From assembly GCA_030789695.1 (NCBI GenBank), contig CM061134.1, forward strand, positions 60,519,334 to 60,583,333: DNA of 64,000 nt. Reading direction: 5' to 3'. Below, piece by piece: positions 1 to 64,000 of this stretch. The notes under the pieces are model-generated. The model saw only the letters and a program-made list of their open reading frames with translations. It did not search any database and had not been told where the DNA came from. A program made the translations under genes and the position numbers. Numbering within the stretch: the first letter of the stretch is position 1; the number at the start of each line of letters is the position of its first letter. The DNA comes from Scilla litardierei (Eukaryota; Streptophyta; Magnoliopsida; Asparagales; Asparagaceae).

Positions 1-905
1 TCATCAATTGTTTACTGTAATAGCTAGTTATTTTTGTATTATATTAACTTTTCTTAATAGAAGTTTTCTATTTTGTTATTGTTATTGTGTGTTGTTATCC
101 CTTGTGCATATAACCTTGAAACCATGGATTTCATTGCTTACCCAATGCTAGAAATCATCTCTATTGCAATGGGTAGTGAGTAGATTTTATCTAGAGCAAT
201 GGGTTGAACCCCATTGGATTAGGGCCATGGGTTGGATGAACTTTTGATTAATTGTTGGGTTAATTGAGGAGTTGGGGTATATTGGGATTCCAACTATCGT
301 CGTAGATTCGACCCGCTCCCTTTGGGTGATTAGATTGGCCGTCGACGAGAGTTGGGACCAATACGGGGTTTCGATTCCTACGAGGATCCATACTATTGGT
401 GTGACCGGCGAGAGTCGTGCACCGACTAGAGCCCCCCTAATATAGGTCCAATCCCTGAACGCCACTGTAGTCAGGAGGAAGATGGAGGATATTCTTCGAG
501 CGTAATGCGCCTGACGTGTACCGATGTATCGGTAAAAGTCAACATCTGTATAGGTTAGGATATGCCTATCATTGCATCACAAGAGTGGGGGGTAGGATTT
601 AACATAAGGGAATACCCTATCATGCACCACGAGTGTGGGGGGTAGGCGAATGCTCTTAGGTTAGATGACTCTCCTGAGTCCCAATGAACCCAACGATCTA
701 TCATCTATTAATCTTACCCGAACCCTAGTTCAATGGTGGGGATACTCTGAGATTCAGAGCTTTTATCCCTTGATTCCACACTTTTATTCTCTCTTCAATC
801 GCCAATCCGATTGCGTAGCTTTCGAACAAGGACCTAAAAATCGGTACTCAACGAACGCCTACCAGTGTTTGAACCGTAGTGCTACACACGACACCGTGCA
901 CTACA
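1..905 (+). mobile_element. Degenerate Tat-type (Ty3/Gypsy) LTR remnant
   Basis: Two tandem stretches at about 545-590 and 610-645 (a 'tatcattgcatcac' / 'tatcatgcaccac' core followed by 'gtggggggtagg') match, in reverse complement, the paired 'cacttccgtgatgcaatgata' stretches inside the Tat-type LTR at 17088-18466. Near 880-905, 'gtagtgctac' followed by 'acgacaccgtgcac' resembles the terminal part of that LTR. So this looks like an eroded LTR in plus orientation whose left end lies outside the window. No coding frame is credible here. Family assignment is inference from similarity to the other copy in the window. Confidence 0.45.
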
Positions 906-3230
906 GTATAAATTTTATCAGCGTTCACATCAGCAGACATCAACCTATTTTGGGTGTGAACACATGCTTCAAGTGTTCAACTTTTATTCCAACTACAAAT
1001 TAATATTTATATCCTAGTTTTTCCAATGTGCTCGTAATTTTTATAATTTGGCCTAATAGATTTAGAAAAGCTAGACTACAGTTGGATAATAATCATACTT
1101 ATGACCATTTAGAGGATACATTGATAAGTATGGAAAGGTACTTTATCGGCTCTTCACATGGAGTGGATGAATCCACAAATATCCATTAAGTACTCTCAAG
1201 GAAAAAGACTTATTATTTTATTTTTAATGGAGATACTTCCATAATTGGTTTTTACTCCATAGGTGAGATATGGAGATTCACACTTCTGAAGAATCTTCGT
1301 GTTTTTCAGATTATATTCGTGGGATTGGGATATGATGGAGTGCATCATTACCGATCCTGTGTGTCTAAACCATTTATATCAAAGTATTAACTTATACGAT
1401 TCCGAGCACATTTGTGTGCTACGTTAATTTTACTCTATTCTTTGAATTTCGTATTGTATGGACCTTTTGAAGGTATATTTAAATGCTCAAGTATGGTCTT
1501 CAAGCCATTTAATTTTCTTGAGTCGCTATATATGAATATTCAAAATTTATTTTGTCAATTTCACTATGGATTTCGTATAGACGAATATCCTTGAAACTTG
1601 GCGATTTTCTTTTTCCATGTTTTCTGAGAATACTGGGCATCTTCACATTTTGTTTAGGAGTTTACATGCTTGCAATGTTTGATCAACAAGTCAGACGTCC
1701 CAAGATCGTACTTCGAGACTATCATTAGTGTGAGATGCTTTGATAGCATGCGTCATGAGGAATCATGCGGATGGTAAAATTATCCATAATTTGTTAGATA
1801 AGTCAAACCTATAGCAATCATAACCATTCAATTGCAACATATACTTCAAATGCATAAAAAATGTAACCATTTTTTTCTCAAACTGTGGCATATATGAAAA
1901 AGCATTTCATACGATTTATATCAGTGCATATACGTATAATTTTATTGCTACCTACTACATATAGTGAAAAATGGCAACTAGTCAAACAAATTATTGTTTT
2001 CAAATATGTGCTCAGAGAATAACTAAGTATACAATAGCTAGATTTATTTCAGCTATCGTATTTAGACTGGCTTTATATAACTCTTGCAATTGTTTTGTCA
2101 TATTATACACCAATGACCTATATATGTCCTGCCAGGCGTTACTGGACTTGGTTAGCCATTGCTATTTCTTGTCGAGGTATACTTTATCTTTCCTTCCCCT
2201 TTCTTTTATTGTTCCTTAATTTTTGTGCTCTCCATGTTTCTATTTTTCTATTTTTATAACTTTTTCAGAAAGAAGAAACATTAGCATTATTTAGGAGACA
2301 GATACAAATGTGTGAGCTCCACCTGTTTCTATCTTCTAATTTTTATGTATTTTTCTAAAAAAACATTAGCCTCACTAGGGAGACAGATACTAGGGTGCGA
2401 GTTATCGACTCTCCAACCTTATGTTAATTATGATGCACATATTACATGACACTCAAGAGACATACACAACCAGCCTTAGGTCCATCTGCCCATTACGTCA
2501 TTACACGCAATCCCTTCGATCCTACCTATCATGCCACACACACTCATGCGTCGTGGCGATATTCCCGTAAGATTCATGGTTGTTTCATACAATTGGGTAG
2601 ACCAATTCAAACCATCGTCTACCGGCGCCACCTCATTGACCGTTCATGGTGAATTCGGATCTTCCTAGTACCTGCCAAACTCTCAAGTCAGTCGATTTCA
2701 TTCATCTTCCTTGCAATCTGAAATGGTGCCAATAGAAGTATTCTATTAAGGTTAGCGATGAACATTTCATCGTTGTCATTCTATCGAAATCATTTGCTTT
2801 TGCACATATGAGACCCACACGAGCGTAGATTTGAAGTCATCTGGGAGTGTTGCTAGTAGCATTACACATTTTGTTAAATATTGTACATTCATTCACTCGT
2901 TACATTTTACAAGTTACCAAAAAGAATGACAAACATGTAAATAAATGCAATATGTTTAGCAAAACATGCAATGTGACTAGCCACACTCCTGGTCGGGGCC
3001 TACATTGCCAAGGACACTTAACTTTACAACATGCATCTACTTGGGATTAGGAGGAAAGGTCTGCTTATCTTGTTAATGATTTCTCCAAAATTTTGGTAAG
3101 AAAAGTACTGAAGGGCATTAATTAGTATTAATAGGTAATGATTACACTTCAGTCATGTGAAGAAGGAATGTCATATGCATGTCCACCATTATACATATTT
3201 TAATTGGGATATGTACAAGTCTGATGAAAC
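906..3230. other. AT-rich stretch with no recognised gene
   Basis: I see no conserved protein motif, RNA gene or terminal repeat. The only structure noted is a short imperfect direct duplication (about 2276-2310 and 2361-2395, sharing 'acattagc' and 'ggagacagatac'). It is probably eroded transposon or intergenic sequence. Confidence 0.4.
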
Positions 3231-3233
3231 TTA

Positions 3234-3282
3234 GGGCATGTTCTTTTGGGGTTAAGTGGCTGTGAAAGTTGTGGGTTTTCAC
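3234..3282 (+). repeat. Left terminal inverted repeat of the Harbinger element
   Basis: The sequence begins GGGCATGTTCTTTTGGGGTT directly after TTA. About 30 bp in is 'gtgaaagttgtgggttttca', which also occurs exactly in the reverse complement of the 8821-8869 repeat. The match to 8869 extends about 48 bp and is better than the match to the outer end at 13508. Confidence 0.8.
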
Positions 3283-4799
3283 TATTTCCGCTACTGTAGC
3301 CCACTTTCACTCCTCACTTTCCCAAAACGTGTTCGCCTACGCCCGCTGCTTTCGCAGCTGCTCTCGTCGCTGTGGCTTCAACATTCACGAGCTCGAAATC
3401 TCCGGTTTTTTCGACGATTGCAGCTGTGACTCTCGTTGTCGTGGGTCCCTCGTGCTTCCGATCACCCCTCTCCACAACCCAGCAGCCTCTCCATCTCCCG
3501 CGACCCCAACGGCTCCTTCAACGGTCGGAAATTTTTGAGGTTTGTCAACCCTAGACGGAGGAAAAGATGGGGTTTTTTGGGGTTTCTTGCAAGATCTGAA
3601 GCTAGGGTTGCGAGCTCTTCTTCGTTGCCTCTGTAAAGCCGAATCTAGGGTTTTGGGGGTGGGATTTGGACGAAAGGCGAGGCTGTGGCTGTGCTGCATC
3701 GTTGTTAGCAGGTTGATCATCTCCTGGATCTGAGGTATATTTGGGTCTGCGCTTCATATTTGCTCCTCGATCAGCTCTGATCACTGAGGTATAACAGCTC
3801 TCTTTTCATTTCAAGCACTATTTGTCAACTTGGGCTTGATTTTAGGGTGAAGTTGTGGATGTGCTGTGCTGAATGAGTAGGATTTTCTTCGATTTATAAC
3901 TGAAAATGCTTGGGTGAACGATTATAGACGGATTTAGTTCGATGATGATTTCTTGCAACCTGTGGGTGGTATATATTATTTGCCACAACCCATACGGGAA
4001 GGCAAGATCGATGCCTTACAGTACACCAAGCAATTTCAATCCCAATGAACCCATAATTATGTCGGTTATATTGCAATAATTGCCCCATGATGATACACAC
4101 AAAGTGTGGATAAATTGATGGATTTAAAAATTAACATAATTTATTTTGCACTTCGGAGGGCTCGGGGGTAATGATTGAATCAGTGTGAAAGATGTGAAAG
4201 TTGTGACGGTATACGATTTTAATGTTTGAAGCATGAAATGCAATCAATTTATATGTTTGATCAAGTTTCATTGATGAGATGAAATAAATTATGTTGGCTT
4301 GATGGTAATCGATGCTGCATTTGGCTACCATACCAGAAATACTACGAGGTGCCAAAGTAATATATGTTGTTAAAGTCGGGAGCTACTGTGGGAAATATTT
4401 CGTAAATATATGAACCTTACTTAAACGAGCCCAATGATGAGGCAAGTGCAGTGTGTATAAGGGGTTCGGGAGTTGGTAATTTGGTAGGGTATGCTTGCCG
4501 TATGTCAAGAAACCACCAAAGTAAATTAATAGCTTAATTTGAGGGCAATTAATTACGGATTCATTCGGATTGGACATGATTGGTGGTGGATGATTAAGTT
4601 GGCGTTAAATTTATAAAGTCGATGGTATATGTTTACATGTAGCTAGTATACAATTTGTGATGTCACATGTAAATTGGTTTTTATATTTATGCAGCATTAT
4701 TATGTTAGCAGATTAGTGATGCCGTATCAATTCGCAAGTTGTTCTATTTGTATGTAAATTGCACTATTATATTATAACTGTATATGCCTTGTACAACAT

Positions 4800-6254
4800 A
4801 TGATTGAATATATGTCTGATGCAATTAAGGGGATGATGGAGGAAAGTGGAGAAAGTCCGGTTCTTTCATTGTGTGCATCGGCCGCAGCTACTGTCATGTT
4901 TACCATCGTATTCCAGGAGTTATACGATGACGATAGTGCTCCCCATCTACCTAGGGAGCCTTCATCGATGCGTGATTTACTTAGAAAATCACACATGCGT
5001 CGAATTCTATATGGTTCTGAAAGTAGTTATTTACACTACTTAAGAATGAAGAGAGGGGCTTTTCTAAATCTTGCTACTTTAATGCGAGAAGGCGGTAGTC
5101 TCAAAGGTAGTAAACATGTGTCAATCGAGGAGCAGTTGGCAATGTTTCTGCACATCGTAGGGCACAAGTCAAAAAACAGAGTGATGCAAGTTGATTTTAT
5201 AAGGGCCAGGGCGACGGTTAGCAATTACTTTAACAAAGTTATGTATGCAGTATGTACCATTCGTGATAGGTTCATGAAGCAAGCAGCTAATGAGACACCA
5301 GTAGAGATACTTAATAATCCTAATTGGTTCCCGTATTTCAAGGTCAGTTTTTAATGAATATCTGGATTTGGCGTTAGATGATGTATGGTTATGGATAAAG
5401 TGGCCTTTAATGTTTACGGTGTAGGATTGCATTGTTATGATTGATGGAACACACATCGATGCCATGCTGCCTGCCAAAATCGTACCACGATTTAGAGGAC
5501 GTAAAGGGGTTACACAAAATGTGCTTGCAGCTGTAACACCTAACAAAAGATTCACCTATGTAATGGCCGGGTGGGAAGGATCTGTGAATGATTTCACGGT
5601 CCTTAAAGATGCGTTGTCCTTACCCCCACCCCTAGGGCTGCGCGTGTATGAGGGTAATATGCAAAATCTTATGTAAATATCTTTTTTACTTAAGTATGCA
5701 ACCATGTGAAAATAAATAGGGTTTTATTTTTCGGTTGTAGGAAATATTACTTATGCGATGCTGGATATACAACAATGCCTGGTTTCATATCGCCATACAG
5801 GGGCGTTAGATACCATCTGAAGGACCATACTGATAGAGTGCCTAGAAATCGCAGAGAGCTGTTCAACCTAAGACATTCTTCATTGAGAACAAAGATCGAG
5901 TCAACTTTTGGCATTCTAAAGAACAAGTTTACAATTTTGACGGCTAAGCCTCATTATCCATTCAAATCTCAGGTCGAAACCGTCCTTGCTTGCACAGTGT
6001 TGCATAATTATATCCAGATTGCCGATCCTCATGACCCACATTTACTTGAGGATGTAGATGAGATTGATGAGGATGGGGATGTGATGGATGAGCCGGATGA
6101 CTCGATTATGGATCTTTCCCAACAGTTGCCCATACGTGAACAGACTTGCTAAAGGGATCACTGGAAAATTCGAAGGGAACAGATAGCGTGGGACATGTGG
6201 GTGGACTACTGTAACCTGCATAACAATGGAAACACTACCGAACATGGGCTATGA
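4800..6254 (+). pseudogene. PIF/Harbinger DDE transposase, three exons, in-frame stop
   Basis: This would cut and paste the element using a DDE (RNase H-fold) nuclease. Likely exons are 4800-5342, 5425-5672 and 5741-6152; all introns are GT-AG and phases agree (5343 donor GTCAGT; 5673 donor GTAAAT). An HTH-like region is encoded near 5180-5250. Catalytic landmarks are IDGTH (about 5440), NDFTVL (about 5587) and IESTFGILK (about 5898), the usual D, D and E of the family. The frame meets TAA at 6150-6152, but the next codons in the same frame to TGA at 6252 encode the family's C-terminal W..R..IAWDMW motif. The stop therefore truncates the protein by about 34 residues. An alternative second-exon donor at 5655 would not keep the frame. 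Confidence 0.85.
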
Positions 6255-6526
6255 TGGAAGTGTGTAATGAATAATTTTAGGGAATTATGTTACTTTGAAT
6301 GATTTGTATAACAGTAGGATCTAAATGTTTGATATGTTAGTGAATGCATGAGCTGTGGTGACATTATAATTCTTTTATCTGTTTACTTTATTTCTAATGA
6401 GTTGGAGTGTGATGATATGTGTGGTTGACAGTAGTATGTTAGATGATGTTTATTTCAATAAATATTTATGGGTACATGTCATTGTTTCAAATATTCTGTT
6501 ATTGTGGAAATAATAATTTTGTAGGC

Positions 6527-7992
6527 ATGGATGGGTCTTCGAATGAAGGGCAGGGGAGTGATCCTATGCCTCCTATGCATCCATATTACGACTCGGCTTA
6601 CTATACATAGTGGGCCGAGGAAGCAAGGCGACATGATCCTTTACTTGGTAGGCCAATGTCGCGTCGGCCAAGTGAGTATCAATTGCCACAGGCTAGCTAC
6701 CAAGGTGGTGGTTCTCCACTTCCATTTCAACAATACCCTGCGTATAGCTTGCCGTTGCCCATGCATATGCCACAACCACCGGGGTACATGCAAATGCTCC
6801 AAGGTGGAGGGCCTATACCCCGCTATGGAGGCCAAGCATCAAATAGTGCATTTGCCATGCCTTTACCACCAAGTGGGCATGGCACAACTGGTGGGAGTGA
6901 CTCTTCAAGAAAGTCTGGAAGGGATGAAGGCATAGAAGCTTCTGTGTCAAGTCCAAGGAAGAAAAGCAAGAACCCATCAAAGAAGGGGCCAGCAAATAAA
7001 GTGTGGCTGCTTGATCATGACATTGCACTAATTCCATTCCTTACCTCCCAAGCTCGTCAAGGCATAAGAGCCGACAAGACCTTCAAGAATTCGGCCTTCA
7101 CCGCTGCAGCCATCCATATAAACCAAATGTTTGGCATTGATTACAGTTGGGTGAATGTGAAAAATCATATGAAAGGGCTTCAAGGGCGTCTGAAGGATGT
7201 GAATAAGTGCTTGGAGATAAGTGGGGCTGGTTGGTCATCGGAGCTTCAGATGATAGTCCTCGACCCAGAGACATATGCCACATGGGCCGCGATATTAACT
7301 TCTCCACTATCCATATATGAAATTAAATTTGGATTACGTAATTTTATTATGATATGCAATGTTTGCTCTTTATTGATGCAGGCAAATTATAAATTGAAGG
7401 AATATGTCAACCACCCATACAGTGGCTGGACGATCTGAAGCTGGTTATAGGCGACGATGCGACGAAGGGTGAGCATCGCCAGAATGTTTATAACGAGTTT
7501 GGAGTCCCAGATAATGAGAGTCACGGTGATCATGCTAGTCCCCCAAACTTCTCACAAGCATCAACCGAATATGAGGCTTATACGGACATCCCCACTTCGA
7601 CGTCGACGGGGCCATCGCAGGCAGGGACAAGCCATGCAATCCCCCCCGGCGTTGGAAAAAAGAAAATGCGTCGTCGTGCATTGAGGGAAGAACCAGACCT
7701 CTTGAAGGAAATGGTTGACAATGTCAGACATGTCGCATTAGCCATAGAGCGTGCCTACCCGAACACTCTTGCTCTTCTTTCGCAGCAGTTGTATGCAATG
7801 ACTGAGTATCCACCAGAAATTTTGGATAAGTTGTATATGCAACTGAGTGACAATGAGAAAAACGGTCGTAGATTTGTAAATTGGATCGATGCGGCAAGGA
7901 AGCGCTACGTGCAATCTAAAGTTGAAGAGATGCAGCGGGCTAGGGCTGCGGCCGGTGATGATGGGGACGACGACGATGACTGGAATATGTGA
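6527..7992 (+). pseudogene. Harbinger Myb/SANT-like partner protein, with stop and frameshift
   Basis: The second Harbinger protein normally binds the element ends and brings the transposase to DNA. An ATG at 6527 opens a frame that hits TAG at 6608-6610 (codon 28) and continues in the same frame through a Pro/Gln/Met-rich region to a Myb_DNA-bind_3-like domain (about 7000-7280; WLLDHD, NVKNHMKGLQ, SGAGWSSELQ). At about 7424 the frame shifts by one base: 'NHPYSG' is read in one frame and 'LDDLKLVIGDDATKG' in the next. The shifted frame runs to TGA at 7990 with an acidic GDDGDDDDDW end. Both lesions look single-step, so inactivation may be recent. The start choice is an inference; a downstream ATG at 6656 would avoid the first stop but not the frameshift. 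Confidence 0.75.
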
Positions 7993-8418
7993 TTTATTGG
8001 TTGGGGTTAAGAAGGGATTCATAAGGTGTTGGGGGGGGTAACGGAGGTGAATGATGGGAGTAACATATCATGGTTTGATGTATTTTTAGGGAGATTTGTT
8101 GAACAAAGCTTTTGTAATATAACCTGTGATGTATGTGATGGATGGGTGGAAGAAGACAGTAGGATATAAGTAGGATATTTGATGTATGTTTGCTGTGAGA
8201 TCAGTAGGTTATTTGATGAATGTCTGTGATGGATAGGTGGATGAAGAGAGTAGGATATTTGATATTAGTAGGATATTAGTAGGATATTAGTAGGTAATAT
8301 TACGTGTGATGTATGTGAAGAAGGGAGTCCTTATGTTTGCATATGTATTGACATGCTGTAGTGGAAGATGGTAATTTTCCCTCTTCAACATTTTGATCAT
8401 GCTGTTTGTGACTGACTA

Positions 8419-8420
<2 letters not shown>

Positions 8421-8514
<94 letters not shown>
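8421..8514 (+). repeat. (TG)n microsatellite
   Basis: About 47 uninterrupted TG units, with a shorter TG run at about 8578-8592. The long Cys-Val frames read across it are artefacts of the repeat. Confidence 0.98.
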
Positions 8515-8516
<2 letters not shown>

Positions 8517-8820
8517 TACTTATGAGTGTCATATTTTCTCTTCAAACTTCATGCATCTTCTCAGTCAAGCTTGCCTGGTGTGTGTGTGTGTGTCTAATTA
8601 TGAGCATGATGCTGCATGAATTGGTCTGTTTGCCTGATGGTGCATGATTTGGACTGCTGTATTTTTTCCCTTGCCAAGTACACTGAATTATATTTGATGC
8701 TCTTGCCATTCATCTGGCCTTGCTGTAGCACAGGAATATGTGTTTTTGACTATGATTGTGAGCTCACAAATTGGGCTTTCTTTGATGTTCATGTGGTGTA
8801 TTGGCTGGAATTGTGAAATT

Positions 8821-8869
8821 GTGAAAACCCACAACTTTCACATCAATTGAACCCCAAAAGAACAGGCCC
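8821..8869 (-). repeat. Internal right-type Harbinger terminal repeat
   Basis: Read on the minus strand from 8869 it starts GGGCCTGTTCTTTTGGGG and contains the same 'gtgaaagttgtgggttttca' block as the left end. It is the best inverted match to 3234, giving a 5.6-kb unit of normal Harbinger size. The bases after it are TAG, not TTA, so a target duplication is not preserved here. Confidence 0.75.
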
Positions 8870-8879
8870 TAGGTTGTCT

Positions 8880-11420
8880 CTCAATTTGGTGTTTCTATGG
8901 TGTATTGGCTTTGCCCAACGATGATAATGTGGGGTATTGACCTGAAATTCTTCTAGGAGGGCTTGCAATGAGTTTCCTACTTTCCCACTGTATGTAAAAA
9001 GCAAATTCTTCTTGGAGGGCTTTGCCCAATGATGATAATCTGGTTTACGCATGCTTGTACGTGGGATTGGTAGGATTCAATTCATGCATTGGGAAATAAT
9101 GGTGAGATAATGTAGGAGCCAGTTGTAAGCAACCAGAAGTGGACATGTAAAAATAAATTATCTGAGGGCTAAATATTGAAAAACTGTTGATGTGGGGAGG
9201 TAGCTTCATGCGGCAGCCCATCAGCCTTGCAGATTCTGATAATTCTCTTCTTACTTCTGCAGCATCTCACCACACACTTGCCTTTTATGTGTGTGTCTAA
9301 TTGTGAGCAAAGTACTGTTGCATGAATTGGACTGCTTGCCTGATGTTTCATTCATTCTGTGATCTGTTATTGCTGGATATTGTCAATGGTTTACATACAT
9401 TGTTTACTTTGTTCTAATTGTGACAATGCAAAATGCATGAATTGGACTGCTTGCATGTGATTCCAGTTAGGTGAATTTCTCTGTGTGTATTTGCGGTGTC
9501 TCAGTATACTTATGTATCCAAGCTGCTCAGTTTGATTATCTTGATGTATTAGATGTCTCACTTTCAGAAAACATGGATTTATTTTCATTTGGTTCATTAC
9601 AGTACTGAAGTGGCTGATATTATGTTGTTTGAGTAAGTTTGTATCATGTTTGAGTAAGTTTGTATCATGTTTGATTATTTTCCCAATAGTGGAAACCTGC
9701 ATCTTTCATATCTTGAGCTGGTAGCTGAAGTTCAATATACTTAGATTATCTTGCCCTTTTGCTGAAAAGCTGGTTGTTTTTGTTCTTGATGATAGAGGAG
9801 TATCCAAACATAAACCTTCTACATAATTTGTCTAAAAAATTAGCACTCATTTTGCATCAGAATTTCAATAGTCTTCTTGTATATTGTTGTGCTGAAAGGG
9901 GATGCCATATTTATGGTAGTACATTTGATTTTTATTATAAAACAATATTCCAACTTGAGGTTGACAAATTAGCACTCATTTTGTTGTTTGAGTGTGTCAT
10001 TGCTGTATTTAATTGTTGTATCATGCTATCCTTTGGTCTGTTGTTTGAGTGTGTCATTGACCTGTTGTTTGCCTGCTATATGCTATATGCTCTGAGTGTG
10101 TCATTTATCTGGCATGCATGCAATTTATTTGTCATTGTTTTTGGCATTGTCCTGTACCATGCAAGCTAATGATATGCCTAATACTGGAGTTCTATAAAAT
10201 GCTGCAAGGATATATTAATTTTTTTTCTTTGGCTGAACATCCCCAATGATGATTATGTGGAAAATTGGGTATCCGTCAATATGGATGTAAGGCAATTGAT
10301 GTCATTCATTGCTAACGTGGATATTTTGGTGTTTCTTTGGTGTATTGCCTTTGCCCAATGATGATAATGTGGATCCTTGAACTGAACTTCTTCTAGGAGG
10401 GCTTGCAATTAGTTTCCTAACTTCCCAATGATGATAATCATAACTTCTTCTTGGAGGGCTTTGCCCAATGATGACAATGTGGTGTAAGCATGCTCATATC
10501 TGAATTCTTGGTTGGTTTCAATTCATGCATTGGGAAATAATGGGGAGATATTGTAGGAACCAGGTGCAAGCAACCAGAAGTGGCCATGATTGAATAAATT
10601 ATCTGAGGGCAGCAGTCATGGTTGGTTTCAATTCATGACAGTAGTATTTTTGGCCTTGTGCTGGCCTGCTGGCCTTCTCATTTGCATTAAATACTCTGTG
10701 CCTTTTCTTTGCTCTTCCTGAAATTTGACTTCTATATCACCTTCTGGCCTTCTGTTGCCTGAAATCTACGCATTGCATTTTGTTGGACTTGATCTGTCCT
10801 CCTTGCCTGCTCATTTGCCTGCAATTCTCTGCGTGTGTCCCTGTTCTTTGCTCTTGCTGAAATTGGATATATTTTTTAGCTTCTGCCCAATGATGATAAT
10901 GTGGATCCTTGAACTGAACTTCTTCTAGGAGGGCTTGCAATTAGTTTCCTAACTTCCCAATGATGATAATCCTAACTTCTTCTTGGAGGGCTTTGCCCAA
11001 TGATGACAATGTGATTTAAGCATGCTCATATCTGAATTCTTGGTTGGTTGCAATTCATGTATTGGGAAATAATGGGGAGATTTTGTAGGAACCAGTTGCA
11101 AGCAACCAGAAGTGGCCATGATTGAATAAATTATCTGAGGGCAGCAGTCATGGTTGGTTTCAATTCATGCATAGTGTATTTTTTGGCCTTGTGCTGGCCT
11201 GCTGGCCTTCTCATTTGCCTTAAACACTCAGTGCATGTTCTTTCCTTTCCCTGAAATTGGACTTCTATATCTGCATCTGGCCTGCTGTTGCCTGAAATCT
11301 AAGCATTGCAATTTTTTGGACTTGTTATGTCCTGCTGGCCTGCGCAGTAGTAGGAAATACTCTTTGTGTGTGTCCCTGTTCTTTGCTATTGCTGAAATTG
11401 GACTTCTGTTTCAGCTTCTG
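8880..11420 (+). repeat. Triplicated non-coding block in the Harbinger 3' region
   Basis: A block containing 'ggagggcttgcaat', 'tttgcccaatgatga', 'ttcaattcatgcattggg' and 'gcaaccagaagtgg' occurs at about 8880-9175, 10322-10640 and 10854-11170. The last two are a direct tandem duplication with a period of 532 bp (start points 10354 and 10886). A second pair shares 'gggtatccgtcaatatggat' at about 10268 and 11739. No coding frame is shared between copies. Confidence 0.8.
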
Positions 11421-12330
11421 CCTTGCTCTATACTGAAATCTGAGCATGTCATTTTTTTGGCCTTGTGCTGGCCTGCTGACCTTCTTAGTTGACTGAAATA
11501 CTGTGTGTGTGTGCCTGAAATACTCTGATTCTGGATTTTTATACATCATTCCAATTACAGCATTCCACTTACAGCATATTATCAACTCTTTGCTGAGGCT
11601 GACATTGGCCTGGGTCCAGAAATCTGAGAATTCAAGCCCAGATTTCTGGACTGATTCTGGATTTTTATACAATGACTGAATTTGATAATTTTATAAGGGG
11701 TTTTGGGTGAACTAGCCCTATGATGATTATGTGGAAAAAAGGGTATCCGTCAATATGGATGGCAGGCAATTAGGATCCTTCATTACACATGTTTGCGCAG
11801 AATTTGAATAACAATTGATTTCTGAGTTGGTAAGCAAGTAGGAAATTGGTTGAAAATAATGTGATAGTTGGGAGTTTATTTGCTTGAGATGATGTGTTAT
11901 TGGGTGGATGCAATTCTTGTCGTGGGCTTGTGTTGATAGAAAATGAAGGAGCCATTGCCATGCAACCTAATGGGGATATGGAAAATTATAATCTAAGGGC
12001 GCTTATTGTTAAACTATATGAATGCCCGCAATAAGCTTCCCCTTTTTTTCAGACCATTTTTGCTTTCATTGTTTTTTTCTGTGTCGAATTACTTTTACGG
12101 TTATCAGTAGTCGTAATTCTTCCATTGCCAATCTCCTTCATTATTAATTGCTCTTTTTGTTTGACTGTTCGTTCTTAGTTCTGAACGCTGCCGCCATCCT
12201 ACCATGCCAATGCTCAATGCTTTTCGTAGGTATGATGGTCCCTCTTTATTTTAAATTTATCACTTTTTATATGTAACCTGTTATATGTTAATGAGGATGT
12301 TTTTCTTGCCAGGTACTGATGAGTCAGTAG

Positions 12331-12693
12331 TCAAGCTCATCTTGTCGATCTCGACAGAGAGATGCGACACATGGCGACTTTGATGCCGATTTCAATGACT
12401 TCAAGATATGCCATTGTGGGCTTCAGGTCCTAAGGAGGACTTCGAGGACAAGAGCAAACCCTGGGCGTAGATTTTGGAGTTGTACAGCTCGAGAGAATCG
12501 CTGCAAATTCTTCCTATGGAAGGATCCCGCCCACACTGAGTTATCCAGACTGGTTATCATGCATTACATGGATGAGATTGACCGAAGGCCCACTACTGTA
12601 AGTTCAACGCCCCCTTTGACAGAGAGTAGGATGTCAGAGATGGAGGGACGGCTGGATACTGTTGTCTGTCTACTTGAGCGGACCACTGGGTAG
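12331..12693 (+). CDS. GRF-type zinc-finger reading frame (exon)
   Basis: The frame carries a zf-GRF signature: CHCG at 12409, then NPGRRFWSC, then C.FFLW, matching the CxCG...NPGR.F..C...C.FF.W pattern. GRF fingers bind single-stranded DNA or RNA in known proteins. A short predicted coiled segment follows (about 12620-12690), ending at TAG 12691-12693. An in-frame TAG at 12328 sits at a possible AG acceptor, so this may be a downstream exon; I could not fix the first exon (ATG candidates near 12204 give a wrong phase). It lies between the inner and outer right terminal repeats of the Harbinger element, so it may be cargo or part of the element. Function here is unknown. Confidence 0.6.
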   Translation, partial: SSSSCRSRQRDATHGDFDADFNDFKICHCGLQVLRRTSRTRANPGRRFWSCTARENRCKFFLWKDPAHTELSRLVIMHYMDEIDRRPTTVSSTPPLTESRMSEMEGRLDTVVCLLERTTG

Positions 12694-13482
12694 TTGGAGA
12701 GCATCGTAGCCGATTACCGTTCCATTAAGACCGGACTGCTAGCTCTCTTAGTTGTAATATGTTTTTATGTAATTTTGATGTATAACAGTAGGCGTTGATG
12801 TTAAACACGGTTATGGATTTTTTGTTTATGTAGCATGTTGATGATGGGGAATATTCGGTCTATGTGTTTATCGTTGGGCTCTGGTAATTGATGTTTACCA
12901 CTAATGCGACTGTTTCACAATATCAGTTGATGTGGAGATGTACAGTTTGTGACTTTGATGTCGTTTAAGTACTGTTGTTGTTTTTTGAGGTGGTTTGTAT
13001 TTGGACGACTATTTTTTTCACTTTACGGTATATATATGTTGTTGATGTATTCTGGGTTTATGCATCACAATCTCGTCATTGTATGCAATTTTTTCTTACT
13101 TAATTATTGACGGTTAACATAGAGAATACGACAATGTCAAAATAAAATGTATTTATTTTTTGTGATATTTTAATTAGTTTGTCATATTGCAAGGGGGGAT
13201 ATTGTTCTTTTATTTTGTTACAGATGAATATGTGGTTTTTATATCAATTCCAATCACAAATGCAAGGGGGGTCATTGTTCCCCTATTCTTACCACATCCC
13301 ACTCACAACTTTCACCCTCCAACTTTCACAACAACATTCACAACCAACTTCAACACAAAAAACACAATAAAGTTGTGTAGGGCTCACAGACAATTCCAAC
13401 ATCCTCATTCACAACCAACTTTAACCCCAAAAAACACACTACTCTCCTTTATCCACCACTATTCATCACTTCCACAAACCAA

Positions 13483-13508
13483 GCATTTCAACCTAAAAGA
13501 ACAAGCCC
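13483..13508 (-). repeat. Outer right terminal repeat of the Harbinger element
   Basis: On the minus strand it reads GGGCTTGTTCTTTTAGGTTG and is followed on the plus strand by TTA, matching the TTA left of 3234. Just inside (about 13290-13425) are several copies of 'acaactttcac'-like and 'ttcacaaccaactt' motifs, a plausible subterminal binding-site cluster. Confidence 0.7.
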
Positions 13509-14108
13509 TTAGAGACAATCATAAACTAGAAAATTGTTAAACATTTAGATAGAATCATGATATAATCATTCATTTTTATTTTAGAAGTAGTAACTCAGAA
13601 TGCTACTAACATTTATTTGAAAATCATTTTTGTAATCTAAAGCTTTTTTGTGCGTCACTTGACATACATGAATTGTCAATTTTTTCTTTTAATCACCAAA
13701 GTGAGCTATTCTTCGTCATCTTACTCTTCTTTCTTCTCCAACTCCGGCCATTGTTATTGCTTTCTTCTGCACTTCCTACTTCTTTTCGTTTCTTCTCATC
13801 CTCATCATCCTCCTCTTCTCCTCATCGTCATCCTCGACCTTCAATAAATCATGCCACTTTCATGGCATCGAACAGGGTTTGTTTGTTTGTTTGTTTTTGT
13901 TGTGTGTGTGTGTGTGTGTTGATTAGGGGTGGGAGGGGGGGGGGGCAGAAGAGACGGTGAGATGCGGCTATGATATTAGCAGAGGGGGCATGGATCTCAC
14001 GATCAACTTCAAGAGAGTGGCTGACACTAGTGGGAGAAAAAGAAAGGATGAGGAGGAGGTGAAGAAAGCAACGTCAAGAGACGAAGGAAAAAACCGTGGG
14101 CCTTCTAC
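13509..14108. other. Non-coding; pyrimidine-rich tract and simple repeats
   Basis: Contains a TC-rich tract (about 13720-13850), a short (TG)n at about 13899-13918 and a G-run near 13931-13945. I recognise no gene. Confidence 0.5.
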
Positions 14109-14152
14109 CTCCACGCGGCATTGCTCCGTCAGGCTTTCGCCCATTGCGGAAA

Positions 14153-14221
<69 letters not shown>

Positions 14222-14273
14222 GGACCAGCTACTGATCATCGCCTTGGTAAGCTATTGCCTCACCAACTAGCTT
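14109..14273 (-). pseudogene. rrn16: Plastid 16S rRNA fragment in nuclear DNA
   Basis: On the minus strand this is part of the 5' domain of bacterial-type 16S rRNA. The stretch 'ctgctgcctcccgtaggagt' at about 14161 is the reverse complement of the universal region near E. coli position 340. Flanking bases agree with plastid 16S as I remember it. It is only about 165 bp and cannot be a functional rRNA gene. It is the first piece of a plastid-derived insertion. Confidence 0.85.
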
Positions 14274-14580
14274 ATTGAAATTGAGAAAGCTGAAAGTATA
14301 TGAACCGAATGAAAACGGAAAAGATTCTAATATAAAAAAAAATTATTCACGAATCGACCATTCGAATTCGATCCACGAATTCTGTAAATGAAAATTATTA
14401 GCTATTAGTAATTATCTAGAAAAAAGATCTATTATTGATACAGACAAAAATCTGGATAGGAGATTTTTTGATTGTAGAATTCTCCATTTTTGTCTTAGAA
14501 ATAATATCGATATTGAGACCTGGGCTAATATGCATATCGACGCCGGGATTCATAAAAATGCTAAAACAGAAATTAAAAAA
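14274..14580 (+). pseudogene. ycf1: Plastid ycf1 fragment
   Basis: A plus-strand frame over about 14290-14580 gives AT-rich, Lys/Ile/Asn-rich protein typical of Ycf1 (Tic214), including [15 protein letters not shown] and RNNIDIETW. It joins directly to the rrn16 piece on the left and the ycf2 piece on the right. These are not adjacent in that arrangement in a standard plastid genome. Identification is from memory of the family. Confidence 0.65.
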
Positions 14581-14800
14581 AGGCTCTTCTGTTCAGAAAC
14601 GAAATGTTCCAAATGTTCCTGGAAATTCTTACTCCCATTGGACCATTTGTATCTATATGCATCAGGATCCCGATTCATGGATCTCTCGGTTCGAGAAATA
14701 AGAGGATCAAACCATTTCTTCTGACTCTTTTTCAAATTCGATAAATGTTGGTTGATCGTATATTTCATTATAGTTATATGATTAAGAGTATCATTAGAAG
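14581..14800 (-). pseudogene. ycf2: Plastid ycf2 fragment
   Basis: The minus strand encodes NDTLNH, then [19 protein letters not shown], then [19 protein letters not shown], which I recognise as Ycf2. Two residues usually present after 'FDPLI' are missing and the frame ends at both sides of the piece, so it is a non-functional fragment. It completes a plastid mosaic of at least three segments. Confidence 0.85.
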
Positions 14801-15501
14801 AAATTACAATGCCGGGAGGAGGAAAACAAAGGGACAATAAGAAGGTGGCATTTTGATCATCAACCAAAAAAAAGGCAACTTAATGATGTTAAGTGATGTG
14901 AAAACACGCAAGCAAACTTAAAGTTAAAGTAATTTTCAGGATACGTTTGGAACCTTTTGAGTCAATAACCCTTTATTTTAATACAAATAAAAAAACCTAT
15001 GTAACCCTCTTAGATACGTGTTTTATTTACGTGTCCAGACCTACGCATAACAAGTAACCCACAATGTCTTCTATCAAATGCATTTGCCAATTTAAAACAA
15101 ATGACGATTATCTAGAATATCCAATGTTGTCATGTTGATGACATGATCGATTGATGGCAGCAAGCTAACCCATCCCTAGTTTAAAGAAGATTGCACGCGA
15201 ATTGGCTTTTTCTAGCTTGTCTAAAGTTGGCTAGTTGGCTACTTCAGCCAGCTTCTCAAAATAAATTAATGATCTCAATGTCTTGAGGAGCAAGGCCCTG
15301 GTGACATGAAAGATCTTTTTGAGGTGAAGCTTTCAAAGACACGGCATCTGTAAAAGATAACAAAAATATATCATATGGTGTGATGTTAAAAAGTGTGCAT
15401 GTGGACCTGTTAAGATTATCTGTCAACTTTTGACAAGATGGTCATGTGACATGCATATTATGATCAAAATCTCATGTTCGACTCGCCAACAATCTTAACT
15501 A
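14801..15501. other. No recognised feature
   Basis: Moderately AT-rich, with no motif or repeat I can name. It contains AACTA at 15497-15501, which may be the left target duplication of the following LTR. Confidence 0.4.
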
Positions 15502-16448
15502 TTATTGATACAGTCTAGGACCGGCCTAATGCTCAATCAGCAAACAGGTCCAGAAAACACACAACCTCGGCCCAACAACACCAGAGGCAGGCCGTTTTCT
15601 CATTGAAGAAGACAGTCGACTGACTGTTGGGCTTCTCCATTTAAGATGTCGGCTCATGATGAAAGCATTCAAATGACCGACCGTTAAGCTCGTCATCAAT
15701 GACGACATCTTAGGCCAAAGCAATCAACCGGCCTAATGCATGGGTGTTACCCTCGAAATGCCCCTCAGAATAACCACCTATATAAAGTCTCTCGGATAAT
15801 GGGAGAAGGGTGGACCATTAATACACACAACCAGGGACAACACTTCCTGCTAACCAAACACCCTAACTCCGGCATCTGCTCCACCTAAACCCTACCTTTC
15901 CAATATAGCTCGGCGCGATAACTATCGGTTGATCTCCCAGCCGATCGGCCCTAGTTACTCCGAACCTCATTGAGTCACTGAGTTGACCTAAGTATCGGAG
16001 GAGATTAGGTCGGACACCAGATCCGACCCCCCTAACGAGCTCTTTGTATTGCAAGAAGCGGAAGGGAGCCCGAAGATAGCCCGGAGATAGCCTATAGACA
16101 GCTCGGGCTTGGCAGAGATAGCTCGGTCTTGACGAAGATAGCTCGGACCTGACGAAGGTAGCACGTAGCCAGTCTTAACAGCTCAGACAAGACCTGTTCA
16201 AGCCCGTGATAAGCTCGCCCAGTGCTCAGTCTGCTGCCAGTAGCCCAGAGACAGCTCGGACCCGACTCCGGCAGCCCAAATCGTGGTATATACTGCCTGG
16301 GGTAGCTCGCCCAACCTCCCAGTTAACTGCCAACTCCAACTGCTGTAACTATAAAACATATAGGTCGCTTAACAGATCAACAGATAACCTTGACATGTCC
16401 GCCTGCACATTTGAAACGACACTGTCTTCGTTATTTTACACCCCAACA
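15502..16448 (+). mobile_element. Probable solo LTR
   Basis: The stretch ends 'ttttacaccccaaca' and is flanked by AACTA on both sides (15497-15501 and 16449-16453). A TATATAAAG box sits at about 15779 in a promoter-like context. Between 16070 and 16270 are tandem 22-24-bp units built on 'agctcgg.c.tgacgaag'. No matching second LTR or internal coding region is present, hence solo LTR. The left terminus is not the canonical TG, so boundaries are tentative. Confidence 0.5.
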
Positions 16449-16720
16449 AACTAAATTTAAAATATTTCAGTGCGGATGCCTGGGCCTGGGATCTGCGTGG
16501 CGTTACATGCCATAATTAATAAAATTAAAAACATGGTGAGCTTAATGGTCACATTGCTATGGAGCCGAGATGATAAGAGATATTCCAATATATTCACAGT
16601 TGACTTTGATCCCCATTTGACCTAACTTGCACGTATCGTATAAGGAACAATGATTGAAAATCTACAAATTAATCTGGGGAGAAAAACTAAGTGACACTAA
16701 TTTTTTGTTGACCCCAAATC
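16449..16720. other. No recognised feature
   Basis: Short spacer between the solo LTR and a Copia-like LTR fragment; I see nothing in it. Confidence 0.4.
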
Positions 16721-17087
16721 TGTTGGGCTTGTTGGGTGATTATATCGAAGACGTGACGTGCATTCGGCCGAAAATGAAATAATATGCCACTAACTAACAA
16801 ACAGAGTAGGAAATCATAAAAAGCACAAAGATAAACCACCACAATCAATTATCAAGCAATCACATAGAGATACACATGATTTATACTGGTTCGGCCCAAT
16901 ATGGCACCTACGTCCACACTTCCGTTGTCACGGTTTCCGCTAGATCAGAAAAGTATCATACGAGATTACACCGACTATCAAGATCTCCAACAAGAAGTGA
17001 ACTTTCTTGACAATGCAAATATATCACTCTAGCAAATACAAAGTCTCATGAATACTCAATGTTGTACTAACTAAAGCTCTCGATATT
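16721..17087 (-). mobile_element. Copia-type LTR fragment
   Basis: Contains 'atttatactggttcggccc' and 'cacctacgtccac', a pattern I associate with Copia LTR ends and also seen in the Copia A LTR ('ccctggttcggtcgtcccc' near 20869). It begins near TGTTGGGC and is cut at 17087 by the Tat LTR. The remainder probably lies beyond the nested pile. Confidence 0.5.
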
Positions 17088-18466
17088 TGTAAACGCAAGC
17101 GCACGGCGTCGTCGTAGCACTATATTGGTCGTCCGCATGGAGGTTGTGTAATTGAGTACTAGTTAATCCTAGGCTATGGGTAGCTACGTGAATGGTTTTA
17201 TAGAACATGGAGAATGAAATAGAATGAAAAGGGCCCTCTAGGGCTAGATATCACTCTAATATGGTTTGAGCACATGAATGAACTCGTTGCATAGATATCG
17301 AATAGATCCTAGGGTACGTGCGTCGTTTCGTCGGATTACTGACTACCCACCACTTCCGTGATGCAATGATAGGGCAAGCCAATTAACACCTACCCCCCAC
17401 TTCCGTGATGCTATGATAAGTCTACCCCTCGCGAGACAAAGCCTACTTCCGTAGCGCATCACCGCATGACGAGTGCATTGAGCTTGACAATTCCTAACCC
17501 TAATATCATTCAATAGCAATACAATTCATTCAATCCTTATCCAAATCCACAATTCAAGATTTACCTAACCCTAGATAAAATCTAGCCACAAATCATTGAG
17601 AGATACAAGAATTAACACACGAGCAATAAGAAAACAAATAGAACACAAAGACAATCACAGAGAGTAATGATAAAACATGTAGAAAGCAAATAAACAAAAG
17701 CAAGAAACACTTATCTCAATGGTTGCATACAAGAGTTGTCAATTTATGCTTACATCCATGAGAAAATGAAGTAAAACCTAATCTAAACCTAATCTACTCT
17801 TACAAAGTAAGAAAGGAGGTAAAACTTTGGTGAAATCGCGTCCCCCAGTCGCCCCCCTCTTCTAGACGGCGCAAAACCCTTAAATAGAACACCAAAACCC
17901 TAGCGGGTCTGCAGCTAAATCTGATCCGAAACGACTGCGTCAAGAATCGAGGCGGTTGCGTCGATCTGGGGAAGTTACATCCCCCGAAGGCCTTCAGAAA
18001 CGTGATTTGATGCGGTCGCATGTGATGGCCATGAGACCGCATCGATCTGGGCTCAACTCCCTTAAATTCGACCTACACGACCGTTTCAAACGGTTGCGTT
18101 GGGACTTATTCTGGTTCCCGGCCGTGTTCTTCCATGAGGTCGCGTGGAATGGCCCACGCGACCGTGTGGAACCTGAATTCCAGCTCACTTTGGGCTACAT
18201 TTTTATACGCGACCGTTTGACGGTCGCGTGGTGCCTGTTCTCATTTTATTCCTTCTTCTTCTGATTCTGTTTCTTCATTACGTTTCTTCCTTTCAATTCT
18301 TTAGCTCTATTTAGCTCATTTAAGCTAGATTTCAACCTGAAACGTGCACAAACACTTATAGAGTAAAACAGAATGGAAATATGATAAAGTGGCGTATAAA
18401 TGGGGGGTTGTGTGATGTGATGCATGAATAAACCCCATTAAATATATATGAAATATCCACTCATCA
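17088..18466 (-). mobile_element. Tat-type Ty3/Gypsy 3' LTR
   Basis: On the minus strand it starts TGATGAGTGGATATTTCATA at 18466 and ends 'gtgcgcttgcgtttaca' at 17088, giving TG...CA ends and 1379 bp. Directly upstream (minus) is the purine tract 'gagtttagtttggggattt' (18467-18485), a Tat-style polypurine tract, so this is a 3' LTR and the body lies to the right. A TATTTAAGG box lies at about 17874-17885. Palindromic motifs occupy 18005-18235 just upstream of that box. Confidence 0.75.
18005..18235. repeat. GCGACCGT-type palindromic cluster in the Tat LTR
   Basis: Inverted pairs include 'gatgcggtcgcatg'/'gaccgcatc', 'acgaccgtttcaaacggttg', 'gtcgcgtgg'/'ccacgcgac' and 'acgcgaccgtttgacggtcg'. 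Each pair can form a hairpin with a short loop. In element orientation they lie roughly 120 bp upstream of the TATA-like box. Confidence 0.8.
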
Positions 18467-20132
18467 AAATCCCCAAACTAAACTCTTCATTATTCTCAAG
18501 GAAGATAAAGAAAGAGTAGAGTAAGTGGATATGCATGCATTCAACAAATGATATCAAGAATTTCACGACAACAAGCATATATACACGGAAAGTGAAAATT
18601 TCAGATTATGGAGTTAATAGGCATGTCCATCCCTATCAGTCTATCAAGACATAGCCGAGAGCATTATTATTAGTATAAATCAACATGCAATATACAATAT
18701 CATGGTTATGCTCAAATTCTAAAATATTTTCTCTATCATGCATAAGCTATTAGAATGGGAACCGAAATTATGCGATGAATCAAGAGAAGATTTAGTATTG
18801 TATAATGGGCAACGAATCTATCAAGGAGGTGGCACTCACGACACGCTATCGTTCCTTCGGTTGTGGGATTGCAAGCTTTATTCATGTTCGTGTTTTCATT
18901 ATTATTGGGCTCTTAGGTGGTTTGTGTAAGGAGCGTTGAGTTAATGGTTCCCAGATTAGAAGACCTTAGGGCATTGGGTCAAGAAGGACCCCTCGGACCT
19001 ACTAGCTCAAATCAACCAAAAAAATTTATTCCTATGCACTCCTCCAAGCTAAACCTTTCGGCCCGAGTCCCCAACGCTTCTTGAGGCACGAGGATCTGGC
19101 AACTCAATTCATTTGGGAGAATGATGCATACATATTCATTTCATCTTTTTCTATACACATTTTTTTCTTCTTTTCCCCTTTTTTCAGAACATGAACAAGC
19201 CTCCTCCATAGTAGATATGCATGCAATTATCCAAATCCTATCATATCGCTAACCAGCATACCCAGCTAAAAACTCCAAGATGCATGCATAAGATGGGTTC
19301 TTAATAAAAAAAATATAACCTACGTCTTTTTCGAGTACTCCTATTCTAAAGATTATAAGCATAAGCATAATAAGCATATTGCAATACGATCTAACACTAA
19401 AGATATCCCCTTAGCATATATCACAATAAATGATAAGAAGTTGAGCAAAGAAATGTGTAAATCTGAAATTTTTTTCACTAAAATGTACATGCATATAAAA
19501 ACGTGGAGTGGTAGAATTCTTAATGCGATAATGTACAAATGATGCACGAAGTGCACCTCCCCCAAGCTTAAATCAAGCATTGTCCTCAATGCTGAAAAGA
19601 ATGAAAAGTAGGGGGTGTAAATGATGCAAGCATGGAAGTGCCTCCCCGAAGCTAGCATAAAAGCATACCCTAATATGAAAAATAGAATGAAAGCTAGGGT
19701 GGGTGGGTGAGTGAGTGAGTGAGTGAGTGTGTGGTATAGGTGTTGGAGTCATAAAATGTAAAACAAAGGCAAAGAATGGGCATTAGAGCACATAATGGGG
19801 TTTGGGTCATGATAATGTGGGTGTGCCGCATGGAGGTGAGATTTATTCATTTATTTCTAAAACTAAGGAAAAATAGAAAATCCTAATATGCTCCCATCGT
19901 TATCGAGAGGAGACGAGTTTATTCAATTTATTATCGTAGAAAGCATATATAAAATATCTACACTACTTGAGTAGGATACACCTGATCAAAAGGTGGATCG
20001 AGGATCAGAAGTGTAGCATGTAACTGTTCTTCATGCTCCTTTTATGGCTCAGCTAGCTGCCTCCCACGAAATCCATCGGGCCCCAGCAATACTCCTTCCA
20101 GCATCTCTTGAGGACAACTAATGTGCTCCGAT
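18467..20132 (-). mobile_element. Internal 3' non-coding region of the Tat element
   Basis: Read on the minus strand it contains 'cattgaggacaatgcttg' followed by 'aagcttgggggagg' (about 19559-19590), a sequence type common just before the 3' LTR of Tat/Athila-related elements. I found no gag or pol frame; coding parts are missing or displaced beyond later insertions. A (GAGT)n run lies at about 19707-19730. Confidence 0.55.
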
Positions 20133-20732
20133 TGTAACTCCGAAAACGTACCGCAAGTGCATGGTGGCAACACTTTGTAATATAGAAAGATATCGATCCC
20201 ACATGGAGGCAGTTGATTTAAAGGTCTTGGGTTTATTGAGAGTCTCGAAACAATGTCACTTGAGGGTGTTCAATTGGTTGTCACAAGTAATTCCTATCTC
20301 AAATTAACAATATAATAAAGACTAAGGCAATAGGAGTCACCACTAAGATCGTCGGATGTCGATGCTAGGCTATAATTTCTACGTTGAATTGGTTTTTATA
20401 GGGAGAGATTGTCGCATCTAAAATATGGAATTCATAGCCAACTATCGTCGTGCCAATCATCTAATGTATCCTGTACTTAGCCCCACCATCGTGGATGGCC
20501 TTTCACGCGATCCGTGCATAACGAACGACAACTATTCTCAATCTCTACGCATGCCACTATCGTAGGTTAGAGCTTCGATCTGTGATTTGATGGCTCTCAT
20601 TGATGCTACTATCGTAGATCATCAATTAGTAATATAAGACGCCTGTGGAAACTATCAAAGTGTGTGCCACTGTCATGGATCACGAACTCTAATTGAATTC
20701 ACTAACAAGCCTGATTAAGTTCATGTGATAGC
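20133..20732 (-). mobile_element. Second Tat-type LTR, cut by Copia A
   Basis: It begins TGTAACTCCGAAAACG on the plus strand and has 'cgcaagtgcatgg' then 'cgatcccacatggagg', matching the layout of the LTR end at 17088 ('cgcaagcgcacgg' then 'ccgcatggagg'). A further internal 'ccactatcgtaggt'-type repeat occurs four times in 20440-20690. Copia A interrupts it at 20733. Confidence 0.5.
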
Positions 20733-22483
20733 TGTTGGATCTGGATCTAAGCCTAGAGGGGGGTGTGAATAGGTTAATAAAAATTCTCGTGCAACCCATG
20801 AGCAATCACAGACAGTTATAGCAGATGCAGAGTAAATAATAAGCAATCACAGAGTACACAGCAGATTTACCCTGGTTCGGTCGTCCCCACGACCTACGTC
20901 CAGCCCCCAAAGAAGATACTTGATTAATAATGTAACAGGTACAACCATAAAAAGCTAGAGCACCTCCTCTACGCTTACCAATCTCTCAGTATCCCACACC
21001 ATCGGTGTTCAACAAAACTAATCCCAGTATAAGCTTTCTATTGACTAGCCCCAACTAGTCAAGTCCCTCTTGTCTAATACCAAACTAGACAAGACCCCAA
21101 AACAAGTATGGTAAAGTTTCCCCTACAAAGATTGCTACACTACTACACAAATATAATAATAAAGAGTTTAGGAAATCTCAGTTTATGTAGCAGTAGTCGT
21201 CTCCGTCAATCAGCTCAGGTCAGATCAAGTCTGACGATGAAGTAGTCTCTGATCTCAGTAACTCAAGTTGCAGCTTGGCCCCGTTGTTGAACTTGCGACC
21301 TTGATGGTGAACTCCCAAGATGTTGCGCAATGTTGAAGCACTTCTCATGGATACTTGCGCAATGGTGATGCGGATGCTTCCTTGTGTAGTTGCGCAATGG
21401 AGATGTATTGCTTCCCTTGGCAAGTTGTGGCACTTGGACTCCCCTTTGGATGATGCTTGCGGCAATGGGAACTTCTCTAGGGTGTTGCGCAATTTGTTGA
21501 AGAAGAAGATAGCTGGGAGTCCCTTGCTTTGTTGAGGCCTTGATGAACTTCCTTGTGCCTTGCGCAATGAATGAAGATGCAATGTAGCTTTGTGTTTTCG
21601 GCTTGATGATAGGGATGTGTAAACTTGCGGCAATCAGAGAGATACTTGCTTGAGCTTGATCTCAACCCTAATGGCAACTTCTCCTTCTCAATTACTTGAA
21701 GATGGTGGCGTGGACAATAGGCTTTGGGCTTGTGAGGAAGGGGATGCTTGAGGCAAGGCAATGGAGCTTTGCACAAGGAGGATGAGGGTAGAAGCTAATT
21801 TGCACAATGGAGATGGCTTGGAATTTTTGAGGCTTGCGCAATATGGGATTTTGTAGGTCTTGGCCGAATTTCCTCTTGGTTTTCCCTCTCTCTAAAATAT
21901 CTCTCTTTGAATATGGGTTTATATAGGAGAGTTAGGGATCAATTAGAATCAAATAAAATCCTATTTAAGGAGGAGATTGAATGGAATCCTTGCTTGAATA
22001 GGATTTGAAAGAATCACCATGAAAGATCTCTTCTAGTCATACTAGGATTTTGAGTTTGAATTTGGATGTCTATAGGATTGAATAGGATCTCATTTAGGAT
22101 CTCATTTAATCACCATTGATTTGCATGAGATTATCCATATCTCTCCATCTTTGACTAAATCTTCAATTTGTATGGCTTTACGATTTGATTCATGCACCAA
22201 TTGATTTGAATCAATTCAAATATGGATTTGAATTGATTTTCTCCTTATCTCCCCATCTTTTACTTAGTCCAATATATGTAGCCATTATCTCCATCTTTGA
22301 CCAAGTCCACTTTACTAATGGATGACAAATTCTCCATCACTTTGACTTAGTCTCTCTTTGAGTATTTGCGAGAGTGCCATTCCTAAAAACACTTAGCACA
22401 TACATTAAATCGTTTACACATGTTTGTTATCATCAAACACGAAGTCATCAATCGTTGTATCCAACTACACGTTGTATCCAACA
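20733..22483 (-). mobile_element. Copia A 3' LTR (1751 bp)
   Basis: On the minus strand it starts TGTTGGATACAACGTG at 22483 and ends CCAGATCCAACA at 20733. It is preceded (minus) by a purine-rich 'aaaagggggagat' polypurine tract at 22484-22499. The C-rich 'caccccccctctag'-like box near the end (20756-20772) is typical of Sirevirus-like Copia LTRs. A TATATAA box lies at about 21917. The body extends right. Confidence 0.85.
21325..21845. repeat. TTGCGCAA palindrome repeats in the Copia A LTR
   Basis: TTGCGCAA(T/TG) occurs at about 21333, 21355, 21390, 21484, 21561 and 21834, with degenerate forms near 21460, 21630 and 21800. The octamer is a perfect palindrome. In element orientation these lie downstream of the TATA box, so they would be transcribed. 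Confidence 0.8.
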
Positions 22484-23892
22484 ATCTCCCCCTTTTGATG
22501 ATGACAAACTAATATAAGATTTGCAAAAACGATTCAAATGATATCATCATGACATGCGTGTGTGAAGTGCGATTCAAATGATATAATCGTGACATGTCTG
22601 TGTGAATTGTGATAATGGAGGATGTATGCAATATGCAACAAGTATGACAATGATGTGCAATATACACGCATGCAACAATGATGTTTCAAACATACAAGCA
22701 TGCTCCCTCTTTATTCATGCTCCCCCTTGAACATGTATTCACCCATTCATTAAGCACATATTCATTATTTATTAATGCTCCCCATTAAACCAATATTCAT
22801 GTATTCAACATGTAAGCATTAATGCACACCAAATCTTCTCAATATTTCTCCCCCTTTTGTTATCATCAAAAGTGTATGTACGAAGTAAAATTCATACAAC
22901 ATGCAAAATAGTGAGCATTATAAATTAGGACATACACTTGCATGTAGACATTCACATAATAAGCAAGTAAAATCCAATGAAAATTATAACATAGACATCA
23001 ACACTTTCGTGTAAGTGTGATGATTAAACATTGAAGCACATGAGGAGAACTTTTAAAAAATACAACCAAAACCAATCCACATTTTCCATTAAATATGAAA
23101 TCATCTATGATTGATTTTTTCCATCTCATTAAAAAGAAGCTCAATGTACCACACCCAAAAACATAGCCTATAAGGACTCTTAGATGTGGGGGTGGCATTG
23201 CTTGACGAGTATAACACCAACGCTAAAGATTACCCGTAAAGCATATGTTGGATACTTGTGGGTAGTGTACTTGCAAAGAATTGTATCCATTTTTCATACG
23301 GAGCTATTTTCTTTCTTTTTCATTTTTTTGTTTCATATTCAATTCTTTTGTGATCAATTTTTATCCATGGCAAGACACATCATATCCCTTAGATTTTCAG
23401 TTATTTTTCATCCTACATTCACTTTCCAATATTTCATAAAAGGTGTCTCCAAATGTTCAACAATATTTAATGCTCGTGGAAGTGAAAATGTAGGTGTAAA
23501 AATCAAATTATTCTAATCATTGAACATGTCATGGCTATTTAGAAAGTCAAATATTCACATGTATCCATACCAATAATATATCAATTTCTACATGGATATG
23601 ATTATCTTTCATTAATACCACTTAAATAATTCAAAAGAAAGATATACATGAAGTTCCATTTTTTTTGCTTTTTGTGTTTTTCAATTTTTTTTAATTTTTG
23701 TTTATAAAGAACTAAGCTAGCAAGCAAACAAAACTAGCACACAAAGAAAAAACAATCAAACACACACAAATAAAAATGCTATGAAGGTATGCATTAAGTG
23801 CAAAGTAGAGGCCATACCTTCGCGTCGTCGTTTGGCTAAGGAACTTAAAAATGCGACATCCAATTCATAGTTCCTCGCCACCTCCATCTTAC
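22484..23892 (-). mobile_element. Copia A internal region between gag remnant and 3' LTR
   Basis: Contains several C-rich 'tcccccttttg' stretches (22491, 22723, 22851), which on the minus strand are repeated polypurine tracts, as in Sireviruses. No protease, integrase or reverse transcriptase frame is present, so pol has been lost from this copy. Confidence 0.65.
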
Positions 23893-24871
23893 CTACACGG
23901 AAGATGTTATGTGTGACCTTGGAATCCAACAAGGTCCACTCATGTTAGTCATCAAAATTTTAGGAACCCAAATTTGCTTGAATTTGATATTCATGTTCCT
24001 ATATTTGCAATAACGAGAAGTATGACCAACACTAGCACATGTAAAGCACTTTGCATAAATATTTTTCACTTTGGTTGGCACATTGTGAAATCTCTTATAA
24101 TTAGTCATTTTTGCATGTTTCAAACCATATACAAGTCCATGTCTATTATTTCCATATAGTTGATTTTTTAAGAATAGTATCCAAAGATTGTTTTCCAATA
24201 GAAAATTTCTTAATGGACAATTCTAAGTGCGTGACTTTGGATTTCAAGGATGCATTTTCATTCACAAGCAAAGTGCATTTAGTAATGAAAGCTTTCTTGT
24301 TTTCCTCTTTTTTCTTTTCAAAATCAATCATTTTCCTTTTAAGCTCATTATTTAGCATGCACATTTTTTCAATAAGCAATTTATTTTCAGTTTCAAGCTT
24401 AATCAATTTTTCTTTATACATGCCAATATCATTCAACAAAGTTGGCCAAGAAAGACATTCAATATTTTCATGGAAGTTAGATTTTTCTTTCTTCAACAAA
24501 TCAATGGTAGAATAACATGCACCAAGTTTTTCTTTCAGATTTTTAATTTCTTTAGACATGTCACAAGTTTCTTGTTGCTTTCAAAGTTATCATTTCTATT
24601 GGCATCTAAGGTGGATTCTAGCTCATCAGTTTCATCTTGTATTCCCTTACAAGTATTCAAAAGTTCAATTTTAGTGCAAGATTTTACCTCATCATGTTTT
24701 TCCATCAAGCAGAGGGAAGTGTGAGCCGTCTCCTCAATCTCTTCTTCGCTATCGTCATCCTACGTTAACTTTAGAGCTTTTCCTTTCTTTTCTGTTGAAT
24801 TATTATTCTCTTGTGGGCAATCCTTCATGTGGTGTCCTTGCTTCCTGCATTTAAAACATTGAACTCTTTTC
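23893..24871 (-). pseudogene. Copia A gag, C-terminal part
   Basis: Capsid/nucleocapsid polyprotein fragment of a Sirevirus-type Copia element. In minus order: a CCHC knuckle CFKCRKQGHHMKDC (about 24815-24855), an acidic segment, a long coiled coil (24146-24559, rich in KLE/NE repeats), then a second degenerate knuckle CFTCASVGHTSRYC and the conserved 'IWVPK'. A TAG at 24760-24762 and further frame changes break it. It is separated from its N-terminal part at 32024 by the inserted 24877-32018 element. Confidence 0.8.
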
Positions 24872-24876
24872 AGTAG

Positions 24877-25387
24877 TTTCATGTCTTGCTAAGTGGTTGA
24901 TAATTTTAAAATGGAGTTCCAAATCCAAGTGGATTCCTACTGGGACACGCATTGACGTGCTCCTCCCTATTTTTCAGGTAGCAGTCAGTTGGGGAGCCTG
25001 GGAGCCTTGAGAGTCTGGAGTTGGGGGTGTGGGGTAATTCAGGGAGTTGCGTTGTACTCTGGGGTAGTGGAGTTGGTAGCGTCTTTGGGAGGTGTAACCA
25101 GAGTTGAAGTCTATTGGTGCACACTGGTATCAGATGTTGTGTTGGCCTTATGTTAGAAATGTGAAATTGTACATGTACTTCTTGTGATGTTGTATAAATG
25201 GCATGTGATCCTTGTTGTTATACATGGATCAGTATATGTACTATCCAGCATATGCGCAGTGGCCTGCCTTTGCTTTCTCTCTCTCTCGCATTTTTCTTTC
25301 ATTACCTCTGCCTCTTCAAGATTCCAGAAAAAAATGGAAAAGAAAAGAAAAGAGAATTCCAGGTATTTTGGGAAGCAGGGTGTTACA
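24877..25387 (+). repeat. 5' LTR, internally deleted
   Basis: Matches the last 513 bp of the 3' LTR, ending 'gggtgttaca'. It begins TTTCATGTCTTGC directly after the AGTAG duplication. The full 3' LTR begins TGTCATG, so a 2.5-kb deletion between two TCATG microhomologies would explain the short form. Includes a TATA-like 'tgtataaatgg' near 25190. Confidence 0.6.
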
Positions 25388-25690
25388 TTTTGGTGGCCCA
25401 TGTAGGTCACCGCACTGCGATGTGCATAAGAATAGTACATATAATGCTTCAGTAGGTGATTGGGATACATCAGCCTTAAGGTGGGTAGTGACCTTACAGC
25501 CTTAAGTGATCCACCCTTAAACCCCTAGCTTAGGAAGTCAGGGGATGAACTTTCTACAGTGTAGTATACTATAGGTGTATATTTGCTGGTACCAGTGGAT
25601 ACATATATAATAATGAGAATTCGTGTATATAAATGCAGTTATTGTACTTAGATATTTGAATTATATACGTCGCATGAATACTTGTATTCA

Positions 25691-25691
<1 letters not shown>

Positions 25692-25740
<49 letters not shown>

Positions 25741-25901
25741 ATTAATGGGTATCATACGCCATATGAGATAGGCTCTCATACGCCCTCTCACATAAAGCAA
25801 CCAAGTACAAGCCCACATGGGCTTGTACTTGGTTGTACTTGGTTGCTTTATGTGAGAGGGCGTATGAGAGCCTATCTCATATGGCGTATGATAGCCATTA
25901 T

Positions 25902-25960
<59 letters not shown>
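25692..25960. mobile_element. Perfect-palindrome MITE inside a (TA)n tract
   Basis: A 168-bp unit (25738-25905) is embedded in (TA)n on both sides (25692-25737 and 25906-25960). Arms 25750-25810 and 25833-25893 are perfect 61-bp reverse complements. The centre is itself palindromic ('ccaagtacaagccc'/'gggcttgtacttgg') with one extra 'ttgtacttgg' copy. It codes for nothing and resembles microsatellite-targeting short elements such as rice Micron; family unproven. Confidence 0.8.
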
Positions 25961-25963
<3 letters not shown>

Positions 25964-28900
25964 TTTGAATGACATGAAAGTTGCACGTATGGCGTATATA
26001 CTAGGTGTGCGAGTGCTTGAGTATATGTATATGCTATGTCTCTATATGGATACACGATACAGATATGTGTGTAGGTATGTGGCATACTTGTGTGACTCTG
26101 AGGTATAGGTGATATGTATATGTTTATTAATGGATGTATACTAGTGGATACATTTTAACTATTTGAGATATCTATATGTTTTGTAGAGGCGTGGGTGAGG
26201 GTGTGTACGTATGCGATATGAGTGCATGTATGCGGTTTATTATCTCTCATGTGGGGGATACACCAATGTGTGTACATCTATCCTTGTATGGAAAGAGTAG
26301 TGGAATGTCTATATTGTCTTTAGATATGGGGAGAAGTGTATATGTGTGGATATATGTGAGCCTGTATGGGTAGAGTTGTAGATATATGTGTGGGAAGTTA
26401 GTGCATATATATCGCTAGTGTTGCATTGCTAGGGTATGAATTCCTAATGTGTTAAAATTTAAATAACCGTGAGTATGTGTATTTGCTGCCTATGTGCTTA
26501 TATGAGCCGGTATATTGTCTTAATTTGGTATATGGTTGTGGGTTGTATTACTAGTGAAGATAGGTGTTGTGTTATGTCCATATATGGTGTGTATGTAGCG
26601 ATATAGATACGTAATGGACACACGAGTAGTATGAGTAATGCTCCAGGGTGTTTGGAGTAGATGTATCCTAAGGTGGGTAGTGGGTGTTTTAAACCCGTCC
26701 ACCCTAAGTTTAGGCCCTTAGCCCTATACCGTGCCTATTATGGAATAGGGATATATGTATATGTGTATCATATGTAGAATGTGATGAATGTAAGGATTTG
26801 AGATTATACAGTGCATGTATAAGCGGGGTGGCTATGGGTTTGCACGGTTAAGTGGAGTTATGGTATATGTATAAATGTGTGTATACACTTACCTGTAGAA
26901 TGGTGTCTATAGGACCATTTGGATGTATATGTAGTGCATTGGTATGAGGGGGGATTGTGTATTGGTATATGATATACTTATATGTATGTAGGTGTGTTGT
27001 AGCAAGCGTGGTGTGATTGTGTATATGTGTTGTTATTCTTGAACATGTATTGGTGTATGTCTTATGAGTGATTATATGTATATGTATGTGAATGATCCCT
27101 ATTCTGATATACATGTATCAGTATATGAATGTGTATGTATATGGGATGTGATTATCTACTGAATGTGTTTGAATATTGTAATACACTTATTTGTGTATGT
27201 ACTAGTATGCTAGTAAAAGTGTGGATATATTGGATGTTATGTATATAGTGGTATGGGTAGCTACCGACTACCTGCTAGTATAGTTGAGTAGCTTAACTGT
27301 ATATGTGTGTAATAGCAGGATATGTATGGTATGTGTAAATGGGTGTACGCCCATACATAGTAATGTATGTGCGCCCATACATAGTAATGTACGTGCATGG
27401 TGCATGGGTCCTAGTACGTATATATATGCATGTTTGTGTGCATATATACCTACTATTAGAATAATAATTTGGTGTGTATGAGCGAACGTGTATTTGGCTA
27501 TGTGTAGGCTTAGATATCTATAAATGGAATTGATACGTATACCTCTGCATGTACGTAATGAGTATGTGCATATAAATTGGGTTACATAGAATATCCGTGT
27601 GGTGTATTAGTTAATGTGTATAAGTGAATATGTATTATGGTTGTATGGATTTCTATTATACGTGTCACAATGGAGTGTAGGGATGTGTTCATGCATGTGT
27701 AGTGTGCAGTAGAGGCATATATGGTTGTGTGTATATTGGTTGAATAAATAAATATATATATATATCCTTGTTTGTTTATTTGTGAATCTTTCTGACATGG
27801 TTGCCTATCTAGGTGTATCTTGGGGAAGCGCATTCCTGTGTGTATGCATGTATGTATGGGTCTGTATCAGAGCATGTGTGTATGTATATACATATGCAGC
27901 GTGGATATAAATGTGATAAATATGAAATATAGCATATATATATTTGATGAATGTGAGTGCGTGAAACTGTTTGATATGTGAGTATTGGGATGTGTGTGCT
28001 TGTTTGTATATTTATATGTATATGCGTGTGTGGCGTGTAGTTGGATATTTATGTTACTTGACTATTGTGGCAGTATGTGCATGTGAAATGTCAATCTAAT
28101 TAGATATGGCATATAAGGAGACGTATTATGTTGTGCACTCTTGTGTGTATTGTGTGTGATACATGTACCTATCTGTGTGAGGCAGTAGGTGCACTGCTTT
28201 GGATGTGAGGTTATGTGTATATTTATTTATAGTTATGATTGTGAACCTTATGTGACTTGATCATGCATGTGTTAGTATGTGCACGTGAATGTACGTATGG
28301 ATGTGACTAAATATTGTGTGTATATAGATATTTATGTGCCTATGAATACGAGTGAACTCATATGACTAAGTATTGAGTGTATAGAGATCAGGTGTACATA
28401 CGGTGTGATACCGTGATAGTGACCCTATTTGTCAAGTTACGGTGTGTAGATCGATGTGTATTGTTGTGAGTCTGTGCATGGATATAGACGTATATGTAAA
28501 TATATAAACAGATAGAATATATGTCGTTTATACTTGAATGTAGTGTGATGTATCCGAAAGCATACGATGTATGAGTGCCTTGTATATCGTGATATAGATA
28601 TGATGTGATGCCGTATGCATATAGTATGAGTAGTGTTCTAGGTGCGTATAATGATGCGTATGGAGATCTATTTGTGGTGTGTGCTGTATATGTTAGTGTG
28701 TGAATATGTGTGTTTAGATGTTTATGTGAATAACACATATGTATGTATCTGTAGTGGGTGTATATAGTGACGTGGATATGCTACTAGATGAATAGTAGGA
28801 TGTATCCGTGATATGTATGTGATGCAGATGTGTATGGATAACAATGAAGCATACAACGTATATAAGTGTAGTGTAGATATGTATTCTTGTTTGTACTTCA

Positions 28901-28975
28901 TGGGTAGTAAGACCATCATACCTAGCTGACCTTTGGCAGGCTCACACCCTAGAAAATCCGAGAACATACTTTATT
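25961..28975 (+). other. Internal region with strong T+G strand bias
   Basis: Nearly 3 kb dominated by 'gtatatgtgtatg'-like alternation, with few C residues on the plus strand except near 26700. No coding frame is believable; the Ile-Tyr and Thr-His-rich frames on the minus strand are artefacts. 'Aaggtgggtag' recurs at 25479, 26670 and 28979. Confidence 0.7.
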
Positions 28976-28990
28976 TTAAGGTGGGTAGAA
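28976..28990 (+). promoter_or_regulatory. Polypurine tract
   Basis: 'ttaaggtgggtagaa' directly precedes TGTCATGCCC, the proposed start of the 3' LTR. It mirrors 'cttaagttggggagga' before the Tekay 3' LTR at 58516. Confidence 0.6.
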
Positions 28991-31900
28991 TGTCATGCCC
29001 TATTTTGAACTATACGTGTATTCTACTGAACACACGTGGTATTTCTACTTACGATACACGTGTAGGCATGGACTAAACGTAGATATTGATGTATGTAACA
29101 TAGTGTAAGGGGGATTGGGCCGTAATACGTGGCTAAGAGACGAGAAAGCGAGAATGAGTGCGGGAGAAGTGCGAATGACGCTGTGGGTGTAAAACAACAG
29201 CAACGTATTGGACGTGTGTGCGTGGTGCGTGTATGCATGTGTAGGCATGCATGGGTGTATATAGGGAAGCCATGCTAGTGTGAAAGGGGTTAGAGGGTCA
29301 ATGGCATCCCCGTAAACTTTTAGAAAGGTGAGGGGCAAAACGGTCATTTGGACTAAAGGAGCTTTGCGTACATACTGAAGTGGTGTGTGCATAAAGTAAT
29401 AGCAAACTTGTAAATACCTAGAAGTTGAGGGGCATTTTTGGAAGGGTATTTTAGTCATTTTAACTTATGCATGGCTTAGGAGATAAGTTAGAAGGTGTGT
29501 AGATTTTTCTTTAAAAGATTCTTTTCTTTTCTTTCTTGAATCTTCTCTTATCTTCTTTCTTTCTCTTTTCCTTTCTCCCTCAAGATTAGGTCGGCCATCC
29601 ATCCCTCTTCTATCGTAATTACTTCAATCTAAAACCCTAATTGAGTCCCTAAAATCAAGAAAACCTAGGTTGCTTCAAGGGGAAAGAAGGTGGAAGGAAG
29701 AGAAAGAGAAGAGAAGAAGAAAAGGGTTCTCTTGAGGTAGGAATTTATTTGGATTTGGAAATCAAATTTCGGTTTCTTTTTATCATTTATTTATATCATG
29801 TTTGCTCAATATGTATTAGGGGAAGTCAAATTTTATGTGCCATGATTAAATTTCATAATAACCCCTTGAAATTCCAAGAAAAATCTCCCCTTTGAAATTC
29901 TGAAATTATGTTATATGTTGGTTCTGTAATTATGGTTACTGTAGCTTAAATCAGGTTTCGAAAAAATTATTTTCTGGTAGATCTTGAAGTTCTACCCCAA
30001 AATCATATAAATTTTGATATATGTTCAATTCAAAAATTAGGAGAAAAAATTCCATCTTTACAACATTTCTGTTTGATCTTCAGTCTGGACATAATTTAGT
30101 AAAATTGACCTCAGTACTTGCACACACAATGAAATTTTCTGTTCTTGGTCTCGTTGGAAATTTAACAAGTTTTGATAAAATTTCATCACAGTGTATATTT
30201 TTCGAAATTCTGGCTAAAATATGCCCAAAAACAACAATCTTTACAGACTAGGAAATCGGTATGAAAAATAGATTTGACAGACTTCGCCAAATAATTCACC
30301 ATAAATCACCTACTTAATATTTTTACCTGAAATTGTATCTGTGAACCCAGGACTAATATACCTACAACTTTCATTTAGTAAGTTTTGTTAAATTCTCAAA
30401 TAAAACTGATGAAATGTTGCCATGAGTTGTCACTGACTGCAACTTCCAGCAAGCTGAAGCAATGGAGTGGTGTTTTGTTGCTAAATTTCCCTTTATAATT
30501 TGTGATTATTGTTGTTACTTGAAAGATAGCTTATTCATGTAGATATCTATGGAATTTGTTGATGTTACAATGATCATGGTTGTGTTGCCTGCCAAGTGTT
30601 TGTGAAAATGGCTCAACGATATGAAAGTAAGAAACATTAGAAATGAGTTTGCAAACACATGAATCATGAAATATGTTGTGAAATAGTAATGAGGAGGTCA
30701 TGAAAAGCATGGTTTTATATGTTATGAATGATGAATTGAAATGACTATGACAAAGGGCATGCCACTTGGGTGCATGACCCATTTGATATGTGATTTGATT
30801 ACGATGGAGGGCATGGCACTTCGGTGCATGACCCATGTTGATATGAGTGCGGAATGTGAAACCATGCAACGTGTCCCCTTCAGTGCTATATATAGTGTTA
30901 AATGAGGTTTTAAAATGTCTCTATCCTATCTAAGGAGGGTGAGTTAGCAAAACCCGGGGTTTAAGGGGAAATTTGAGTAAATTGTGGATATGAGGCCTGG
31001 ACAGAGAAGTTGGGGGAAATGATAATGTGATATGTGATATTTATTCCCACTCGCCTTTACCGGGAGTGGAGGGGACATACGGAGGTTGTGTTATTATAGG
31101 AGGCCTCACTCCTGCCAGGGACATGGGAGCTGAGAGGCCCGACGTACAGTGCCCGTGTTCACTGCGTCGTGTGCTATATTCACCCCAAATTTGGGGTGAG
31201 GTCCAGGTCCTGGTATCACACAGTTTACCCAAGTTTCCAACTATTACAATTATAAAATAAGAATTTTACATGTTACTTCTCCTGTTGGTGGCACTTTCCT
31301 TTCCCTTTGCCTGCTTCTTTGTGACTCTGTGTCATACCTTATGCACTTGTACTTATCTTATTAGATAATGTTTGCTTGAACACTTGTGTTATTATTATTA
31401 TTCGTGCTAACCCTTTTCTTGCAGTAGCTCGACATCGTACCACAGGTATGACTCCTTACTTGGCTAATTACTTTTCGCCATATTATTTAGTTTACATGTC
31501 TTATTTTTCATGTCTTGCTTAGTGGTTGATAATTTTAAACTGGTGTTCCAAATCCAAGTGGATTTCTACTGGGGCACGCATTGACGTACTTCTCCCTATT
31601 TTTCAGGTAGCAGTTAGTTGGGGAGCCTGGGAGACTTGAGAGTCTGGAGTTGGGGGTATGGGGTAATTCAGGGAGTTGCGTTGTACTCTGGAGTAGTGGA
31701 ATTGGTAGCGTCTTTGGGAGGTGTAACCTGAGTTGAAGTCTATTGGTACACACTGGTATCAAATGTTGTATTGGCCTTATGTTAGAAATGTGAAATTGTA
31801 CATGTACTCCTTGTGATGCTGTATAAATGGAATGCGATCCTTGTTGTTATACATGGAGCAGTACAGGTACTATCCCAGCATATGCGCAGTGGCCTGCCTT

Positions 31901-32018
31901 TGCTTTCTCTCTCTCGCATTTTTCTTTCATTACCTCTGCATCTTCAAGATTCCTGGGAAAAAATGGAAAAAAGAAAAGAAAAGAGAATTCCAGGTATTTT
32001 GGGAAGCAGGGCGTAACA
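28991..32018 (+). repeat. 3' LTR of the Tekay-like element (about 3.0 kb)
   Basis: Starts TGTCATGCCC after a polypurine tract and ends 'gggcgtaaca' before the AGTAG duplication. Its final 513 bp match the 5' LTR remnant. It contains two near-identical 'ggtgcatgacccat' blocks (about 30770 and 30822), a palindromic 'ccccaaatttgggg' at 31183, and a TATA-like box near 31820. Confidence 0.6.
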
Positions 32019-32023
32019 AGTAG

Positions 32024-32638
32024 CAATCTGTTCAGAGGAATTTCTTGAAGGATTAGAGTTATTAGAGCGATTAAACCTTTTTTGCATTTCTGCTCTTCCT
32101 TGAGGAGTCCTAACGTATTTTCTAAAATTTCTGACCATCAGTGCTATCTCCTCCTCATCATCATCATCTCCATCTTCCTTAGCTTGAAGAGCTAGAGTTT
32201 TGGGAGCTTTGGCCTCTGGTTTCTCCCTTGATTTGATGTTCTGCAGCTTAAGCTCGTGAGACATTAAGTTTCCTATCAATTCATCCACTCTCATCTTTGA
32301 TAGATCTTTAGCTTCTTGAATAGCAATAACTTTAGGACGGAACGAGCTTGGCAGCGCCCTTAATATTTTCCTCACCTGCTCAAGACTGGAGTATGGCTTA
32401 CCAAGGGAGCTAGACTTGTAGACAATGTCTGTGAACCTCGCAAACATCTCTGATATGGAATCTGATGGAAGCATGCGGAAGCTCTTATACTCTGTGCTCA
32501 GCAAAGCAAGTCTAGACTCCTTCACCTGTGACGTTCCCTCATGTGTCACCTCCAGTGTATGCTATATTTTCTGCACAGTTAAACAATGTGAGATGCAATT
32601 AAATTCAGATTTATCTAAAGAGCATCTAAGCGCATTCT
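32024..32638 (-). pseudogene. Copia A gag, N-terminal part
   Basis: Minus-strand frame with UBN2/Retrotran_gag_2 features: NALRCSL, THEGTSQVKESRL, a long helical core and an acidic GDDDDEEEIALMV segment preceding the nucleocapsid. A TAG (minus) at 32562-32564 replaces a conserved aromatic codon before 'HTLEV'. It is cut on its N-terminal side at 32639 by the end of the Copia B LTR, so the true start is outside the window. Confidence 0.8.
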
Positions 32639-33126
32639 GTAAGGACACTGTCTATGGGAAAAACACTAGAAGGGGGGTTGAATAGTGTTTATGCAAATTT
32701 AAAAGGAATTTACGCCAAATAAAATGCAAACCAACAATATAATGCGGAATTAGAAATGAACCCAAATACGAAACAATTGCAAACACGATTATGTTTCTAG
32801 GGTTCGGATTACCCAAGTCAACTCCCGACTTGTTCCCGGTAATCCTACGTCCCTTCTACCCGAAATCCTCCGGATACTCAAGTTAGAACCCTAACTTGAG
32901 GTTTCCTTAAAACCCACTTGTAGCAACCCTACAAGTGCAATCGATTACAATCGATGTCCTTGACTCCCACAACTTGGGAACAAGCAAAACCACTCTCACA
33001 ACCGAGAGCAAATCTCAAATAACGAAAGTTATGAAATAATGAAAACAACACTTACAATCACCTAATGCCTTGAAGTAGAACTTGAAGGAGAAGTGATGTG
33101 TGTTGAAGAACTCTCTTGGAAGAGAG
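32639..33126 (-). mobile_element. Copia B 3' LTR, distal part
   Basis: On the minus strand this is the LTR end, finishing '...cccccctt' box, then 'gacagtgtccttaca' at 32639. It abuts Copia A gag. It continues at 45275 after the Copia D insertion; GAGAG (33122-33126) is the duplicated target. Its 32790-32900 part is related in inverted orientation to 34500-34620 of the Copia D LTR, so B and D are relatives. Confidence 0.8.
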
Positions 33127-33540
33127 TGTTGAATATTGGACTCCCCGGATTTGGTTTTGGATGATGAGCAAACATAAATAATTCATGAACTAACAATTTG
33201 TGAGCGCAGTATTGGAGATCGTCGCCAATTTCACGAGAATATTCAAAGCGACATCTCAACACTTCCAAAAGCTCGTATTCAAGCCTAAAGCTTCGTTGAA
33301 GCTCATGCAACGCTTTGGAAATAATGAAGATTCAATCGAAGCTCTCAAAGACCGTTTATTAAGGTTTTATTTATAGTCTTTTAGTTTCGATTGATAGAAT
33401 GTTAAGCCTTGAGTATATCTTACGTTTCTATCTTCATTTCGCTCATTTCGTAGCTCTAGGATTCTTGCACAAGTTCAATCTAATTTCCTCGAAGCGTCGC
33501 GCTTCGATTCGGACCTTGTTGTGCATGTTAGTTGGTACAA

Positions 33541-33977
33541 GAACAAGTACTGACCGACTAGATGGAGATCTAGTCGGTCGGCCACTGTTCTTGGACCGAC
33601 TAGTTTCAGTCAGTTAAATCTTTGTTCTTTACTGTTTACAGTTAGTCGGTCTACGTTGACTCACCGACCGACTAGTTTGTGAACTAGTCGGTCAGTGATG
33701 CTTCTTTGACCGACTAGTTGTGATTTACTGTACATGCCAAATTTCTCCTAAGCTACTGTTTTCCGTTAGTCGGTCTAAGAACGTTTGATGACCGACTAGT
33801 TGACAATCTAGTCGGTCAACTTTTGTTCTTGGACCGACTAAGTCAACTTGCCTTCAGACTAGTTTTCTAGGTCTGAAATTCTATCTCTTCTCTGATCTGC
33901 TCTTAGTCGGTCCATGCTTTGTGACTGACCGACTAGTTGATGAACTAGTCGGTCAGTGATTGTTCTTTGACCGACTA
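33541..33977. repeat. GACCGACTAG / CTAGTCGGTC palindrome array (Copia D 5' LTR)
   Basis: Four units of about 110 bp; units 2-4 each hold four cores in the order AGTCGGTC, GACCGACTAG, CTAGTCGGTC, GACCGACTA, and unit 1 has three plus a degenerate first core ('ttagttggtac'), 15 good cores in all. The middle two cores of each unit form a 10-bp stem with about an 8-base loop. Each core contains ACCGAC on one strand, the DRE/CRT core. The same array lies at 44032-44468 in the 3' LTR. Confidence 0.95.
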
Positions 33978-34032
33978 ATTCTCCCAGATTTCTTTCCGTT
34001 GGAGATTGACCTAACTTATGTTTTTGGGTTCC

Positions 34033-34040
34033 TATAAATA
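34033..34040 (+). promoter_or_regulatory. TATA box of Copia D 5' LTR
   Basis: TATAAATA preceded by CC, about 64 bp after the last palindrome core begins. The same box is at 44524-44531 in the 3' LTR. Confidence 0.8.
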
Positions 34041-34780
34041 CGAACCTAGGTCATTTCTATCTTCAATAGAGCTGCTATTAAGAGATTCATTGAGCCCTAA
34101 AGAGATAGCCATTCTCCCTCAAATCTAAAGCTCTCTTCCTCACAAGAAAGCCATTCTCTCTCATTTCTAGATCTAGAGAGAAGCTTGTTCTTGGTGAGCT
34201 CTTCAAGCTATTGCTTGATCCAAGTCTCCAACTCTTCCCTAGGCACCCATTGCTGCTCATTTCCTTGGTGCTAGGGCTTGGTGACTTCATCTTCCTCAAA
34301 TCCTTCATTCCACCTATTGGGTAAGAAAAACTCAAGGTATAGGATTTTGTGGTAAGAGTATTTATTTCATTTAAACTCTTTATATTGCTTATTGGCTCTC
34401 TCGGTTGTGAGAGAAGTTTGTGATCCCGGGTTGTGGGATTCACTTTGCCATTGCATGTATGATTTGATCTTGTGAAGGTTTTTCACAAGATATTCATAGT
34501 GGAAATCTTGAGTTAGGGTTTCTAACTCAAGTATCCGGAGGGGATCCGGGTGGTTGGGACGTAGGATCACCGGGAACAAGTCGGGGAGACTTGGGTGGAT
34601 CCGAACCCATTAACATCGTTTGTTAGCTTTGTTTATTTCATTGTTGTCAATCAATTTAAGCTTCCGCAAATTGATTTGGTGGTTGTTTGCAATTTAATTT
34701 GGAATTATACGCCTTATTATTTTAAAGTACTATTCACCCCCCCTCTAGTACTTGTGCAGTAGCTGGTAGGGCATTACATT

Positions 34781-34792
34781 TGGTATCAGAGC
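34781..34792 (+). promoter_or_regulatory. Primer binding site
   Basis: TGGTATCAGAGC, complementary to the 3' end of initiator tRNA-Met, two bases after the 5' LTR. Typical of plant Copia elements. Confidence 0.95.
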
Positions 34793-34805
34793 CAGATTCT
34801 CAGCT

Positions 34806-37046
34806 ATGTCTGCCAACGACAACAAGACCGTGCGTCCACCTTCCAACTATGACACCTTCAGGAACCGTGAAGGAGCATCTTCCGTGATGGAAGGACATTC
34901 CTCTACGAGGCCTCCATTCTTCAACGGTACCAACTACGGGTACTGGAAGTGTCGGATGGAAACCTTCCTCCGAAGCGCATCTTTATGGAGAACTACAATG
35001 AAGGAGTATATTGAACCCGAAGAAGAAGATTTTGAGAAATGGACTACCGCGGAGGTCGCCGCGGAGGTAAGCAATGCCAAGGCAATGAACGCCTTGCAAT
35101 GTGCATTGGAGCCCGAGGATTTCAATAAGATATGCACATGTAAGAGTGCATATCAAATTTGGAACTCCCTCCTCATTCTACACGAAGGGACGAGTAGGGT
35201 AAGAGACTCTAAACTCGTAGTCGTAACCAAAGATTACGAAATGTTTCATATGCAACAGGGCGAGAAGATGAAAGAATATTACGCTCGTTTCGTTGATATA
35301 ATAAACGAGTTAGAGGCCCTCGGCAAGATCTACACTCAAAAGGAGAAGTGCTTAAAGCTTATTGAAGGACTTCCCTCTTCTTGGGAAAAACGTACCTTCG
35401 CCATCGAGGAAGGTAATGACATGGACAAATATACCGTAGTTCAACTAATGGGTACTTTGATGTCATATGAGGTACGCAAAGATAGCAAGGTGAAGCTACA
35501 AGAAAAGATGAAGTCATATTTGAACCTAGATGCGCCTAAGAAAAAGGCGATTGCATTCAAGGCGGCTTCATCCACCTCTACCGATGATGAGAACTCGGAA
35601 GAAGAAATGGACATGGAATCCATTGCACTCATGGCAAAGAAGTTCAATCGCTTCTTCCGAAAGGGTAACTTCAAACACAAATCTAAGTTTACATCTACTA
35701 ACGCCTCTCCACCTTTGTGCTTTAAATGCAATAAGCCAGGACACATCAAAGCGGATTGTCCTCAAAACAAGCAAAAGGAGAAGTGGAAGGCGCCAAAGTA
35801 TGACAAGTCCAAGAAGTACACGAAAGAAAACAAGAAGGGACTTGTCGGAGCTACCTTCACCGACTCCGAGGATTCCTCAAGCGGAGAGTCGGACGATGAG
35901 CACGTGGAGCAAGCACACATGTGTTTCATGGCAAGAGAGGAGCACGATCAAGGATCCTCCTCTTCCGATGATAGTGATGAAGAAAGCGATGAGGTAACGA
36001 TGGATGATCTTAGGGATGCTAACACTCAACTTTGGTCAAAATATACTAAGTTAGTAAATAGATATACTAAGGTAAAAGATGACCTAGCTAGCATTCAAAC
36101 ATCGCCTAAGACTATCATCACCAACAACGACACCGTTGTTGAAGAGTTAAGAAAAGAGATAGTAAATCTCAAATCTAAACTTGAACATGTTAGCATTGAG
36201 GATGCGGAAGAACATGAGATAGCGGGTTTAACTTCTCAAAACTCGACTTTGAGTATTGAGAACGAGAATCTTAAATCTCGTGTTTATGTGCTCACTTCGC
36301 AAATATCCACTTTGGATACTTCCTTGCGTTCTCTCAAAGAGAAATATGAGGACACATTGGGCCGAATCAACAAATTCAACAAGGGTAAAGGCCATTTGGA
36401 TAATATCCTAAAAGATTTACTTCCGGCCAAGCACCACATTGGCTTGGGGTATATGATGGGAAATTCTTCCAAGTCGGTCACTACCTTTGTTAGGCCAACT
36501 TCCGAAGCCTCAACGAGTGGGAGCAAACACTCTATTGGTAGTTCATCTACCAATGGTGCTTCCACCTCGTCCACACCCTCTTTCGGAAAGAAACCCACAT
36601 TGGGTGGACCTCCAAAGAAGGGGCATGCTTATATGTACACCAATTCCATGCCACGTAGGAACACACGTCCTACTCCACCATCTCACACTTATGATGATTT
36701 TTATGCAACACATTCTCGGGCACGTGCACACCAAGTGAGACACCCTCACGCACGTGTTCCCACACATGCATATGTACACCCACCTCATCATATGAATAAT
36801 TCTCGTCGTGCACCATTCCATCATGTCCCGTATGCCTATCCACAACATGCATCACGTAGAAATCAACGTCGCATGCATGCACCCAATAGGATGATGGCTC
36901 CCAAAGTTTTCACGATTTGGAGCCCAAAGGACACAAGCATGGACGAAAAACAAATATATATGAATGCTTATTTTTCGGATGTTGTGCATAGTAAGAATTA
37001 TGTGGGGAAGTCTAAGTCCACTTGGACTTGGCTTCCAAAGGTCTAA
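34806..37046 (+). CDS. Copia D Gag polyprotein
   Basis: Forms the virus-like particle and packages element RNA. 746 residues from ATG 34806, the first ATG after the primer site. Order: UBN2-type capsid core (about residues 40-250), acidic linker, a CCHC knuckle CFKCNKPGHIKADC (about 305-318), acidic/serine region (350-395), coiled coil (about 400-530), Ser/Thr-rich linker and a His/Arg/Tyr-rich basic tail (about 620-700). The long coiled-coil extension is Sirevirus-like. The frame ends TAA 37044, just after 'TWLPKV'. Pol is in the same frame beyond a 60-base spacer that looks like an intron. Confidence 0.93.
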   Translation: MSANDNKTVRPPSNYDTFRNREGASSVMEGHSSTRPPFFNGTNYGYWKCRMETFLRSASLWRTTMKEYIEPEEEDFEKWTTAEVAAEVSNAKAMNALQCALEPEDFNKICTCKSAYQIWNSLLILHEGTSRVRDSKLVVVTKDYEMFHMQQGEKMKEYYARFVDIINELEALGKIYTQKEKCLKLIEGLPSSWEKRTFAIEEGNDMDKYTVVQLMGTLMSYEVRKDSKVKLQEKMKSYLNLDAPKKKAIAFKAASSTSTDDENSEEEMDMESIALMAKKFNRFFRKGNFKHKSKFTSTNASPPLCFKCNKPGHIKADCPQNKQKEKWKAPKYDKSKKYTKENKKGLVGATFTDSEDSSSGESDDEHVEQAHMCFMAREEHDQGSSSSDDSDEESDEVTMDDLRDANTQLWSKYTKLVNRYTKVKDDLASIQTSPKTIITNNDTVVEELRKEIVNLKSKLEHVSIEDAEEHEIAGLTSQNSTLSIENENLKSRVYVLTSQISTLDTSLRSLKEKYEDTLGRINKFNKGKGHLDNILKDLLPAKHHIGLGYMMGNSSKSVTTFVRPTSEASTSGSKHSIGSSSTNGASTSSTPSFGKKPTLGGPPKKGHAYMYTNSMPRRNTRPTPPSHTYDDFYATHSRARAHQVRHPHARVPTHAYVHPPHHMNNSRRAPFHHVPYAYPQHASRRNQRRMHAPNRMMAPKVFTIWSPKDTSMDEKQIYMNAYFSDVVHSKNYVGKSKSTWTWLPKV

Positions 37047-37100
37047 TCCCTTGGACCCAATGACCTTGGGTACCATGATATGAAACTTATCTATCTTTAG
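37041..37100 (+). other. Intron-like spacer between gag and pol
   Basis: Begins GTCTAATCC after AAG and ends TATCTTTAG before GTACTC. It is 60 bases, a multiple of three, and contains both in-frame stops (TAA 37044, TAG 37098). Removing it would fuse 'WLPK' to the basic start of pol in frame. Sixty bases is near the lower limit for plant introns and the donor is weak, so stop suppression or re-initiation are alternatives. Confidence 0.4.
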
Positions 37101-40100
37101 GTACTCAAGGAAAAGAAAAAGAAAAGGAGCAACAAATTTAAATTTAGCTCCAAAGGGAATTGGATACTCGATAGCGGGTGCTCCAAACACATGACGGGTG
37201 ACGCTCGATTTCTCTCCGGAGTGGTTCCCATTATGAATGGAAACCGCGTCGTATTTGGAGGCAACGAGAGCGGAACCATCATAGGTGTTGGTAATGTCGG
37301 TAACCCTTCTAAACCATTAATTAGTGATGTGTATCTTGTTAGTGGTTTAAATCATAATCTTATTTCAATAAGTCAACTTTGTGACAAAGGTTACAAAGTT
37401 AGCTTTGCGAAAGGATTGTGTCATATTTTAAGAAAGGATAATGAAAAATTATTATTTTCCGGAACTCGTCGTAAAGACATTTATATTTTGGATCTTCCTA
37501 AGTCATATGAACAATGTCTCGTTGCCAACACAAGTGAACAACACTTATGGCATCGACGCTTTGGACATGTGAACTTTGGAACACTATATAAGCTTTCAAA
37601 ATTGAATTCTATTAAAGGTTTTCCGAAGCTTGTTTTTGAAAAGAAAAGTTTTTGTGATTGTTGTCAACGCGGCAAGCTTCCTAAATCTTCATTTAAACCT
37701 AAGAAAAGCATCTCTACAAAACGGCCACTAGAGCTATTACATCTAGATTTATTTGGGCCAACTAGAGTAGCTTCCTTAGGAAATGCAAGGTATGGACTTG
37801 TCATCGTAGATGACTATTCAAGATTTACTTGGGTATTTTTCTTGTGCAATAAAAATGAAGCTTTTGAAAACTTCATAATTTTTGTTAAGAAAGTACAAAA
37901 TCTCTTAGGAAACACCATTGTCACTATTCGTAGTGATCATGGAGGTGAATTTGAGAATGAGTCTTTTGAGACATTTTGTGATGAAGTTGGTATTACTCAC
38001 ACCTTCTCTTTCCCTCGTGCACCGCCTCAAAATGGTGTAGTTGAGAGAAAGAATAGGACGCTAGTGGAGTGTGCTCGCACTATGCTTGATGATAGCCAAC
38101 TTGGCCATCAATTTTGGGCGGAAGCGGTACACACCGCTTGCTATGTGTTTAATAGAATACTTTTGAGGCCCGGCACTAAACAAACTTGTTATGAATTGTT
38201 GTTTGGTAGGTTGCCTCAAGTTAAACATTTTCGTGTTTTTGGTTCGAAATGTTTTATTAAGAACACATATGGTAGTTTGGACAAATTCGATCCGAGATCC
38301 GATGAGGGGATTTTTGTGGGATATTCTTCGCGTAGCAAAGCCTACCGGATATTCAACAAACGAACCTCGACGATCGAGGAGTCGCTTCATGTCTCATTTA
38401 ATGAAGGATTTGTTCCAACTAGAATTTCAAATGATAATGATTCTGTGGATGTTTTATGTGATTCATTTGATAATTCTAAGTCTATTGATTCTATTGAGAC
38501 TAACCCGACTAATGAAGTTGTTGAGAATGTTCCAAGTGATCAAGGTATTCCCAAGCGACTTCATGTCATTCGCGACCATCCCCATGAGCAAGTAATTGGC
38601 AATATTCAAGATAGTGTCAAGACAAGATCACAAGTTCACCACTTCGCCAATTGTGCCTTTGCCTCATCGATAGAGCCAAAGAATATAGTTGAAGCATGCG
38701 AAGATAGTGCTTGGATACTTGCCATGGAGGAGGAGCTCATTCAATTCGAGAGGAATGAAGTGTGGGAGCTTGTTCCATTGCCTTCGAAGAACCACACCGT
38801 CATAGGGACAAAGTGGATTTTCAAGAACAAAACCGACGAAAACCAAGTCGTCGTCCGGAACAAAGCTCGGTTAGTAGCTCAAGGCTATCGACAAGAGGAA
38901 GGTATTGATTTCGAAGAATCCTTCGCTCCGGTAGCTAGATTAGAATCAATTAGATTACTTTTGTCTTTTGCATGCCATAAGAATTTTAAATTATTTCAAA
39001 TGGATGTTAAAAGTGCTTTTTTAAACGGAGATGTCGTTGAGGAAGTTTACGTTTCTCAACCTCCGGGCTTCATAAATGAAAAATTTCCAAATCACGTTTT
39101 TAAACTAAAGAAAGCTCTTTATGGTTTGAGACAAGCTCCTCGAGCTTGGTATGATCGCCTAAAGAATTTTCTTTTGGATTTGAATTTTAAAATGGGCGAA
39201 GCCGATTCAACTCTTTTTGTTAAGCATGCGAATAATGATATTTTATTAGTACAAATTTATGTTGATGATATCATTTTCGGTGCTACTAACTTCACTCTTT
39301 GCGAAGAGTTTTCTAATGTTATGAAGGAACAATTTGAGATGAGCCACATGGGCGAACTCAAATATTTCTTAGGACTCCAAATTCGCCAAATGAACGATGC
39401 AATCTTCATCCACCAAACGAAGTACACGGTGGAGTTGCTAAAGCGATTTGGAATGGAGAATACCTCCGGGAAAAAGACTCCAATGAGCACGACTACGCAT
39501 CTTGACAAGGATACGGGCGGTAAGGATGTAGACATTCGTTTATATCGAGGTATGATTGGTAGTTTGCTTTATCTTACCGCAAGTAGGCCCGATATTATGT
39601 TTGCCGTATGTATATGTGCTCGTTATCAGTCTCAACCTAAGGAGTCTCACTTAGTAGCGGTAAAGCGTATTTTTCGCTATCTAAGTTACACTTTAGATTT
39701 TGGATTACTTTATCCGAGATCTAGCACATATGAGTTAATCTCATATAGTGATGCCGATTATGCGGGATGCAAATCCGACAGGAAAAGTACTAGTGGCACT
39801 TGCCATTTTATAGGAAATTCTCTTGTCTCTTGGTTTTCCAAGAAGCAAAATTCCGTATCACTTTCAACCACCGAGGCGGAATATATTGCCGCCGGTGCCG
39901 CGTGTGCTCAAGTTCTTTGGATGAGACACACACTTAAAGACTTTGGTATAAATTGTGATACTTGCCCTATCATGGTTGACAACCAAAGTGCAATATGTCT
40001 TTCCAAGAACCCGGTACATCATTCCCGTTCGAAACACATAGATGTCCGCCACCACTTTTTAGATGACCATGTTGCTAAAAAGGACATCATTCTAGTGTAC

Positions 40101-40208
40101 GTTGAAACCCAAAAGCAAATCGCCGATATTTTCACGAAACCCCTAAAGGAGGACTCCTTTGTGCGGTTGCGTCGAGAATTGGGGATTATGGGTGAATCCG
40201 AAATATAG
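37101..40208 (+). CDS. Copia D Pol polyprotein (PR-IN-RT-RH)
   Basis: Matures, reverse-transcribes and integrates the element. Open from 37101 to TAG 40206, about 1035 codons. Aspartic protease: [14 protein letters not shown] (about 37154). Integrase: zinc motif from HRRFGHVN to CDCC (37550-37670), then [16 protein letters not shown] and [11 protein letters not shown] carrying the D,D,E triad. Reverse transcriptase: [11 protein letters not shown] (about 39000) and YVDDII (39258). RNase [18 protein letters not shown] and STTEAEY (about 39870). No break seen. The ATG at 37191 lies inside the protease, so it is unlikely to be the true start; fusion to gag is more plausible. Confidence 0.93.
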
Positions 40209-40984
40209 GATTCATGTTTCATTCAATAATTTTGCATGCTATTATTCTTGACAATATCTCATTCATGCTAGAATTATTGGATTTTTCGAGAATTTTAAGT
40301 GTTATCTTAATTGTTCGTTCAATTTGTGCGTAATCGTCAAATTTCTGTTTTTCGATGTTTAATGGGGTAGTTTAGATGTCTATTGAGAGTTTTGAGATTT
40401 TTCGTCCAAGCGTATTATGGAGAGAACTTAATTTTCAAGTTTTTGACTCTTTAGTCGGTTCATGTTCAGTGACCGACCGACTAGATTGAGATCTAGTCGG
40501 TCAGTAATCGAACGCAGACCGACTAAATCTTGTCAGTCTTCTTGGATTCAGCCACTGTTTGCACCTAGTCGGTTCAAGCTCATTTACCGACCGACTAGTT
40601 TGTGAACTAGTCGGTCAGTGCTTGAACTGTGACCGACTAGTTGTGCCAGGGGCTGTTTGGTCATTTGGGAAATCGACCGACTTAAACTCAGTTTAGTCGA
40701 TCGATTTCCATTCTAATCGATCGAAAACTCAGTTCACTCCGCTCAAAACCCCGACCCTTCCCCTTCCGATCGACTTCCGGCCTCTTTCCGATCATCTCCG
40801 CCGTCGCCGGCCGTCGTTCTTCCTCCTAGGGTAAACCTACCTCCTCCCTCTCCTATCTAGGGTTTCGTTTTCAGCTCTAGGGTTAGGTTTCTCTGCCTAG
40901 GGTTCTAAATTTCTTCCTCTAGGGTTTCGGATTTCTAGGGTTGTGCTAGGATTCGTTGATTTGATCTCGTGTCTTGCTTCGACT
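40209..40984 (+). other. Spacer between pol and third ORF, with the LTR palindromes
   Basis: Two further quartet units of the AGTCGGTC / GACCGACTAG / CTAGTCGGTC / GACCGACTAG series lie at 40452-40538 and 40562-40645, with a diverged pair near 40671-40708. After them is a pyrimidine-rich leader with 'tctagggttt' repeats (40855-40940) and GT-AG pairs such as 40830-40860, so the third ORF may have its own spliced leader and promoter. Confidence 0.75.
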
Positions 40985-42682
40985 ATGGCAAGAACACGCA
41001 TTCCGATCCCTTCCTCTAACCCCTCTCCGATGACCGTTGATCCAACCTCTTCGGATCCCGAGCATCCAACCCCTACGAAGCGTAGAGCCAAGACCACCCA
41101 TCCTTCGTCGTCTTCGCCTCCTCTCAAGAAGAAGAGGACGACGACCGCCAAGCCTAGAGGTCAACCCAAACCCAAACCCAAACCTAAGCCAAAGGCCAAA
41201 TCTCTTGCCTCTCCTTCTTCTTTCCATACTCCTACCGATTCCGATACGGAGTATAATCCCGAGACCGAGACTCATAGGGAACCCTCTCCTCCTATTCATC
41301 CCGAGTCTAGCACCCACCCTCGTACGTCTTCTCGAAAGCCTAAGGGAAAGGCTCCGATGCCGGTGGGCGGTGTCGATATTTCCTTATGTCGCGATGACCC
41401 TTTGTGTCTTGCGGCATATAATCGTATCGAACATTGTCCGCTGCTTCTGGAGCATTTCGTCCTGTTCAGCGACTTCATAGGGCTAGCTGATCTTCTGTCG
41501 TCGTCGGGTCTTCTCGATTACCTTCGATTTGACCCGAAGGCGAATCCTCGCCCCTATCCTAGATTAGTGAAGCTTTTCTATGCCAATAGGATCCGGGGTC
41601 AGTACGATCAGACCCACTCTATTGAGACGACCGTTTTGGGGACTCATATAGTCCTCACTGCAGAAATCTTAGGAGAGATTCTGGGTATCTCTTCGTCTGG
41701 CCTTCTTCCTTCTGATATCTCGGTAGATGATATTTCCTCTCTTGACCAGACCATCCTATCAGAGATTTTCCATCAGATTCCTCCTGCTTTGATTGGCGTG
41801 CCCTCTAAATCTTTTAAGCCAAATGCTTGGGTCCTAAATTTGATTCTGAAGTCGTGCTTGCTTCCCAAGTACGGCTCCTCATCTTTGCCATCCCAGCCAT
41901 TTTTGAAGCTTATCTATGCGATCTTCATGGGGAGCTCGATTAATTGGGCTCGAATTATACTCAACAAGATTGATTCTTTCGAGTGTATTCGAAAGTCCAA
42001 TAAATCGGCTCATATTCCTTTTCCTTGCATGTTGACCCTCGTGTTTCGTCACTTTCGTGTCACATTGCCTCGTGACGATGAGCGTCCCCTCGGTCCTCCG
42101 CTGAATGCGACGGCCGTCAAGAAATCTCTTGCGGCGCTTCGTCACGTTCAGAGGACGACTCCTTCAGCGTCTGTCCCTGCCTCTGCCACTGCCTCTGCTT
42201 CTCCCGTTGCCACCCTTGATGACGTCGTCCGGATACTTCTTCGTCACGAGTCCCGCTTGGCTCGTACCGAGGAGGTGGTCTGCCGTATGGCACGTCAGAT
42301 GGGTGTTGAGCTTCCTCCTTCCGTGTCTGAGGGAGAGGAGATGGATGAGATGGATGAGGAGGACGTTGAGGAGATCTGTCGTGCTTCGACTCGTGCCCCC
42401 AAGGGCACTTCAGCTGCTGCTGGTACTTCCACTTCTGCTCCTGGAGTTGCCACCTCTTCCGGTGTTCCAGAGCCATCTGCTGCTGATCCAGTTTCCGAGC
42501 CTGCTCATGTATCTGCTGCTGCTGCTTCTGTCGAGACTCCTGCTGCTGTTGAGCCTGTTGCTGAGATCTCGACTCCTGCCCCGACGATTCCATCTGTTGA
42601 GACACCTCTGCTCCCTGCAAATCCTGAGTCCACTCCGTCGACTGGACCCACGGACGCTGCAGATCCTGCCTCCTCCTCGTGA
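40985..42682 (+). CDS. Copia D third ORF (Sirevirus 'envelope-like' position)
   Basis: 565 residues from ATG 40985. Low-complexity Pro/Ser/Lys-rich basic N-terminus (a PKPKPKPK run), a globular middle (about residues 130-370) including LVKLFYANRIRG, resembling the Pfam 'putative plant transposon protein' family, a helical segment near 400-450, an acidic EGEEMDEMDEEDVEE patch, and an Ala/Pro/Ser-rich C-terminus. I see no signal peptide or convincing membrane segment, so an envelope role is not supported by sequence. Copia B encodes a broken homologue (61556-62957), so the middle domain is conserved across related elements. Function unknown. Confidence 0.8.
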   Translation: MARTRIPIPSSNPSPMTVDPTSSDPEHPTPTKRRAKTTHPSSSSPPLKKKRTTTAKPRGQPKPKPKPKPKAKSLASPSSFHTPTDSDTEYNPETETHREPSPPIHPESSTHPRTSSRKPKGKAPMPVGGVDISLCRDDPLCLAAYNRIEHCPLLLEHFVLFSDFIGLADLLSSSGLLDYLRFDPKANPRPYPRLVKLFYANRIRGQYDQTHSIETTVLGTHIVLTAEILGEILGISSSGLLPSDISVDDISSLDQTILSEIFHQIPPALIGVPSKSFKPNAWVLNLILKSCLLPKYGSSSLPSQPFLKLIYAIFMGSSINWARIILNKIDSFECIRKSNKSAHIPFPCMLTLVFRHFRVTLPRDDERPLGPPLNATAVKKSLAALRHVQRTTPSASVPASATASASPVATLDDVVRILLRHESRLARTEEVVCRMARQMGVELPPSVSEGEEMDEMDEEDVEEICRASTRAPKGTSAAAGTSTSAPGVATSSGVPEPSAADPVSEPAHVSAAAASVETPAAVEPVAEISTPAPTIPSVETPLLPANPESTPSTGPTDAADPASSS

Positions 42683-43617
42683 TCGTTGTTCCGAGGACTC
42701 TCCATATACACTTTGGATGATGTATTCTAGTGAGAGAGTTTTGGGTTAGGATGGGGTTGAGAGTTGCCTTGTTGTATTGCTTTTGTGCTTTCTGATTGTC
42801 GGTGTTGGATTGTATGATATGTTGATGATGATGTATTTCTTTTTGATGATATGTAGCACTTGATATGATGTATCTCTTATATTCGATGTGATATCTTTTG
42901 GATGTACTCATGTTGTCTCTATGTATATATATGTTCATCATCGACCACTTTATCTTTTATTCGTCGTGCAAATTAAATATTCGTTGAATATATTTGAAAT
43001 GTGATATCGAATCGACGCATAAAAAGTTGGTTAAATGGATTTTATAGAATTGTTTTCCATGCTCAAAATTAACCAAGAATATTGAATATTGAAGAGTATG
43101 TTTCTTTATTCAAGACATGAATAAACATTTGGTATTTTTTGATGATTTTGATTATCATTGATTTTTATTGATAATGGAAAATTTGACACACCTTGTTTTG
43201 ATTTCCACATTTTTCCCTTGGTGTTAAGTTGGTCCATTGTCTTCGTCTACGACTCCCGATGTTGGATTTTACATTTCCTAATTGTTGTCGTTGTATGCCC
43301 CACATTTTTGGGATAATGCCAAAGGGGGAGAGATAATGATAATAAATAGCGCAAATGAAAAATTTAACTCAATTTCCAAGAATCTAGTTTGATATGTTAG
43401 ATTCAGGGGGAGTTAAGATACAAATAAGGATTTTCAAAATCCGATATTTCAAAAATCAATTCACTTTATTTATCTTACTCGTCTGCTTGATACAATTCAT
43501 TTATATTCATTTTGGAATTAACGTGTCATCAATGCAGGGGGAGTAAGTATTTTACATTTGAATTATTATCTTTGATTATTATTTATGTTGGTTTGTCATC
43601 ACCAAAAAGGGGGAGAA
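42683..43617 (+). promoter_or_regulatory. 3' non-coding region with repeated polypurine tracts
   Basis: Purine tracts of the form 'ggggga(g)' occur at about 43324, 43407, 43537 and 43606; the last ('aaaaagggggagaa') abuts the 3' LTR and should prime plus-strand synthesis. Multiple polypurine tracts are a reported Sirevirus feature. Confidence 0.8.
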
Positions 43618-45269
43618 TGTTGAATATTGGACTCCCCGGATTTGGTTTTGGATGATGAGCAAACATAAATAATTCATGAACTAACAATTTGTGAGCGCAG
43701 TATTGGAGATCGTCGCCAATTTCACGAGAATATTCAAAGCGACATCTCAACACTTCCAAAAGCTCGTATTCAAGCCTAAAGCTTCGTTGAAGCTCATGCA
43801 ACGCTTTGGAAATAATGAAGATTCAATCGAAGCTCTCAAAGACCGTTTATTAAGGTTTTATTTATAGTCTTTTAGTTTCGATTGATAGAATGTTAAGCCT
43901 TGAGTATATCTTACGTTTCTATCTTCATTTCGCTCATTTCGTAGCTCTAGGATTCTTGCACAAGTTCACTCTAATTTCCTCGAAGCGTCGCGCTTCGATT
44001 CGGACCTTGTTGTGCATGTTAGTTGGTACAAGAACAAGTACTGACCGACTAGATGGAGATCTAGTCGGTCGGCCACTGTTCTTGGACCGACTAGTTTCAG
44101 TCAGTTAAATCTTTGTTCTTTACTGTTTACAGTTAGTCGGTCTACGTTGACTCACCGACCGACTAGTTTGTGAACTAGTCGGTCAGTGATGCTTCTTTGA
44201 CCGACTAGTTGTGATTTACTGTACATGCCAAATTTCTCCTAAGCTACTGTTTTCCGTTAGTCGGTCTAAGAACGTTTGATGACCGACTAGTTGACAATCT
44301 AGTCGGTCAACTTTTGTTCTTGGACCGACTAAGTCAACTTGCCTTCAGACTAGTTTTCTAGGTCTGAAATTCTATCTCTTCTCTGATCTGCTCTTAGTCG
44401 GTCCATGCTTTGTGACTGACCGACTAGTTGATGAACTAGTCGGTCAGTGATTGTTCTTTGACCGACTAATTCTCCCAGATTTCTTTCCGTTGGAGATTGA
44501 CCTAACTTATGTTTTTGGGTTCCTATAAATACGAACCTAGGTCATTTCTATCTTCAATAGAGCTGCTATTAAGAGATTCATTGAGCCCTAAAGAGATAGC
44601 CATTCTCCCTCAAATCTAAAGCTCTCTTCCTCACAAGAAAGCCATTCTCTCTCATTTCTAGATCTAGAGAGAAGCTTGTTCTTGGTGAGCTCTTCAAGCT
44701 ATTGCTTGATCCAAGTCTCCAACTCTTCCCTAGGCACCCATTGCTGCTCATTTCCTTGGTGCTAGGGCTTGGTGACTTCATCTTCCTCAAATCCTTCATT
44801 CCACCTATTGGGTAAGAAAAACTCAAGGTATAGGATTTTGTGGTAAGAGTATTTATTTCATTTAAACTCTTTATATTGCTTATTGGCTCTCTCGGTTGTG
44901 AGAGAAGTTTGTGATCCCGGGTTGTGGGATTCACTTTGCCATTGCATGTATGATTTGATCTTGTGAAGGTTTTTCACAAGATATTCATAGTGGAAATCTT
45001 GAGTTAGGGTTTCTAACTCAAGTATCCGGAGGGGATCCGGGTGGTTGGGACGTAGGATCACCGGGAACAAGTCGGGGAGACTTGGGTGGATCCGAACCCA
45101 TTAACATCGTTTGTTAGCTTTGTTTATTTCATTGTTGTCAATCAATTTAAGCTTCCGCAAATTGATTTGGTGGTTGTTTGCAATTTAATTTGGAATTATA
45201 CGCCTTATTATTTTAAAGTACTATTCACCCCCCCTCTAGTACTTGTGCAGTAGCTGGTAGGGCATTACA
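43618..45269 (+). repeat. Copia D 3' LTR
   Basis: 1652 bp, same length as the 5' LTR, with the single difference I noticed at 43969. Followed by the GAGAG target duplicate. Confidence 0.95.
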
Positions 45270-45274
45270 GAGAG

Positions 45275-46612
45275 GAGAAGCCCTTTCTCTTGCCTGCACC
45301 AATTGCCTAGATGATAACTCTTTGGTTCTAGGTTGGAGAGCAAGAGATCAAGGATTTGGAAATCTTAGGGCTTTGGATTTGAGAGCTTTAGACTTTTGAA
45401 AATGAAAGCTTAAGATCAATGAGTATAGCTTAGCTTGAATGGGAGTAACCCTTCAATGTAACAGTAGAAGCCCTATTTATTGGTTTCTCAAATCCATAAA
45501 ACAGTTTGGGCAAAAAATCTTTTGGAATCCGTGAGAAAATTCTCAACGAATAGAAACTGCACCCGCAACAGTCGACTGATGAAGAAACCTCAGTCGACTG
45601 ATGCACAGTCAGCATGGGTAGGTAAGAATTCATAACGGTAACTTACCACGTGGACAGTCGACTGATGAAGCAAAGACAGTCGACTGTTAAACCAACAGAC
45701 GACTGTAATTACTTCTACAGGCGACTGGCCGACAGATGGTAAGTAGAAAGAAATCTGGAAATCCTGTAAGATAACAGGACAGACGACTGATGAGGATAAT
45801 ACAGTTGACTGTTAATCAGAACATGCGACTGTAAATCCTTATACAGACGACTGTCAAATACCTTGAGAGCTTCCAGATAGCTAAGTCAATAAATTGGCTC
45901 ACAGACAGACGACTGTTGCAGCATACACAGTCAACTGGTCCAAGAGACAGTCGACTGTATATTCAACATTAGTCGACTGACCGTAAGAGGCAGATCAAAA
46001 TATTTTGGGCAGAAGGATAGACAGGCGACTGATTTACAAAACACAGTGACTGTCACCAGGACAGGCGCCTGTGAATCTTTCATCAGTGGCCTGTGCGAAA
46101 TAAACAAAAATGCCCAAAACTTGATTGCAAAAGCTTGTGCATAACAGGCGACTGTAGAACAAAACACAGTCGACTGTTTTTGAGACAGGCGACTATAAAA
46201 TGTTAATCAGTTGATTGTTATACATAATCCTGGCACAAACAATGAACAAATGAATTGGGGTCAAAGGACAAATGATCTAATGATGTCCAACGACCAAATG
46301 TAGATGTGTGTGAGTGCTCCATCAAGGTTCTACTTCTAAGATACATACTAGAAGAGATAAAAGAAAATTACATTTGACGAATAATCTCTTTTTTCCATCG
46401 TATGAGCTTGAAGTCTTCACGGAGCTTCAATCATCATCTACGATCATCCAATCCATGTAATTTGCCTTCAATGATCATTGTGAGTCATCCATTGCTAGTA
46501 GATCTTCATAAATAGTTTAGGAAATGGATTAACTGCAAAATAGGGGATTAGTCACAAGTATTTATGTTTGCTCATCATTAACACCAAGTAAGGAGAAGTC
46601 CAATACTCAACA
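45275..46612 (-). mobile_element. Copia B 3' LTR, proximal part
   Basis: On the minus strand the LTR starts TGTTGAGTATTGGACTTC at 46612 and runs left to the Copia D insertion; with 32639-33126 it totals about 1.83 kb. A TATA-like 'aataaatagggc' (minus) is near 45470-45482, just downstream of the palindrome cluster. Confidence 0.85.
45555..46215. repeat. CAGTCGACTG palindrome cluster in Copia B LTR
   Basis: More than 20 copies of (A)CAGTCGACTG or one- to two-base variants (acaggcgactg, agacgactgt, cagttgactg) spaced about 20 bp apart. The consensus is a perfect 10-bp palindrome containing a SalI-type GTCGAC. In element orientation the cluster lies directly upstream of the TATA-like box. Confidence 0.9.
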
Positions 46613-47286
46613 TTCTCCCCCTTTTGATGATGACAAACAAACATAAACAAAGAGATAAATAATTGTGCGTAATGAAAACTTACTCCCCCTACATAGATGC
46701 CAATCAAGTTAGTCAACAAATATTAGGGCATCTACATATCAATTGAAGCAAATGAGAAGATATGCATGAATATAATTCAAGAAATCTAGGAATTAAAATC
46801 CCTATTCATTGTACTCTTACTCCCCCTGAATCTAAGGCAACTTCAATCTTAGATTCAAAGTGTTAGAACATACTTAGCACATTCATTATGAATCTTGTAT
46901 ATTTATTTCTCTCCCCTATGGCATTATCCAAAAAGGTGGGAGTACATAACAACAACAATAATAGTGCTAAATACGAAGTAACAACAATCAAGGAGTATAG
47001 AGATATATCGAATTAAAACTCATAAAATCACATCATATACACATGTGAATAATGGAATTGAAGTCCAATATCAACATTTTAGATATACAAAACGAAAATA
47101 GTTTCAAAACTGCATCACATCAGAGATAACATGAAATATCCAAAATCAAATCCACATTGTCTCAAAAACACATCAAAGAGAGTATATCAAACTTGGAGAC
47201 AACATAATCATACATCACACAGAGAAGATAAACATTACAGCATAGTGTGACACATGATAAAGCAGCAACATCATATATATATATAA
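46613..47286 (-). promoter_or_regulatory. Copia B repeated polypurine tract region
   Basis: On the minus strand 'gggggag' tracts occur at 46613-46626 (abutting the LTR), about 46682, 46822 and 46912, the same arrangement as Copia D. The region ends in a short (AT)n at 47273-47286 where the LINE begins. Confidence 0.75.
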
Positions 47287-47288
47287 TA

Positions 47289-47974
47289 TTCTAAAGAGAT
47301 CAGTCCCTGTTGAGTTGGATGATCTATCCACTATTTTCATCGATATCCAGTATGAAGGAGAACCCCCAAGATGTGGAGCCTGTGCCTGTTTTGGTTATCT
47401 GGACTCTCAGTGTACTAGGAAGGATTTTGTAGCTCAGACTGGCCCTCCTGGTGATGGGAATGTTGTAAATTTGCCTAATGACCCTGATGTTGTGACTGAA
47501 GGGGCTTCCCTTAATAATCTCTTGAAGAAGGACATTGGGTCCTCTTCTAATCAGTCTGCTGTTAATGTGGGCTTGCCTATTGTGTTGACCAGCAATAGTC
47601 ACACACCTCCTATCATTGAATTAGGGGAGTGCAGCACATCTTGTTCGGCCTCAGCTAATCCTGGGCCTAAAAAGAATAGGCTATCACCCCTGGTTGGAGT
47701 TGTGCACATCCTCAAGTTGATTAATTCTCTCCGCAAGCCACAGGGCAAACCGGCTTCAGTCAATTCCGATGGCCAGCAGGAACCCACTATGAATGTGAAT
47801 GAGCCCACTACTTGCCAAGAGCATCCTCCCCCCGGTATTCTAACTGTCCCTAATCCCCTTTGGGATGTTGAGCATGCCAGCCTTTTGAAGAACCGTGCTC
47901 TTGCAAAAGGAACCAAATCTCAAGTTCCACCTTCACCTTCACCTGTTAGACGGAGTCCCCGGATTGCCTCTTGA
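47289..47974 (+). pseudogene. LINE ORF1, C-terminal fragment
   Basis: Nucleic-acid-binding ORF1 protein of plant L1 elements. Only the C-terminal part is present: the EGEPPRCGACACFGYLDSQC knuckle (the usual His is Tyr-Leu here, so zinc binding may be impaired), then a Ser/Pro-rich tail ending SPVRRSPRIAS. The N-terminal RNA-binding part is missing. TGA at 47972. Confidence 0.75.
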
Positions 47975-48010
47975 TTTGGGTAATATTTTATTTCTTCATT
48001 ACCTGTCTTA

Positions 48011-51000
48011 ATGTCGATCTTATTTTGGAATACTAGGGGACTTAACAATTCTACTCGTTGTGCGGATCTGAAGCTTTCTTTAAAGAAGCTAAATCCATCT
48101 ATAGTTTGCTTATTAGAAACGAAGGTGGAGGGTACTAATTCTTCCCGTATCTCAAGATGTTTTACATCTGATTGGGGCTCCATGGATAATAGGAGCCATC
48201 ATAAAGGGGGCCGTATAGTTATATACTACAAGTTGTCTGTCTGGAATTGTATTGCAATTTCTTCATCTTCTCAACATATTTCTACCAAGTACACCAACTC
48301 GGCAGGTATGGTTATGGGTTTAACTGCTGTTTATGGCTTTAATTTGGCAAGCTCAAGAACGGCACTGTGGGACAATCTTATCTCTGACTCCATTATTCTG
48401 ATGAATTCTCCTTGGATTGTTGGAGGAGACTTTAACTGTGTTCGCCTTTCTAATGAGAAAAAGGGTGGCCGTCCAGTTGATGTGGTATCTATGAATGATT
48501 TCAACCACTGTATCCATGTTTGCAATCTAAATGAGCTTAAAAGCGTTGGTTGTCCTCTTAGCTGGACCAACAGGCGTGTGGGTGATAATCGTATTTCAGC
48601 ACGTCTTGATCGCATTCTCTGTAATTCTCGCTGGCTAGATCTTTTGCCGTATTCTTATTATGAATATCTTCTTGCTAGTACCAGCGACCACTCCCCTATG
48701 ATGGTTAATCTACTTCCCATGGTAACCTCCTTTCCTAAGCCATTCAAATTCTATAATTCATGGGTATCTTCGGCAGGATATAAGGAATTGGTGCGGAAGC
48801 ATTGGGTTAATTTCTCAGCCGGGTCTACCAACCCTTTACTGCGGCTTTCTTCTATTCTCAAAGGCCTTAAGGTCAAATTGAGGAACTGGTCCTTGGTGCT
48901 TAGAAATAATGAGGCCTCTACTAAATTTTGCAATCACCTGGAGACTTTGCAAGCTAATGACCTGATTACCTCTGACGCAAGGCTCCAGCTCATGGAGGGT
49001 ACGGCCTTGAAGGAACTGATGCTTGCTCTTTCTAAAGAAGAAGATGATCTTCGGCAGAAGAGCCGACAAAATTGGTTGACGTTAGGGGATATAAATTCTA
49101 AAATTTTCTACACTGCTATGAAAGTAAGACAGAGTTATAACTCCCTGGGCCACTTGATCTCTGCTGTTGGGGCTAGGAGCTACAATACGGATGGCCTTCA
49201 AACCGAGGCATCTCAGTTCTATAAGGAACTCTATCATCAAATTGACTATTGGAATGTGTTTCCAAAGTTAACTCCTAAACGTTTGCTCACTCAGGATGCT
49301 GCTGATTGGTTGGACAGGCCGATATCTCCCTCTGAAATCAAGATTGCTTTATTCCAAATAGGCAAAGACAAAGCTCCTGGCCCGGATGGGTTTAATTCCT
49401 TCTTCTTCTAGCAGGAATGGGAGGTAATTGGTCCTGATGTGGTATCGGCTGTCTCCTCTTTCTTCACTACTGGTTGCATGCCTCCCGCTGTTTGCCACAC
49501 TTTCCTCACTCTGGTACCTAAACATACCAATGCTTCTGGCTTAGGGGACTACAGGCCTATTTCTTGTTGCACTGTCCTTTAAAAAATTATTAGTAAAGTC
49601 TTATGCAACAGACTGAAGCCTGTTATTTTAGATCTAATTTCGCCTAACCAGGCCGCCTTCTTGCAAGACAGGTTATTGGCAGATTGTACTCTAATAGCAC
49701 ATGAGCAGATCCGTGATTTCAGTAATCTGATGGGGTCCAGGGCATGCCTAAAGTTGGATCTCCATAAGGCCTTTGACAGCGTTAATAGAGAATTCATTTA
49801 TTTTATCCTGCACCAAATGAGATTCTCCCATCGATTCATAAATTGGATTGCTATTTGTATATCTTCCCCGGTGTTTTCGGTACTTGTTGAAGGTTCTCCA
49901 GTTGGCTATTTCAATTCTAATAGAGGCCACCGACAGGGGGACTCCCTCTCACCCTATCTTTTTGTCCTTGTAATGGAAGCTTTCACGCTTCTTATGGCTC
50001 TTGCAGAATCTTCAGGTACTATATTACCCATGCGTCGCACTGGTGCTATTTCTCATCTCCTATTTGCTGATGATCTCTTAGTGTTCTGTCGGGCTAACAC
50101 GCATTCTTTCAAGGGCATCACAGAGTTATTAGAAAGTTTCAAGCTTTTCTCTGGCTTGCAGATAAATTGGGAAAAGAGTGCGGCAATTTTTAGTAAAGGA
50201 GTTCGTAATGCTAGTAACCTTTCTGATATGCTTGGTATTAATATGGTTACCTCTTTCAAAGTATATTTGGGCCTCCCGCTTTCCTCCAAATATCCTAAAG
50301 CATCAATGTTTTCCAGACTTGTGGATAATTGTAAAAAAAGACTTTTGGGTTGGTCTTCCTCCCTTCTATCTATCTCAGGAAAGATCGAGTTGGTTAGAAC
50401 AGTGATATATGGTATGGTGGCTTTCTGGATGCAGGCCTATTGTTTACCTAAGTCAGTTATTCGTAGTATCAACACAATATGCAGGAAGTTTATTTGTGGC
50501 AAGCTAAATATTTGGTCTTGGAAAGAAATGTGTACACCAAAAAAAGAGGGCGGAGTCGGCCTGAGATCCCTTGAAGATTTGAATGTTGCTTCTGGGATTC
50601 GCCTAACATGGAGAGTATTATCTACTAAAGGTTTTTGGGCAAAATTCATGAGAAATCGCTATGGCCAGGTCAAATATGGCTTTTTTGGAACTAAAGCGAG
50701 GCCCACTGACTCGGGATCATGGAAGTTCTTGTTGAAATACCGGGCTCAATCCCAAAAGCTTATAAAACGTGTGGTGAATGATGGCAAAACTACTTCATTT
50801 TGGTATGACAACTGGCATCCTAATGGCCCACTTCATCTTCTTCAAGAGCCGAGCCAAGAATACGTTATGGCACGAGTAAGTGACTTCTGGGAGGGGTCGG
50901 GGTGGAGCTTAAATTCTGAAATTGATGGGGTAAGGCATCTCCTACAGAATATTACACTAGGTGAGGGGCCGGATGTATGGAAATGGGTGCCTGGGCCGGC

Positions 51001-51355
51001 CTTCAGCCTTTGTGCGGCTTGGGAAGGTGCAAGATCAGCTGGAACTCCTTTTAAATATTTTGATTCTATTTGGTTTCCTAATCATGTGCCTAAATTTGCC
51101 TTTACTTTGCTTAAGGCAATTCGGAATAAGCTCCATACTATTGAGCTTCTTACGAAAAGAGGGCTTCAATTTGATCCTTCATGTGTACTCTGTGCTGCGG
51201 ATATCCCTGAGACGATTTCGCATATTTTTTTCGACTGTGAGTATACAAAATATATCCTAACCAGGGCTCTATTAAAGTTGCGCTTCACATGTGCTTACCC
51301 GAACTCTATCCAAGGAGTCTGTGATCTCTTTCAGGCTACATACAGGAAGAAGGAC
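48011..51355 (+). pseudogene. LINE ORF2: endonuclease and reverse transcriptase
   Basis: Nicks target DNA and copies element RNA in place. From ATG 48011: AP-endonuclease domain (WNTRGLNN at the start, LLETKVEG, GGDFNCVR, SDHSPM), then RT (KAPGPDGF, LKLDLHKAFDSV, RQGDSLSPYLF, FADDLL at 50065), then a zf-RVT domain with CVLC...H..F.C (about 51180-51240). In-frame stops at 49409-49411 (TAG) and 49580-49582 (TAA) interrupt RT; the frame otherwise continues unchanged. The last codons are at the AGGAC target duplicate; the C-terminus resumes at 60928. Confidence 0.9.
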
Positions 51356-51643
51356 TGTAACGACTGGTTTTCTTGTATATGAATTTATTATAATATAATA
51401 TATGTTTTGGTGGATTTTCTCCTCTTGTGTGGTTTGCGTCTCCGTAACTTTCATTTTCGATCGATTCGTCGTATTTTCTCGTTTCTTCCTTAGGATCGTC
51501 GATTTCGAAGTACGTCGTTTGTGACGGGCTTCATAACGGTCATATCTAACTATTAGATCAAGCCTAGGAGTCTTAGGATTCGATCTCGGGGCCTCGCGCT
51601 CCGTATCGAAACTTTCTGTGCTCATTAGCCGGTATAAGAAGGG

Positions 51644-52050
51644 GCACCGACCGACTAGATGACGATCCAGTCGGTCGGCAATCCTTCTTGGACCGACTAG
51701 TGAGCTTTCTAATTTTCTAAGGAAGCTACTGTTTATCGTTAGTCGGTCTAAGAAGATTAGTTGACCGACTAGGTTGCAAACTAGTCGGTCGGCGATGCTT
51801 CTTGAACCGACTAACACATCATCTTAATTTTAGTTGGGTTACTGTTTACTCTTAGTCGGTCTAAGAACGTTCATCGACCGACTAGTTTCTAAACTAGTCG
51901 GTCAGTACTTGTTCATGGACCGACTAACTCTAAATCCTATTTTCGTTCAGGAGTTACTGTTTACACTTAGTCGGTCTGCGTTGGTCGACCGACCGACTAG
52001 TTGCCAAACTAGTCGGTCAGTGGTTGTTCTTTGACCGACTAGTCTGTGTT
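51644..52050. repeat. GACCGACTAG palindrome array (Tekay 5' LTR)
   Basis: Four units in the same order and numbers as in Copia D: unit 1 with a degenerate first core ('ttagccggtat') plus three, then three full quartets, 15 good cores. The last unit ends 'ttgttctttgaccgacta', identical to Copia D over those 18 bases. The copy in the 3' LTR is at about 58804-59210. Confidence 0.95.
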
Positions 52051-52941
52051 AAAACCCTAATTTCTGGGCAGCCGCCAGCCCAACCTATAAATACCCCTCC
52101 CAAACGTTTCTTCTTCCTCCAACACGACCTAAAGCCCTAGTTTCTCCCCCATTGAGCCCCCATCTTCCTCCAAGCTTCAATCCTCCATTCCAAGCCCTAG
52201 AATCATCATCCAATCCATCCATTCACCCTATCTACTTCTAATCTTCCCCAAATCTCCATCAAAACCCACCAAATCCCCAAAATCCCCCAAAACCCTAGTT
52301 TCCCCAAACTTCTCCAATCTTCTCCAGATCTGGTCCTAGGGTTCCCCGGAGTGTTTCTTCCGCCTCCTCTCGGTAAGAAATCGAACTACCGTTGTTTTCT
52401 TATCTTATTGTAATTTTTATGAAACCCTAATAAAATACTTGTGTTTTGATGATTGTTCCCCATAACAGAGATTCCCCGTAGCCTAGCATTCGCGGAATCG
52501 AACTTTCGTAACCGTCATCCCCGGTGTTAGGCAAGTGAAACTTGCATCTCTTGATTTGGGCCATGTCTTAGGCCATTACCTTGTTTTAGCGTAAAAGAGA
52601 CTAAACGGTGAAAGGATAGCCGTTTAGACGCCATTGACCTAGCTTGACAACGAAGCTTGGTCCGTCACCCTCATCATGCTTGTATGTCACGTTTAAATTC
52701 AATTAACGGTACGCAATCATTTGTTCATGTCATTGCATAGTGATAAATTATTGTGATTGTGTAGCACACGCTACAACATTATATTCCTGGCTCGTGTTCC
52801 AGAAGCGAGCCCTGTAGTTGGAAACCCCAACGCTCGGATACCGGCTAGGCACCCACTTTTCGTGGGCACAACCCTATGCCAAATACACTTCCTGGCACGT
52901 GATCCAGAAGCGAGCAAATGCTCGATACACGTAGGGGTGGG

Positions 52942-53105
52942 GTAAGAGATATGCGTCACCAGAGCACGAGATGGCCTGATCCGCCACTCCAGCCTGCAGG
53001 CGAAATATCTAGTGTTTAAGTGAGTAAGAGATATGCGTCACCAGAGCACGAGATGGCCTGATCCGCCACTCCAGCCTGCAGGCGAAATCTCTAGTGTTTA
53101 AGTGA
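52942..53105 (+). repeat. 82-bp tandem duplication in the Tekay LTR
   Basis: Unit starts 'gtaagagatatgcgtcacc' at 52942 and again at 53024. It is also present in the 3' LTR (60102 and 60184), so it predates this insertion. Confidence 0.9.
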
Positions 53106-53318
53106 TTAATAGTGATAAGTGATAAATGATAAGTGATTATGATTTGGTAGCTTTCGCTACATCGTGCGTGCTTGCCTCTCTTTTAAACTGTTGCATCATA
53201 CTTAACTGCCATATCATTGCTTAATATTATAAGTGCTAGGTTGCTAGTTACTTTCAGTTTCCTTGCCCAAGTCTTTTTAGACTTGCTGACATGTGCCCCT
53301 CTCTCTTTTGGGTGACGC

Positions 53319-53426
53319 ATGTTAGACCTTGAGCCTGAGTTGCCAGCTGAGGGTGAGGTGTTTGCGGACGCCGAGCTTGAGCCCGTGTTGGACGGGGAGT
53401 ACGCGGACACTGGGGACCAGTCCTAG
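53319..53426 (+). CDS. Small acidic ORF in the Tekay 5' LTR
   Basis: 35 codons from ATG 53319 to TAG 53424. The product is rich in Glu, Asp, Leu and Pro (starts MLDLEPELPAEGEVF). It is unchanged in the 3' LTR (60480-60587) while surrounding LTR sequence differs. It may be a leftover coding exon or chance; no homologue recognised. Confidence 0.3.
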   Translation: MLDLEPELPAEGEVFADAELEPVLDGEYADTGDQS

Positions 53427-53904
53427 TGTCTCCGTTGTGTTTTATTTTTGTTAGACAGTTGTTTTGTTATCGGTGCGTGGCACCTATACTTATTTATGTC
53501 GTTGCTTTTGTTTGGCCTTGTTCTGGGCCCTTAGACTCTTTCTTTTTAGCCTGGTGGCTTTTCTGTGATGTTGAATACTTTGTGGACAAACTTTGGGATT
53601 GGTATTTCATATCCGTCTTATTATTATTGTTGTTGTTTCGATTGCAATTACAGGGACCTGCTATACTAAATTGACGCTTATCGGGTTTGGGGCTTCACCG
53701 CTCCACTCCCGTGCGGACCTTTTCACGTCTCGCCTCCATTTTAGGGAAGCGGGTCGTGACAGGTTTTAGTGGTGGCCCATGCAGGTCCTCCTCTGTAACT
53801 GCGATTATCGGGATAACGATAATAATGCAAGGTTGTCCAACAAATAATTTCGACCTCTAAGCCCTAAGCTATGAGTCTAATTGTTTCGTTTTCTGCGTCA
53901 TTAG

Positions 53905-55033
53905 ATGGCAGGAAGGCGGATCACACGAGGTGGTGGTAGTGGTGCGCCCCCTCACGACGAGGAGCCTGAGCGGGAGCCCACTAATGGGGAGATGATGAGG
54001 ATGATGTTGCAGATGATGTAGGTTCAGCAGGGTGTGCTTCTGCAGGTGCAGAATGCTCCGGTGACTCGAGCTGCTCGGGTGGTGGAGACCCCTCGCCCTG
54101 AGCCCGGGGCGAAGCAGTTCAGAGAGCTGGGTCCTGCGTATTTTGATGGAACCGAAGGTCCCCTAGCTGCTGATGAATGGATGAGGAATATTGAGGACAA
54201 TCTGAAGATGTCCAAGGTCAACGAAGTTAGTTGGGTTGACTTGGCGAAGCGCCAGCTGAAGGATAACGCCAGGAATTGGTGGGATGCTGAGGAAAAGATG
54301 TTGGGAGAGCCGATCGTCTGGGCTACCTTCAAGGCCAGATTTGATGGTGAGTTTTTCCCGAAGGCTGCCAGGGAAGAGATGCTGCAGTGTTTTATCGACC
54401 TGAAGCAGGGGAACTCGTCGGTGGACCATTATCACCAGGAGTTCATGAGGCTAAGTCGGTTTGCACCAAAGATGGTGCAGGACGCTGAGGAGCGAGCTCA
54501 GAGATTTCTGCAGGGGCTTGCTTCAGAGCTCCAGAGCTTTGTGACCTCTTCTGACCGGGAATCTTATCAGAAGGTTTTGGTCGCTGCCAAGAGGCAGGAG
54601 CTGCTTGTGAACCAGAGGAAGGGGTCTGTTGTTGGTGCTGTGAGGAGGCCTGTGGAACAGGCGAGAGCTGTGGTTCGACCTGGATTCAGGCCGAACCAGC
54701 CTGTTCAGTTCAAGAGGCCAGGAGGGCCCGTTCGGAGGACTTGCAATTTCTGTGGCAAGGAGGGCCATATCAAGGAATCGTGTAGGAAGTTCTTGGGGCA
54801 ATGTGTTGTTTGTGGAGATCCCGCCCATGCTCTCAGGGAGTGCCCGAAGTTGAGGCAACCTTGGAGGACACCTATTGCTGCCCCGCCTTTGCAGCAGAGA
54901 GCCCCGGTGCCCGCTGGTCGTGGGGTGCCCCTCGTCCCGCAGAGGCAGGCTTTTGAGCGGGCCGCTCCGCCGAGGAGGCAGGCATTCCTGATGACTGAGG
55001 AGGAGGTTTTGGCCATGGATGAGGTCATTGCAG
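53905..55033 (+). pseudogene. Tekay gag, with early stop
   Basis: Capsid protein of the chromovirus. ATG 53905 opens an acidic, Met-rich leader; TAG at 54019-54021 is codon 39, and the frame then continues to 55033. A retrotransposon-gag core (about 54110-54560, with ARNWW and LKQGNSSVDHYHQEF) is followed by two knuckles, CNFCGKEGHIKESC (54742) and CVVCGDPAHALREC (about 54801). The frame runs into a GTAACT donor-like site directly after codons for VIA. Confidence 0.85.
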
Positions 55034-55146
55034 GTAACTTTCGATCTAGATTGTTCCTTCCTTAATTAGTTGATTGTTAAATTATGCTGGATGCTTGTGT
55101 ATGAATGTTGCTAGAGTAAGATTTGATTGATTAGACTGTTTGTTAG
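55034..55146 (+). other. Intron-like segment at the gag/protease junction
   Basis: 113 bp, GTAACTTTCG...TTTGTTAG, T-rich before the acceptor, containing stops in all forward frames. Its length is not a multiple of three, yet removing it joins gag (phase 1) to the protease frame exactly, where other Tekay elements as I know them read straight through. It therefore behaves as an intron or an intron-like insertion. Confidence 0.65.
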
Positions 55147-58100
55147 GTGTGGTTTTGGTTTGCACGTTCCTTGCCCGAGTCCTCTTTGACTCAGGTGCGT
55201 CAATGTGCATTTTGGCCCAGAGCTTCGTGGAGAAGCATTCCTTGTCGACGTCCCCTTTCTCCAAGAGTTGGAATATCGTCACAGGGAATGGAGTAGTCAC
55301 GGTGCATCGTGGGTGCAGTCCTTGCTCTGTGGTGGTTTGTGGACATGAGCTTTATGCTGATTTTATTGTCCACAACATCACCAACTACGATGCGGTCTTT
55401 GGGATGGATTGGCTTGCGAGCTTCTATGCTACGATCGACTGTCGTCGGAAGAAGGTGGTGTTCGAGATTCCCGGACATCCAGTATTTGAGTTCAGTCGTG
55501 GTAGCAGTTCGCTTGGTCCTGTCAGATTTCGGGCCAGGCCGGTGGAGGCTGTGGCTATGCAGATGGAGCTGGATTGGCCAGCTGTAGTGCGAGATTTTGG
55601 CGACGTCTTCCCCGAGGAGATGTCTGGATTGCCGCCTGATCGAGCTCTGGAATTTTCTATTGACCTCGTTCCAGGTGCGCAGCCGATTTCGAAGGCACCG
55701 TATCGTATGGCACCTGCTGAATTGGAAGAGTTGCGGAAGCAGTTGGATGAGCTGTTGCTGAAGGGTTATATTAATCCTAGTGTGTCTCCGTGGGGAGCAC
55801 CGGTGTTGCTGGTTAAGAAGAAGGATGGTTCGCGTCGCATGTGCGTGGACTATCGGGGATTGAATGCGGTAACCATTAAGAATAAATACCCGTTGCCTCG
55901 CATCGATGATATTTTTGATCAGCTTGGAGGTTCGAGGGTGTTTTCTAAACTGGATTTGAGGAGTGGTTACCATCAGTTGAAGGTGAAGAGGGATGATGTT
56001 CCGAAGACAGCGTTCAGGACGAAGTATGGACACAATGAGTTTGTGGTTATGCCTTTCGGCGTAACTAACGCGCCCGCAGTTTTCATGAATCTGATGAACC
56101 TGATTTTCTACGACTTTTTGGATAAGTTTGTCGTTATCTTTATCGACGACATTCTGATCTATTCGAAGTCGGAGGAAGAGCATGCATCGCACTTGAGGAC
56201 GGTGTTGGAAATTTTGAGGAAGCATCGTTTGTATGCTAAGTTTTCGAAGTGCGAGTTTTGGCTGGATCGAGTTGCTTTTCTGGGGCATGTGGTGACCGGA
56301 GATGGTATTTCTGTGGATCCCGAGAAGATTAGGGCTATCAGGGAGTGGCCTGTTCCGTCGTCTGCATCTGAGATTCGGAGTTTCCTTGGTTTGGCGGGAT
56401 ATTATCGTCGGTTCATTAAGGACTTTTCTCGTATTGCTGAGCCGATGACCAGGTTGACGCGGAAGGATGTTGCTTATGTTTGGTCGGGTGATTGCGAGAG
56501 TGCTTTTGGTATTCTGAAGGAGAGGTTGACGAGTGCCCCTATTCTTGTCGTGCCTGATCGCAGCGGTGGATTTGAGATCTTTTGCGATGCTTCTGGCAAA
56601 GGTCTCGGTTGTGTGTTGCATCAGCACGGGCATGTTGTGGCGTATGCGTCTCGTCAGCTTAAGGTTCATGAGAAGAATTATCCGACGCATGATTTGGAGT
56701 TGGCTGTCATTGTGTTTGCTCTTAAGATTTGGAGGCACTTCTTGTTGAGTGAGAAAGTGAAGATTTTCACCGATCACAAAAGCTTGAAGTATATTTTCAC
56801 TCAGAAGGAGCTCAACATGCGACAGCGTCGATGGTTGGAGCTTATGGCGGATTATGAGATTGATTTGCAGTATCACCCTGGCAAGGTGAATGTGGTTCCA
56901 GATGCTTTGAGTAGGCTTCCCGCGGTGATGATGTTGACCTCGCAGTGGAGATTGCCGCAGGATTTTTGCGAGTCTGGCATGGAAATTGTTCTTCCTGGGG
57001 AGGCTTCTTCGTTAATGTACATGCAGGTACAGTCGACGATCGTGGATCGGATTAAGGCCGGCCAGGCTGAGGAGCCGAAGCTGGTGAGTATTCGGGAGCA
57101 GGTGGAAGCCGATCTGCGGACTGACTTTTTGGTTCATGAGGATGGCTCGCTGAGGTTTGGAGCCAGGTTGTGTGTGCCAGCTGGGGATATCAGAGAGGAG
57201 CTGATGGTGGAGGCACACAGTTCGCCGTATTCTGTGCATCCTGGTGGCACCAAGATGTACCAGGATCTTCGTCTGAATTATTGGTGGCATGGTATGAAGA
57301 GGAGTGTGGCTCGGAGTGTGGCCAAGTGCTTGGTTTGCCAGCAAGTGAAGGCGGAGCATCAGCGTTCGGCCGGGTTGCTACAACCGCTTCCGATTCCGGA
57401 GTGGAAGTGGCAGCACATCACTATGGATTTCGTGACTGGACTACCTCGGAGTCCGAAGCAGAATGACGCGATTTGGGTGATCGTAGATCGATTGACCAAA
57501 TCTGCGCACTTTATTCCATTCCGAGTGGGACAGTCCACGGAGGTGCTAGCAAGGAGATATATGGAGGAAATCGTGCGACTTCATGGAGTCCCCGTGAGTA
57601 TCGTGTCTGACAGAGACACGAGGTTCACATCTCAGTTTTGGCAGAGTTTGCAGAAGAGTTTGGGTACGCGTCTGAGTTTCAGCACGGCGTACCATCCGCA
57701 GACGGATGGCCAGTCCGAGAGGACAATTCAGATTTTGGAAGATATGCTGAGGGCGTGCATGTTGGATTTCAAGGGTTCGTGGGATGACCATCTGCATTTG
57801 GTGGAGTTTTCCTACAACAACAGCTTCCAGGCGAGTATTGGCATGGCGCCTTTCGCCGCTCTTTATGGGAGGAAATGTCGATCGCCATTGAGTTGGGATG
57901 ACGTTGGTGATCGGGAGTTGTTGTGACCTGAGATGATTGTGGAGGCCGTGGAGATCGTCAGGAATATTCGGGAGAGGTTGAGGATTGCTCAGGACCGTTT
58001 TAAGCATTGGGCGGATGCTAAACGTCGTCCTTTGGAATTTCAGCCAGGCGACCATGTGTTCTTGAAGATTTCCCCGAATCGCAGTGTGATTCGTTTTGGG

Positions 58101-58469
58101 AAGCGTGGGAAGTTGAGCCCGCGATACATTGGACCATTTGATGTTTTGGAGAGGGTTGGCGAGGTAGCTTATCTCTTGGCCTTGCCGCCGTCTTTGGAAG
58201 GAGTTCACAATGTTTTCCATGTGTCGTAGCTTCGTCGATACATTAGCGATCCATCTCATGCCGTGGATTTCTCGGAGATCGCCGTTCGCTCAGATTTGAC
58301 GTATGACCAGCATCCAGTGCAGATTCTGGACAGGCGTCAGAAGTCGCTTCGAAACAAGGTCGTCGATCTTGTTAGAGTGATGTGGCGGCACGGTTCGCCG
58401 GGAGAGTCTACTTGGGAGAGAGAAGATGAGATGCGAGAGCGCTACCCACTTTTGTTTCCGGACTCGTGA
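55147..58469 (+). pseudogene. Tekay pol (PR-RT-RH-IN-chromodomain), with two stops
   Basis: Protease VLFDSGAS (about 55178). Reverse transcriptase: [32 protein letters not shown] (about 56139). RNase [16 protein letters not shown] and TDHKSLKY. Integrase: H2C2 from [11 protein letters not shown] to CLVCQQVKA (57240-57350), then [17 protein letters not shown] and [11 protein letters not shown] (D,D,E). A chromodomain-like tail with PVQILD, LVRVMW and ESTWERE reads at 58310-58440 and is thought to aim integration at heterochromatin in this clade. In-frame TGA 57924-57926 and TAG 58227-58229 cut off the integrase C-terminus and the tail. All pieces share one frame. Confidence 0.9.
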
Positions 58470-58502
58470 GTATTCGGAAATTCCGAGGACGGAATTTTTC
58501 TT

Positions 58503-58515
58503 AAGTTGGGGAGGA
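58503..58515 (+). promoter_or_regulatory. Tekay polypurine tract
   Basis: 'aagttggggagga' immediately before the 3' LTR, expected to prime plus-strand DNA synthesis. Confidence 0.85.
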
Positions 58516-60922
58516 TGTAACGACTGGTTTTCTTGTATCTGAATTTATTATAATATAATATATGTTTTGGTGGATTTTCTCCTCTTGTGTGGTTTGCGTC
58601 TCCGTAACTTTCATTTTCGATCGATTCGTCGTATTTTCTCGTTTCTTCCTTAGGATCGTCGATTTCGAAGTACGTCGTTTGTGACAGGCTTCCTAACGGT
58701 CATATCTAACTATTAGATTAAGCCTAGGAGTCTTAGGATTCGATCTCGGGGCCTCGCGCTCCGTATCGGAACTTTCTGTGCTCATTAGCCGGTATAAGAA
58801 GGGGCACCGACCGACTAGATGACGATCCAGTCGGTCGGCAATCCTTCTTGGACCGACTAGTGAGCTTTCTAATTTTCTGAGGAAGCTACTGTTTATCGTT
58901 AGTCGGTCTAAGAAGGTTAGTTGACCGACTAGGTTGCAAACTAGTCGGTCGGCGATGCTTCTTGAACCGACTAACACATCATCTTAATTTTAGTTGGGTT
59001 ACTGTTTACTCTTAGTCGGTCTAAGAACGTTCATCGACCGACTAGTTTCTAAACTAGTCGGTCAGTACTTGTTCATGGACCGACTAACTCTAAATCCTAT
59101 TTTCGTTCAGGAGTTACTGTTTACACTTAGTCGGTCTGCGTTGGTCGACCGACCGACTAGTTGCCAAACTAGTCGGTCAGTGGTTGTTCTTTGACCGACT
59201 AGTCTGTGTTAAAACCCTAATTTCTGGGCAGCCGCCAGCCCAACCTATAAATACCCCTCCCAAACGTTTCTTCTTCCTCCAACACGACCTAAAGCCCTAG
59301 TTTCTCCCCCATTGAGCCCCCATCTTCCTCCAAGCTTCAATCCTCCATTCCAAGCCCTAGAATCATCATCCAATCCATCCATTCACCCTATCTACTTCTA
59401 ATCTTCCCCAAATCTCCATCAAAACCCACCAAATCCCCAAAATCCCCCAAAACCCTAGTTTCCCCAAACTTCTCCAATCTTCTCCAGATCTGGTCCTAGG
59501 GTTCCCCGGAGTGTTTCTTCCGCCTCCTCTCGGTAAGAAATCGAACTACCGTTGTTTTCTTATCTTATTGTAATTTTTATGAAACCCTAATAAAATACTT
59601 GTGTTTTGATGATTGTTCCCCATAACAGAGATTCCCCATAGCCTAGCATTCGTGGAAACGAACTTTCGTAACCGTCATCCCCGGTGTTAGGCAAGTGAAA
59701 CTTGCATCTCTTGATTTGGGCCATGTCTTAGGCCATTACCTTGTTTTAGCGTAAAAGAGACTAAACGGTGAAAGGATAGCCGTTTAGACGCCATTGACTT
59801 AGCTTGACAACGAAGCTTGGTCCGTCACCCTCATCATGCTTGTATGTCACGTTTAAATTCAATTAACGGTACGCAATCATTTGTTCATGTCATTGCATAG
59901 TGATAAATTATTGTGATTGTGTAGCACACGCTACAACATTATATTCCTGGCTCGTGTTCCAGAAGCGAGCCCTGTAGTTGGAAACCCCAACGCTCGGATA
60001 CCGGCTAGGCACCCACTTTTCGTGGGCACAACCCTATGCCAAATACACTTCCTGGCCCGTGATCCAGAAGCGAGCAAATGCTCGATACACGTAGGGGTGG
60101 GGTAAGAGATATGCGTCACCAGAGTACGAGATGGCCTGATCCGCCACTCCAGCATGCAGGCGAAATATCTAGTGTTTAAGTGAGTAAGAGATATGCGTCA
60201 CCAGAGCACGAGATGGCCTGATCCGCCACTCCAGCCTGCAGGCGAAATCTCTAGTGTTTAAGTGATTAATAGTGATAAGTGATAAATGATAAGTGATTAG
60301 TGATTTGGTAGCTTTCGCTACATCGTGCATGCTTGCCTCTCTTTTAAACTGTTGCATCATACTTAACTGCCATATCATTGCTTAATATTATAAGTGCTAG
60401 GTTGCTAGTTACTTTCAGTTTCCTTGCCCAAGTCTTTTTAGACTTGCTGACATGTGCCCCTCTCTCTTTTGGGTGACGCATGTTAGACCTTGAGCCTGAG
60501 TTGCCAGCTGAGGGTGAGGTGTTTGCGGACGCCGAGCTTGAGCCCGTGTTGGACGGGGAGTACGCGGACACTGGGGACCAGTCCTAGTGTCTCCGTTGTG
60601 TTTTATTTTTGTTAGACAGTTGTTTTGTTATCGGTGCGTGGCACCTATACTTATTTATGTCGTTGCTTTTGTTTGGCCTTGTTCTGGGCCCTTAGACTCT
60701 TTCTTTTTAGCCTGGTGGCTTTTCTGTGATGTTGAATACTTTGTGGACAAACTTTGGGATTGGTATTTCATATTCGTCTTATTATTATTGTTGTTGTTTC
60801 GATTGCAATTACAGGGACCTGCTATACTAAATTGACGCTTATCGGGTTTGGGGCTTCACCGCTCCACTCCCGTGCGGACCTTTTCACGTCTCGCCTCCAT
60901 TTTAGGGAAGTGGGTCGTGACA
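58516..60922 (+). repeat. Tekay 3' LTR
   Basis: Aligns with the 5' LTR at a constant offset of 7160 until one inserted base near 60299. Differences noted include 58536, 58686, 58692, 58719, 58770, 58879, 58915, 59639, 59652, 60057, 60125 and 60914. Followed by AGGAC and the LINE. Confidence 0.93.
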
Positions 60923-60927
60923 AGGAC

Positions 60928-61143
60928 CCTTTGAATGTGTTGGCCAAATCTTCACTCTCCGCTATAGTTTGGCATGTTTGGAAGGAGCGTAATAGCCGTA
61001 TTTTTGAAAGCAAGTCCACAGGAAAGGTTGAGTTGTTTGATGAGATAGCAAGGGATCTCCGAACTACTCTATGTCTATTGAATACGGATGAGGCCTCAGA
61101 TCCAATTCCTTTCTCAAACTGGGGGATATTTGACGCGGGATAG
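60928..61143 (+). pseudogene. LINE ORF2, C-terminal end
   Basis: Continues ORF2 in frame after the Tekay element, encoding the typical plant LINE end (WHVWKERNSRIFE) to TAG 61141. It confirms that Tekay landed in coding sequence of the LINE. Confidence 0.88.
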
Positions 61144-61370
61144 CTGGCTTTGTGTTCCTCCTTTTTGGTTCACTTTGTTTTGTATTTGTATATTTTTGTA
61201 TAGTCCTGCTAAGTGATCACGGTAGATAATTTTTAGTAGTGGGTGACGGCGCTTGTGCCCTATCCCCTCTCTAATTATGGTCTACTAGTTATTACTTGCG
61301 TGGTATTCTGTATTCTCTTGCTCTATCAATAAAGACTAACTTACTCGTCTATATATATATATATATATAT
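61144..61370 (+). other. LINE 3' UTR and TA tail
   Basis: Contains an AATAAA-like 'caataaag' at about 61328 and ends in (TA)n at about 61351-61371 instead of poly(A). The TA run may be target sequence, tail, or both. Confidence 0.6.
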
Positions 61371-61555
61371 AAGATGAGTACATTAGCGGATGGACATCTA
61401 CATGTCCATCACAAAAATACATTATGATCCAAGACAAAAACTAAAAACATCATGATGACAACATCGAAGTACATCACCATACAGATATAAAGTGAATATC
61501 AACATCATCCAGACTTAATCACAAGAGACCACTCAAATGCTAAACCAAAACAAAT

Positions 61556-62957
61556 CTAGGACTGAGTGTCGTCAGGAGCAGCAGAGGAAGAAGGCTCTGG
61601 CACAGCTGGGATATCCTCTGGAAGAGGGTCAATAGCAGCAGCAGCAGCATCAATAGGAGCAGCAGCAGCAGCAACACCAGCATCAGTAGCAGCATCAGTG
61701 ACGATGGGCTGGGGAGGCTCATGAGGCTGAGAAGGGACAAATCGTCTCAGATGCTCAGGGAAGGGAATTCCCTGATGCTGGAGGGATAAGGAAAGCAACT
61801 CATAAATACCAGACAACATCTGACAAAGAGAGCCAGATGCAGGAGGAGCAGAGGAGGATGGCTGGTCAGCTGGAGGTAGAGTAGAGGAAGATGGAGCTGA
61901 AACTGATTTCCTCTTCTTCGATGCAGACTGCAAGGCCGAAGAGGACTTGGCCTTGGCAGCAACATCTAGGAGAGGAGCAAACAGAATGGGCTCAAAAGGA
62001 GATAAAATCAATGCCAAAATGACAAAAAACACGAGTAAGGAGTCCACCATATGGAATGTGAGACGAGGAGGACGTGAACTCGACCTTGTCCATCCTATCA
62101 AGGAGGACACCGGCCTAGTTCACGGGCATACCAGAGAAAATAGCATACATACACTTTAGTATCTCCTGAGATGGCTGGTCAGACGATCTATTCTTCGGCA
62201 GGATGTTGTACTTCACCACTAGGTGAACATCCCAACCCCTAGCCGAGAACATAGATGACCTAATCCCAGAATCTAGGGCTGAAGGTATCTCTCGAAACAT
62301 ATCTCGGAGAAAAAATTGGTCAAGCTCGTCAATCTCGGAGATGCAGATATCAGTATGAAGGAAACCAACAGAGGGAATCCTAAGAATAGTCCCTAGGAGA
62401 GAGGGAGTGATCTGGATGTGGGTTCCCTGAACGACGGTATCAAGGATGCCAGTAGACGAATACTCACCGCGAACGCGGTTCGCATAGAAGAGCTTCACCA
62501 GAAATAGGTAGGCTCTAGGGGACTCGCTCTGAGATAAGCGAAAAAGATCGGCGAGGTGAGTAGCAGAAAAGATGTTAGAAAGTCTCTCAGCTGTGAAGGA
62601 GGGGAAATGAATGTACCGCTCCCTGAGAATCTTGATCCCTAGAAGAGAGTGATATTTTGCCAAGCAAAGATCGTCTCGGCAAATATAAACTAGGGGATCA
62701 GTAGGGGGTGCAACTGAAGAACTCGAAGCTGAAGGGGACAGATGTGGGTTCTCAGCAGCAGGCTCACTGATGTGAACACTAGTGGGCTTGCGCTGACGAT
62801 GGATCAAGGGCAGAGCATCGGAAGAAGTAGCTGAAGAAGAATCGGCATGTTTGGTTCGGGCTTTGAAGGGTTTCTTCTTCTTGGCAATAGGCTTCTTGGG
62901 TGCCCTAAGACGTTTAGGAGCAACGACCTTCTCTTTTCCTTTGGTTTTGGGTTCCAT
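61556..62957 (-). pseudogene. Copia B third ORF (homologue of the Copia D third ORF)
   Basis: ATG at 62957 (minus), basic Lys/Pro-rich N-terminus, then a middle domain whose landmarks align with Copia D: DDLCLAKYHSL versus DPLCLAAYNRI, LVKLFYANRVRGEY versus LVKLFYANRIRGQY, and the 'LPK...SQP...YAIF' block. A TAG (62112-62114, minus) replaces the Trp codon of the Copia D 'INWA' site, and a frame change near 61990 leads into a Ser/Ala/Pro-rich C-terminus ending at 61556. Role unknown; no membrane anchor is evident. Confidence 0.8.
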
Positions 62958-63284
62958 GGAATCGAGAGAGAGAGAAACAATGGTCGAAGAAAACGAAAGA
63001 CAAAAATCGAACGAAAGACTAGAGAGAGAGAGAGAGAGTCAAACCACGTTGAGGAGAAGTGAGGAGGCAACGATGAAACGATCGACTTGCACGGAGGAGG
63101 AGTTCGACGACAAAGGCTGAAGAGACAAGCGGGAAGACGAAGCGATTGAATCGGAGTAGAGAGAAACGCACGGCTTGAAATGAACAGTCTCGAAGTATAT
63201 AAGAGTTGGGGAATTAATCTGGGCCGTTGGATCAATGAATCGACGGCTCAGATGAAAGCACATGAACCGTCTCAACAGTAGACA

Positions 63285-63660
63285 GTCGACTGATGAACAG
63301 AAGTCAGTCGACTGGAAGGAGTGATAAAAATAAAGCTCAGAAAGAGGGGCAGTCGACTTGTAAGTCACATGCAGTCGCCTGTCCGTTGGACAATCGACTG
63401 AAAGGTATGCAGCAGTCGACTGGCCGAGAATCAGTAAACTTCAGCAAGAATTCAAAGAACTCTGTAGAAAAGTTGACAGAAAGAACAGTCGCCTGATGAC
63501 TAAAATTCAGTCGCCTGTTAAAATAACAGTCGACTGTAAGACAAACATCAGTCGGCTATGTGAAAGATACAAATTCTCATACTGAGGAGATAGAGTAGGG
63601 CAGTCGACTGTCGAAGGAAAGACAGTCGACTGTCGAAGGAAAGACAGTCGTCTGTCGTGG
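63285..63660. repeat. CAGTCGACTG palindromes upstream of the Copia B third ORF
   Basis: About 14 copies of CAGTCGACTG or variants (cagtcgcctg, caatcgactg), including a near-perfect tandem pair at 63601-63640. Same motif as in the Copia B LTR, in the same relative place (upstream of the third ORF) as the Copia D internal palindromes. Confidence 0.9.
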
Positions 63661-64000
63661 TCCAAAAATGCACAGTAAGATAGAATTCCAGAGAATACGA
63701 ACACTCACCCTAGGACCTATACTCTAATCACAAATACATCGTAAAAATAATGTAAAAACAATAAATCCATGGAAACACAAATCACTACCATCAATCTCAA
63801 AAACTCATGAAATCAAATAATTCACAATTTGCCTTTCTTAAGCACAAATATATAATTAAGCACATGGAGATAGGCAACAAAAAGATATGAGCTCAAAAAG
63901 TGTTATAACATGAAAGTTGAGCTTATAGATTTCAGATTCACCCATAATTCCTAATTCTCCACGCAACCTCACAAATGAATCTTCTTTAAGAGGTTTAGTG
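63661..64000 (-). other. Copia B internal non-coding sequence
   Basis: AT-rich, no frame or motif recognised before the window edge. Confidence 0.4.

Follow-up and report, generated by a model that had tools for sequence, protein, structure and literature searches.

Arrays of factor-binding sites in long terminal repeats (LTRs) are a known kind of control element, as is recombination between related LTRs. Copia elements of the Tnt1/Tto1 type from tobacco carry tandem enhancer boxes in a modular and variable U3 region; to our knowledge this variation stays within one Copia family and has no Gypsy partner. The arrays analyzed here are likewise tandem boxes in U3, but the block containing them is common to Copia and Gypsy elements. 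HSFA2 acts on heat-responsive elements of the stress-responsive LTR in ONSEN (ATCOPIA78), and WRKY factors act on W-boxes of the LTR in EVADE (ATCOPIA93) (PMC12786077). As in these two cases, a host factor would be recruited by short motifs that precede the LTR start site, but here the motifs form four to six phased inverted-repeat units in a block found in both superfamilies. In VANDAL DNA transposons, the short motif targeted by the VANC anti-silencing proteins has multiplied as tandem repeats within non-coding regions of the element, and VANC targets differ between related elements (PMC5735166). Our case resembles this in the amplification of a short motif as tandem repeats in non-coding regions, whereas a single array spans two retrotransposon superfamilies. 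Among the papers listed from open full texts, which include few subscription journals, a U3 block shared by Copia and Gypsy was not described.

The window, a stretch of 64,000 nucleotides from Scilla litardierei, contains the two elements whose features are collected in Table 1. A preliminary description had assigned them to different superfamilies, and the pol genes bear this out. In the first, the integrase core (rve, 208-308) precedes RVT_2 (552-796) in the order of Ty1/Copia, in line with the Retrotran_gag_2 domain, an initiator-Met primer site (TGGTATCAGAGC) at 34781 and the 5-bp duplication GAGAG. An additional open frame 3' of pol (ORF2) is a trait that we take to be typical of SIRE, a lineage name that is the nearest fit only. 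In the second, RVT_1 (228-387) and RT_RNaseH (478-575) precede Integrase_H2C2 (687-741) and an integrase core (rve, 761-856) that at 30.5 bits falls slightly below the cut-off of 32.6, which is the order of Ty3/Gypsy. The pol frame of this copy is interrupted by stops at 57926 and 58229, and its terminal piece matches Chromo weakly (E 1.2e-4; 22.4 bits, cut-off 25.1). The site TGGTATCAGAGC was not found at up to two mismatches on the plus strand near 53761, which touches the lineage of the element and not its membership in Gypsy as such.

Table 1. Features of the two array-bearing elements, in window coordinates.
Feature	Position	Strand	Remarks
Copia element	33127-45269	+	paired LTRs and target-site duplication
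Copia 5' LTR	33127..34778	+	1652 bp, TG...CA
Copia 3' LTR	43618-45269		one difference from 5' LTR over 1652 bp
Copia target-site duplication GAGAG, 5 bp	33122..33126	+	second copy 45270-45274
Shared U3 block, Copia 5' LTR	33376..33977	+	flank and 4-unit array; 3' LTR copy 43867-44468
Copia unit 1	33530..33601	+	first core degenerate
Copia unit 2	33644..33715	+	
Copia unit 3	33768..33839	+	
Copia unit 4	33905..33976	+	
Copia TATAAATA (TATA)	34033..34040	+	56 bp 3' of array
Copia GTAAGAAA donor-like site	34321..34328	+	288 bp after TATA
Copia gag	34806..37046	+	Retrotran_gag_2, zinc knuckle
Copia pol	37101..40208	+	integrase core, RVT_2
Internal (third) Copia array	40453..40702	+	units 40453-40524 and 40567-40638 good, plus decayed piece
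Copia ORF2	40985..42682	+	565 aa, Transposase_32 (PF20167), basic N-terminus
Gypsy element, chromovirus-type, Tekay-like	51356-60922	+	paired LTRs and target-site duplication
Gypsy 5' LTR	51356..53761	+	2406 bp
Gypsy 3' LTR	58516-60922		17 differences and one gap from 5' LTR
Gypsy target-site duplication AGGAC, 5 bp	51351..51355	+	second copy 60923-60927
Shared U3 block, Gypsy 5' LTR	51473..52041	+	flank and 4-unit array; 3' LTR copy 58633-59201
Gypsy unit 1	51627..51698	+	first core degenerate
Gypsy unit 2	51741..51812	+	last core with one mismatch
Gypsy unit 3	51854..51925	+	
Gypsy unit 4	51969..52040	+	
Gypsy TATAAATA (TATA)	52086..52093	+	45 bp 3' of array
Gypsy GTAAGAAA donor-like site	52373..52380	+	287 bp after TATA
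Gypsy gag	54022..55065	+	
Gypsy pol open frame	55131..57926	+	protease, RVT_1, RNase H, integrase core
Gypsy integrase C-terminal pieces	57927..58469	+	Tf2-1-like SH3 57927-58229; chromodomain-like 58230-58469

The presence of the array in both LTRs was confirmed. The range 33541-33977 of the Copia LTR holds 15 exact AGTCGGTC/GACCGACT cores, and 51644-52050 of the Tekay-like LTR holds 14 plus one with a single mismatch (51805), against means of 0.032 and 0.036 and maxima of 1 and 2 in 500 dinucleotide shuffles each. The entire window contains 66 exact cores, compared to a mean of 0.92 and a maximum of 4 in 50 shuffles. As described previously, there are four units per LTR with matching core counts, the first core of unit 1 is degenerate in both, and the final 18 bases, TTGTTCTTTGACCGACTA, are identical; both 3' LTRs hold the same arrays as their 5' counterparts. 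That one LTR segment had been duplicated in assembly was a concern of the preliminary description, and the sequence is indeed highly repetitive. The probability of such an assembly or duplication artefact is nevertheless negligible, as the paired LTRs and the 5-bp target duplications in both elements argue against an assembly duplication, and as the genome counts and the occurrence of arrays in distinct families, across the large sequences C1, C5 and C9, point the same way.

Within each palindromic unit the cores are spaced by 22, 20 and 22 bp. Among exact cores no more than 140 bp apart, 121 of 125 F-to-R neighbours lie at 22 bp, and of the 100 genomic matches listed for a flexible three-core pattern, 99 are exactly 50 bases long, compared to 0 for the reversed control. 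In eight Copia/Gypsy pairs the identity is 0.92-0.98 for cores, a figure inflated by the fact that units were found via their cores, versus 0.635-0.675 for spacers. Cores and spacing thus look constrained, indicating that selection acts on the motif. The exact cores contain ACCGAC and conform to (A/G)CCGAC, which we take to be the DRE/CRT core recognized by DREB/CBF factors. Unlike DRE/CRT, the sites are inverted pairs at fixed spacing, and the conserved letters continue into a TA that the DRE/CRT core leaves unexplained.

Similarity between the two LTRs is not confined to the cores. A blastn alignment of 33488-33977 with 51585-52041 shows 69.8% identity over 497 columns, and the homology reaches upstream of the limits given earlier, to 33376 (Copia) and 51473 (Gypsy) by a joint profile, or to 33396 and 51528 by the profile of the other superfamily. 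The shared flank is about 100-150 bp long, and in both superfamilies the block begins some 85-150 bp ahead of the array. A profile of the Copia flank matched all 12 Gypsy LTRs tested, with E from 7e-6 to 3e-26, and the Gypsy flank profile matched all six Copia flanks, with E from 4e-8 to 6e-19, while the best shuffled or reversed controls reached E 0.13 among 252 for Gypsy and 2.1 among 126 for Copia. In five of eight Copia/Gypsy pairs, the pairwise flank score was higher than in any of 200 shuffles. The two flanks of the window itself fell short of this (254 versus a maximum of 290 in 200 shuffles), so that the case for the flank rests on the profiles and on other copies. In the best collinear alignments, Copia L040 matches Gypsy L034 at 73.0% over 619 columns and Gypsy L007 at 71.1% over 643 columns, both ending at the last core.

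At spacer and linker positions the two superfamilies match according to unit rank: first units of Copia and Gypsy agree at 0.66 (40 pairs), first units and those of other ranks at 0.36-0.41, with a mean of 0.28 and a 99.9% point of 0.47 for segment-shuffled controls. Over all non-core columns, agreement between last units (0.49) is below that between middle units (0.53), and a spacer of the same rank is the best match in only one to three of five units, or in three of four for the window's own pair. Selection by a host factor that built the same array twice would account for constrained cores and spacing, but spacers, linkers and flank are homologous as well, and in the same order. Of the two options originally proposed, transfer is thus favored by spacers, flank and a clade of units, while convergence is contradicted by the homology outside the cores and is very improbable. 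The arrays of Copia and Gypsy are apparently shared by descent from one common source and did not evolve twice.

In a tree of units, all 18 first units, 6 from Copia and 12 from Gypsy, group in a single clade (100/98), and one change suffices for the label 'first'; deep separate clades without shared order, named at the outset as evidence against a shared module, are absent for units. A tree of whole blocks (8 Copia and 10 Gypsy rows, from 18 of 20 blocks) separates Copia from Gypsy once (99/98), and the tree of five-unit blocks (four rows each) does so with 100/100. This parting of whole blocks by superfamily points to one old event and not to repeated exchange. The tree of flank and unit 1 leaves the Copia/Gypsy split without support (57/0) and places the Gypsy elements L022 and L026 next to Copia, apart from the remaining ten Gypsy elements (99/98); its topology is consistent with the split without demonstrating it.

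We therefore favor, at a probability of roughly three in four, a single putative enhancer block in U3, about 570-810 bp long and consisting of the flank and four to six palindromic units, that is shared by descent, would have crossed between the superfamilies once, before the Copia clade and the Tekay-like Gypsy clade diversified, and was probably inherited vertically thereafter. Direct transfer and delivery to both from a third source are expected to leave the same pattern, and the sample holds no sign of polarity, with flank words at the start of C1 adjoining an array in 19 of 19 cases. Independent capture by both superfamilies from a host promoter, a satellite or another element would be expected to yield the same block in different surroundings, as is seen, and with about 20 array-bearing elements sampled the carrier could have been missed. 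Yet the block ends coincide in Copia and Gypsy, the degenerate first core is common to both, and the arrays in fetched loci were all assignable to Copia LTRs, Tekay-like LTRs or Copia interiors, in some cases by LTR homology only; we consider independent capture unlikely.

Block homology ends at the last core, and each superfamily has thus kept its own LTR ends, TATA box, R and U5. Beyond that core, the best match of the Copia profile in Gypsy reached only E 6.2. Downstream of the array, Copia_W gave one 28-bp match (E 1e-4) and one at E 0.041, and two of four permissive alignments scored above every one of 200 shuffles (283 versus a maximum of 249, 220 versus 217). The distance of 50-65 bp between array and TATAAATA in the preliminary description is corrected to 56 bp in Copia and 45 bp in the Tekay-like element. 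Its second measure, a donor-like GTAAGAAA 287-288 bp after the TATA box, is correct as a distance; as a part of the module it fails, as the match does not hold across families and is a coincidence. Template switching in mixed particles, or else recombination of nested copies, would in this single crossing have placed the block into U3 between LTR terminus and TATA box, without replacing the recipient's own integrase ends, TATA, R and U5. With both clades amplified later, this suggests that control regions can pass between retrotransposon superfamilies, and would show that they can do so by themselves. It would also render testable, with a single block and a single binder, why a given retrotransposon comes to dominate a genome.

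Each unit, with outer, inner, inner and outer half-sites about two helical turns apart, may be the place where an activator protein binds DNA as a dimer or tetramer, on a single face of the helix. The array is predicted to activate transcription from the TATA box that follows at 45-74 bp, the internal Copia array would do likewise for ORF2, and the block would be retained through protein binding to the phased inverted sites. An alternative role for the palindromes lies in RNA or cruciform structures, such as a transcript 3' end, a packaging signal or dsRNA that triggers silencing or helps to evade it. The units are all imperfect palindromes, the position of the array in the 3' U3 places it in the genomic RNA, and 4 of 20 non-core pairs exceed all 200 shuffles (columns 63/70, 0.77 versus a maximum of 0.48; 45/88, 0.62 versus 0.44; 44/89, 0.59 versus 0.50; 50/83, 0.47 versus 0.35). 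The other 16 do not, and the core letters stay as they are rather than covary, since 14 of 16 core pairs lack any double change and the remaining two show it in 4 units and 1 unit. The same covariation would be expected from symmetric half-sites of a dimer, and relatedness of the units inflates it. A structural role is thus rather improbable, and protein binding remains our preferred reading.

The putative binder is most likely a host factor. It is doubtful that Copia ORF2 itself binds the array as a trans-activator or anti-silencing factor on which block-bearing Tekay elements live, although it has an array of its own upstream, between pol and ORF2, in three Copia interiors (the window copy, L025 and L028), and although VANC targets are known from tandem repeats of non-coding transposon regions (PMC5735166). 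Unlike VANDAL, ORF2 lacks a VANC domain match: in Pfam it is assigned to PF20167, with QRPTase_N as a weak second match (E 0.16), and DUF1985 and DUF287 were not found at E up to 10, where filters drop most matches above about 0.1. The best match among solved structures (E 0.22) was not a convincing relative, and the predicted fold (mean pLDDT 39) was unusable.

A bolder, rather unlikely extension is a mobile cis-regulatory cassette that brought Copia and Gypsy copies by the tens of thousands under one factor, perhaps ORF2, with Gypsy elements parasitizing an activator of Copia. In the 3.68 Gb genome, GACCGACTAG occurs about 832,000 times (416,547 + 415,531), compared to about 9,200 (4,604 + 4,575) for its reversed control, and extrapolation yields roughly 80,000 arrays.

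The palindrome array that the preliminary description had assigned to the LTRs of both a Copia and a Tekay-like Gypsy element of the window is indeed present, with 15 exact cores in the Copia stretch 33541-33977 and 14 plus one with a mismatch in the Tekay stretch 51644-52050, against mean counts of 0.032 and 0.036 in shuffles of the same stretches. The units follow the layout F-22-R-20-F-22-R, measured from core start to core start, and are separated by a linker of mostly 44-73 bp. Among exact cores within 140 bp of each other in 23 stretches of the assembly, 121 of 125 F-to-R neighbours lie 22 bp apart; of the R-to-F neighbours, 63 are spaced by 20 bp and the other 55 by a linker distance (44-91 bp). 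Core segments hold 10.6-12.5 CpG per 100 bp versus 1.2-3.2 in other segments, one CpG being kept per core, where it belongs to the motif used for finding the units. CpG is easily lost under methylation. The linkers of both superfamilies show a TACTGTTT-like word ahead of the next unit, and in linker columns -14 to -7 the majority letters are found in 59-89% of 71 units.

Throughout the 3.68-Gb genome the word GACCGACTAG occurs 416,547 + 415,531 times (control 4,604 + 4,575), and an inner palindrome with exactly 8 free bases between its arms is found at 238,470 places (control 0). A flexible three-core pattern allowing 6-22 and 1-20 free bases hit 186,091 + 186,162 places, with none for the reversed control, and its span was exactly 50 bases in 99 of the 100 matches listed and 49 in the other. 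As these 100 matches represent 43 arrays at the start of C1, extrapolation yields about 80,000 arrays genome-wide. The assembly comprises thirteen very large sequences (C1-C13), of which C13 measures 825 Mb and the other twelve 146-358 Mb; the window occupies 60519334-60583333 of C5.

Judged from the identity of their LTRs, both insertions in the window appear to be recent, and the lineage names SIRE for the Copia and Tekay for the Gypsy element denote nearest fits only. Among 120 listed of 7,375 matches to the Copia pol, the best one spanning most of it was 66% identical, and no identity exceeded 72%. The pol frame of the Gypsy copy is interrupted by stops at 57926 and 58229, and the usual initiator-Met primer site, TGGTATCAGAGC, was absent at up to 2 mismatches after its 5' LTR (53762-53790). 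Within the Gypsy LTR, 52942-53112 holds a head-to-tail pair of copies about 82 bp apart and 97% alike over 89 columns. Open frames that by eye resemble a LINE (endonuclease- and reverse-transcriptase-like, 47984-51382) reach the Gypsy insertion site, and directly past the element lies a second Transposase_32-like frame (62010-63038, minus strand; Pfam score below cut-off) that is 42% identical to Copia ORF2, the extra gene after pol, over 231 columns.

Features of the two LTR retrotransposons of the window
Feature	Position	Details
Copia LTRs	33127-34778 and 43618-45269	one difference in 1652 bp
Copia target duplication		GAGAG
Copia coding content		gag, pol with RVT_2, extra ORF2 with Transposase_32 match
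Gypsy LTRs, chromovirus type	51356-53761 and 58516-60922	17 differences in 2406 columns
Gypsy target duplication		AGGAC
Gypsy coding content		RVT_1; integrase pieces with SH3 match and chromodomain-like match just below cut-off
Upstream flank, joint profile	33376-33529 (Copia), 51473-51626 (Gypsy)	
Flank reach, profile of other superfamily	33396 (Copia), 51528 (Gypsy)	
Internal Copia array	40453-40702	two further units, between pol and ORF2

The occurrence of one array in two superfamilies had been attributed either to transfer of a promoter module or to strong convergence on a host factor, and we addressed this with 71 units of 17 stretches, namely 14 LTRs and the interiors of three Copia elements, later with 92 units of 21 stretches. 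Between superfamilies the cores are 0.92-0.98 identical and the spacers 0.635-0.675 (8 pairs), the former value being inflated because the cores themselves, at up to 9 mismatches in 32 letters, served to recognise the units. Outside the cores, the first units of Copia and Gypsy agree at 0.66 (40 pairs), but first units and middle or last units across superfamilies only at 0.36-0.41; segment-shuffled controls averaged 0.28, with their 99.9% point at 0.47. Middle units agree with middle units at 0.53, and last with last at 0.49 overall and 0.79 in spacer 3. In the unit tree that had been proposed as a check, calculated from the 92 units without L040 and L041, all 18 first units, 6 from Copia and 12 from Gypsy elements, fall into a single clade (support 100/98). 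A second mixed group, of fifth units from three Copia and last units from five Gypsy elements (86/99), is not counted as shown. Rank-wise agreement outside the cores, the first-unit clade and the homology of the upstream flank together argue that the sharing of the array is homology; shared descent thus stands, and convergence is rejected.

Profile searches further indicate that the sharing extends beyond the array. The upstream flank of Copia, used as a profile, matched all 12 Gypsy flanks with E values from 7e-6 to 3e-26, up to about 97-152 bp before the first core, and the Gypsy profile matched all six Copia flanks (E 4e-8 to 6e-19), with a best E of 0.13 among shuffled or reversed controls (252 and 126). 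Pairwise alignment of the flanks was weaker than the profiles: five of eight Copia/Gypsy pairs scored above every one of 200 shuffles, and the two flanks of the window itself did not (254 vs a maximum of 290). In blastn alignments the identity of Copia L040 was 73.0% to Gypsy L034 (619 columns, E 3.6e-93) and 71.1% to Gypsy L007 (643 columns, E 3.6e-74), all three elements being classed from LTR homology only, as were L031 and L035 (Gypsy) and L038 and L041 (Copia). Both alignments start 84-98 bp upstream of the first core and stop at the last one. Against the Copia element of the window, L040 gave a best local match of 70.7% over 573 columns, which covers flank and first units. In Gypsy sequence past the last core, the Copia profile gave no match better than E 6.2; the opposite search with the Gypsy profile yielded two matches, a 28-bp one with E 1e-4 and another with E 0.041, which both fall in the window's Copia, one of six Copia pieces. 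Permissive local alignment of whole LTRs overran the block, mostly at 55-63% identity, and the profile searches were preferred.

A tree of the whole block, flank plus array, from 18 of 20 blocks (8 of Copia, 10 of Gypsy, without L001 and L029) contains a single split between the superfamilies with 99/98 support, and five-unit blocks of four Copia and four Gypsy elements gave the same split at 100/100. In the tree of flank and unit 1, again without L040 and L041, that split lacks support (57/0), and Copia together with Gypsy L022 and L026 is set against the other 10 Gypsy rows (99/98). Ongoing exchange was hinted at by the first unit of Gypsy L007, 0.87 identical to that of Copia L027 and only 0.80 to that of the window's Tekay, and by the unit tree, on which the Copia/Gypsy label must change 8 times, with only 2 changes imposed by supported branches; as columns are few, only supported forks of this tree count. 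The whole-block tree does not bear these hints out, and the block was probably shared in one old event. Both block-bearing clades look old, because gag of L033 (enclosed by the LTR arrays of the L032 Copia) and pol of L036 (enclosed by those of the L022 Gypsy) share 58.5% and 77.8% protein identity with their counterparts in the window, and the sharing would therefore probably predate their spread. Among the matches listed in open full-text literature, no description of Copia/Gypsy block sharing was found.

For the polarity of the event we sought flanks devoid of an array, and the search revealed none; either superfamily may have been the donor, or both may have received the block from a third source. 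The flank word CGCTCATATCTTAG occurs 9,593 + 9,389 times in the genome (control 1 + 0), and an array stood beside all 19 places listed for the first 1.307 Mb of C1: at 17 of them a three-core match is no more than about 440 bp away, and the remaining two, L040 and L041 (perhaps two LTRs of one element), contain arrays as well. The Tekay relatives L010 and L018, with pol at about 71% and 61-75% on the amino acid level, had 1 and 0 cores and no match to the shared part of the flank in 10 kb each, in which their LTRs are perhaps not wholly included. L018 weakly matched the Gypsy-only part of the flank profile (E 8e-4), and a fragment of L010 matched the Copia-only part. Other carriers of the block may exist, as most of the roughly 20 elements sampled come from the beginning of a single chromosome. 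L001-L006 are overlapping cuts, by position apparently the two LTRs of one element, of which only L001 was counted; L008 overlaps L007, and the interior stretches L037 and L039 yielded no coding matches.

The internal array of the window's Copia is present in L025 and L028 as well, and its units form a clade of their own (100/100). Among the matches listed, inner palindromes with the internal signature lie between paired LTR arrays at C1 252-263, 386-418, 729-740 and 786-796 kb, and none in a 5.4-kb element at 719-725 kb. In the simplest reading the internal array would act as a second promoter driving ORF2; the 300 bp that follow the array yielded no TATA-like box. ORF2 was considered as a known DNA binder, and Pfam (to E 10), PDB sequences and protein searches gave nothing usable, with one weak relative in one protein search and none in the other; the predicted fold had a mean pLDDT of 39 and was set aside. 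The short L032/L033 Copia, with LTR arrays 5.4 kb apart, contains gag, by its length leaves little room for a full pol and has no internal palindrome among the matches listed; it is possibly a deletion derivative.

In the LTRs a TATA-like box follows the end of the array after 45-49 bp in 10 of 12 Gypsy elements (L022 and L026 do not match the pattern) and after 56-74 bp in all six Copia elements, a placement suggestive of a promoter-proximal enhancer. Steps of 20 and 22 bp approximate two turns of the helix, and the 42 bp between same-oriented sites correspond to four, so that all four sites of a unit may lie on one face of the DNA. As the linkers vary in length, the units look like separate docking sites for a putative binder. 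The core contains ACCGAC, which we take to be the DRE/CRT core; a single DREB monomer, however, does not explain the conserved TA after it or the fixed pairing found here. A splice-donor distance also thought to belong to the shared module turned out to be a coincidence of family traits: GTAAG follows the TATA box at 281-297 bp in six Copia LTRs and at 285-286 bp in those three Tekay copies of the window's own family that had enough sequence, but the searched donor forms were absent within 600 bp after the array in L007, L031, L034 and L035, the four further Gypsy LTRs that showed a TATA match and had more than 500 bp of downstream sequence. The telobox-like word AAACCCTA is in no Copia piece and in all 12 Gypsy pieces, and in most of the Gypsy rows aligned separately it stands closely after the array.
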